This document shows, in pieces, positions 1 through 39,791 of a stretch of DNA of 39,791 bases. The number at the start of each line of letters is the position of its first letter. Position 1 is the stretch's first letter. Below the pieces are notes generated by a model that worked only from the letters and a program-made list of their open reading frames with translations, did no database searches and had not been told where the DNA came from. The stretch spans positions 1 to 39,791 of the forward strand of contig JAKSLO010000010.1 of the NCBI GenBank assembly GCA_024401185.1, given 5' to 3'. The position numbers and the translations under genes are program-made. The stretch is from Bacteroidaceae bacterium (GTDB lineage: Bacteria > Bacteroidota > Bacteroidia > Bacteroidales > Bacteroidaceae).

Positions 1-121
1 TGACGGCGGTCAAAAGTAGACGATACGTTTGTAAAATGCATTCAGGGAGCAAGACATTCGTCCTTTAACTTCTTTAACTTCATTAACTTCCTAATAACTT
101 CCATAAGGTGGGAAAGTTTAG

Positions 122-206
122 TTAATAGTTTTTAGGGTAAAGTGCATAGTTTAGTGCATAGTTTTTAGGGTAAAGTGCATAGTTTAGTGCATAGTTTTTG
201 GGGCAA
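122..206. repeat. 33-bp tandem repeat built on AGTGCATAGTTT
   Basis: Two full 33-bp units (141-173 and 174-206) follow a partial unit starting near 122. Each unit is a short AGTGCATAGTTT block followed by a longer block ending TTTTTAGGGTAA (GGGGCAA in the last unit). The array stops 4 bases before the -33 element of the promoter at 211. The core AGTGCATAGTT recurs in the 14-bp array at 22963-23060. No spacers or coding potential are seen. Confidence 0.85.
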
Positions 207-210
207 ACTC

Positions 211-241
211 TTGACTTTCGATGAAAATTTTTGTATATTTG
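211..241 (+). promoter_or_regulatory. Bacteroidetes-type promoter of the pectate-lyase-like gene
   Basis: TTG at 211-213, a 20-base spacer, then TATATTTG at 234-241. This matches the TTTG-N19-21-TAnnTTTG consensus of Bacteroidetes housekeeping sigma factors. Transcription should begin near 247, leaving a leader of roughly 38 bases before the ATG at 285. Confidence 0.7.
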
Positions 242-284
242 CACCCAGAAAGAAGATGAAACCACTCCCAAAAGAAGACTAACC

Positions 285-3200
285 ATGCGACTAAGAAATT
301 TATTGCTATCATTTGTACTGCCCACCATAGGTTATACCTCCACTTACGCCCAGCAACTGGCATTCCCCGAAGCACAGGGATGGGGACGCTTTGCCCTGGG
401 AGCAAGAGCCTCATCGGCACCCAGCGTGTACCACGTCACCAACCTCAACGATTCGGGCACGGGTTCGCTGCGTGATGCCGTATCGCAGAGCAACCGCATC
501 GTGGTCTTCGACGTAGCGGGTGTAATCAACATCTCCTCGCGCATCAGCTTTGCCAGCAACCTGTACGTGGCTGGACAGACTGCCCCTGGCGAGGGTATCA
601 CAATATACGGCGACGGAGTGACCTTCTCGGGAGCCAGCAACATCATCTGCCGATACCTGCGCGTGAGAATGGGACATGGAGGCTCGGATGGCAAGGACTG
701 TGCCGGCATAGCCAGAGGCACGAACATGATCTTCGACCATTGCTCCTTCTCGTGGGGACTCGACGAGACGTTCTCCATCAACCCTGACGGAAAGGGCGAC
801 ATCGGCGACATCACCATACAGAACTGCATCGTGGGACAAGGTCTGATGACACATTCGGCTGGCGGACTGATGCAGGCTGACAACGTCACGCTCTACCGCA
901 ACCTCTATTGCGACAACTCTACGCGCAACAATAAGGTGAAGGGAAGGAACCAGTATGCCAACAACATAGTGTATAACTGGAAGAATGGTGCCTACCTGAT
1001 GGGCGGCAGCGACTCGAACGTCAACTCGTATGCCAACATCGAGTCGAACCTCTTCATCAACGGTCCTTCGGGCGGTGGCAACGCCTTCACCGAGGCAAGC
1101 GCCAAGTTTAACTGCTATGCCAGCGACAACTGGCAGGACAGCAACTGCGACGGCAAGTTCAATCCCTTCGAGGTGACCAACTACAGCAGCGCCAACCGCG
1201 TCAGCACTCCCTACGACTACCCCAAGCTGCCTCTCTACAAGGGCAAGGAACTCATTGAGAAACTGCTGCCCACGGTAGGTGCCTCGCTACCCTACCGCGA
1301 CCAGGCCGACTACTACATGATAGACGAGGTGATGACGTTCGGAACAGAAGGCACCCTCATCACCTACGAGACGGCATTGCCTATAGGCGCACCCAACACA
1401 TGGACGTGGTGGAAGGGCAATGCCATAGTGGACACGGACAAGGACGGCATGCCCGACTGGTGGGAGGCGGAGAACGGCACCAACCCCAACAGCAACGATG
1501 CCACGAAGAAGGCCAGCAATGGATATCTGAACATAGAGAACTACATCAACTCTATCACGGCAGAGCAACGACAGTTCTTCCTGCGCAAGCCCATCACCCC
1601 ATGGCTCAAGGCCTCTACCACAAGCACGATGACCGTGGCATGGAGGGACTACACCTACAAGGAGGATGGCTTTGAGGTGGAGGTGACTGCCACGGACGGC
1701 ACGACGAAGACCTTCACAGCCGGTGCAGACGCCACAGAGTGTGTGGTAACAGGACTGGAACCCGGTGCTGCATACAAGGTGCGCATACGTGCCTACACCA
1801 ACAATGTGGGCGATATGACTGTTATGGGATATTCCGACTATTCGAACGAATGTACCTTCACCACACGTCCTCTCGAAGTAGGACTGGTTGACATCGACAG
1901 CTACGAACCGGATGTGACAAACTCTGCTGACGTGGCCGAAGGACAGAAACTGCTGCTCAATGCCGCAGAAGGCGAGACACTTGACTATGTGCTGAAAGCT
2001 GACATAGCGCCCGCGAGCGTGGTGGCAACAGGCAAAGGAACGGTGAAAGTGAGTGGCAGCGCCATAACAGGTGCAACGACGTCGGTGAACAGAGACGGCG
2101 AAGGAACGCTCATATTAAACAACAAGAACACGTATGCGGGTGCCACGGTGACCCACGGAGGTGTGATAGAGTTCAACAGCATTGCCAACGCAGGTACAGC
2201 CTCTGCCATCGGTGCATCCATGGCATTTGCCCAGAACTGGGTCTTCGACGGCGGTACATACGTCTATACGGGTGGTTCTGCATCGTCTAACCGTCCTGCA
2301 CGCATCGACCGTCCCTCAACACTCGCCATCGACAAAGCGACCACCACACTCACCATGAGCGGCATCTTCGAGGGAAAGAGTCAGCTCACCCTCGACGGAG
2401 CAGGCACGCTATCCATTGCCAATGCCAACTTCTTCGGATATGATGGAGCCACACGAATCAAAGGTGGCAAGATTTACCTGAGCGACACGGAGAACGCCTG
2501 CAAGGCGCTGGGCGAGTCGGGCAAGAAGTTCATCATGGCGGGCGGCTGTCTGCAATTCGCCTCAAAGAACGAAGACTACCAGAACCTGAACTTCCCCATT
2601 GAGGTGGAGGACGGAACCACGAGCATACTCTCCATGCCCACACATTGCTACATGAAGTCTGTCATCACAGGCAATGGCACGCTACAGTTCGACATCCCCT
2701 ACGTACGTGCCTATCTGCGTCCCGACTTGAGCAACTTCACCGGTACACTCGTAGGCAATGCCAACAAGGGAAGCGGTCTGTTCTACAACGAGACACAATG
2801 GAATGCTCCCAAGACGCGCTTCGAGATAAAGAACGGCATCACGCTGTCGTCATGGGCATCAAACGCCACCAACATCCTGGGCGGACTCTCGGGCGAAGCT
2901 GGCTCTTATCTGGCTGGCACGAGCAAGCAGAGCAAGGGCTTCACCTGTACGTGGGAAGTGGGCTCTGCCAATACGGACGAGACCTTCCATGGTGTCATCA
3001 ACAACCTTCCCGCAGGTGGAAACGCTGCCTACTCGGGCACGACAAGCATCGTGAAGACGGGTACCGGCACCTGGACGCTCACGGGCAACAACGTGTATAG
3101 CGGCACAACGGCCATCAAGGGTGGAACGCTCATAGTGAACGGTAACAACAGCGGAACGGGTGCTGTCAGCGTTGCCAAGGATGCTACCTTGAAGGGCACA

Positions 3201-4295
3201 GGAACCGTAGCAGGTAAGGTGACCGCAGCCAGCGGAGCTACCGTGGTGGCTGGCGACGAGGAGGTGAACCAAAGCATGCTGAAGCTTACAGGCGGTCTGG
3301 CATTGCAGAAGGGAAGCCGATTGGTCATCCCCATCAAGAAGAAGGAGAATGGCGGTGTGATGAGCAACCTGATACGGGTAACGGGTGCCATGAGCATTAC
3401 CACGGGAGCCGTACTGGAGATAGACCTCTCGCAGGCAGCCGGTCATGAGTTCAAGGCTGGCGATGTGATCTGCGTCTTCAACAACACCTCGCTCATGACA
3501 AGCAAGACGGGCAAGTTCACCACATTCGCGCCCGAGACTCCTGGCGAAGGTCTGCATTGGGATACTACAACGCTGCTGAGCGATGGCAACCTGCGCGTAG
3601 TGCGTGACGGCGAGGTTTATGAGGGTGGTGACACTCCTGCCGAAGAGACCAAGAAAGCAAAGCTGGAGCATACGGCAAGCGTGCAGGGTGGAAGCAACGC
3701 AGCAGCCAAATACCTTGACCAGGCAGAGCATTACTACAACAACTGGGGAACCACCGCCTGGGTGGCTCAGGCTTATGCCGACTTCTCGTTCGACATTCCC
3801 GAAGGTGCTGAGGTGCAGGAAGCTACCTATAGCGTGAGTGTGAACTGTGCCCGTGGCACACGAAACTTTGACGTCTGCTACCTGCCTGCAGGTGCACCCC
3901 GCATTACCTCTACGGCCACCATCCCCGAACTCTGTGCCAAGAAAGGTACCCAAGTGGCCACCTACAGCGACATCAGCACCAACTACACCACCAAGACCAT
4001 CAACGTGACCCAAGCCATACGAGAAATGGCTGAGGCGGGTCAGAACTACATCATCTTTGTGATGTCGAATGGTGCCGCTGGTGGTAACATACACGGCAAA
4101 GGTCACGCTAACGCGCCCACCCTTACCATCACCACGTACAAGGACCCCTCTACGGACATCGAGGAAGTAAAGAACGAAGAACCAGGACCTAACAATTGCC
4201 TCTACGACCTCAGCGGCCGCAAAGTGAACGGCAACACCACAAAGAAAGGCATCTACATCAAGGGAGGGAAGAAAGTGGTTGTGCATGAAAGCTAA
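285..4295 (+). CDS. Secreted multidomain pectate-lyase-like protein with autotransporter-type strand repeats
   Basis: This 1336-residue exported protein probably cleaves pectic polysaccharide. The start is ATG 285 because the longer frame from a TTG at 231 would overlap the promoter. A signal peptide (about 1-22, ending TYAQ) precedes a polysaccharide-lyase-1-like right-handed beta-helix (about 26-390). That domain has the family start AFPEAQGWGR, the segment DHCSFSWGLDE, and STRNNKVKG, which carries the likely catalytic Arg. Next come a DTDKDGMPDWWE calcium-loop-like segment, a fibronectin type III-like domain (about 440-530), autotransporter-associated strand repeats such as GTGTWTLTGNNVYSGTT (about 610-1080), a DNRLRE-like beta-sandwich (about 1120-1280), and a tail LYDLSGRKV...KGIYIKGGKK resembling a type IX sorting signal. 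No C-terminal translocator barrel is present. The gene appears monocistronic. Lyase activity is inferred from motifs. Confidence 0.8.
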   Translation: MRLRNLLLSFVLPTIGYTSTYAQQLAFPEAQGWGRFALGARASSAPSVYHVTNLNDSGTGSLRDAVSQSNRIVVFDVAGVINISSRISFASNLYVAGQTAPGEGITIYGDGVTFSGASNIICRYLRVRMGHGGSDGKDCAGIARGTNMIFDHCSFSWGLDETFSINPDGKGDIGDITIQNCIVGQGLMTHSAGGLMQADNVTLYRNLYCDNSTRNNKVKGRNQYANNIVYNWKNGAYLMGGSDSNVNSYANIESNLFINGPSGGGNAFTEASAKFNCYASDNWQDSNCDGKFNPFEVTNYSSANRVSTPYDYPKLPLYKGKELIEKLLPTVGASLPYRDQADYYMIDEVMTFGTEGTLITYETALPIGAPNTWTWWKGNAIVDTDKDGMPDWWEAENGTNPNSNDATKKASNGYLNIENYINSITAEQRQFFLRKPITPWLKASTTSTMTVAWRDYTYKEDGFEVEVTATDGTTKTFTAGADATECVVTGLEPGAAYKVRIRAYTNNVGDMTVMGYSDYSNECTFTTRPLEVGLVDIDSYEPDVTNSADVAEGQKLLLNAAEGETLDYVLKADIAPASVVATGKGTVKVSGSAITGATTSVNRDGEGTLILNNKNTYAGATVTHGGVIEFNSIANAGTASAIGASMAFAQNWVFDGGTYVYTGGSASSNRPARIDRPSTLAIDKATTTLTMSGIFEGKSQLTLDGAGTLSIANANFFGYDGATRIKGGKIYLSDTENACKALGESGKKFIMAGGCLQFASKNEDYQNLNFPIEVEDGTTSILSMPTHCYMKSVITGNGTLQFDIPYVRAYLRPDLSNFTGTLVGNANKGSGLFYNETQWNAPKTRFEIKNGITLSSWASNATNILGGLSGEAGSYLAGTSKQSKGFTCTWEVGSANTDETFHGVINNLPAGGNAAYSGTTSIVKTGTGTWTLTGNNVYSGTTAIKGGTLIVNGNNSGTGAVSVAKDATLKGTGTVAGKVTAASGATVVAGDEEVNQSMLKLTGGLALQKGSRLVIPIKKKENGGVMSNLIRVTGAMSITTGAVLEIDLSQAAGHEFKAGDVICVFNNTSLMTSKTGKFTTFAPETPGEGLHWDTTTLLSDGNLRVVRDGEVYEGGDTPAEETKKAKLEHTASVQGGSNAAAKYLDQAEHYYNNWGTTAWVAQAYADFSFDIPEGAEVQEATYSVSVNCARGTRNFDVCYLPAGAPRITSTATIPELCAKKGTQVATYSDISTNYTTKTINVTQAIREMAEAGQNYIIFVMSNGAAGGNIHGKGHANAPTLTITTYKDPSTDIEEVKNEEPGPNNCLYDLSGRKVNGNTTKKGIYIKGGKKVVVHES

Positions 4296-4345
4296 CTAAT
4301 TAGTTTAATATCAGTTTAATTTGCCATAAAAGATTTAAAAAACAC

Positions 4346-4388
4346 ACAGAATACACAAAGTTGTGTAACACAAAGTTGTGTATTCTGT
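4346..4388. promoter_or_regulatory. 43-bp nested palindrome, candidate operator
   Basis: The outer arms ACAGAATACACAA (4346-4358) and TTGTGTATTCTGT (4376-4388) are perfect complements. Between them the 14-bp palindrome ACACAAAGTTGTGT occurs twice, overlapping the arms, with a central TTGTGTAACACAA. Only the two AG spacers and the centre base break the symmetry. The right arm contains the TTG of the promoter at 4376-4406, so a bound protein would block polymerase. Confidence 0.7.
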
Positions 4389-4406
4389 ATATTATTACTA
4401 CCTTTG
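4376..4406 (+). promoter_or_regulatory. Promoter of the first AAA ATPase gene
   Basis: TTG at 4376-4378, then TACCTTTG at 4399-4406 after a 20-base spacer. It lies 31 bases upstream of the ATG at 4438, so the leader is short. The -33 element is embedded in the palindrome 4346-4388. Confidence 0.7.
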
Positions 4407-4437
4407 CGGCATAGAAACAGTATAACAATTAAGGCGC

Positions 4438-5580
4438 ATGGCAATCAAAAATAGCAGTTTCGTGTTTGGAGTATCGGTCTCTGACTACAATTTCATTGGT
4501 CGAGAGCAGGAATCTCGCAAACTGAAGATGAACTTCGAGGAGGGAATCAACACCATCATCATATCTCCTCGCCGATGGGGAAAGACGTCTTTAGTACAGC
4601 ATGTGCGAGGCCTGGTGGATAAAGACAATACCATAACGGTCTATCTGGATATCTTTGGCTGCAAAAGTGAGTATGAATTCTACAACTTGCTAGTGGAGGA
4701 ACTATTGAAACAGACTGCCTCGAAAATGCAATTGTGGATGGATAATGCCCGCGACTTTTTGGCAAGGTTGTCTCCCCAGATCAGCGTGAGCCCAGAGCCC
4801 CGTTCTGATTTTTCCCTTTCGCTTGGCATCACTCCCAAGACGCATTCGCCTAAAGAGGTGTTGGAACTTGCAGAAAAGATAGCCGCGAGGAAGAACAAGC
4901 GTATCGTGGTGTGCATCGATGAGTTTCAGCAGATAGGCGAAATGCCCGACACGCTTTCCATCCAGAAGCAGCTTCGTTCTGTGTGGCAACACCAGAAAAA
5001 TGTGTCGTATTGCCTTTTTGGCAGTAAAAAGCACATGATGTCCGACATCTTTCAAAACAAGAAGATGCCGCTTTACCAGTTTGGTGACATGATGTTTCTG
5101 CCTAAAATACCCACGGAATTGTGGTCGGCATATATCATTTCTCATTTTGCTGAACGCAACCGTACCATCTCAACGCAACTATCTGAGCGCATTTGCAATG
5201 AAGTAGATGGCTATTCTTCTTATGTGCAGCAACTTGCATGGCATGTATTCTCACTGCTCGATGAAAGAGATACTGCAACCGATGAGCACGTTGACATTGC
5301 AATCAGGAACATGCTTGACAGTCAGGAACTGCTCTTTATGCAGCAGGTGGGTCCATTGACCGAATACCAGATGAACTTTCTCCGTGCCATAGCCTCTGGA
5401 GTGAAAGCAGGCTATGGTGAAAGCGAGATACGCGAGAGACATCGCCTTGGAAGCGCCTCCAACATTACTCGCCTAAAAACGGCGCTTATTCGTGCAGATC
5501 TTATAGAATCTGACGGCAAGAAACTTAGCTTTACCGACCCCATCTTTGCACGCTGGTTCAAGGCAAAGTTTACAAACTGA
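4438..5580 (+). CDS. AAA/STAND-like ATPase (archaeal-type ATPase family)
   Basis: This is a 380-residue cytoplasmic P-loop ATPase. The Walker A motif is SPRRWGKT (43-50), Walker B is RIVVCIDEF with D161-E162, and a GSKKH segment (about 195-199) sits at a sensor position. These features fit the 'ATPase domain predominantly from Archaea' type (PF01637-like). The C-terminal 100 residues look like a winged-helix region (SEIRERHRLGSASNITRLKTALIRADLI). No membrane segment or nuclease motif is visible. The stop codon lies 14 bases from that of a convergent paralogue (5595-6731) of nearly equal length. The substrate is unknown; members of this family are often uncharacterised Bacteroidetes proteins. 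A palindrome over the promoter suggests repression, possibly autoregulation through the winged helix (inference). Confidence 0.8.
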   Translation: MAIKNSSFVFGVSVSDYNFIGREQESRKLKMNFEEGINTIIISPRRWGKTSLVQHVRGLVDKDNTITVYLDIFGCKSEYEFYNLLVEELLKQTASKMQLWMDNARDFLARLSPQISVSPEPRSDFSLSLGITPKTHSPKEVLELAEKIAARKNKRIVVCIDEFQQIGEMPDTLSIQKQLRSVWQHQKNVSYCLFGSKKHMMSDIFQNKKMPLYQFGDMMFLPKIPTELWSAYIISHFAERNRTISTQLSERICNEVDGYSSYVQQLAWHVFSLLDERDTATDEHVDIAIRNMLDSQELLFMQQVGPLTEYQMNFLRAIASGVKAGYGESEIRERHRLGSASNITRLKTALIRADLIESDGKKLSFTDPIFARWFKAKFTN

Positions 5581-5594
5581 CACAAAACTACACA

Positions 5595-6731
5595 TCACCC
5601 CTCTCGCTCCAGCCAGATGGAGAAGAAACGGTCATAGACGCTATACGTTCCGTCGGGAGCAAGGAGTAGCATCTCCTTATCTGTCATTGCCGTCACGGCC
5701 GACTTGACAGTACTTGCTGCACTCAACTTATGCCTCTTGACAAATGCACTTCCTTGCACTTCCTTGATGCTCCGTTCCTTGGCTATGGCTTGCAGCACTG
5801 CCTTCTGGCTGTTCGTTACCAACCTGAGGAAAGTCTGGTAGGTTACTTCATTCTCGGATATTAGACTACTGAGAACAAGATTGACATTCTCGTCTGTCAG
5901 GTTTTGTATAGACGACTGATAAAGGCGGTTCAGCAATGACTGCAAATACCATGTATGTCCATACAGGCGCTCGTACATTTGGCCGAACGTCTCCTTCGTG
6001 ATGGTCTGCCCATGCTTGTTGAGTTTCTCCTTGGCAAACAAGTAGTAAGCCTCTTCTGAAATGGGAGCAAGGTGCATTAGTTGGCAACTCTGGTAGAAAG
6101 GTCGGCTAGCCGAGGTAAACATGCTCTCCAGGACATGGCGCTGACTGCCGGAGAAAACGAAATGTACGTTTGTCAGATGCTGGATGTGGGCACGCAAGAG
6201 TGCCTCTACCTTCCTGTCTTCGTAGTTGGCCACCTCCTGAAACTCATCGAATGCCACATAGCATCTCTCGTTGGACTGTTCCATATAGGCAAACACCTCT
6301 GCCAGTGATTGCTCTGCCAGTTCGGGTTGCACATCGACGGAGAAGCTTGGTGCTCCTGTCATAGGGTCGAACGAGACGACGGGACGCAAGGCTTTGAAGA
6401 ACTCAGAGACTTTCTTTACAATCTTGCTTTGCCTGCTGTCCAGTGTGCCAAGTACTGCCAGCCCAAGTTTGCTTGCCAGTTCTGCAAGGTTGGACGTCTG
6501 GTAAAGGTCCACATAGTAGCACTTTGCTGTCTTCTCTGCTTCTACCTTGTGGAATACGTGCTTTATCAATCCCGTCTTGCCCATACGGCGAGGACTGATA
6601 AGTGCCACATTGCGACCATTCAGCAGAGCCGAGGAGAGTTTCTCCGTCTCTTCCACTCGGTCGCAAAAGTACTCTGCCGATACATAACCGGTCAACAGGA
6701 ATGGATTTATCTGCGTATTATTCGTTCTCAT
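5595..6731 (-). CDS. AAA/STAND-like ATPase, convergent paralogue
   Basis: This 378-residue P-loop ATPase has Walker A SPRRMGKT (46-53), Walker B CYVAFDEFQEV with D162-E163, and GSQRH at the same relative place as GSKKH in its neighbour. The C-terminus again looks like a winged helix (KRHKLSAASTVKSAVTAMTDKEML). The two proteins align from end to end by motif order, but they differ in most positions, so this is an old duplication or two recruited family members rather than a recent copy. The gene has its own promoter at 6766-6796, with a palindrome over the predicted start of transcription. The function is unknown. The ATG at 6731 is the only sensible start. Confidence 0.8.
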   Translation of the reverse strand: MRTNNTQINPFLLTGYVSAEYFCDRVEETEKLSSALLNGRNVALISPRRMGKTGLIKHVFHKVEAEKTAKCYYVDLYQTSNLAELASKLGLAVLGTLDSRQSKIVKKVSEFFKALRPVVSFDPMTGAPSFSVDVQPELAEQSLAEVFAYMEQSNERCYVAFDEFQEVANYEDRKVEALLRAHIQHLTNVHFVFSGSQRHVLESMFTSASRPFYQSCQLMHLAPISEEAYYLFAKEKLNKHGQTITKETFGQMYERLYGHTWYLQSLLNRLYQSSIQNLTDENVNLVLSSLISENEVTYQTFLRLVTNSQKAVLQAIAKERSIKEVQGSAFVKRHKLSAASTVKSAVTAMTDKEMLLLAPDGTYSVYDRFFSIWLEREG

Positions 6732-6735
6732 ATCT

Positions 6736-6763
6736 CGAACTTTTCGTCACGAACTTTTCGTGA
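6736..6763. promoter_or_regulatory. Tandem/palindromic site between -7 box and start codon
   Basis: CGAACTTTTCGT occurs at 6736-6747 and again at 6750-6761, a 14-bp period. The second copy lies in an inverted repeat TCACGAA-CTT-TTCGTGA (6747-6763). On the minus strand this covers the predicted transcription start of the ATPase gene, so it is a candidate operator or a leader hairpin. Confidence 0.5.
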
Positions 6764-6765
6764 TA

Positions 6766-6796
6766 CAAAGATACATAAAGTGTATGAATGCGCAAA
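6766..6796 (-). promoter_or_regulatory. Promoter of the second AAA ATPase gene
   Basis: Read on the minus strand: TTTG (complement of 6793-6796), 19 bases, then TATCTTTG (complement of 6766-6773). This is a full match to the Bacteroidetes consensus, about 35 bases upstream of the ATG at 6731. Confidence 0.75.
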
Positions 6797-6932
6797 ATGA
6801 AATTCGTAGTTTTTGAAAAGAAAGCCCCAAAAGCATATAAAAACGCACTATCTGCAAGACTTTCGCGAAGGATTTATCCATACCAAAACAACACGTCCAA
6901 ATTTGAGCAAAATAGCAGTATCTCACCACCAT

Positions 6933-6987
6933 AAAAAAACGCCTTCGCTTCACCACAGCCTTGTGATGAAAGCGAAGGCACTTTTTT
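6933..6987 (-). terminator. Terminator, probably bidirectional
   Basis: The stem GCCTTCGCTT (6941-6950) pairs with AAGCGAAGGC (6970-6979). Read on the minus strand it is followed by seven T; read on the plus strand, by six T after AC. It lies just beyond the 51-residue peptide gene and so ends the minus-strand LRR operon. No plus-strand gene leads into it. Confidence 0.8.
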
Positions 6988-7005
6988 ATGTTCTAAGACG
7001 GTTGT

Positions 7006-7161
7006 TTACCACTCAAGGTCCGTCCAGGTGTACTCATCCCTTTCTTCTTTGACGTCGAAGTCACCAGTATAGCCAAAATCAATGTAGCTTGACTCCAGCA
7101 TTGAGGTAGATGACAGAATGGCTCGATGCTTTGTCTCTGGTTTTTTATATGGCTTTTTCAT
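7006..7161 (-). CDS. Small peptide of the MKxxxYxKP type downstream of a BspA-like gene
   Basis: This is a 51-residue acidic peptide starting MKKPYKKPETKHRA and ending DEYTWTDLEW. Its ATG (7161) lies 17 bases after the LRR gene stop, and the gap holds AGGGAGGAG, an unusually strong ribosome-binding sequence for this group. A terminator follows, so the gene closes the operon. It has no signal peptide or membrane segment. It resembles the 62-residue peptide at 15655-15843, which starts MKEKKIYEKPKC, is also acidic and has W near its end, and is likewise encoded beside a BspA-like gene. The function is unknown. A surface-protein chaperone, a regulator, or a precursor of a modified peptide are all possible, without direct evidence. 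Confidence 0.65.
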   Translation of the reverse strand: MKKPYKKPETKHRAILSSTSMLESSYIDFGYTGDFDVKEERDEYTWTDLEW

Positions 7162-7178
7162 AATTTCTGCTCCTCCCT

Positions 7179-9602
7179 TCATTTCACGACATACTTCTTG
7201 CCATTCTTCACATAGATGCCCGCCTTAGCATTGATTACCTTGCGACCGCTGAGGTCAAAGACATTCTCGTCCTTTTTCCCGTTCTCTGTTGCCAGATCAA
7301 CGTCTGTCTCAAAGTCCTCATCATCACCAAAAACGTATATCTTTACCTCGTTGACATTCTTCTTGTTTCCATCGCGATCGGTTACATCAAGATACCAGCG
7401 GAAGGGCTTGAGGTCGCTGCTTGTTGAGGCGGCTTGTACCAGCTTGCCATTACTCATGGCATAATAGCCGTTGGCTTTCATGTCCATTCCGCTAATGGTC
7501 TTATAGGTACCCGTAAAGCTGAACTTGGTGTTCCAACTTGTCACATCGAAGGTGTTCTCCTCCGTTTTGTAGAGCGTGGCATCTTTTACGGTTATCACTT
7601 TTTCACCAGCTTCCTTAGCTCTAATCAGATAAGGTGTATTAGGTTCTGTCCAGCCGCTCTTTATCTTGATTACCTCAAGTTGCGTGCGGTCAATGATGCC
7701 GTCGTCATCATCGTCCCACTGGTGTGCATCGTTGATGCGAGCCACTTCAAAATCCTTACTCCAATCAGCATAGTTCATGCTGAAAGGCACATAGATAGCT
7801 TGCCAGTTGGTGTTGGTGAAGGTGCGGGTGTAGTTGATGATTTGATTACTCTCCTCTTTTGTGTTTTCGTATTCATCGCCATCAGTTACATCTACGCTAA
7901 TAGGCAGTATGTTGGTAAATTCTTTCCAACCTTCTGCACTCTTGTAGGCATCTATGCTGGATGCTGGGACGTAGAGGGGGATGGACTTGTCGATACCTAA
8001 AAATGTCAAAGTTGTGCCATCATATTTAGATACTGCTGGCGGATTCTCCGCATAGCACTTGATATACTTGAAAGGACAGTCATCAAAAGCAAATGGACCT
8101 ATATAATTTACAGAAGCTGGCAATGTAAGAGAATTAACATAGATGAATCTATAAAACGATAAACCACTAACATGTTCTATGCCATTTGGTATTACGATGT
8201 CCATTACTTCTTTTCCACCAATAAACAAATGAGGTTTAGGAGCATACGACAACGTTATACCTCCACCATAGTCAAAGCTTCTGTAACAGATGGACTCGTA
8301 ATTGTCAAAGAAAACGTTTTCATTATCTGAGAAGTTTGCACTGGTAGCAAACTCCTTTACAGAAGATGGAATATGCAGGTTTTCTATTTCGCTCTCTTGA
8401 AAGCAGCCTGATTTCAAAACACTAACTGATTCTGGTATATATAGGTCTTTGATTTTGCATTCAAATATAGCTCCCTCGCCAATGCTGCGAACACCATTAG
8501 GTATAATAGAGTTCTTACATCCCATTACAAGTTCGTTTGTGTATTTATCAATGATGGCGTTACAATCATTTCTTGAATCATAATACAAATTTCCTGGAGC
8601 AACGCTTACTTTTTCAATATTACCGCAATACTCAATAAATACGTCATCAAGATGTACAACTGATTTGGGAATGACGATTGTTTTAAGTTTGCTATTTAAC
8701 GATATGGCATAACGACCTATATATTTGAGTGTATTAGGTAATTGGATTTCTTCTGCTTGAGTATTATAGAATGCATAGTCAAGAATAAAGCGCGTTCCTT
8801 CTCTTACTGTATATTTTGTTATATCTCCGTTTGTGGTCCCCACAACAATAGGACCGATGTATCTAATGTTATCAACCTCTTCAACAAGCGTTTCTAAGCA
8901 ATTTGGAAGTGTGTTGTTAATTCCATCAACGTTAATAACAGATTCAGGAATGTATAAGCTTTGTAGTTTGTCACAACCTTCAAAAGCCTGAAGTTGTACA
9001 AACTTGGTTCCCTCTTTTATCTTGTAATCCACAACATCTTTGTCAGGAACTCTCAATAGCAAGTTTCCTAAATAGCCATCATCATCTGTTCTTATTTTAG
9101 AACATTTCCGAAAATCTGATGCACCCAAATGATGAAGTTTACTTGGAATGTTGATGTTTTCAAGTTCTTCACAAGAACTAAAACAAAATGCCCCCATATA
9201 ATAAAGATTATTGGGTAAATGAACATTCTTTAGTTTTGAAGACAGAAAAGCGCGAGATTCAATTGTCGTAATATTATCAGGTAAGTAGATTTCGGTCAAA
9301 CTGCTAAAGTTAAAAGCTCCGTCTCCAATTGACTTTATTGTGTTTGGTAAAGATATTGACGTAAGTTTACTACCATAGAATGCATTAATTCCGATTCTTG
9401 TAACACGATATGTTTTCCCCTTGTATGTAACTTGTGAGGGAATTACAACATCACCTTCATAGCGGAAACCACCGCAAGATTCTTTAAACGTCACAATGGC
9501 CTCGTCACCACTAAACAGATAGTAAATGCCATCAATCTCAGCATCGTAGGCACTTGCTGTGATAGGCAGCAGCATAAGTAAAATCAGGAAAAGCTTTTTC
9601 AT
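7179..9602 (-). CDS. BspA-like leucine-rich repeat surface protein with type IX-like tail
   Basis: This 807-residue protein has a signal peptide MKKLFLILLMLLPITASA. LRR_5 (BspA/Treponema pallidum type) repeats run from about 60 to 560, seen as repeated 'LPNTIKSIGDGAF', 'IPESV' and 'IPSSVKEFA' units, ending in the typical closing segment VPASSIDAYKSAEGWKEF. A beta-rich region (about 590-760) follows, then the C-terminal signature FDLSGRKV...GIYVKNGKK that resembles a type IX sorting domain. Family members bind host proteins or other bacteria; here an adhesin role is inferred. Codons are more AT-rich than in the neighbouring housekeeping genes. No clean promoter was found directly upstream; a nearby structured RNA (9662-9943) lies 60 bases upstream on the same strand. 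Confidence 0.85.
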   Translation of the reverse strand: MKKLFLILLMLLPITASAYDAEIDGIYYLFSGDEAIVTFKESCGGFRYEGDVVIPSQVTYKGKTYRVTRIGINAFYGSKLTSISLPNTIKSIGDGAFNFSSLTEIYLPDNITTIESRAFLSSKLKNVHLPNNLYYMGAFCFSSCEELENINIPSKLHHLGASDFRKCSKIRTDDDGYLGNLLLRVPDKDVVDYKIKEGTKFVQLQAFEGCDKLQSLYIPESVINVDGINNTLPNCLETLVEEVDNIRYIGPIVVGTTNGDITKYTVREGTRFILDYAFYNTQAEEIQLPNTLKYIGRYAISLNSKLKTIVIPKSVVHLDDVFIEYCGNIEKVSVAPGNLYYDSRNDCNAIIDKYTNELVMGCKNSIIPNGVRSIGEGAIFECKIKDLYIPESVSVLKSGCFQESEIENLHIPSSVKEFATSANFSDNENVFFDNYESICYRSFDYGGGITLSYAPKPHLFIGGKEVMDIVIPNGIEHVSGLSFYRFIYVNSLTLPASVNYIGPFAFDDCPFKYIKCYAENPPAVSKYDGTTLTFLGIDKSIPLYVPASSIDAYKSAEGWKEFTNILPISVDVTDGDEYENTKEESNQIINYTRTFTNTNWQAIYVPFSMNYADWSKDFEVARINDAHQWDDDDDGIIDRTQLEVIKIKSGWTEPNTPYLIRAKEAGEKVITVKDATLYKTEENTFDVTSWNTKFSFTGTYKTISGMDMKANGYYAMSNGKLVQAASTSSDLKPFRWYLDVTDRDGNKKNVNEVKIYVFGDDEDFETDVDLATENGKKDENVFDLSGRKVINAKAGIYVKNGKKYVVK

Positions 9603-9622
9603 AATCGAGAAATCCTAAAACG

Positions 9623-9639
9623 ATGCTTCCCCCAAGCAT
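9623..9639 (-). other. Small stem-loop in the LRR gene leader
   Basis: ATGCTT (9623-9628) and AAGCAT (9634-9639) pair around a five-base CCCCC loop (GGGGG on the transcribed minus strand), about 20 bases before the ATG at 9602. It is short and could be incidental. Confidence 0.35.
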
Positions 9640-9661
9640 GCTACAAAACATAAGGATACAA

Positions 9662-9943
9662 GAAAAACGCAGGGATAATGTCCTTGCTCATCTTGCTCTA
9701 GGCTCTGGTAAACCCGTAATGAAATGAACTGAGTACAATACACCCCGCGCTGAAAGTATAGCAGCTGCATCAGCGCGGAGCTGTATGCACATACATATAC
9801 TCAGTACGGGCGTACCGAACTACCTTCATCCTTCATTACTTAGAAATTTACCAGATTTCGAGCAAAGGATAAAAGCGTGGAACGCCTTCTTGGTCATTGT
9901 GGCTGTCTAATTGCATACGAGGGATGCACTACGCTCCACATGA
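9662..9943 (-). ncRNA. Structured non-coding RNA, possibly 6S RNA
   Basis: A rod-shaped fold spans 9704-9855. Four perfectly paired helices nest in order: 9847-9855 with 9704-9712 (TCTGGTAAA/TTTACCAGA), 9832-9839 with 9716-9723 (GTAATGAA/TTCATTAC), 9798-9805 with 9728-9735 (ACTGAGTA/TACTCAGT), and 9770-9778 with 9745-9753 (CCGCGCTGA/TCAGCGCGG). ATGAA/TTCAT and ATACA/TGTAT add to the rod. The strand is set by a strong promoter at 9950-9980 and by a terminator-like hairpin (9669-9687) followed by five T on the minus strand. A 5' hairpin (GTCA-GTGG/CCAC-TGAC) may be a processed leader. The long rod with a large internal loop fits 6S RNA, but the loop is asymmetric, so the name is tentative. No protein frame crosses it. 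Confidence 0.6.
9663..9687 (-). terminator. Terminator of the structured RNA
   Basis: On the minus strand, GCAAGGA and TCCCTGC pair (one mismatch) around CATTA and are followed by GTTTTTC. It separates the RNA from the LRR gene that starts 60 bases further on. Confidence 0.55.
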
Positions 9944-9949
9944 CGGAGG

Positions 9950-9980
9950 CAAAATTACGGAAAAAAAATGAATCAACAAA
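9950..9980 (-). promoter_or_regulatory. Promoter of the structured RNA
   Basis: On the minus strand: TTTG (complement of 9977-9980), 19 bases, then TAATTTTG (complement of 9950-9957). Transcription is expected to start near 9943. No plausible protein start follows, apart from a 15-codon frame that runs into the RNA fold. Confidence 0.7.
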
Positions 9981-10205
9981 AGGTTTAAGTAAAAAAGTAG
10001 CCTCTACCCTGGCTTTTGGTAATGACAAAAATAAGTAAGTGAACAAAATTATTTTTATAATGTAGGTGTCAATCCACAGAAGTGCTTGCAGACCTACAAT
10101 CTTCGTTGTGAGTGGAAATGGCAATTTTGGGGTGGTTGGGTGATAAAACTGTTAAAATTAAGGTTAAAAACCGACAGGTGTGTCTTATTTTTTATAAATA
10201 ATGTG

Positions 10206-10213
10206 TAACTTTG
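10206..10213 (+). promoter_or_regulatory. -7 box upstream of the dipeptidase gene
   Basis: TAACTTTG lies 18 bases before the ATG at 10232. No clear TTTG is found 19-21 bases upstream, so only the -7 element is supported. Confidence 0.5.
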
Positions 10214-10231
10214 TACAAATAAAAAAGAACA

Positions 10232-10987
10232 ATGAGAAAATATCTAAATCTAATCGCATTCACATTCGTGGCACTCTTCTGTGCCACAGCGTGCAGCAAT
10301 GACGAAGAAGAGAAGCTGGCTCCCGAGATGGACAGCTCGCAGTTTGTACTTATCTCTGAGCATATACCCAATGTGATCCTTGAGATACGCTACTACAGTA
10401 CGTATAACTTCATCGGTGAGCGCATACCGGGCTACTTGGAGCCTGTGGCTATCCTCACCCGTCAGGCAGCCGACTCGCTGAAGGCTGTCAGCGACGACCT
10501 CTTGAAGCAGGGCTACCGACTGAAGATATTCGATGCCTACCGTCCGCAGTGTGCCGTGGATTTCTTCATGACGTGGGCAAAGGACACCGCCGATGTGCGC
10601 ATGAAGCAGTACTTCTATCCAGAGTTGGAAAAATCTGTCATCGTGCCACAGGAGTATGTGGCAGAGAAGAGCGGTCACACACGCGGCTCAACGGTTGACC
10701 TCACCCTCTTCGACATGAAGCTGGAGAAGGAGGTTGACATGGGCTGCACCTTCGACTACTTCGGTCTTGCCTCGCATCCCAGCGTGCAGCCAGGTCAGGA
10801 GATAGGTGCATACAAGCCAATCACCCAGGAGCAGTACGACAACCGCATGATCCTGCAAAAGGCAATGCTACGCCACGGCTTCAAGCTCTACGACTACGAG
10901 TGGTGGCACTTTACCCTGAAGGACGAACCATTCCCCGATACCTACTTCAACTTCCCAGTAGCAACATCAAGCATAAAAGGTGCGTAG
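10232..10987 (+). CDS. ddpX: D-alanyl-D-alanine dipeptidase, VanX/DdpX family lipoprotein
   Basis: This 251-residue zinc metallopeptidase of family M15D hydrolyses D-Ala-D-Ala dipeptide. The signature residues are visible: DAYRP with R104, the first zinc motif GHTRGSTVDL with H149 and D156, and EWWH with E223 and H226. A lipoprotein signal (MRKYLNLIAFTFVALFCATA then C21) followed by SNDEEE predicts an envelope lipoprotein, unlike cytoplasmic VanX of resistance operons. No vanA- or vanH-like ligase or dehydrogenase gene is near, so glycopeptide resistance is not indicated. Recycling or nutritional use of wall D-amino acids is more likely (inference). The gene stands alone, with a decayed lipoprotein start behind it. 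Confidence 0.88.
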   Translation: MRKYLNLIAFTFVALFCATACSNDEEEKLAPEMDSSQFVLISEHIPNVILEIRYYSTYNFIGERIPGYLEPVAILTRQAADSLKAVSDDLLKQGYRLKIFDAYRPQCAVDFFMTWAKDTADVRMKQYFYPELEKSVIVPQEYVAEKSGHTRGSTVDLTLFDMKLEKEVDMGCTFDYFGLASHPSVQPGQEIGAYKPITQEQYDNRMILQKAMLRHGFKLYDYEWWHFTLKDEPFPDTYFNFPVATSSIKGA

Positions 10988-11040
10988 GCAATTGTACCGT
11001 GCAACTAAAGGGCGTGTGGACCTTCAATTTATAAAGAACA

Positions 11041-11126
11041 ATGAAGACAACAAACAAAATTCTTGCTCTCTTGTGACAGTGGCAATGATCTTTGCTTCAT
11101 GTAGCGAGGACGACGATTCTGCATAA
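11041..11126 (+). pseudogene. Frameshifted lipoprotein N-terminus remnant
   Basis: ATG 11041 encodes MKTTNKILALL and then meets TGA. Shifting frame by one base at the CTCTTG run continues as VTVAMIFASCSEDDDSA followed by TAA at 11124-11126. Together this is a complete lipoprotein signal peptide with lipobox FASC and an acidic start to the mature part, after which nothing remains. It is best read as the ghost of a lipoprotein gene truncated and frameshifted behind the dipeptidase gene. A sequencing error in a real 28-residue lipopeptide gene is the alternative. Confidence 0.55.
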
Positions 11127-11130
11127 ATAA

Positions 11131-11164
11131 CGGGCGCATCCACATTCACGCGTGGATGCGCCCG
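11131..11164. terminator. Strong hairpin between convergent genes
   Basis: A perfect 13-bp stem CGGGCGCATCCAC (11131-11143) / GTGGATGCGCCCG (11152-11164) has an 8-base loop. Both flanks are AT-rich (TATTATA on one side, TTATTTATG on the other) rather than pure T. It separates the dipeptidase gene and lipoprotein remnant from the convergent pnp gene and probably ends both transcripts. Confidence 0.65.
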
Positions 11165-11217
11165 TATTATATATTATAGGTACTGAGAGAGATTACTCAG
11201 CACATACTAACCATGGA

Positions 11218-13482
11218 TTACTCCTCGTTAGCAGGAGCCTCGTTGTTCTGCTCGGGACGAGGACGACGCTCACCGCGGTCACGGCGCTCGCCACGGTCAC
11301 GACGCTCACCACGCTCGGGACGAGGACGACGCTCACGCTCTACATAACCCTCGGGCTTCTCAAGAAGAACGCGGCGAGAGAGCTTGAACTTGCCAGTCTT
11401 GGGATCAATCTCCAAGAGCTTAACTTGAAGCTTGTCACCCTCCTTGATGCCAGCCTCCTCGACGGTCTCCAAACGCTTCCAGTCGATCTCGCTGATGTGA
11501 AGCAAACCATCCTTGCCAGGCATGAACTCCACGAATGCACCGTAAGGCATGATGCTACGAACGGTACCCTCGTAAACCTCACCAATCTCGGGGATGGCTA
11601 CGATAGCCTTGATCTTGGTCATAGCAGCATCGATGGTATCCTTGTTGGGACCGCTCACCTGAACCTTGCCTACGCCGTCAGCCTCCTCGATGGTAATGGT
11701 AGCACCAGTCTCCTCCTGCATGCCCTGGATAATCTTGCCACCGGGGCCAATAACAGCACCAATGAACTCCTTGGGAATGGTGATCTGCTCGATGCGGGGA
11801 ACATGAGGCTTGAGCTCTGCACGGGGCTCGCTGATGGTCTTCATCATCTCACCGAGGATGTGCTCACGACCAGCCTTGGCCTGCATAAGAGCCTTCTCAA
11901 GAATCTCGTATGACAAACCGTCACACTTGATATCCATCTGGGTTGCGGTAAGACCGTTGGGAGTACCCGTGGTCTTGAAGTCCATATCGCCCAAGTGGTC
12001 CTCATCGCCCAGGATGTCAGAAAGCACAGCGTACTTGTCCTCACCGGGGTTCTTGATAAGACCCATAGCAATACCGCTCACGGGAGCCTTGATGGGCACA
12101 CCAGCATCCATCAATGAGAGGCAGCCAGCACAGGTAGTAGCCATTGAAGAAGAACCGTTGCTCTCCAACACATCGCTTACTACACGTACTACGTAAGGAT
12201 AATCCTCGGGAATCTGACCCTTCAAACCACGCCAAGCCAAGTGGCCGTGACCAATCTCGCGACGGCCTACGCCACGCTGAGCCTTAGCCTCACCGGTTGA
12301 GAAGGGGGGGAAGTTATAGTGAAGGAGGAAGCGCTGGTACTCACGAATGAGTACATCGTCAACCAACTTCTCATCGAGCTTGGTACCCAAGGTACAGGTA
12401 GCCAGAGCCTGAGTCTCACCACGGGTGAAGATAGCACTTCCGTGAGGACCGGGCAGAGGACTTGCCTCACACCAGATGGGACGGATATCGGTAGTCTTAC
12501 GACCATCGAGACGGACACCCTCGTCGAGGATGCAACGACGCATAGCGTCCTTTTCTACATCGTGATAGTAACGATCTACGAGACCGTTCTTCTCCTCCAA
12601 CTCCTCGGGAGTAAGGTCTGCGTGTGCAGCAGCGTAGCGAACCTTGAAGTCCTCGCGAATCTGCTCGAAAGCAGCTGCACGAGCGTGCTTCTCGAGAGCC
12701 TGCTTGGTAACATCGTATGCGGGCTGGTAGCACTCGTTCTTAACCTGCTCGCGGAGATCCTCATCGTTGATCTCGTGGCAGTACTCACGCTTAACATCTA
12801 CACCAAGTTCCTTAGCCAACTCCTTCTGCAGACGGCACATAGGCTTGATAGCCTCGTGAGCAGCCTTGAGGGCAGCCAAAAGGTCAGACTCCTGCACCTC
12901 CTTCATCTCACCCTCAACCATCATGATGTTCTCTTCGGTAGCACCTACCATCAAGTCCATGTCGGCCTTCTTGAGTTCCTCAAAGGTGGGGTTGATGACA
13001 TACTGACCATCGATGCGAGCTACGCGTACCTCGCTGATGGGACCCTCCCAGGGTATATCGCTGACAGACAGAGCGGCACTGGCAGCAAAACCAGCCAATG
13101 CGTCGGGCATGTCCTTGCCATCTGCAGAAAAGAGGATAACATTCACATAAACCTCAGCGTGATAGTTGCTGGGGAAGAGGGGACGAAGAGCACGGTCCAC
13201 CAAACGGCAGGTCAGAATCTCGTCGTCATTGGCTTTACCCTCACGCTTAGTAAAACCGCCTGGGAAACGGCCAGCAGCGGCATACTTCTCTCTGTACTCT
13301 ACCTGCAAGGGCATGAAATCTGTACCGGGAACGGCATCTTTAGCGGCACAAACGGTGGCCAGGAGCATCGTGTCGTTCATGCGAAGCATTACGGCTCCAT
13401 CGGCTTGTTTGGCCAATTTCCCGGTCTCGATGCTGATGGTTCTTCCATCAGGCAACTCGACTGTCTTTGTAATTACGTTCAT
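11218..13482 (-). CDS. pnp: Polyribonucleotide nucleotidyltransferase (PNPase)
   Basis: This 754-residue phosphorolytic 3'-5' exoribonuclease degrades mRNA in the cytoplasm. The domain order is complete: a first RNase PH domain (from [14 protein letters not shown]), a helical linker, a second RNase PH domain ([13 protein letters not shown]... [18 protein letters not shown]), a KH domain with IGPGGKII, and an S1 domain ([17 protein letters not shown]...GLLHISEI). The C-terminus is a repetitive Arg/Gly/Glu tail ([20 protein letters not shown]), an extension that may add RNA affinity. The start is fixed by the family N-terminus. It has its own promoter (13537-13544) and diverges from the thioredoxin-like lipoprotein gene. 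Very long antisense frames across it are shadows. Confidence 0.97.
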
Positions 13483-13820
13483 CTTGTTTTAAATAAAAAT
13501 GTGTCAATACGCGTCTTCTTAACGCGGAAAATCGCGCAAAGATACAACAAATAGTTGAAAGATGAAAGATGAATGTTGAAATTTAAGGCTTTAATGGCCG
13601 AAAAACACACATTTCAACGTAAAACAAGCGTTTTTGCACACTTTAACACCCCTTTGTGCACAAAAATATGGGTTGTCAATTTCGTTGAAAGGGACAATTC
13701 AACAATATTGATAGCCATGACGGACACAAAAATCAGAAAATAGGGCAAAACAGTATGACATTAGCAAGTTTTTATGTAACTTTGCGCGGCAAAAACAAAA
13801 AAGCTAAAACAACAACATCC
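13483..13820. promoter_or_regulatory. Divergent promoter region between pnp and the thioredoxin-like gene
   Basis: The 338-base region holds TATCTTTG for pnp (minus strand, complement of 13537-13544) and TAACTTTG for the lipoprotein gene (13777-13784), both without an obvious TTTG at -33. An imperfect hairpin TTTTGCACA...TGTGCACAAAA lies near 13634-13668 and a small GTTGAA/TTCAAC inverted repeat at 13684-13703. Nothing else is seen. Confidence 0.5.
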
Positions 13821-14990
13821 ATGAATAAAAGAATTCTATCAAAAATCAAAGCATCCATCCTCGGCATTTCAGCCTTGACCGCAATGTTCTCGTGCACTCC
13901 CAAAGCACCCCAGTTCCACATCGAAGGTCACATCAACGGTGCCAAGGACACCACGCTCTACCTTGAAGCCATGACCATCAACGGACTGGAACTCGTAGAT
14001 TCGGTTCGTCTGACCGAGGGTGGTGCCTTCAGCTTTGCCTATGCCGATACCACCAGTTGCCCTGAGCTGTATAGACTTCGCATTGGCGGACAGGTCATCA
14101 ACCTGAGCATCGACTCCACCGAGACGGTAGGCATTGAGGCCAAATGGCCCAACATGGCCTTCGACTACACCGTGAAGGGTAGCGGCAACTGCGACACCAT
14201 CCGCATCCTCTCGCTTCGCCTTGCCAATTTGGAGAAGCGCATCCTGGCCATGTCGGAAAACCGCAACTTCACCTTCGAAGAGCGCGATGCCAACATCGAG
14301 AACATGCTGAAGGAGTATAAAGACAGCGTGAAGATAGACTTCATACAGAACCGCTACGACCGCACTTCGAGCTACTATGCCCTCTTCCAAATGATAGGAC
14401 AGCTTAGCGTATTCGACCTGCAGAACGATGCCAGCGATGTGCAATGGGGTAACGCCGTGGCCAATGCATGGCTCACCAAATACCCTGGCGCGCTGCGCAC
14501 GCAGAACCTGTGCAACATTGCCCTTCGCGGTCGCAAAAATACCCGACACCGCACCGTAGAACTCAATATTGACAACGAGAAGGTGAAAGAGACAGGAATC
14601 ATTGACATGGGATTCCCCGACATCAATGGTCACGAGCAACGACTCTCTGACTTAAAGGGCAAGGTAGTGCTGCTCGACTTCACCGCCTACTCTGCCGAGA
14701 AGTCACAAGAGCGCATCATGCTCATGCGTGAACTCTACAACAAATACCACGGTCGTGGTTTCGAAATCTACCAGGTATCGCTCGATCCCGACGAGCACTA
14801 TTGGAAGACGGTATGCAAGGGATTGCCCTGGGTGTGCGTTTTCAACCAGGAGGGCATTGCCAGCGACATGATTACCCTCTACCAGGTGCAGCAGCTCAAC
14901 ACATACTTCCTGATTGACCGCGACAACAACCTCGTAAACCGCGCCGAGAACATTCCCGACCTGGAGAAGGCTATAGAAGCGTTGCTGTAA
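13821..14990 (+). CDS. TlpA-like thioredoxin-fold lipoprotein lacking CxxC (DUF4369 type)
   Basis: This 389-residue envelope lipoprotein starts at ATG 13821, just before a signal peptide with lipobox AMFSC (C25). The N-terminal beta-rich half (about 28-140, FHIEGHINGAKDTTLYLE) is DUF4369-like. A helical middle follows, then a C-terminal AhpC/TSA/thioredoxin fold (about 255-389: DINGHEQRLSDLKGKVVLLDFTAY). Where the redox CxxC should follow the DFxA strand, the sequence is S291-A-E-K294, so disulfide chemistry is lost. Downstream fold elements (GFEIYQVSLDPDEHYWK, YFLIDRDNNLV) are intact, so it is not a decayed gene. A binding or structural role is inferred. A clean terminator ends it. Confidence 0.85.
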   Translation: MNKRILSKIKASILGISALTAMFSCTPKAPQFHIEGHINGAKDTTLYLEAMTINGLELVDSVRLTEGGAFSFAYADTTSCPELYRLRIGGQVINLSIDSTETVGIEAKWPNMAFDYTVKGSGNCDTIRILSLRLANLEKRILAMSENRNFTFEERDANIENMLKEYKDSVKIDFIQNRYDRTSSYYALFQMIGQLSVFDLQNDASDVQWGNAVANAWLTKYPGALRTQNLCNIALRGRKNTRHRTVELNIDNEKVKETGIIDMGFPDINGHEQRLSDLKGKVVLLDFTAYSAEKSQERIMLMRELYNKYHGRGFEIYQVSLDPDEHYWKTVCKGLPWVCVFNQEGIASDMITLYQVQQLNTYFLIDRDNNLVNRAENIPDLEKAIEALL

Positions 14991-15020
14991 GAAAGTAAGC
15001 ACGTACCATAATAAATAAAA

Positions 15021-15048
15021 GAGAGGGGGCACTTCAGCCCCCTTTTTT
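15021..15048 (+). terminator. Rho-independent terminator of the thioredoxin-like gene
   Basis: The stem GGGGGC (15025-15030) / GCCCCC (15037-15042) has loop ACTTCA, with the purine-rich base extending onto the following six T. Confidence 0.9.
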
Positions 15049-15053
15049 GCGTC

Positions 15054-15119
15054 TTGTTCACCCATTGTTCGCCTATTGTTCGCCTACTGTTCGCCTACTG
15101 TTCGCCTACTGTTCGCCTA
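15054..15119. repeat. 11-bp tandem repeat, six copies
   Basis: Six contiguous 11-base units with consensus TTGTTCGCCTA or CTGTTCGCCTA follow directly behind the terminator; the first unit has two differences. A short hairpin ACGGTC-TATT-GACCGT (15123-15138) with a T-rich tail comes next. The array lies between two transcription units and does not encode a convincing protein. Confidence 0.85.
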
Positions 15120-15290
15120 CGAACGGTCTATTGACCGTCTATTTTTATGGCAACATTTTCTCATTTTTTCCGTTCTCCGGATTTTTTATTGCCGACACAC
15201 AAAGCACTAATACTGAGTTGAAAACACAGAAAATGCTCCATAATTTTTAAAAAAATCTACAAAAACTATAAGTTTTTCAGTTTTTATTTA

Positions 15291-15298
15291 TAACTTTG
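15291..15298 (+). promoter_or_regulatory. -7 box of the peptide-LRR-hydrolase operon
   Basis: TAACTTTG follows an AT-rich stretch without a sharp TTTG at -33. Transcription would start near 15305 and give a leader of about 150 bases before the first small frame. Confidence 0.55.
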
Positions 15299-15334
15299 CC
15301 ACATCTTGTAATGTTTTTATTAGTTTTCCGATTG

Positions 15335-15430
15335 CAACACCAAGATAAGCAAGAAACCGATATTGCAAAAACCTGAGCAACGAAAAGATGCTTAGGCACT
15401 TATAGATGATATAAAAGAATTGAAGTGTTG
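15335..15430 (+). promoter_or_regulatory. Possible structured leader of the LRR operon
   Basis: CAACAC (15335-15340) can pair with GTGTTG (15425-15430) and encloses an 8-bp hairpin CCTGAGCA (15372-15379) / TGCTTAGG (15389-15396) with a 9-base loop. No known riboswitch consensus was recognised. It ends 25 bases before the first small frame. Confidence 0.4.
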
Positions 15431-15454
15431 TGGAATTAAGTAAACAAACTGAAA

Positions 15455-15595
15455 ATGAAAAAGTATCTTTACAACATTTACAGTATGTTGTTGCCATTTG
15501 CAACAACAATGAGCATCTCCACCCTGCCATACACCCTCGAGGAACATCATGCAGACATCACCGTGGATCACGCTATTGGCAAGGGCGCAATTTAG
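15455..15595 (+). CDS. Small signal-peptide-like ORF at the head of the LRR operon
   Basis: A 46-residue frame begins MKKYLYNIYSMLLPFATTMS and ends ADITVDHAIGKGAI. It has a basic start and a hydrophobic stretch (about 8-25) like a signal peptide or small membrane segment, and then only about 20 polar residues. It lies in the leader of the operon, 59 bases ahead of the 62-residue peptide gene. It could be a short secreted peptide, a leader peptide tuning expression, or a decayed gene start. Only the open frame, start codon and position support it. Confidence 0.4.
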   Translation: MKKYLYNIYSMLLPFATTMSISTLPYTLEEHHADITVDHAIGKGAI

Positions 15596-15654
15596 GCCTT
15601 TGGCACGATCCCAACAAAATACAAGAAACAGCAGAAAACAAATAATCACATATA

Positions 15655-15843
15655 ATGAAAGAAAAGAAAATCTACGAGAAGCCTAAGTGCGTGATGTTCC
15701 TTCCGGACATGGGAAATTTTTGCAATCTCGTCGTCAACAGCAACGAAGATTCAGGCCTGCCCAACATGTGGGTAAAGGAAGACCTGATTGACATGGATGA
15801 CACGGATGACTGGACCTTCGGAAGCCAGGAGTCGGAGCTGTGA
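15655..15843 (+). CDS. Small acidic peptide of the MKxxxYxKP type upstream of a BspA-like gene
   Basis: This 62-residue peptide begins MKEKKIYEKPKCVMFLPD and ends in an acidic stretch with tryptophan (MDDTDDWTFGSQESEL). No signal peptide is seen; two Cys are present (C12, C23). It lies 32 bases upstream of the 1405-residue LRR protein gene in the same direction, so the two are very likely co-transcribed. It shares the basic MK..YxKP start, length class and acidic W-containing end with the peptide at 7006-7161, which accompanies the other BspA operon. The function is unknown. Confidence 0.65.
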   Translation: MKEKKIYEKPKCVMFLPDMGNFCNLVVNSNEDSGLPNMWVKEDLIDMDDTDDWTFGSQESEL

Positions 15844-15875
15844 TAACAAGATTCAACAAAAACAAATCAAAAAAA

Positions 15876-18800
15876 ATGAAAAAGTACTTCAACATCAAAA
15901 AGCTATCGCTGGCAATACTATTCCTTGCCACTGCGATGCCAGCGTTCGCGCAGAGAGAGGAGAGAATCACCTCCATGCCTGAGCTGGAAAAACGTGAGGG
16001 AAATTACATCATCAAATCCACCGAGGACTATGAGAAGTTCCGTCAGATAGTAGCCTTAGGCAATCCGTACGCCAACGCCGTGCTCGAAGCCGACATCAAG
16101 GTAACGAAGTCTATCGGCGATGGTGACACTCCGTTCCACTACCGTGGCACGTTCGACGGCCAGGGACATACCGTCACGCTGGAAGACGAAAACAATACTG
16201 AGAATTACAATTCCACGCTCAGTGGCCTCTTCAAGTACACGGAAGCGGGCTGTGTCATTCGCAATCTTCACGTTTCGGGGCATGTGTTCCCTCAATCGGA
16301 AACACCCACATACGCAGGCTCCATCGTGGATGACGCTACCGGTACGACAATCGAGAACTGCATCAGCGACGCCGTGCTATACGGCGACCATGTCCGTGGC
16401 GGACTTGTCGGCATCGCACGTGGTAAATGCTTCCTCGACAACAGCGCCTTCATAGGCAGAATACCCCAAGGGGAGTCGCTCCGCAGCGGCCTCGTTGGAA
16501 ACAACACGCAGTCCATCAGCATGAAGAGCTGTTATGTGGATGTCGATTTCGGCTATCAGTTAGGCACGGAATCCGAACCTGACGTGTTTGCCAACAGACT
16601 GGACATAGAAATCTTGAACAACTACTTCACATACCATTATAAAGACAAAAATGGCGACATCAACCTTATGAACGTACCCTTTGAAGGCAAAGTCACTGAC
16701 GACGAAGTCAAGAACGGCACCCTCTGCTACAAGCTCAACAGGAACGGTCGCAAGGGAGTCGTATGGTATCAGCACGGTGATCATCCCTATCCGTTCAAGG
16801 GCTCGGATGGGCAGTTAGTGACAAGCACGGATAGTGGCAGCACCATTGAGAAAGGTACGTCCGAATGCAGCCATGAGTATGGCAACGATTACGTTTGCCA
16901 CAAATGTGGAGCCGTACAAGAGGGCGTGTCGATAGAACCATTGCAGGCTCGAAACAGCTACAACAAGGAAAATGGCACGGTCAGCATTGACAACATCAAG
17001 TACCAAGTTTCGAATAAAGGCGAGGCAACCGTGCTGGGCTTAGAATGGACTTCTGCAGCCGTACACATACCAGAGAACATAAATATTGATGGAACTGTAT
17101 ATAATGTCACATCAATCAGCGAGAATGCCTTCGAGGGCAATATAGGATTGGCATACTGCTACATTCCAAAGTCCGTGAAATCGATTGGCAGGTACGCGTT
17201 CTTGAAATGCAAACTCGAGTACTTGCACATTGCTGACGGTCCGTATTCAACAAACAAAGCGGACATCAAGGAACATGCCCTCAAAATAGACATCAAGGGC
17301 TTGTACGATAGTAATATAGATAAAATATATGTCGGAAGAGATTTGATGTGGGACAAGGAACCCATGGAGAGTACTCACGACAATGCGTATCTTAGTCCAT
17401 TCTTTTACAACCATCAGTTATTTGAGATTCATTGGGGCCCCAACGTGTCACAAGTGGGCAACCTGCTTAACGATGAAGAAGACCAGTTCCACTATTTTGA
17501 CAATTACAGCAAAATACACAAAGTCGTCTTCATGGGCAACGAGCATTCTCTCAACAACGAGCTGCTACTAACCACCCAAAGTATCTGGACTGACTTTACA
17601 AATTGGACTGACTTCTACATCAACCGCAACATCAACGGCAAGTACATTACCCCCGAAGTTGAGGATGCAGGACTGCTGTACGGCTGCAAGGCCGTCACCT
17701 ACGGACCATATGTAAAATCCATCCCCGACAATTCCTACAAGAGAGTTGGCGAGAACTATAAACCTCTTAAGACTGTGGACCTCAGCCATGCATTTAACTT
17801 GGAGTCCATCGGTCAGAATGCTTTCTATAATTGCGAAAACATTGAATGCGGCCTCGACCTTTCCACCACAAAGGTGACGACCATTGGCGAATTTGCTTTT
17901 GCAAACAGTGGTTTCCGCTCAGCTGTCTTCAACGATGAGACTACCACCATCTCGGAAAGAGCTTTCGAGAACTGCACTTCTCTGGAAGGCCTCTACATTC
18001 CAGCCTCGGTAGAGAGCATAGGTTCTAAAGCATTTGCCAGCTGTACAAAGTTGAGCCGAGTCATCTTCGACGATTCGGAGTGGGGACTGGAACTGAGCGA
18101 TGGCCAATTCGACAATTGCCCTAAAATCAGCAACACATACCTGGGACGTAGCATCATAATTTCTGGCGGTGCTACCTCGTCTTCGTTCCAGCCCAATTCA
18201 AGCAATATATGGACCATTGGCCCTAAAGTCACCTTCCTGCAGAAAGCCCTCTTCCCATTGGACAAGTACGACAGTTTCATTTTCCTCCATTCTGATGACG
18301 TATTGTATTTTGATGGAAGATTCAACGGCACGACCAACACGGTCACACTTGACAGAAAGTTGAGAGTAACAAGTTCCGATTCAGAACTGGGAACACTATC
18401 TCTACCTTTCAACCTCAACAAGTATAACCAGATAGAGAACATCAACATAGACGTTCATATCACAAAGATTCCTGCCAACATGTTTGCGGGATGTAGCAAG
18501 GTGAGAAACCTCTTTATTCCTGAGAACATAAAGGAAATCGGTGACAAAGCTTTCAAGGGCTGCTCCGCACTGGAGGTTCTCTGCATCATGGGCAAGCCCA
18601 ACGTAGGAAAATACGCCTTTGAGGGTGGCACCAACATGAAGTACCTCTACCTCGTAGGAGACACCATCAAGCTCGACGACGGTGCGTTCCACGACTGCAA
18701 GATCCAGGAAATCATTCCTGCCTTCACAAAAGACCCCGGCACAGGTTCCTCTGAGCATGCCTTCGACCCTTGGAATTACGCCTACACCCGTCTTGCCGTC

Positions 18801-20093
18801 AACAACGTCACTTTCAACACACAACCCTGGGTGAACTTCACCAAGAAGGGAACCGTAACTACGACATCCACCTTCAGCGGTCAGCCCGACGAAGAGCTCG
18901 GTACGCTCTACGACAGAGCATCCCTCTCCCACTCCTTCCCCCAGGGCCGCTTTGACATGGTGTATCTGCCCTTCGATATGGATTCCTACTATTTCGGAGT
19001 GGATGCAGAAATCTATCGTGTGGACGAAGACAACGACAAGTTCAGTAACACCTACACCATGGGCAACGATGACAAGTCGTTCGATGCAGAAAAGATTAGT
19101 CTTCAGAAGGTCAACATTGACACCCAGGAAACGCTCACCAAGGGCCACGTCTATCTGATAAAGACCAACGAAAAGGAAGAGAAACTGATTGCATACAACA
19201 ATCTCTTTCAGGCCAATGGAATAACATTGGCAGGCGGCAAGTACATCCAGCCCAAGAGCTCTTCTTCAAGTTCTATATTGGCTGCCGGCAATGTGAACGA
19301 GAAGCTGAATTCACTCAATCATTTTTATGTATGCGAGGATGGAGTCATCAAGTTCCACAACGGCGGCAAATACACCCCAAATCTGGCAAGCACAGGTTTC
19401 TATTTGGGAGATGACAATAACCGCCCCATTGCCTACAACCTTGTGGCAGGCAACGCGCTACTCCTGTCATCCAAATCCGACGTCGTCTTCCATCCGTATC
19501 TCGAGGGCTTCTCAACCTTCTACGATGCCGACTACCACCACATCGCCCCCGACTGGTGCGACGTCTATATCATCACAAGTGTAAACGACGGCAACGAGGT
19601 TTCGCTGGAGAAGATTGAGGACCGCACCATCACCAAGGGACAGGCCGTCCTGCTCAAGAGCCACAACAACGAGAAACTTCCCGACGTTCTCACCGAATAC
19701 CTCACCTATGCCACCAATGGCAGCTCATGCTCATTTGCAGGAAACCTCCTCAAGGGCGTAGACAAGGAGCAGACCGTTGGCGAACTGGACCGCGACTTCA
19801 TTTACGTGCTCGGCTGCAACAACGACTTCAAGAACGCTGGTTTCTACAAGTTCACGGCCGACAAGAAGATGACCAAGGGCAAGGCATACCTCGACCCCGA
19901 AGGACTCTCGCCCCAACAGCTGGCCAAGGCATGCCTCCTCGTGTGCAACGATGCTACAACACACATCACCTCAAGGCCTGCCGACAACGCAGACCGCACC
20001 TGGGGAATCTACGACCTCATGGGACGCCGACTCCGTGAAACTGGATACAAGGGCATCTACCTCATAGATGGCAAGAAAGTCATCAGAAAATAA
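15876..20093 (+). CDS. Giant BspA-like leucine-rich repeat surface protein
   Basis: This 1405-residue exported protein starts at ATG 15876, directly at its signal peptide (MKKYFNIKKLSLAILFLATA...AFAQ). A GLUG-like beta-helical region (about 30-230: YRGTFDGQGHTVTLE, SGLFKYTEAGCVIRNL, GGLVGIARG) is followed by a Cys/His knuckle CSHEYGNDYVCHKCGA (about 330). LRR_5 repeats come next (about 370-950: ITSISENAFEGN, YIPKSVKSIGRYAF, IPASVESIGSKAF), then a long beta-rich region. The C-terminus IYDLMGRRL...GIYLIDGKK resembles a type IX sorting signal. It is probably a surface adhesin. It is followed after 26 bases by a secreted hydrolase gene and belongs to the 15291-22960 operon. Confidence 0.85.
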   Translation: MKKYFNIKKLSLAILFLATAMPAFAQREERITSMPELEKREGNYIIKSTEDYEKFRQIVALGNPYANAVLEADIKVTKSIGDGDTPFHYRGTFDGQGHTVTLEDENNTENYNSTLSGLFKYTEAGCVIRNLHVSGHVFPQSETPTYAGSIVDDATGTTIENCISDAVLYGDHVRGGLVGIARGKCFLDNSAFIGRIPQGESLRSGLVGNNTQSISMKSCYVDVDFGYQLGTESEPDVFANRLDIEILNNYFTYHYKDKNGDINLMNVPFEGKVTDDEVKNGTLCYKLNRNGRKGVVWYQHGDHPYPFKGSDGQLVTSTDSGSTIEKGTSECSHEYGNDYVCHKCGAVQEGVSIEPLQARNSYNKENGTVSIDNIKYQVSNKGEATVLGLEWTSAAVHIPENINIDGTVYNVTSISENAFEGNIGLAYCYIPKSVKSIGRYAFLKCKLEYLHIADGPYSTNKADIKEHALKIDIKGLYDSNIDKIYVGRDLMWDKEPMESTHDNAYLSPFFYNHQLFEIHWGPNVSQVGNLLNDEEDQFHYFDNYSKIHKVVFMGNEHSLNNELLLTTQSIWTDFTNWTDFYINRNINGKYITPEVEDAGLLYGCKAVTYGPYVKSIPDNSYKRVGENYKPLKTVDLSHAFNLESIGQNAFYNCENIECGLDLSTTKVTTIGEFAFANSGFRSAVFNDETTTISERAFENCTSLEGLYIPASVESIGSKAFASCTKLSRVIFDDSEWGLELSDGQFDNCPKISNTYLGRSIIISGGATSSSFQPNSSNIWTIGPKVTFLQKALFPLDKYDSFIFLHSDDVLYFDGRFNGTTNTVTLDRKLRVTSSDSELGTLSLPFNLNKYNQIENINIDVHITKIPANMFAGCSKVRNLFIPENIKEIGDKAFKGCSALEVLCIMGKPNVGKYAFEGGTNMKYLYLVGDTIKLDDGAFHDCKIQEIIPAFTKDPGTGSSEHAFDPWNYAYTRLAVNNVTFNTQPWVNFTKKGTVTTTSTFSGQPDEELGTLYDRASLSHSFPQGRFDMVYLPFDMDSYYFGVDAEIYRVDEDNDKFSNTYTMGNDDKSFDAEKISLQKVNIDTQETLTKGHVYLIKTNEKEEKLIAYNNLFQANGITLAGGKYIQPKSSSSSSILAAGNVNEKLNSLNHFYVCEDGVIKFHNGGKYTPNLASTGFYLGDDNNRPIAYNLVAGNALLLSSKSDVVFHPYLEGFSTFYDADYHHIAPDWCDVYIITSVNDGNEVSLEKIEDRTITKGQAVLLKSHNNEKLPDVLTEYLTYATNGSSCSFAGNLLKGVDKEQTVGELDRDFIYVLGCNNDFKNAGFYKFTADKKMTKGKAYLDPEGLSPQQLAKACLLVCNDATTHITSRPADNADRTWGIYDLMGRRLRETGYKGIYLIDGKKVIRK

Positions 20094-20119
20094 GAAAATA
20101 ACGAAACACGTAACTACAC

Positions 20120-21448
20120 ATGAAAAGAATAATTTATCTATTCATTTTGCTGACACTGACAACCCAGAATGCTGCTGGTTTCGATATCGATTGGTCATCG
20201 TTTGGCGACTGGTTTAGTCAAGGAACCCCCCACGGAGCATGGTCCAACGAATCCACGTCGTTCACTATTTATTATGACAGTTATGACGGTCAGAAGAATA
20301 AAGTCAGGCTGTCAGCAAGGGTTTATGTACCACAAAGTGTCAGCAACATCAGGCATATCATCCTTAGCTGCCACCCTACGGTTACGGAGAATAGGGCAGC
20401 ACCTACTGGCAACGCCCCCCTCGACGGAGAAATCAGTAGAATGTACTTCAGCTATGGTAAACAGACAGCCGTAGTCTGTCCCGACTACTGCGGCTATGGC
20501 GTATCCGCCCACCTTCAGCACCCCTATCTCATCAGCGACGTGACAGCCCGCAACTGCATTGATGGACTACTGGCGGCAATAGAAGACATGGAGACACGGG
20601 GCTGGATTTCGTATGGCAAGTGGGATGCGGCTTTGAACCGTGATTTCTCAGATACGAGTATCGTGGGCTATTCACAGGGAGGTGCCACGGCTTTGGCATG
20701 CGCCAAGTATTTGGAGAGCTACCTGTGTCCGCAATGGGTGAAGGATAAAATAAAACTCTGGCAGACTACCTGCGGAGACGGCCCCTACTCGCCGCTGGCC
20801 ACCGTAGAGCAATACCTCAAGTGGGGAATGCCCAAAGGCGACAACAAGAACCTGGAGTATGCCTGCGTACTGCCCCTCATCGTAGCCGCCGCCAAGGAGG
20901 CATACGGCGAGGGATGCATGCGTACCGTGAAGCTGGAGGACTACTTCTCGGAGGCGTTCAACAAAGCAGGCATTATAGACCTCATCAAGACCAAAAGCTT
21001 TGATACTGATGTCCTTGACAAGAAGATATCAGAAGCCATGGACACGCACAAGCGCCCCGTTGATGTCTTCTCCGACAAGATAATAAACCCCGATGACGGA
21101 ACATTCAACACCACCACGAAGGAGTACAAGTGCCTCATGCGCGCCCTGAAGATGGCCGACCTTACCGTAGGCTGGACACCCACGCACCCCATCCAGTTTT
21201 TCCATTTCAAAAGCGACAGAACCGTACCCTACTGTAACTTTGAGAAGATATTTGAGGAAGGACACATTGGTTACAACAATTCGAAGGTCACAAAGGTAGA
21301 TATAAAAGATGCTTACAACGCACTCTGGGACCAAGAAAAGAAAGAAGCCGAGATTGACAAGGTTGATCTGGACAACTGCAATCATGGTGATGGTGGCACT
21401 GTGTTCTATACAACCTACATGTTCACCAGCAAAGTGCGCAAGTACTAA
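20120..21448 (+). CDS. Secreted alpha/beta hydrolase
   Basis: This 442-residue exported enzyme has a signal peptide MKRIIYLFILLTLTTQNAAG. The nucleophile elbow is GYSQGG with S185, the acid is likely D366 in FHFKSDRTVPY, and the base H422 in CNHGDGG, which gives a full Ser-Asp-His triad. An ILSCHPT segment and YCGYGVS suggest the oxyanion region and a lid. The D..VPY arrangement recalls secretory lipases and peptidase-S9-like esterases; ester, lipid or peptide substrates cannot be told apart from sequence. There is no type IX-like tail. It lies between two LRR protein genes with short gaps (26 and 75 bases), implying co-expression with surface adhesins. Confidence 0.8.
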   Translation: MKRIIYLFILLTLTTQNAAGFDIDWSSFGDWFSQGTPHGAWSNESTSFTIYYDSYDGQKNKVRLSARVYVPQSVSNIRHIILSCHPTVTENRAAPTGNAPLDGEISRMYFSYGKQTAVVCPDYCGYGVSAHLQHPYLISDVTARNCIDGLLAAIEDMETRGWISYGKWDAALNRDFSDTSIVGYSQGGATALACAKYLESYLCPQWVKDKIKLWQTTCGDGPYSPLATVEQYLKWGMPKGDNKNLEYACVLPLIVAAAKEAYGEGCMRTVKLEDYFSEAFNKAGIIDLIKTKSFDTDVLDKKISEAMDTHKRPVDVFSDKIINPDDGTFNTTTKEYKCLMRALKMADLTVGWTPTHPIQFFHFKSDRTVPYCNFEKIFEEGHIGYNNSKVTKVDIKDAYNALWDQEKKEAEIDKVDLDNCNHGDGGTVFYTTYMFTSKVRKY

Positions 21449-21523
21449 CCTGCAAACCAGCTGTGCGAATTGAATTGAGCAATCAACAATTAATATCATT
21501 AATAAATAAAAAATGAGAATATT

Positions 21524-22960
21524 ATGAAAAAGTTAGTTTCCATGTTTGCCTTTATAGCAACAATCACGCTTGGTGCATTCACTTTGGCATCATGTGGCGA
21601 TGATGAAGTAACCCCTTCTACTCCCTCCCAGCCACAGGGTCCTACTTCTAGTTGCAAGGTTTCTGTGAGAATCGACCACAACGCCAACCCCAATCCGTTC
21701 GCCTCCACCGACAAGGACGCAGAGGATAAGGTAATCCAGGAAGTCGAGAGCCTCATGCTCCAGGCACTCGAAAACACTGAAGGCATAGTAAAGAAATACG
21801 GTGGCTATTATTACGAGGACAGCAAGGAAGATCAGGTTTTGAGCGCCATCCGCGCTTCCATGGACAAACTCGAGCCAACCATCAAGAGCAAGAAGCTTGA
21901 CCTGGACGGTCAGCTCGTCTGTGAGGTGTCGGGAGACGGATTCAAAACAATATGGATAAAGGCGTTCGAATATACCCAGTCCTTAATCAGCTTCACCTAC
22001 AAGGACATCAACTACTGTGCCATCAATGACAGCGAGGTCGGCGTAGTGATAAAGCCCAGAAACGGCCTTGGCGATTCTGCCTACGCGGGCGACATCGAGA
22101 TTCCCGAGACCGTCGAGAACGATGGCAAGACATACACCGTCACTACCATTGGTCCCAAAGCATTCTATAACTGCGGCATCACAAGCATCGTATTGCCCAA
22201 GACCCTCACCACGCTCTACAACGGCTGCTTCTGCTACACCAAGAGCTTGACGTCAATCACCCTCCCTGGCAAGCTCAACAGCTACAAGGAATCCTCAGGC
22301 TATGCTACATCCTCTGCGACAAGTCCCATTTTCGACAATAGCGCTATAACCGAGGCTGTGCTTGAGGAAGGCATTACAACCCTGTGCGAAAAGATGTTCG
22401 ATGGAGCTGACAAATTGCAGAAAGTAGTTCTGCCAAGTACTGTCACCGAGATTCCCAATCAGTGCTTCTCTCGCTGCCAAAATCTGAGCGACATCACGGT
22501 AAATGGTGTCATCACCAGCATAGGCGCACAAAGCTTCTATCATACAGCCATCAAAGACCTCTCAGTCTTCAAGTTCAAGAATGCCTCAACCGAAAAATGG
22601 ACATTCTACAAATGCGATCAACTCGAGGAAATCAACATCCCCGAGGGTATGGCATCGATCGGCACCAGATGCTTCTCATACTGCGAGAATGCCACCTCTG
22701 CCACCATCCCTGCAAGCGTGACATCAATGGCTATCGGCATCTTCGAAAGCTGCAAGGCATTGAAAGAGATTCATGTCAAGGGTGACAAGCCCGCCACTCT
22801 CGAAGAGATGACTCTTGACAGTGGCGAATATACCTGCACATTCTGGAAACTCGATTTCACTGCCCAAGGCATCACCATCTACGTTCCTGCTGCCAGCGTT
22901 GATACATACAAGAAGGCTCCTGTATGGTCAAAGTACGCTGACTACATCAAGGGGGAGTAA
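21524..22960 (+). CDS. BspA-like leucine-rich repeat lipoprotein
   Basis: This 478-residue lipoprotein has lipobox TLASC within MKKLVSMFAFIATITLGAFTLASC, followed by a GDDE acidic start and a Pro/Ser/Thr linker. After a region of about 120 residues come LRR_5 repeats (about 195-440: TTIGPKAFYNCGITSIVLPK, LPSTVTEIPNQCF, IPEGMASIGTRCF, IPASVTSMAIGIF). The closing segment VPAASVDTYKKAPVWSKY is typical of BspA-family proteins. The lipid anchor, rather than a type IX-like tail, sets it apart from the other two LRR proteins. It is last in the operon: a repeat array starts two bases after its stop and a terminator follows. Confidence 0.85.
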   Translation: MKKLVSMFAFIATITLGAFTLASCGDDEVTPSTPSQPQGPTSSCKVSVRIDHNANPNPFASTDKDAEDKVIQEVESLMLQALENTEGIVKKYGGYYYEDSKEDQVLSAIRASMDKLEPTIKSKKLDLDGQLVCEVSGDGFKTIWIKAFEYTQSLISFTYKDINYCAINDSEVGVVIKPRNGLGDSAYAGDIEIPETVENDGKTYTVTTIGPKAFYNCGITSIVLPKTLTTLYNGCFCYTKSLTSITLPGKLNSYKESSGYATSSATSPIFDNSAITEAVLEEGITTLCEKMFDGADKLQKVVLPSTVTEIPNQCFSRCQNLSDITVNGVITSIGAQSFYHTAIKDLSVFKFKNASTEKWTFYKCDQLEEINIPEGMASIGTRCFSYCENATSATIPASVTSMAIGIFESCKALKEIHVKGDKPATLEEMTLDSGEYTCTFWKLDFTAQGITIYVPAASVDTYKKAPVWSKYADYIKGE

Positions 22961-22962
22961 CG

Positions 22963-23060
22963 AGTGCATAGTTCACAGTGCATAGTTCATAGTGCATAGT
23001 TCGTAGTGCATAGTTCGTAGTGCATAGTTCGTAGTGCATAGTTCGTAGTGCATAGTGCAT
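22963..23060. repeat. 14-bp tandem repeat, seven copies
   Basis: Seven contiguous units of consensus AGTGCATAGTTCGT fill exactly 98 bases. Units 1, 2 and 7 differ in the last bases; units 3-6 are identical. The array starts two bases after the LRR lipoprotein stop. The shared core AGTGCATAGTT links it to the 33-bp array at 122-206. There are no spacers, so it is not CRISPR. Confidence 0.9.
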
Positions 23061-23080
23061 GCTTGCGAATCTCATAGACG

Positions 23081-23124
23081 AAAAGACCCACAAGCCAGTT
23101 GGTGGTTGTGGGGCTTTTCTTTAT
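23081..23124 (+). terminator. Rho-independent terminator of the LRR-hydrolase operon
   Basis: AAAAG and CCCACAA pair with TTGTGGG and CTTTT around a short AGTTGGT loop region, with a single A/G mismatch, followed by CTTTAT. It lies about 120 bases beyond the last gene of the operon, after the repeat array. Confidence 0.75.
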
Positions 23125-23201
23125 AAATCATTCAAGTGTTGCATGTGCAAGGAGTTAAAGATAACACACAACCACGTAACCTATTATTTTTCCCGAAAAA
23201 G

Positions 23202-23233
23202 TTTGGAAAGTTCGGAAAAAGTCCGTAACTTTG
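23202..23233 (+). promoter_or_regulatory. Distal promoter of greA with long leader
   Basis: TTTG at 23202-23205, 20 bases, then TAACTTTG at 23226-23233. Transcription from here would give a leader of about 300 bases. The leader can form a hairpin TTCCGACT (23271-23278) / AGTTGGAA (23285-23292) and a longer arm CTTCACG (23346-23352) / CGTGAAG (23390-23396), followed by a CGTGAGTGA direct repeat. Confidence 0.65.
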
Positions 23234-23518
23234 CCCACGAAAAAGGAGAATAGAACCAAACGTTAAAGGGTTCCGACTGCAAGAAGTTGGAATTCTTTTC
23301 GTTTAGTCTGTATTCAAAGCCACACACTGGAAATACAGCCATTTCCTTCACGCTGCGCTTTAGGTGCACTCAGTGTGCGCTCACAAAATCGTGAAGAAGC
23401 GTGAGTGAACCGTGAGTGATCCTAAGGGGAAGAGAATAGGATGCAAGCCTAAGCATTAGAGAAAAAACGTCATAAAAGTGACAAGAACCATCTAATAGCG
23501 AAAAATAAACAAGAATAC

Positions 23519-23526
23519 TAATTTTG
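23519..23526 (+). promoter_or_regulatory. Proximal -7 box of greA
   Basis: TAATTTTG lies 17 bases before the greA ATG. The -33 position has no TTTG, so it is weaker support than the distal promoter. Confidence 0.4.
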
Positions 23527-23543
23527 ATAAAAAAAAGAACATT

Positions 23544-24014
23544 ATGGCATATATGACACAAAAGGGCTATGACGAACTCGTAGCCAAACTCCAGCACATG
23601 GAGAGCGTAGATCGCCCCGCAGCCAGCGCAGCTATTGCTGAGGCTCGCGACAAGGGTGACTTGAGTGAGAACGCAGAGTACGACGCTGCCAAAGAGTGGC
23701 AGGGCAAACTGGAAGGCGAGATAGCCAAGCTGAAGGCAGTCATCTCGGGTGCCAAGATTATCGACCCCAGCAAGCTCAACAACGGTACTGTGCAGATTCT
23801 GACCAAGGTTGAACTGAAGAACGTAAAGAACAACATGAAGATGGCCTACACCATCGTGAGCGAGACAGAAGCCAACCTCCGTCAAGGCAAGATCAGCGTG
23901 GCTACCCCCATTGCACAAGCTTTGCTGGGTCACAAGGTAGGCGACATCGTCAGCGCCAAGGTGCCTGCAGGCATTGTGGAACTCGAGATTCTGAACATCA
24001 CTTTTGAGGAATAA
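23544..24014 (+). CDS. greA: Transcription elongation factor GreA
   Basis: This 156-residue cytoplasmic factor rescues backtracked RNA polymerase by stimulating transcript cleavage. The N-terminal coiled coil (about 1-75) carries the conserved acidic tip GDLSENAEYDAAKE. The C-terminal FKBP-like domain holds GKISVATPIAQALLGHKVGD. The length is usual for the family and the start MAYMTQKGYDEL is the family start. A HIT-domain gene follows after 5 bases in an apparent two-gene operon closed by a terminator. Confidence 0.96.
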   Translation: MAYMTQKGYDELVAKLQHMESVDRPAASAAIAEARDKGDLSENAEYDAAKEWQGKLEGEIAKLKAVISGAKIIDPSKLNNGTVQILTKVELKNVKNNMKMAYTIVSETEANLRQGKISVATPIAQALLGHKVGDIVSAKVPAGIVELEILNITFEE

Positions 24015-24019
24015 AAGCT

Positions 24020-24412
24020 ATGGCAAGTATTTTTAGCCGCATCGTGGCTGGCGAGATTCCCAGCTACAAGATAGCCGAGGACGAGAACTACTACGCATTC
24101 CTCGACATAAGTCCCTTGCAGAAGGGACATACGCTTTGCATCCCCAAACGTGAGGTTGACTACATCTTCGACCTTACCGACGAGGAGCTGGCAGGCCTTC
24201 AGGTATTCACCAAGAAGGTAGCTGTAGCCATCAAGAAGGCAATACCCTGCGTTAAGGTTGGCCAATGCGTACTGGGCTTGGAAGTTCCTCATGCCCACAT
24301 CCACCTTGTTCCCATGCAGAGCGAGGCCGACATGCGATTCACCAATCCACACCTGGAACTCTCGAAAGAGGAGTTTGAGGAGATTGCGGAAAAAATAAGG
24401 AAGGAGTTCTGA
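24020..24412 (+). CDS. HIT family nucleotide-binding protein
   Basis: This 130-residue histidine-triad protein has the catalytic motif HAHIHLVP with H91, H93 and H95, and the usual N-terminus IFSRIVAGEIPSYKIAED. Members hydrolyse nucleoside phosphoramidates or adenylated compounds in the cytoplasm; the substrate here is unknown. It is co-transcribed with greA. The stop codon lies inside the terminator hairpin. Confidence 0.93.
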   Translation: MASIFSRIVAGEIPSYKIAEDENYYAFLDISPLQKGHTLCIPKREVDYIFDLTDEELAGLQVFTKKVAVAIKKAIPCVKVGQCVLGLEVPHAHIHLVPMQSEADMRFTNPHLELSKEEFEEIAEKIRKEF

Positions 24413-24433
24413 AAAGAACTCCTTCTCTTTTTT
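24401..24433 (+). terminator. Terminator overlapping the HIT gene stop codon
   Basis: AAGGAGTTCT (24401-24410), loop GAAA, AGAACTCCTT (24415-24424), then CTC and six T. The TGA stop is at 24410-24412, so the stem is partly coding. The other strand has TTATTTTTT after the same stem, so it probably also ends the convergent manC transcript. Confidence 0.92.
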
Positions 24434-24523
24434 ATATTCTCTTTAACGCTATAGGCAAGTATATCTTGTGGTTATGTCATAGGCGGACAAGAGCGTCTTG
24501 TTTCGCAAGCATGCTGAACCATA

Positions 24524-25603
24524 CTACTTCACTACGTTTTTCAAGTGGGCCTCATTGCGTAAGCGACGCATCATCTGCAAATCGTCTTTGGGGCAAATCA
24601 TCAGCACCCCACCCTCTTCGGCTATAACAAAGTTGTTAAGTCCACCCACAACAGCCACATGATCCTTGGGCAGGCGTATGATATTGCCCTCCGACTCCAA
24701 CAAGATGCTCTGCGAGTTGAGCAACAAGTTTCTGCTTGTATCGGCAGGCTTATCGATGTGCAGGGATGTCCACGAACCAATATCCGCCCACCCGTAGTGA
24801 GCCTGTTCCACATACACATTCTCATTCCCCTCCAACACACCATAATCGATGTTAAGATTGGGCAATGCAGCAAAGAACTCGGGCACCTCACGCTTTGTAG
24901 AGTTAGCCAGTTCCCTCATCATGCGAGGTAGCTCCACTTCATAGGCGGGCACTTGCTTGGTAAGCTGGCGCAGCATCACCTGCACGTTGAACATAAACAG
25001 ACCGACATTCCACAGAAACTCTCCCGACTGCATGAACATCTCGGCAAAGTCACGCTGTGGTTTCTCGGTAAACGACTTCACCTTTGAGAAGCCTGGTTTT
25101 ACCTGATCGCCCATTTGAATGTAACCATACTCCGTATCCGGACGGGTAGGACACAAGCCCATGGTCAGCAAGCCATCGGAGTGTGCCACGAAGTCAAGTC
25201 CGTTGAGCACGTCTGTCTGGAAAGCCGACTCATCGGTAATCCATTGGTCGGCAGGCGAGCATACCACGTTGGCCTGTGCATCGCGCTGTGCCGCAATGAT
25301 GAGCGAACCAACAGCCACGCTGGCCAAGGTTCCTCGGCGAAGAGGCTCTTTTATGATCTGACATTCAGGGATGTCGGGCAACTGTTGGCGCACTATGTCG
25401 AGATAGTCCTGACATGTGGACACATAAATATGATCGGGCTGTATGAAACGCAAAAACCTGTCGTAGGTTTGCTGCAACAAGGTGCGACCTGTTCCAAAAA
25501 TATCTTGAAACTGCTTGGGGCATTCCACAGTACTCATCGGCCATAAACGGCTGCCCACCCCACCTGCTAATATGAGACAATAGTTCTGATTTATTTGTGC
25601 CAT
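24524..25603 (-). CDS. manC: Mannose-1-phosphate guanylyltransferase
   Basis: This 359-residue enzyme makes GDP-mannose from GTP and mannose-1-phosphate for surface glycans. It has the nucleotidyltransferase signature GGVGSRLWPMS followed by PKQF, the FTEKP motif, and WADIGSWTSL near the C-terminus. Only the nucleotidyltransferase domain plus a short C-terminal part is present; the fused phosphomannose-isomerase domain of longer relatives is absent. It is a single gene with its own promoter. Confidence 0.93.
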   Translation of the reverse strand: MAQINQNYCLILAGGVGSRLWPMSTVECPKQFQDIFGTGRTLLQQTYDRFLRFIQPDHIYVSTCQDYLDIVRQQLPDIPECQIIKEPLRRGTLASVAVGSLIIAAQRDAQANVVCSPADQWITDESAFQTDVLNGLDFVAHSDGLLTMGLCPTRPDTEYGYIQMGDQVKPGFSKVKSFTEKPQRDFAEMFMQSGEFLWNVGLFMFNVQVMLRQLTKQVPAYEVELPRMMRELANSTKREVPEFFAALPNLNIDYGVLEGNENVYVEQAHYGWADIGSWTSLHIDKPADTSRNLLLNSQSILLESEGNIIRLPKDHVAVVGGLNNFVIAEEGGVLMICPKDDLQMMRRLRNEAHLKNVVK

Positions 25604-25642
25604 GTATATAGTGTAATCGATATTAGATTAGTATTCTAATAG

Positions 25643-25674
25643 CGAATTTACACATTTTCGGCCAAAAAAGCAAA
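25643..25674 (-). promoter_or_regulatory. Promoter of manC
   Basis: On the minus strand: TTTG (complement of 25671-25674), 20 bases, then TAAATTCG (complement of 25643-25650), one base off the TAnnTTTG consensus. Confidence 0.55.
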
Positions 25675-25817
25675 CTTTTTCCCTACATTTTGACTATTAT
25701 TTGCATTTTTGCAAAATCGAGTTACTACTCAAGGTCTACATAAAAGCAGATATAAGCAGTATCACTGCCTACAGTTCACACATAGAACACCTGCGAAATC
25801 GTGTCATCTCAGGGCAA

Positions 25818-27218
25818 TCATCTTGCCAATTCGATGCACAGCAAGTCTTGCAGATGACGACCTACTGCCGAACTGCTCACGCTGTTCACCAAAATGGAGA
25901 ATGCGAGGAAATGTCCGTTGGGAGCCGTGACATAGCCCGACAGAGTTGACACGCCATTTACCGTGCCCGTCTTCGCGCGAACATTATTATATGCAGGGGT
26001 TCCACGCATACGACTGCCTATCGTTCCGTCGATGCCTGCAATAGGAAGCGACTCGTACAAGGGTCCGAAAACATCCTTGTTATGGTACGCATAACGCAAG
26101 ATGGTGCTAACCAATGCCGGAGTGGTCTTGTTAGAATGCGACAATCCGCTACCATCAAAGATGGCATACTCTTCGTTCTTACCGCCAGCACGCTTTATCA
26201 TGTCGCGCACTTGCTGCTTGCATTGCTCGTACGACCAGGCATTCTCGTCCCGAAGGTCACACAGATTAAGAAGCATGGACTCTGCATAATAGTTGTCGCT
26301 GTTCTTCATCATGCGTTTAAGTGTTTCAACGAGCGGCGTATTGAGCGATGTCACCCACATACCATTAAGCTCTGTGGGGGTGGAGAGACTTCCGTACGCC
26401 TTGGAAGAGGAGAATGCTATGCCATTATCGACCATCGCATTATGCAGCAGGGAGGGAAACACGCGAGAGGGATGTTTCTCCCAAAACCAAGAGCCAGACA
26501 CTTGGGACTTCTGTGGTTCGTAACCATACACCATGCCATCGATGCTATCCACGTCAAGAGCCATCAGCTTACCTGCCACAAACTCTACGGCATCCTTGCC
26601 AAGCGTTGGGTCGAAACCGCCCCTTACATACACATTTCCTTTCAGGTAATGGCGGTCTACGGTATCAATGGCAATGGTATCGTATGCCGCCTCATTGCCT
26701 TGCTGAGGCTCTACGGTGTATTGCAGCACGCGGTCAATCCGTTCCTCACCATCGGTATAGATATCGGTAAAGAAATTATGGTCGGCACCAATTGTGCTCA
26801 AGGCTGCTATGGCAACAAACAGCTTCTGGTTGCTGGCAGGGATGAACATGTCATGGTCGTTGTGCGAATAGATGGTGGAGTCGGAAGTGAGGTCAAACAC
26901 ATTGATGCCAACCTTATACCCACGCTTCACCGTGGTCGTAACACGACGTGCATTCTTTCCCTTGCCTCTACGTACCGTCTTCTTGGCATACATGTCATGT
27001 CGCAGAACTGAGTCGAGACGAGCTCCAAGGTCACGTATCCAACTCTCCTCATCAGTCCAGTTGACCAGCACTTCATCCACATCAAGTTCCAAAACGTCAT
27101 CACCATCCTCCGCAGATTCAGGTATGTCAAAATCATCCTCCTGTGCTGAAACGGGAAGACTGCTTACAAAGAACAAGAAAAAGAAAAAAGATATACAATA
27201 TTTAATTTTTACAATCAT
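25818..27218 (-). CDS. dacB: D-alanyl-D-alanine carboxypeptidase/endopeptidase, PBP4 family (S13)
   Basis: This 466-residue periplasmic enzyme trims peptidoglycan side chains and cross-links. The three active-site motifs are intact: S129-N-Q-K132, S307-D-N309 and K416-T-G418. A signal peptide with a long phenylalanine run (ISFFFFLFFVSSLPVSA) precedes an unusually acidic segment (EDDFDIPESAEDGDD) and a basic loop (RRGKGKNARR). The ATG at 27218 is preferred over a TTG five codons upstream because it starts the signal peptide neatly. It diverges from yraN. Confidence 0.93.
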   Translation of the reverse strand: MIVKIKYCISFFFFLFFVSSLPVSAQEDDFDIPESAEDGDDVLELDVDEVLVNWTDEESWIRDLGARLDSVLRHDMYAKKTVRRGKGKNARRVTTTVKRGYKVGINVFDLTSDSTIYSHNDHDMFIPASNQKLFVAIAALSTIGADHNFFTDIYTDGEERIDRVLQYTVEPQQGNEAAYDTIAIDTVDRHYLKGNVYVRGGFDPTLGKDAVEFVAGKLMALDVDSIDGMVYGYEPQKSQVSGSWFWEKHPSRVFPSLLHNAMVDNGIAFSSSKAYGSLSTPTELNGMWVTSLNTPLVETLKRMMKNSDNYYAESMLLNLCDLRDENAWSYEQCKQQVRDMIKRAGGKNEEYAIFDGSGLSHSNKTTPALVSTILRYAYHNKDVFGPLYESLPIAGIDGTIGSRMRGTPAYNNVRAKTGTVNGVSTLSGYVTAPNGHFLAFSILVNSVSSSAVGRHLQDLLCIELAR

Positions 27219-27275
27219 AGTCAAAAAACTCAATCACCCCTACAATGCCTCAGCAGAATTTGCATTTGCAATGTA

Positions 27276-27283
27276 CAAAGGTA
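27276..27283 (-). promoter_or_regulatory. -7 box of dacB
   Basis: TACCTTTG on the minus strand, about 58 bases before the ATG; no good -33 element was found. Confidence 0.45.
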
Positions 27284-27386
27284 CAATATCTGATTCACAA
27301 TACCGCACAAAGTGCTGAAAAAACAAGTGCAAAGGTAACCAAAAAACACCGAACTGCAAAAGTAAGGCAAATAATTCACACCATAT

Positions 27387-27418
27387 CTTGTACGTTTCGT
27401 CACAAAATGCTAATTTTG
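27387..27418 (+). promoter_or_regulatory. Promoter of yraN-birA
   Basis: CTTG at 27387-27390, 20 bases, then TAATTTTG at 27411-27418, 34 bases before the ATG at 27453. Confidence 0.65.
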
Positions 27419-27452
27419 CAAAAAGATATTCCAAACAATTCTATCTACAGAG

Positions 27453-27815
27453 ATGGCTACCCATAACACAACAGGAAAAAACGGAGAAGACTGTGCTGCC
27501 CAATATCTCGAAGACCTGGGCTACCGCATCATAGCGCGCAACTGGCGCAATCGCGGTCGCAAAGAACTCGACATCGTGGCCATCGATGGCGACACGCTGG
27601 TATTTGTCGAAGTAAAGACTCGTACTGCCAATACCCTGACATCGCCTTTTGACGCTGTCAACGGACTAAAGATGCACCGACTCACCTTGGCAGCCGACTC
27701 ATTTATCCGTGCCCACAACATCAACATGAATGCCCGTTTTGACGTCATCGGCATTACGGGCAGTAAGATAGAGCACATAAAAAATGCCTTTATGCCTGCG
27801 GCAACATATTATTAG
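27453..27815 (+). CDS. yraN: YraN family (UPF0102) putative endonuclease
   Basis: This 120-residue protein has a PD-(D/E)xK nuclease-like fold, seen as GKNGED with E12, RKELDIVA with D40, and VFVEVKTR with E53 and K55. The molecular role of the family is not settled; DNA processing is suggested by the fold. birA starts one base after its stop, so the two are co-translated or co-transcribed. Confidence 0.92.
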   Translation: MATHNTTGKNGEDCAAQYLEDLGYRIIARNWRNRGRKELDIVAIDGDTLVFVEVKTRTANTLTSPFDAVNGLKMHRLTLAADSFIRAHNINMNARFDVIGITGSKIEHIKNAFMPAATYY

Positions 27816-27816
27816 T

Positions 27817-28590
27817 ATGCAACAGTTCACACACATACATCTTGAGACGGTTGACTCAACCAACAACTTCCTGCGCATTTACCAACCCGAAGAAGAAAGC
27901 CACATTACCCTCGTCACGGCCGATTACCAAACAGCAGGCAGAGGACAGCGTGGCAATTCATGGGAGTCGGAGGAAGGTAAGAACGTCGTCTATAGCCTGC
28001 TTATCCACCCTACCACCGTACGCCCTTCACAGATATTCTCCATATCCGAAATAGCGGCTCTCTCTGTTTGTCAAGCACTCAACGAGTTTTTACCAGAAGA
28101 CAAACTTCAAGCATCAAAGGGTGGGTTCTGCGTTAAATGGCCTAACGACATCTATTACGATGACCGAAAGATTGCGGGCATCCTGATAGAGACCGACCTG
28201 ATGGGTGGACACATTGCCAACGCCATCATCGGCATTGGCATCAACATCAACCAGCAGCAGTTCGTCAGCGATGCCCCCAACCCCGTCTCACTCTATCAGA
28301 TTCTGGGCCATGAAACCTCACGTCAGCTTGTCATGGATAGCATGATGAAACACTTCACACATCTATACTACCAACTTGAAAGCGGAGAAGTTACCTCCCT
28401 GCACACCCTTTTCATGCAGCATCTTTACCGCAGCGAGGGCTTCCACCCCTACACCGACGAGGATAGTTCTTTCATGGCACGCATCGTCGATGTGGAACTC
28501 TCTGGGCACCTCATCCTCGAAGACACCGAAAGCCTACAACGACGCTATGCCTTCAAGGAGGTAAGCTTTGTCATACCGCCTTGCAAGTAA
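27817..28590 (+). CDS. birA: Biotin--[acetyl-CoA-carboxylase] ligase, monofunctional
   Basis: This 257-residue enzyme attaches biotin to carboxylase carrier domains. The biotinyl-AMP-binding loop is GRGQRG (41-46) and KWPND (107-111) is present, followed by RKIAGILIET and IGIGININ. There is no N-terminal winged helix, so it cannot act as the biotin operon repressor of E. coli. The start MQQFTHIHLETVDSTNN is at 27817; an upstream ATG at 27784 would overlap yraN and add a non-family extension. Confidence 0.94.
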   Translation: MQQFTHIHLETVDSTNNFLRIYQPEEESHITLVTADYQTAGRGQRGNSWESEEGKNVVYSLLIHPTTVRPSQIFSISEIAALSVCQALNEFLPEDKLQASKGGFCVKWPNDIYYDDRKIAGILIETDLMGGHIANAIIGIGININQQQFVSDAPNPVSLYQILGHETSRQLVMDSMMKHFTHLYYQLESGEVTSLHTLFMQHLYRSEGFHPYTDEDSSFMARIVDVELSGHLILEDTESLQRRYAFKEVSFVIPPCK

Positions 28591-29050
28591 TGAACCCCCG
28601 CCTCCGAGAGGGATTGTCGAAGCGGGAAGACACTCACCATACCGAGAAGATTCTTTTCGCACCTTCTGACTTCCGTGTTCAAGATGGCAACGAAACAAAG
28701 GAACTTTCTTGACAGAAAAACACGTTTTTACAGTCCCTGAAAGCATTTGCTTCGGCTTATCATCCTTCGCTCTCTCTTCGCTCTCCCTTCGCGATGACTT
28801 TGGCAACCCTTCGGGGTGCCCTGGCAAAAAGAAAGATGTTGACAAATTGTTTTAGACGCAGATTAGGCGAATTACACATTTATTTTCTTGTCGAGGTATA
28901 TTAAACTGATATTAAACAAAGATTAAATGCATGATGATTTTAATGAGTGTTTAATACAAGCTTAATATACCCAAACTTCTGCCTCTGCGTCTTGGCGGTC
29001 AATAATATTGATTTGTGCCAACACGAAGGTCATTTTTTAACTTTTAACTT
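28591..29050. other. Gene-free 460 bases with short repeats and inverted repeats
   Basis: The region holds three imperfect 11-base units starting CTTCGC (28766-28798), a hairpin GGCAACCC-TTCG-GGGTGCC (28802-28820), and a 9-bp inverted repeat AGACGCAGA (28854-28862) / TCTGCGTCT (28984-28992) that encloses an AT-rich stretch. It ends in a TTTTAACTTTTAATTTTC low-complexity run. No convincing gene, promoter or T-tailed terminator was found. Confidence 0.5.
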
Positions 29051-32000
29051 TTAATTTTCAACTTTGTTGCTGTATTCTTTTCGCTTCTTTCCGAGTTTGC
29101 TGACAGCCTTTGCCACGGAGCTTACGTTGTGGGCAGGTTCGGCAGAGAGCGCAGAGTTGACAATCTGCTTTACGTCGGCACACTCTATCGTGCCGTTGCT
29201 GTCAGCATCCAACGCGCTGTTGTCTACCACATACACGGTGTTCTTGTCGCCATCCTTCGTGAGCACGGGAGCAGCATCGCTGCCCAGCTGCTGATACCAA
29301 GCCTGTGTGCCGTCGGTAGCGCCTGGGGTCCAGTTGCCCTCGTCATCCACGCTGCCGTTGAGCTGGCAGGCCATCTCGCCCGACGCGAAGCGGTCAGCGG
29401 CTACGCCGGTCTCGCAGAGATAGAAGGTGCCTTCGTTCAAGCCGATGGCTGGAAGGGATGAGGTGTTGGTGGAGTAGCAGTTCTTGATGAAACTGTCATT
29501 TGTATTGCAACCGCAGATGCTACCTACGTTCGTGGTTCCGCTTACTGTGGCGGTGGTGTAGCAGTTCTCGACATTGCATATGTTGTTATTACGAGAAATA
29601 TTGCGTCCGCAAATTCCACCAACACAAGTACCACCACTTACAGATCCCATTGAATAACAGTTCTTAGCGGTACTTCCAGTTGACGTCTGGCCTGTAATAC
29701 CACCAATATAATTACCAATTCCTGTGACACTACAATCACTCCAGCAATTATTTATTTCTGACGAGGCTGTATTTAGTCCGTTTATACCTCCCACAGCATT
29801 AACACCATTGATAAAGCCGGAGGCATAGCTGTTTAAGATTCTACCGCCGTCAATAACCCCACAAATAGCACCTACGCTGCCATACCCATTAAAATAACAA
29901 TTTATAATACTGATGTTTTCAACACAACTATGTACCCCGTAACCGATAAACCCTACACCACTTGTGTTCGGTTCATTGAAGTAGAGTCCGCTGATAGTGT
30001 GTCCCTGGCCATCGAAAACTCGATAATATTTTCTATCACTATTTCCTATTGGTGTCCAGCTGCGAGGTGTACTTGTGGTTGATGCACCTCTTGCAGTGAA
30101 GTTTCCATCGGCATCAAAGGTACCGTCATTCACCACAATATCTGCAATCAATTTGGCATTAGAATAGTTATATCCTGAATTGTATCCTTCTGCGAACCAA
30201 TACAGCTGACCAACATTACCGATTTCGAACCAACTGTCAACTAAGTCTGCGGGTTGGTAAATAGGCACGTGGCATTCATCGCAATGACCAAAACCATTCT
30301 CGTCGAATGTGTTAGATGCATGTCCCTTGGCAGAAATTTCAAAAGTATGTTTGTCTGTGCCGTGAAAAGCAGCGTCATTATCATTTTCATAAATCGCCTC
30401 TGCCTGCCACACCTCAACACCCTTCTCGGTACATGTTGGGGCAACATAGCCTTCCTCCAACTTTGTAGGGGGAAGAGTCTCCTCACGAGAAACACGTTCA
30501 TTGCAGCTATGACAAACTAATTTGTATTCGCAATAATATCCATCGTCATTATGTACCCAATAATAGCTAACCTCATAGCCATTTTCATGTCCATGACCTA
30601 TTGCCTTGTCCTTTTCCTCTGTGCTATAGTATACAAGGCCATTTTTCGCGTCACAACGACTACATTTATAATAATATTTAGCATTTCTTGTGCAAGTGGC
30701 GGGCTGTGCAAGATAATCCGCAGTAGTGGTGAAACTACTGAAATCGTGTTTGAGGGCAGGAATGACTATGTCATCTATTCTTGCCGTACATCCTTTGTGA
30801 GTACATACAGCATGCTTGATGCCTGTGGTGGTACAGGTGGCAGGAGTGTCAATAATTTCGTCGTATGTATGCGCCTCGAAGATGGCGGTATAGCCCTTAC
30901 TTGCGGTCACGGTAATCGTGCGCGAAGCATGGGTGTCGCCATCAGTCCAGCTCACGAAGTGGTAACCGGTATTGGGCGTGGCGGTGATGGTTTGCTTCGA
31001 GCCATAGTCGTATGTGCCAGCACCGCTGACCGTACCTTGGTTCTTCCAATAATCAGCAACACTTAGCGTGATGGTGCGCGGTTCGCCAGCGAAGATGGCA
31101 GTATAGGTCTTGTCCCCCATCACGTCTATGGTGCGCGTGGCATGGGTGTCGCCATCATCCCACTGCACGAACTGATAGTTTTTATTTGGCTTGGCAGTGA
31201 TGGTGGCCTTTGTGCCATAGTTGAATGTGCCACTGCCGCTGACCGTACCAGCTTCGTCGTTATTCGCCTTCACGGTGATGGTGTGCTGGTCGATGGCGAA
31301 GTAAGCATGATAGGTGGTACATTCTTCTGTCACGGTAATTGTGCGCGTAGCATGGGTGTCGCCGTCTCCCCATTTTACGAAATGGGCGTGCTCGTCGGGT
31401 ATGGCTTTGATGGTTATCTTAGAGCCATAGTCGTATGTACCTGTGCCTTGCGTCGATCCGGGGGCCCCGTATAACGAGGTGACCAAGATATGGACTCGGT
31501 CGATGGCGAAAGAGGCAGTGAGATTGACATTATCAGTCAAACCTACGTTGTGCGTCTGTGCACCATTGTCGCTCCAGCTGCCGAAGTGGTAGTGCTCAGC
31601 CGTGGTAGCCTCCACCTTGAGCTGGGTAGGCGTGGTGCTGGTGGGGTTGACGTAGCTCTGGCTCACCTTGCCGCCAGTGCCAGCATTGACGCTGACGGTA
31701 ATGGCGGTGCTGGTGGCAGAGGTCTTGCCGTTACCGAGAGCTTTAGCAGCCACACCACTGAGGTAGTTGTTATTTTCAATGCCATTGGGCACCTTGCCCT
31801 TTGGCTGACCGGCGATAGCACCCACGTATGTACCGCTGCTTGGGCTGATGGTGCCGCTGCAGAAGCAGTTGCGGATGTACTGGAAGTTCTGGGCATCGCC
31901 ATCATCGTCGGCATAGCCCAGGATACCGCCCAATGCATTAGGACTTGAGGCAGAGGTGGTGATAGAACCAGAGAACCAGCAGTACTCTATCTGCACGTTG

Positions 32001-32617
32001 GCGTTCTTCTCGGCATAGCCCAGAATTCCACCGTTGCTGTCCGAGCAGCTGCCCAGGGCCATCGTGCCGCTATAGGTACAGCCCTTTATCTGCGTGGTAT
32101 AGCCGCCCGACAACAGGAGTATCTGTCCCACCAAACCACCGACGTGGTTCTTGGCTGCCGTCATGTTGACATTGATGCCACTATATACATTATACAACTT
32201 TGTATTGCCCTTGGCAGAGCCTACCACCGAACCCGTATTGTTGTAGGCCGACGACAGCGTGCCGGCGAGGGTGACGTTCTGGATGGTGGCACCATTGGTG
32301 TAGCCGAAGAAACCGCAGTTGTCGCCTGTAGCTGTGATGCTGATGCCCGAGACCTTATATTTCTGTCCGTCGAAGGTGCCGGTATAGGGTTTGCTGCTGG
32401 TGCCTATAGGTGTCCAGCTGCCCGAGAGCGTGATGTCGGCGGTGAGTTTGCCTATGGCATCTGTCTCGCCCCCATTGACCTTGTTGGCGAATGCCTTCAA
32501 GTCGGCAGCACTGCTGATGTTGTACGTCGTAGCTGCCCATACCTCCGTGGGCACAAGCCATGCCAGCAGCATGACTATTGTCATGAGCGGGCGTAGAAGA
32601 TGTCTGGTTTTGTCCAT
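29051..32617 (-). CDS. Mosaic surface adhesin with GLUG, InlB-type repeats and a dockerin-like segment
   Basis: This 1188-residue exported protein has a signal peptide (MDKTRHLLRPLMTIVMLLAW...VWA). GLUG-type units occupy about 30-300 (GGLVGQ, GGILGYAE, GAIAGQ). Four Listeria-Bacteroides (InlB B-type) repeats occupy about 310-590, each with a variant of GTYDYGSK...GDTHATRTI. A Cys/His-rich stretch (about 595-790) carries several CxxC and CTHKGC knuckles. A second GLUG block (about 800-1060) follows, then a single EF-hand-like DADSNGTIECADVKQIVN resembling half a dockerin repeat, and a basic end (KKRKEYSNKVEN). The typical 'DLSGRK' tail is missing. Attachment or matrix function is inferred. No promoter consensus was recognised upstream. 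Confidence 0.8.
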   Translation of the reverse strand: MDKTRHLLRPLMTIVMLLAWLVPTEVWAATTYNISSAADLKAFANKVNGGETDAIGKLTADITLSGSWTPIGTSSKPYTGTFDGQKYKVSGISITATGDNCGFFGYTNGATIQNVTLAGTLSSAYNNTGSVVGSAKGNTKLYNVYSGINVNMTAAKNHVGGLVGQILLLSGGYTTQIKGCTYSGTMALGSCSDSNGGILGYAEKNANVQIEYCWFSGSITTSASSPNALGGILGYADDDGDAQNFQYIRNCFCSGTISPSSGTYVGAIAGQPKGKVPNGIENNNYLSGVAAKALGNGKTSATSTAITVSVNAGTGGKVSQSYVNPTSTTPTQLKVEATTAEHYHFGSWSDNGAQTHNVGLTDNVNLTASFAIDRVHILVTSLYGAPGSTQGTGTYDYGSKITIKAIPDEHAHFVKWGDGDTHATRTITVTEECTTYHAYFAIDQHTITVKANNDEAGTVSGSGTFNYGTKATITAKPNKNYQFVQWDDGDTHATRTIDVMGDKTYTAIFAGEPRTITLSVADYWKNQGTVSGAGTYDYGSKQTITATPNTGYHFVSWTDGDTHASRTITVTASKGYTAIFEAHTYDEIIDTPATCTTTGIKHAVCTHKGCTARIDDIVIPALKHDFSSFTTTADYLAQPATCTRNAKYYYKCSRCDAKNGLVYYSTEEKDKAIGHGHENGYEVSYYWVHNDDGYYCEYKLVCHSCNERVSREETLPPTKLEEGYVAPTCTEKGVEVWQAEAIYENDNDAAFHGTDKHTFEISAKGHASNTFDENGFGHCDECHVPIYQPADLVDSWFEIGNVGQLYWFAEGYNSGYNYSNAKLIADIVVNDGTFDADGNFTARGASTTSTPRSWTPIGNSDRKYYRVFDGQGHTISGLYFNEPNTSGVGFIGYGVHSCVENISIINCYFNGYGSVGAICGVIDGGRILNSYASGFINGVNAVGGINGLNTASSEINNCWSDCSVTGIGNYIGGITGQTSTGSTAKNCYSMGSVSGGTCVGGICGRNISRNNNICNVENCYTTATVSGTTNVGSICGCNTNDSFIKNCYSTNTSSLPAIGLNEGTFYLCETGVAADRFASGEMACQLNGSVDDEGNWTPGATDGTQAWYQQLGSDAAPVLTKDGDKNTVYVVDNSALDADSNGTIECADVKQIVNSALSAEPAHNVSSVAKAVSKLGKKRKEYSNKVEN

Positions 32618-32960
32618 TGCGATTCTTTATTTTTATGTTATAGATTTCTGTATTTCAAAAAAAACTCAGTGTGCGCCCCTCCATCGGTGAGTGTCATCGG
32701 TGCCTACTAGGTATCAGAATCTGCTCATCTAAATCGTTTTTAGGATGGATTATTGGCAGCTAACCTACATTCGGCTGCTAAGTTACAACATTTTCTTTAT
32801 ATTTCGGTCGGTTTTGCAGTATTTACGCATAACTCAACGAGATTTTGTGGTGAGATGCGGCTTAGCATCATTCATCGAAGTGAATATCGGGTGAACGCCG
32901 TGTTCCCCAAGATGGTGTGCTGTAAAAGCCGCTACACCTCTCACAAAAAGCCGCTACATC
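32618..32960. other. Gene-free region upstream of the adhesin gene
   Basis: No TAnnTTTG promoter on the minus strand and no gene was found. It holds a small hairpin GATGC-GGCTTA-GCATC and, near its end, a direct repeat AAAAGCCGCTACA (32924-32936 and 32946-32958) that runs into the hairpin at 32961-33015. Confidence 0.4.
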
Positions 32961-33015
32961 TTTTTATAAAAGTCGCACCGTCTTTTTGAAAAAGGCGGTG
33001 CGACTTTTATAAAAA
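32961..33015 (-). terminator. Long perfect hairpin, terminator of pyrH
   Basis: A 20-bp perfect stem (32961-32980 with 32996-33015) is closed by TCTTTTTGAAAAAGG, which can pair further. On the minus strand the GC-rich core CGGTGCGAC is followed by TTTTAT. It lies 37 bases beyond the pyrH stop. Confidence 0.75.
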
Positions 33016-33051
33016 CAGCTTAGCTGAAAAATAGCTATGCAGCTGAGGGCA

Positions 33052-33759
33052 TCAGTTGTGTACCAGGGTACCGATCTCCTCGCCATCCATTACGCGCTTC
33101 AAGTTGCCCAAGATGTCCATATTGAAGACGTAGATAGGCAGGTCATTCTGCATACACATAGCAGTAGCAGTAATATCCATCACCTTGAGACCCTTTGCAA
33201 TGACATCCTGATAAGTGATGTCGTGGTACTTTGTAGCAGTAGGATCCTTCTCTGGATCGGCAGTATAAACACCATCCACACGAGTACCCTTCAGCATCAC
33301 GTCAGCCTCAATCTCGATGCCACGAAGGCTACTACCCGTATCAGTAGTGAAGTAAGGACTGCCAGTACCAGCACTCATAATAACCACCTCGCCGTTCTCC
33401 ATAGCCTCGATGGCCTTCCACTTGGTGTAGAACTCACCGATGGGTTCCATACGGATGGCAGTAAGCACACGGTTCTTCTGGCCGATAGCACCCAAGGCAC
33501 TGCTCAATGCCAAAGAGTTGATAACGGTGGCACACATACCCATCTGGTCACCCTTGACACGATCAAAACCATTACCGGCACCAGTCAGGCCACGGAAGAT
33601 GTTACCACCACCAATAACGATACCTATCTGCACGCCCATCTCTGCAATCTCCTTGATCTGTGCAGCATATTGATTAAGGCGCTCTACATTGATGCCCTGC
33701 TTCTGTTCGCCGGCAAGACTCTCACCACTAAGCTTTAAAAGAATACGCTTGAATTTCAT
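33052..33759 (-). CDS. pyrH: UMP kinase
   Basis: This 235-residue cytoplasmic amino-acid-kinase-fold enzyme phosphorylates UMP to UDP. It has LLKLSGESLAG at the N-terminus, GGGNIFRG, the DTGSSLRGIEIEADVMLKGT region, and VDGVYTADPEKDP. The length is usual. It lies 48 bases behind the Cthe_2159-type gene with no recognisable promoter in the gap, so it may be read from the surface cluster. A strong hairpin ends it. It is split from frr, its common neighbour in many genomes, by the 33808-37971 cluster. Confidence 0.96.
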   Translation of the reverse strand: MKFKRILLKLSGESLAGEQKQGINVERLNQYAAQIKEIAEMGVQIGIVIGGGNIFRGLTGAGNGFDRVKGDQMGMCATVINSLALSSALGAIGQKNRVLTAIRMEPIGEFYTKWKAIEAMENGEVVIMSAGTGSPYFTTDTGSSLRGIEIEADVMLKGTRVDGVYTADPEKDPTATKYHDITYQDVIAKGLKVMDITATAMCMQNDLPIYVFNMDILGNLKRVMDGEEIGTLVHN

Positions 33760-33807
33760 ATTGTATAGTTTGTTATAGGACTTCTAAATAACCCATGAGG
33801 CGTGCTC

Positions 33808-35025
33808 TTACTGCGTAATGACAGCATCAACAGTACCTCCGTTGTTGGTATAGGCTCCACCAACTTTGATACCACGGCTCTTCTTACCAGTATTCTTAAC
33901 CACGACAGTACCACCGCTGACGGTAAGGTTGCCATCCACCTTGATACCCATGCAACGATGAGGATCATCCACACACTCATCAAGGGTACACAAAGCACCA
34001 GAAGCCACGATGTTGATATTTGTCTCGGCATCAGCACTGCTAATGGTCATGCTACCATCAGTCTGAATGCCTCTTGAACCATTACCCTTTGCCTGCAAGT
34101 CGATATTACCACCACTGATGGTTACGTCGCCATCGGTCTTGATGCACTTGCAGTCTTGATTTTTCACGATACCCGTAATCGAACCACCCTTGATGATAAC
34201 CTGTCCGTTCTTCTCCTCGTTAACATCAATGGCGCCATTATCAGTCAGCAAAGTCTCAACCTGAATGCCATCGCCTTCGGTATTCTCGTCAAAGGTCACT
34301 TCTCCACCATTCATTTGGAAATATTGACCAACATGGAAAGCATCGCTCTTGGCCATTGCGATGTTGATCTTTCCGGTACTCTTCTTCAATTGCAGGTACT
34401 CTTTGGTAGAGACAGCATGACGCGCATTACCACTGACGGTAAGCGAACCAGAGCCCTCTACTTCAAGGTGACCCTTGCAATACAAGCAAGCCTTCTGGCT
34501 TCCGGTGGCTGCATCAGCAAGTACATTGGTCGTGCCAGCACTTAATACCATCGAAACACGTTTACCGCACTGAATGTCAATAGGTGCTCCAGTTGTACTG
34601 GTCAAATTCAGTCCGTCAAGAATAAAGGTACACTTATACCCACCTTTGTAGGTCAGACTACCATTGGCGCTTGTACCAGAAAGCACAAACTCGCATTCGT
34701 TCTTCAAATTGTTATTGGTAATAACAACATCTGCACCATTCACGGTAGCCGTTACATCCGTTGCCACCGATGCAGGTATGTTCACCACGGCACCATTGGC
34801 GCTGTAAGCCACCGATACCTGAGGTACAACAATAATACTGTCGATAGCGGACATGGCATAACTCTTGCCACCTATTGTAATATTGCTTCCGTCAGCAGTC
34901 ATCTCGCCTACCTCGGCAATATTCACGACCTTGTCTTCACCATCCTGCCAGATGCGCATGTGAGTCTGTGCATGCGTGGCAACCTGTGCCAAAAGGGCCA
35001 ATATAAATAGAGTACACTTTTTCAT
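33808..35025 (-). CDS. Cthe_2159-type carbohydrate-binding beta-helix protein
   Basis: This 405-residue exported protein starts at ATG 35025, one base overlapping the TGA of the upstream gene (TGATG), so translation is coupled. A signal peptide (MKKCTLFILALLAQVATHA) is followed by a degenerate domain (about 20-90) and a parallel beta-helix with repeated units such as GDVTISGGNIDLQAKGNGSR, GNLTVSGGTVVVKN and SRGIKVGGAY. This is the pattern of the Cthe_2159 family, whose founding member binds cellulose and polygalacturonate. It is encoded with VTC and DUF4956 proteins, a combination also known in other phyla, usually with CotH, which is absent here. Confidence 0.75.
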   Translation of the reverse strand: MKKCTLFILALLAQVATHAQTHMRIWQDGEDKVVNIAEVGEMTADGSNITIGGKSYAMSAIDSIIVVPQVSVAYSANGAVVNIPASVATDVTATVNGADVVITNNNLKNECEFVLSGTSANGSLTYKGGYKCTFILDGLNLTSTTGAPIDIQCGKRVSMVLSAGTTNVLADAATGSQKACLYCKGHLEVEGSGSLTVSGNARHAVSTKEYLQLKKSTGKINIAMAKSDAFHVGQYFQMNGGEVTFDENTEGDGIQVETLLTDNGAIDVNEEKNGQVIIKGGSITGIVKNQDCKCIKTDGDVTISGGNIDLQAKGNGSRGIQTDGSMTISSADAETNINIVASGALCTLDECVDDPHRCMGIKVDGNLTVSGGTVVVKNTGKKSRGIKVGGAYTNNGGTVDAVITQ

Positions 35026-35480
35026 CACTTGCTAAACTTTATGGTTTGCTTACCCAGATTTACTACATACACGCCAGACGCATACTTTGACAGGTTAACA
35101 CGGGTTTCTCCCTCCACGTTAACCATGCCCTGCAAGGCACCACCTGCATTGTAAATACGAAGCAGTCCATTGCCTTGCGCAATTAAAACACCATTGACAA
35201 CCTTCAGCGCCTCGCTTTCTTCTGCCATATTCTCAATGGCAGTAGCAGTGTTGCCAAAGAACATCTTCTGCAATTCACTTTGGGGAAACGTCACCTCTCC
35301 CTCACTGGTTGTCACCACCACTTGTTTTTCACTCACATTGAAAGTGATCTTCTGGATGGTTGCCAATTCGATGCTCTTCTCAGACGAGCTGGTAGCAACA
35401 GTGAGATACTTATAGTCGCTCTGCGCCATAGCAAAAGATGACAAGGCAAAAGCAACCCAACTTAACACTATCTTTTTCAT
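35025..35480 (-). CDS. Small secreted protein with type IX-like C-terminal domain
   Basis: This 151-residue protein has a signal peptide (MKKIVLSWVAFALSSFAMAQ). Its middle resembles the N-terminal part of the next protein (YKYLTV...KSIELATIQKITF compared with MRIWQDGEDKVVNIAEVGEM). Its final 50 residues (LLRIYNAGGALQGMV...SKYASGVYVVNLGKQTIKF) look like a type A type IX sorting domain. It is translationally coupled to the beta-helix gene. It may be a secreted anchor or partner subunit; no catalytic residues are visible. Confidence 0.7.
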   Translation of the reverse strand: MKKIVLSWVAFALSSFAMAQSDYKYLTVATSSSEKSIELATIQKITFNVSEKQVVVTTSEGEVTFPQSELQKMFFGNTATAIENMAEESEALKVVNGVLIAQGNGLLRIYNAGGALQGMVNVEGETRVNLSKYASGVYVVNLGKQTIKFSK

Positions 35481-35518
35481 TCGTATTTCTGTTTTATTCT
35501 AATTCACAGACTCTCACT

Positions 35519-35552
35519 TTTCCCCGAGCATCCTCCGTATTTCTCGGGGAAA
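35519..35552 (-). other. Intercistronic stem-loop
   Basis: TTTCCCCGAG (35519-35528) and CTCGGGGAAA (35543-35552) form a perfect 10-bp stem between the DUF2490 gene and the small secreted protein gene. No T tract follows on the minus strand, so it may be a processing or stability element rather than a terminator. Confidence 0.55.
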
Positions 35553-35581
35553 CCTCGTAGGAACATCGGGGGAATGTCGAG

Positions 35582-36358
35582 TTAAAAATCGTAACTATAA
35601 CCAATGCTTACGGCATGCATTGCCTCGTAAGGATGTTGCATTCTGTCCAATGTGAGGACATAAGACAACGACACATCGTTATGCTTGTTAATCTTATATT
35701 CAGTACCCACGCACGTACGCAACTTATCAAGGTTCATGTGCTCGCCTACGGCCACATTGTTGTGAAACTCTACGGAAACAAAAGGAGACCAGTCCAAACG
35801 CTTCTTGTCAAGCTGGAATTTAATGCGTGAACGCAGTACCTGACGACTGTTGCAGTCCTTGTATTTCACGTCTGCCTCGTCCATGTAATAGGAATATTCG
35901 CCCGTAGTAGCATCCAGACCTTCACACTCATAGCGGTCGATATGCTGACCAGCACGATGGGTGAACTGATAACGTACCCTACCTGAAATGCGAAGCCACT
36001 TCCACAATTTCACAGAACTGTTGGCATCAACACACAAACGGTTGCGATGTGACCAATAACTGGGAGTAAGCCATTTCTTGCCGGCATTTTCTTTGTTGTA
36101 GTCAAACATTAACGCATAACCCGCACTGAACTTCAGGTACTTGTTCGCTTTGTAACTCAGACTTGGACTCAACGAAAGGCGGTCAACCGTTTGACAATTA
36201 TCCATCGTTCGAAGTTCAGCTTCCAATCCTATGTCCCAGTTTCGGGGCAGACTCTTTGTGGCACCCAGTTCAAGCCACGCACCGAAGTCGTCTTCATTAC
36301 CTGCCCAAAGGGCAAAGGGAAATGAGAGAAACAATAATGAAAACAATATCTTCTTCAT
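35582..36358 (-). CDS. DUF2490 outer-membrane beta-barrel protein
   Basis: This 258-residue exported protein has a signal peptide (MKKILFSLLFLSFPFALWAG) and alternating amphipathic strands (NWDIGLEAELRTMD, WLRISGRVRYQFTH, LRSRIKFQLDKKRL, KHNDVSLSYVL). It ends in phenylalanine (IGYSYDF), the usual outer-membrane barrel end. Members are of unknown function. Its place between an inner-membrane DUF4956 protein and exported surface proteins suggests an exit or anchoring role for the cluster (inference). Confidence 0.85.
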   Translation of the reverse strand: MKKILFSLLFLSFPFALWAGNEDDFGAWLELGATKSLPRNWDIGLEAELRTMDNCQTVDRLSLSPSLSYKANKYLKFSAGYALMFDYNKENAGKKWLTPSYWSHRNRLCVDANSSVKLWKWLRISGRVRYQFTHRAGQHIDRYECEGLDATTGEYSYYMDEADVKYKDCNSRQVLRSRIKFQLDKKRLDWSPFVSVEFHNNVAVGEHMNLDKLRTCVGTEYKINKHNDVSLSYVLTLDRMQHPYEAMHAVSIGYSYDF

Positions 36359-36425
36359 AACGATAGTGAATTGTAAAAAGAGGACTATAATTTTGCTGTA
36401 AAAAACAAAATAACCTGCATATAAG

Positions 36426-37127
36426 TTATTTTGCCCTGGGCAGACGAGTCAAGTTCATCATACTGCTACCCTTGTCCATCTTCTCATCATAGAAAATGCG
36501 GATCAGCACGCTATCCTTGAGGAAATCAATGGTACCCACTTCGATAGACAGAATCTTCAAGCCTGTACGCTTTTCAAGGTCTGCAATCAACTCGGCGCGC
36601 TTTTCGGGTGCCACCAAGTTTACATTGTCGTACTTGATGTACTTTGAGCAAGAATCATTGATAATCTTACTGCTTTCAAAGAGCCATGCCAAGAAGATAA
36701 AGAACAAGTTAGCGAGTGTCAGAGAAAGGATATTCTCCCAATGCATCTTGACCACCATTGCGTTAACCACACTGATAGACACGAGCATAAAGAGGTAAGT
36801 CATCTCGCGGATGGGTATAGCCTCGGTTCGGTAACGTATGATACCAAAGATGGCAAACAGACCCAAGGCTGCGCCAGTCTTCATCTTAGAGCCTTCCATC
36901 AGACTAACAAGCAAGAAGATGCTCATTGCCATGATGATAAAGATAAACAGATAGTCACGACGCTTGCTCTTAGGGTAGTAGAAAAAACGTGCAATAATAC
37001 CAACCATCACAAAGTTGACGGCCAAACGAATCAGCAAGGAGTAGAAATCATCCATGTGTCCTAATCCTAAACCCAAGAAGGTTTCGCCCATTACGTCTTC
37101 TAGGGGATTCTCCAAAATTTCTTCCAT
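36426..37127 (-). CDS. DUF4956 inner-membrane protein
   Basis: This 233-residue protein has about four membrane segments (roughly 31-50, 59-78, 108-126, 131-150), the family signature IRYRTEAIPIREMTYLF (about 97-113), and a soluble C-terminal domain (about 155-233, LIADLEKRTGLKILSIEVG). In yeast, Vtc4 polymerase works with small membrane subunits that pass polyphosphate through the membrane. A comparable pairing of this protein with the VTC-domain neighbour is an inference. The gap to the VTC gene is 76 bases. Confidence 0.85.
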   Translation of the reverse strand: MEEILENPLEDVMGETFLGLGLGHMDDFYSLLIRLAVNFVMVGIIARFFYYPKSKRRDYLFIFIIMAMSIFLLVSLMEGSKMKTGAALGLFAIFGIIRYRTEAIPIREMTYLFMLVSISVVNAMVVKMHWENILSLTLANLFFIFLAWLFESSKIINDSCSKYIKYDNVNLVAPEKRAELIADLEKRTGLKILSIEVGTIDFLKDSVLIRIFYDEKMDKGSSMMNLTRLPRAK

Positions 37128-37203
37128 AATATTTAATTTAATTAGTTTTATTCAAAAATTGATTGATTCATGCTGTTGTATGTCATCCTTATTCTAGTGT
37201 CCG

Positions 37204-37971
37204 TTACTGCAATGGACTTCCTACCAATCTGCCAATCTTGACCAATTTCGGTTTGAAGAGGTTTTGCTTCAGCGACTGGTTTGTCAGCACGCTTCCGATG
37301 CAGTACTTGCTGAAACCACTGGGCTTGATGCGAAGCTGTCGCAACATATCCAGAACCGGACTGAACACATTACCATCTCGCTTCAACTCTATGATAACGA
37401 GTTCACCTGTTCCGATATCCTTGCCAGTTTCGTAATTATGAAACGACACGTCAAAGTCAATCGTCAGTCGCTCTGTCTTGGCATAATTCACCAAAGTGAT
37501 ACGGTGGAAGTTATTCTGCACCGTCTCGTGAATGTCACTTACCTGCTTATTGACACGCTCCATCAAGAACTCCTGTTGCTCTTCTATCTGTCCCTGTCCC
37601 GGCACCTCCACACGCTTCTTCTTGGTACGTCCATGGTTATTCTTGGTCTTTACTTCCAGAAAGGTCACACCACTGTCCATATATGTGCGCACACGAACCT
37701 TCTGCCTAGGTGCACGTCCATTATGATGATCCATGTAGAAGTGATGGTCTTCGGTATCCCAGTATGTGGTACGATAAGAGGCAATTCTGCTACCGGCATT
37801 GAACTGTGCGTAGTATTTTCCTTGTGCCAATTCGAGCAAGGCAGCCAACTGAACTTTATTCGTAACAAACTTCTTGTCCGTACGATTCATCAAGCGAATG
37901 GAAGACATCTCCTCCAGGGTGATGGGGTCCAATTGCTCCAATAAGTTCTCTATTCGCTTATCAATATCCAT
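37204..37971 (-). CDS. VTC-domain (polyphosphate polymerase-type) protein
   Basis: This 255-residue protein with a VTC/triphosphate-tunnel fold is predicted to be cytoplasmic. Basic and acidic tunnel residues are visible: R30-T-D-K-K34, KVRVRTY (K91, R93, R95), FLEVKTK (E106, K108, K110), KKKRVEV, and the closing IIELKRDG. In yeast Vtc4 this fold makes polyphosphate from ATP; bacterial members are largely uncharacterised. It is first in the minus-strand cluster with a TACATTTG box upstream, back-to-back with frr. The length fits a stand-alone VTC domain without SPX. Confidence 0.85.
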   Translation of the reverse strand: MDIDKRIENLLEQLDPITLEEMSSIRLMNRTDKKFVTNKVQLAALLELAQGKYYAQFNAGSRIASYRTTYWDTEDHHFYMDHHNGRAPRQKVRVRTYMDSGVTFLEVKTKNNHGRTKKKRVEVPGQGQIEEQQEFLMERVNKQVSDIHETVQNNFHRITLVNYAKTERLTIDFDVSFHNYETGKDIGTGELVIIELKRDGNVFSPVLDMLRQLRIKPSGFSKYCIGSVLTNQSLKQNLFKPKLVKIGRLVGSPLQ

Positions 37972-38002
37972 TTTTCACAGTTGTTTCACATGTTTTATGG
38001 TG

Positions 38003-38010
38003 CAAATGTA
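38003..38010 (-). promoter_or_regulatory. -7 box of the VTC cluster
   Basis: TACATTTG on the minus strand, 31 bases before the ATG at 37971; no TTTG at the expected -33 distance. It is back-to-back with the frr promoter 30 bases away. Confidence 0.5.
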
Positions 38011-38040
38011 CAAAAAAAATATAGTTATTACGTTACTTTT

Positions 38041-38072
38041 CTTGCAAAATTGAAATAAAACATATACTTTTG
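38041..38072 (+). promoter_or_regulatory. Promoter of frr
   Basis: CTTG at 38041-38044, 20 bases, then TACTTTTG at 38065-38072, about 47 bases before the ATG at 38120. Confidence 0.65.
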
Positions 38073-38119
38073 TTGCATTAAAATAAAAAAAACACATATT
38101 AAATCAAAAACATAACCTT

Positions 38120-38680
38120 ATGATAGAAGTTAAGGAAGTTCTCGGCGCTGCCGAAGAGAAGATGGAAGAAGCTGTGATGTATCTTGAGGAAGCATTGGCG
38201 CATATTCGTGCAGGCAAGGCAAACACCAAGATTCTTGACGGTGTAAGAGTTGAAAGTTACGGAAGTTTGGTTCCCTTGAACAATGTGGCCAGCATCACCA
38301 CCCCCGATGCCCGAACCATTGCCATCAAGCCTTGGGACAAGAACATGTTCCGTCCTATCGAGAAGGCCATCATGGATAGTAGTGTAGGCATTACCCCCGA
38401 AAACAACGGTGAGATTATCCGTCTGGGCATCCCCCCATTGACAGAGGAACGTCGTAAGCAACTGGCAAAGCAATGTAAGGGAGAGGCTGAAAATGCAAAG
38501 GTAAGCGTTCGTAATGCCCGTCGCGACACCATCGACAAACTGAAGAAGGGTATTAAGGATGGCTTGTCTGAGGACCTTGAGAAGGATGCTGAGGACGAAT
38601 TGCAGAAAATGCACGACCGCTACATCAAGAAGGTTGATGAGCTTTATGCCAACAAGGAGAAGGAAATCATGACCGTCTAA
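38120..38680 (+). CDS. frr: Ribosome recycling factor
   Basis: This 186-residue cytoplasmic factor splits post-termination ribosomes with EF-G. The family features are complete: the N-terminal helix ending in [45 protein letters not shown], and the C-terminal helices ([34 protein letters not shown]-type end). The length is usual. rsgA follows after 115 bases, separated by a long inverted repeat. Confidence 0.97.
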
Positions 38681-38704
38681 TAATGACAATATAGCAATTC
38701 TTTG

Positions 38705-38762
38705 ACACAGAGACCTGAAGACGTGCGGAATAGATTCACACAGCCTCTTTGCGTCTCTGTGT
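38705..38762. repeat. Inverted repeat between frr and rsgA
   Basis: The perfect 10-bp arms ACACAGAGAC (38705-38714) and GTCTCTGTGT (38753-38762) enclose 38 bases and are followed by TATTATTT. It could act as a weak terminator of frr. Its right arm region (GCCTC...TGCGTCT) resembles the arm at 28982-28992, suggesting a dispersed repeat family. Confidence 0.6.
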
Positions 38763-38795
38763 TATTATTTACATAACCCCTTCAGACTTTCAACA

Positions 38796-39758
38796 TTGAC
38801 AAAGACTGGAACTATAATCAAAAACACAGGTAGTTGGTACGTTGTGCGCACCCTGGACAAGGAAATTTTCGACTGCAAGGTAAAAGGTAACTTTCGCCTC
38901 AAAGGCATACGCAGCACCAATCCTGTTGCCGTAGGTGATAACGTCAAGATTTCATTGCAACCCGATGGCAATACCGCCCTGATTGAAGAAATTGTTGATC
39001 GCAAGAACTATGTGATTCGCAAGGCGTCCAACCTCTCCAAACAAAGCCATATCATAGCAGCAAATGTTGATATAGCTATGCTTGTAGTCACCGTTGCACA
39101 CCCAGAGACATCAACCACCTTCATTGACCGTTTCCTGGCTTCTGCCGAAGCTTATAGAATACCTGTCACCCTCGTTTTCAATAAAATCGACTTGCTCAAC
39201 GATGAGGAGACTCACTATCTGGATGCAGTCATCAATCTATACGAGAACATTGGCTACTCATGCCTGAAGTGTTCTGCACAAACCGGTCATGGCATAGAAG
39301 AGGGTATAGGAAACAGTCCCTCGTTGCGCGAACTGCTCAAGGATAAGGTCACTCTACTGAGTGGAAACAGCGGTGTGGGTAAGAGTACCTTACTCAACCG
39401 ACTTATACCCGATGCAAAGGCTAAGACGTCAGAAATCAGCTCTGCACACGACACAGGTCAACACACCACCACGTTCAGCCAGATGTTCGACCTTCCTGAA
39501 GGAGGTAATATTATTGACACCCCAGGCATTAAGGGATTTGGCACCTTTGACATGGAACGAAGTGAAGTAAGTCACTATTTCCGTGAGATATTCGAGATAG
39601 GACGTGATTGCAAATATGGCGACTGCACCCACACAAAGGAACCCGGGTGTGCTGTACTTAAAGCCTTAGAAGAGCATTACATATCACAATCTCGTTATCA
39701 AAGCTACTTGTCAATGCTTGATGACAAAGATGAGACAAAATACCGTCAAGGCTACTAA
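38796..39758 (+). CDS. rsgA: Ribosome small subunit-dependent GTPase A
   Basis: This 320-residue circularly permuted GTPase takes part in late 30S maturation. An OB-fold (about 1-70, [15 protein letters not shown]) is followed by the permuted G motifs in the order NKID (G4), GNSGVGKST (G1) and DTPG (G3), and a C-terminal zinc knuckle [14 protein letters not shown]. No ATG is in frame near the family start, so translation is assigned to TTG at 38796. The last 33 bases of the window lie beyond its stop. Confidence 0.95.
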
Positions 39759-39791
39759 GCTTATTCATTTTAGAAATATCCGAAGCTAAGG

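Follow-up and report, generated by a model that had tools for sequence, protein, structure and literature searches.

Five consecutive genes of a Bacteroidaceae genome raise the question of what they make and where the product goes. They lie in a 39,791-nt stretch of DNA (hereafter the window), and a sequence-only reading had described them as a CotH-free, diderm system that makes an anionic polymer in the cytoplasm, passes it through both membranes and binds it at the surface. The VTC/DUF4956 gene set is already known but uncharacterised, and the locus described here is a new variant of it.

Layout of the five-gene locus

All five open reading frames (ORFs) are present on the minus strand in the order first described, and four of them (VTC, DUF4956, DUF2490 and Cthe_2159) score above their family cut-offs. 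A VTC-domain protein of 255 aa (37204..37971; PF09359, 1.9e-26) is followed by a DUF4956 inner-membrane protein of 233 aa (36426..37127; PF16316, 3.1e-49) and a putative outer-membrane barrel of the DUF2490 family with 258 aa (35582..36358; PF10677, 1.4e-26). Next come a small secreted protein of 151 aa with a T9SS type A-like C-terminal tail, sub-threshold in the window (35025..35480), and a Cthe_2159-type beta-helix protein of 405 aa, counted from the ATG at 35025 (33808..35025; PF14262, 1.2e-37). Gaps of 76, 67 and 101 nt separate the first four genes. The last two overlap (−1 nt) in the motif TGATG, the TGA stop of the small gene running into the ATG of Cthe_2159; owing to this overlap, the translational coupling claimed for the two genes is plausible. 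The GTG at 35028, called as the Cthe_2159 start by the ORF program, is probably one codon early.

A pyrH-like gene 48 nt beyond Cthe_2159 (AA_kinase; 33052..33759, minus strand; PF00696, 1.6e-32) is probably a neighbour rather than a member of the system. The divergent flank on the other side, frr (ribosome recycling factor; 38120..38680, plus strand; PF01765, 6.6e-66), is not part of it. Among the 25 window proteins scanned against family profiles, none matched CotH, pel or glycosyltransferase families.

The VTC-domain protein and DUF4956

The VTC domain scores 93.5 bits against a cut-off of 23. Compared with the PDB, the VTC profile matched VTC chains only, the best being Vtc4 (3g3q, 3.6e-19), with other Vtc4 entries down to 2e-12, Vtc2 at 1e-12 and Vtc3 at 4e-8. 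Twenty residues are invariant in 36 bacterial sequences (R30, K34, Y70, D72, R89, K91, R93, R95, Y97, E106, K108, K118, R157, R168, T170, D172, E195, K197, S221 and K222), and yeast Vtc4 is identical at 17 of these 20 positions. The Vtc4 tunnel residues K200, R264, R266, K281, R361, R373, E426 and K458 are all aligned with identical, invariant residues in this set, and the same positions are at or near 100% in 101 VTC homologues, as the sequence-only reading required. With the tunnel residues kept and Vtc4-like, cytoplasmic polymer synthesis is well supported at the sequence level, and the window protein is a predicted polyphosphate-type polymerase with a complete tunnel residue set.

In yeast, synthesis by the VTC complex is coupled to translocation, which is the basis of the analogy proposed below, and the eukaryotic complex has SPX and Vtc1-type membrane domains in or with the catalytic subunit. 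The tunnel domain is common to the window protein and the yeast complex (Vtc4; PDB 3g3q, 8i6v and 7ytj). The two differ in that the invariant basic residues R89 and K91 are alanine in Vtc4, in that no SPX or Vtc1-type domain was matched in the 255-aa protein or in eight other window proteins, and in that the partner in the window is DUF4956 instead.

The pairing of VTC with DUF4956 is near-obligate. Across 198 Bacteroidales genomes (the order sample), DUF4956 occurs in 98 of 102 VTC-positive versus 9 of 96 VTC-negative genomes (Fisher p 5e-40), and it sits at the same locus as VTC in 98 of 101 loci, with a median gap of −4, 13 and 9 nt in three clades. The pair, like the five-gene order, thus recurs across genomes as the sequence-only reading had predicted. 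Among 14 named control genomes, VTC and DUF4956 were found in the same three. CotH is also present in two of these three, and B. subtilis carries it in the absence of VTC. PPK1 is not associated with VTC (64 of 102 VTC-positive against 63 of 96 VTC-negative genomes, p 0.77), and VTC is therefore not simply a substitute storage enzyme.

Within DUF4956, R100 is present in 97/97 and R98 in 96/97 sequences. Hydrophobic segments span residues 27–155 and are followed by a soluble C-terminal domain. The family had no PDB match below E 0.6 and shows no similarity in sequence to the membrane portion of the yeast complex. The earlier description of a four-helix protein fits the hydropathy loosely; it agrees with the published account of a homologue assigned by position, Streptococcus intermedius SIR_1592, to which PMC12345266 ascribes four TM segments and an intracellular ACT domain.

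SIR_1592 belongs to the closest known arrangement, the Gram-positive pel accessory set of CotH, polyphosphate polymerase and DUF4956 (PMC7112168; SIR_1592–1594, PMC12345266), in which SIR_1593 would correspond to VTC and, by position, SIR_1592 to DUF4956. Both loci combine VTC-type and DUF4956 families with a surface theme. The window locus, in a diderm host, has neither CotH nor pel genes and instead carries an outer-membrane barrel, a T9SS-tailed protein and Cthe_2159. PMC12345266 states that its analyses recovered this three-gene synteny only at the Pel locus; in Bacteroidales, CotH is encoded on the VTC strand no more than 5 kb away from VTC in 31 of 101 loci. As described in the mutant passages of the same paper, deleting SIR_1592 or SIR_1594 (CotH) lowered Pel-dependent aggregation, and no lowering is reported there for deletion of SIR_1593, the gene with the polyphosphate polymerase domain. 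This counts against the explanation that we favour below.

Envelope and surface partners

VTC-DUF4956 loci are repeatedly linked to genes for envelope and surface proteins. The window DUF2490 protein scores 93.8 bits against a cut-off of 29.8, has a signal-peptide-like start by eye, and has no PDB relative below E 0.1. PMC4827864 lists DUF2490 as a putative porin family (TC 1.B.81), and the outer-membrane barrel of the sequence-only reading is a prediction from membership in this family. In 44 of 65 clade-0 loci, no more than 5 kb separates DUF2490 from VTC; in 14 of the 65, some of them near contig ends, no same-strand DUF2490, Cthe_2159, CotH or either of two small accessory families was found within 5 kb. 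DUF4956 and DUF2490 are also adjacent in B. thetaiotaomicron (BT3498–BT3499), as in the window; the relevant portion of PMC10434189 names no function for them and lists a fold change with the value 0.175, which is not to be leaned on.

In a second Bacteroidales clade (clade 7), a HlyD/MacA-type periplasmic adaptor accompanies VTC-DUF4956 in 17 of 19 loci (all 14 PDB matches of the adaptor profile are periplasmic adaptors), and a TolC-type OEP immediately follows DUF4956 in 2 of 19. The constancy of DUF4956, joined by DUF2490 in clade 0 and by the adaptor elsewhere, points indirectly to putative passage through both membranes. Among relatives of the window locus, median identity is 71% and 62% for the cytoplasmic and inner-membrane parts, 37% for DUF2490, 44% for the small protein and 52% for Cthe_2159.

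The type IX-like tail of the small protein falls below cut-off in the window sequence itself (Pfam 17.9 bits, cut-off 27; TIGR04183 20.1, cut-off 23). In an alignment of its family with 26 members, one of them the window protein, 20 reach E ≤ 0.01 against TIGR04183 (best 1.5e-8) and 18 match the Pfam tail; the genome encodes the T9SS component SprA (SprA_N, 737 bits). Among the 34 relative loci with both DUF2490 and Cthe_2159, 32 have an ORF of this kind between the two.

The Cthe_2159 protein matches a solved beta-helix from Clostridium thermocellum (PDB 4peu/4phb, 2.3e-12), a member of the same family, which PMC6712302 describes, in its lines on these proteins, as binding cellulose and polygalacturonic acid. 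The window protein, where ligand binding is putative, adds an N-terminal stretch ahead of the beta-helix. Of 40 relative loci in which at least 2.2 kb follow DUF2490, 33 contain Cthe_2159, and 56 of the 66 VTC-positive genomes in the GTDB family have it close to VTC; the five-gene order recurs in close relatives spanning 58–89% DUF4956 identity. On the VTC-DUF4956 tree, linkage to Cthe_2159 needs just two changes and therefore reflects few independent events. A surface location for this protein is suggested by its T9SS-tailed partner and by relatives, both partly judged by eye. In two relative loci with DUF2490 and Cthe_2159 and no small gene (L115, L129), Cthe_2159 has a lipoprotein-like start followed by acidic residues, and 6 of 10 other order-sample Cthe_2159 proteins (L023, L026, L057, L065, L074 and L096) start likewise. 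Of the remaining four, L021 and L024 begin with what look like plain signal peptides and showed no anchor, L037 has a T9SS-like end by eye with no NCBIfam match at E ≤ 0.1, and L035 is cut by a contig end.

The description "CotH-free" is true of the locus but not of the genome. A search of 48 close-relative loci with the CotH model, in which the flanks reached at most 8 kb and were in several cases shorter, gave no match, whereas the window's own genome has four CotH matches elsewhere. The five-gene locus is a member, lacking CotH, of a broader VTC-DUF4956 family in which CotH or Cthe_2159 is frequently the surface protein linked to the pair. Genome-wide, CotH was matched in 86 of 102 VTC-positive versus 40 of 96 VTC-negative genomes of the order sample (p 3e-10) and in 62 of 66 versus 20 of 55 of the GTDB family (p 7e-12), these genomes not being independent. 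Among the matches listed, which may score one gene twice, the family median per genome is 5 (66 VTC-positive) versus 0 (55 VTC-negative), and likewise 5 versus 0 in T9SS-positive genomes only (n 62 and 23, p 5e-9). The VTC term for CotH copies keeps t 8.5 in a linear model with T9SS, genome size and GH43 count, and the genus-level Spearman correlation of VTC with CotH is 0.64 among 19 T9SS genera.

Proposed polymer export and competing explanations

Our preferred reading, offered tentatively, is that VTC is a polymerase of the polyphosphate type whose product is exported and bound at the surface. Besides the SIR_1593 report, the clade-0 loci with none of the linked envelope or surface genes, the few events behind the Cthe_2159 linkage, the gaps in the anchor picture and the dissimilarity of DUF4956 to the yeast membrane portion weigh against it. 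Working at the cytoplasmic side of the inner membrane, the VTC protein would polymerise phosphate into a linear chain, most likely inorganic polyphosphate with ATP as the source; DUF4956, as its membrane partner, would carry the growing chain through that membrane, and DUF2490 would provide the route across the outer membrane. The small T9SS-tailed protein may help to position the Cthe_2159 protein on the cell exterior or keep it there, and the latter would bind the anionic polymer at that site. The conserved set in this gut bacterium hints, short of proof, at bacteria that produce a phosphate polymer within the cell and hand it on to their surface. If true, this would be a second bacterial route of polyphosphate synthesis and export besides PPK1, membrane-coupled as in yeast vacuoles, and would explain the joint role of VTC, DUF4956, DUF2490 and VTC-linked Cthe_2159 genes.

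Alginate and cellulose are products of synthase-dependent exopolysaccharide secretion. Such systems, Pel included, share the layout idea of synthase, inner-membrane part, outer-membrane porin and surface part; the window differs in having no glycosyltransferase among its 25 scanned proteins and a phosphate-polymer enzyme as candidate synthase. Of the 105 unlabelled proteins neighbouring clade-0 loci, no two fell into the same glycosyltransferase family, and the polymer therefore need not be a glycan. In its widest form, which we consider unlikely, VTC-DUF4956 would be a widespread synthase-exporter driving polyphosphate across the whole diderm envelope (via DUF2490, or an HlyD-type adaptor and TolC-type channel), the polymer either being bound by surface Cthe_2159 or consumed by secreted CotH kinases, whose phosphate donor has long been missing; the window would represent the first case, the genome's CotH proteins being supplied in trans. 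If so, CotH-type kinases would be supplied outside the cytoplasm, where ATP should be scarce.

Exported polyphosphate might instead serve mainly as an extracytoplasmic source of energy and phosphate for secreted CotH-family kinases encoded elsewhere in the genome, Cthe_2159 merely holding or organising the polymer. The VTC-CotH association in both samples, the tracking of VTC by CotH copy number and the two CotH-bearing control genomes speak for this, as do signal-peptide-like starts, seen by eye and in some cases only from an internal start codon, in all 15 CotH proteins examined (taken from the high-scoring matches listed for 15 VTC-positive genomes, the window's own included). Yet four VTC-positive family genomes (G165, G219, G229 and G244, among them the entire genus 172, n 2) have no CotH match and all carry Cthe_2159, the trend is weak inside mixed-state genera, where GH43 also rises with VTC, and CotH counts in T9SS-negative genomes show no difference between those with and without VTC (4 and 32 genomes, p 0.35). 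We know of no polyphosphate-dependent CotH. Bacillus CotH binds ATP/AMP in the account given in PMC12189002, and a mainly donor-supplying role seems to us improbable on balance. A regulator or store at the inner membrane is about equally doubtful: short intracellular polyphosphate, or phosphate or nucleotide sensing, would act through an MgtC-like and ACT-like DUF4956 to tune surface-protein or polysaccharide output, with no polymer export. In its favour, SIR_1592 deletion in PMC12345266 raised Pel yet lowered aggregation, and no aggregation defect is reported there for the SIR_1593 deletion; one clade-7 DUF4956 (L002) has a weak, below-cut-off MgtC score; and clade-0 neighbours include His_kinase (7/105), response-regulator (5) and LytTR (3) proteins. 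Tight linkage to periplasmic adaptors, a TolC-type channel and an outer-membrane barrel would be left unexplained.

Less probable again is a different chemistry, in which VTC is a tunnel-fold phosphotransferase that does not produce free polyphosphate but attaches phosphate, singly or in chains, to some other exported polymer, a glycan or a protein. The extra R89 and K91 would suit it, as would the Gram-positive set beside pel genes noted in PMC7112168 and the 4 glycosyltransferase family 2 members among 50 clade-7/8 neighbours, but the 17 residues shared with the polymerase Vtc4 argue the other way, as do the lack of glycosyltransferase families among the 25 scanned window proteins and of any recurrent one among the 105 clade-0 neighbours. 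Finally, the five genes could be unrelated chance neighbours, given the 67–101-nt gaps between the first four and the 35 of 62 clade-0 loci on the tree with neither CotH nor Cthe_2159 within 8 kb; this is contradicted by the association of the pair (Fisher p 5e-40) and by the conserved five-gene order, and we regard it as very improbable.

Conservation of the five-gene locus

The window is contig C2 (1–39791) of a draft genome of 2.87 Mb (180 contigs, 83% complete). Five minus-strand genes at 33808–37971 encode VTC, DUF4956, DUF2490, a 151-aa secreted protein and a Cthe_2159 protein, flanked by frr/rsgA (divergent) and pyrH (same strand). Pfam cut-offs are well exceeded by all but the small protein, whose type IX tail scores under cut-off in the Pfam/NCBIfam profile scan; within its family, TIGR04183 matches 20 of 26 members and the Pfam tail model 18 of 26, and SprA is present in the genome. 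The small gene and the Cthe_2159 gene overlap via TGATG. A scan of 25 window proteins revealed neither pel genes nor a glycosyltransferase or CotH, the window contains no Rfam family or tRNA, and promoter and terminator scans gave results near chance. The named relatives lying closest are Prevotellaceae/Bacteroidaceae MAGs from gut and rumen, with hosts that include horse, yak, sheep and deer. Elsewhere in the window, two adjoining, converging AAA ATPases (4438–5580, plus strand; 5595–6731, minus strand) both belong to the ATPase_2 family, and four large surface-type proteins (29051–32617 and 7179–9602, minus; 15840–20093 and 21524–22960, plus) include one with InlB B-repeats and three with BspA-type leucine-rich repeats.

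We drew 198 genomes evenly across the Bacteroidales, obtaining matches to VTC in 102, DUF4956 in 107, Cthe_2159 in 32, CotH in 126 and PPK1 in 127. DUF4956 was present in 98/102 genomes with VTC versus 9/96 without (p = 5e-40), CotH in 86/102 versus 40/96 (p = 3e-10) and Cthe_2159 in 24/102 versus 8/96 (p = 0.004). PPK1 showed no association with VTC in this sample (64/102 versus 63/96, p = 0.77), and replacement of PPK1 was therefore rejected as a general role of VTC; our own genome, at 83% completeness, has no PPK1 match. From the same sample, 100 VTC loci were fetched, leaving out the 10 lowest-scoring matches, and the window was added. DUF4956 shares the locus with VTC in 98 of these 101, mostly as an immediate neighbour.

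Of 48 loci of close relatives, 40 extend 2.2 kb or more beyond DUF2490, and Cthe_2159 is present in 33 of these. Where DUF2490 and Cthe_2159 were both called, a small secreted ORF separates them in 32 of 34 loci (one short locus, L136, has no called DUF2490). The GTDB family of the window was sampled with 121 genomes, of which 66 have VTC, 65 Cthe_2159 and 82 CotH; Cthe_2159 is found in 60/66 genomes with VTC versus 5/55 without (p = 3e-21). It occupies the contig and strand of VTC in at least 56 of the 66, at a median of 3.2 kb start to start, and lies downstream of VTC in all of these except G229. Six of the remaining ten have no Cthe_2159 match, one (G270) carries it ~6 kb from VTC on the opposite strand, and three (G258, G261 and G291) have none on the VTC contig among the matches listed. 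Given the VTC–DUF4956 association, the family-wide linkage of Cthe_2159 and the recurring five-gene order, chance neighbourhood was rejected. The cluster reported by the sequence-only reading is a sound observation, and the families it grouped do co-occur in related genomes.

The probable polymerase and its putative envelope-crossing partners

A profile of 36 VTC sequences matched only VTC chains in the PDB (10/10), with Vtc4 best at 3.6e-19 and further Vtc4 entries to 2e-12, Vtc2 at 1e-12 and Vtc3 at 4e-8. Twenty columns are invariant over these 36 diverse proteins and stay at or near 100% over 101, so the tunnel residues invoked by the sequence-only reading are retained in VTC homologues. 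Seventeen are identical in yeast Vtc4 (R196, K200, Y241, D243, R264, R266, Y268, E279, K281, K294, R361, R373, D377, E426, K428, S457 and K458); the other three are R89 and K91, where Vtc4 has alanine, and T170, where it has serine. Given the type of PDB match and the shared invariant residues, the window VTC very probably acts as a polyphosphate-type polymerase. DUF4956 has several hydrophobic segments and conserves R100 in 97/97 and R98 in 96/97 sequences; these arginines would be compatible with the handling of an anion.

The VTC proteins of Bacteroidales form three groups, labelled clades 0, 7 and 8 from cluster numbers, for which neighbours were counted on the same strand as VTC and within 5 kb. 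In clade 0 (65 loci, window included), the median gap between VTC and DUF4956 is −4 nt, and DUF2490 is found in 44 loci, CotH in 16, Cthe_2159 in 11 and two families of small, secreted accessory proteins in 28 and 26 loci. The accessory genes lie just before VTC and encode a 132-aa lipoprotein-like protein without an over-cut-off family and a 188-aa DUF2963/RHS-like protein (example ORFs of clade-0 loci, L040:9262-9660 and L066:8728-9294). Clade 7 (19 loci) carries a 350-aa HlyD-type protein directly 5′ of VTC in 17 loci, and CotH in 6. In clade 8 (17 loci), DUF4956 precedes VTC, with intervening genes in L054 and L089, and CotH is found in 9.

The HlyD assignment is based on a PDB profile search, in which 14/14 matches were periplasmic adaptors (MacA, EmrA and AcrA among them); in Pfam, no more than two of seven members scanned singly (L012 and L022) match a HlyD family, and a single model reaches its cut-off. 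In the clade-7 loci L018 and L022, a TolC-type outer-membrane efflux protein (OEP) starts at most 10 nt from, or overlaps, the end of DUF4956, and the gene order in L018 is CotH-HlyD-VTC-DUF4956-OEP. Adaptor, VTC, DUF4956 and OEP form a tight run in both (L018:5955-11692 and L022:5937-9789, minus strands), possibly a complete trans-envelope exporter around VTC. As one VTC–DUF4956 core is joined to different envelope-crossing parts in different clades, these partners are the best indirect sign that the pair is linked to polymer export.

The putative surface partner and the small secreted protein

In a tree of VTC–DUF4956 from 62 clade-0 loci, linkage to Cthe_2159 amounts to two changes, with 10 of 11 linked loci in one starred group of 16. 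Of 65 loci, 11 have Cthe_2159 only, 17 CotH only, none both and 37 neither (Fisher p = 0.054); with only 2 changes on the tree, mutual exclusion at the locus was dropped.

The N-terminal starts of Cthe_2159 were classed by eye. Proteins of the window group have a plain signal peptide, with the T9SS-tailed small protein encoded separately. The two relative loci without the small gene (L115 and L129) have a lipoprotein-like start with acidic residues behind the cysteine, as do L023, L026, L057, L065, L074 and L096 of the order-wide sample. L021 and L024 begin with a plain signal peptide, and no anchor was found in either; L037 starts with a possible lipobox, and its T9SS-like end was unconfirmed against NCBIfam; L035 is cut off by a contig end. 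A surface location of VTC-linked Cthe_2159 with exchangeable anchors fits these starts, but not every case. A lipoprotein pattern search missed L026, L057, L096 and L115, all lipoprotein-like by eye, and flagged 5 of 32 small-gene relatives (L108, L134, L135, L145 and L146) that by eye have ordinary signal peptides with a cysteine; the anchor argument was therefore kept by eye. HMMs grown from the small protein and from arylsulfotransferase-like neighbours drifted to general T9SS tails and were excluded from system counts.

The small protein (35025–35480) and the Cthe_2159 protein (33808–35025) seem, from a weak profile signal, to have a short N-terminal stretch in common. Their hhalign comparison gave 93% with signal peptides included; without them, P was 0.0019 at a score of 19.0, which 0/200 column shuffles reached (best shuffle 18.7, reversed control 16.7). 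Two more Cthe_2159 proteins are encoded in our own genome away from the locus, on contigs C45 (L167) and C24 (L168); by eye, L167 appears to have the same stretch.

CotH kinases and published relatives of the gene set

The VTC–DUF4956 gene set is already known. In streptococci, clostridia and bifidobacteria, pel operons have CotH, a polyphosphate polymerase and DUF4956 alongside, according to PMC7112168. In PMC12345266, aggregation of S. intermedius is lower on deletion of SIR_1592 (four TM segments and an ACT domain; by position, we infer, DUF4956) or SIR_1594 (CotH), no such effect is given for SIR_1593, which carries a polyphosphate polymerase domain, and the authors state that their searches for SIR_1592–1594 synteny outside the Pel locus were unsuccessful. 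By contrast, CotH lies near VTC in 31/101 Bacteroidales loci, and pel is absent among the families matched by at least 2 of 155 VTC-neighbour proteins (same strand, 110–1000 aa, within 2.6 kb). PMC2879425 and PMC11677781 name CotH as well as VTC or polyphosphate-polymerase proteins in C. perfringens NELoc-2. Our search of the open-access literature, with subscription papers and preprints outside its scope, found no experiments on a bacterial VTC–DUF4956 pair beyond PMC12345266. New here are the diderm host, the CotH-free locus, the Cthe_2159 partner and the DUF2490 or HlyD/TolC-type export parts.

The sequence-only reading had called the system CotH-free. This holds for the locus, as the CotH model also has no match in the 48 relative loci (covering flanks of at most 8 kb, and less in several loci), but not for the genome, which has four CotH matches; the location among the matches listed is contig C93, where a secreted, Gly-rich CotH protein (L152) is encoded away from the locus. 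Exported polyphosphate might instead serve as phosphate donor for secreted CotH kinases. Each of the 15 CotH proteins examined has a start resembling that of a secreted protein, in some cases only when an internal start codon is used. In the family sample, the median number of CotH matches is 5 in genomes with VTC versus 0 in those without, also within T9SS-positive genomes (62 and 23 genomes), with no difference within T9SS-negative ones (4 and 32); the highest per-genome counts are lower bounds (CotH at least ~16, GH43 at least ~18). When T9SS, genome size and GH43 count are included in a linear model, VTC comes out as the strongest term for CotH (t = 8.5); at genus level, the correlation is 0.78 for 30 genera and 0.64 for the 19 T9SS genera. 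However, the GH43 count, an ecology control, is also higher with VTC (median 14.5 versus 6, p = 5e-4; within T9SS-positive genomes, p = 0.09), so part of the association may reflect lifestyle. Genera of mixed VTC state show little CotH trend, and four family genomes have VTC without CotH. Both sampled genomes of genus code 172 (G219 and G244) have VTC and Cthe_2159 and no CotH match, making this genus a natural test case separating a surface-bound polymer from the phosphate-donor explanation.

Polymer synthesis, export and surface binding, as first proposed, remains the best single reading of the gene set, its conservation, the retained active site and the envelope linkage, amended by CotH kinases linked in trans. 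VTC would make polyphosphate, DUF4956 would act as its conduit, the polymer would pass the outer membrane and Cthe_2159 would bind it. Among 14 control genomes, VTC and DUF4956 match the same three, from three phyla (Bacteroides ihuae, Corynebacterium glutamicum and Methanosarcina acetivorans). Cthe_2159 matches B. ihuae alone, which has no CotH match, and CotH is found in C. glutamicum, M. acetivorans and B. subtilis.
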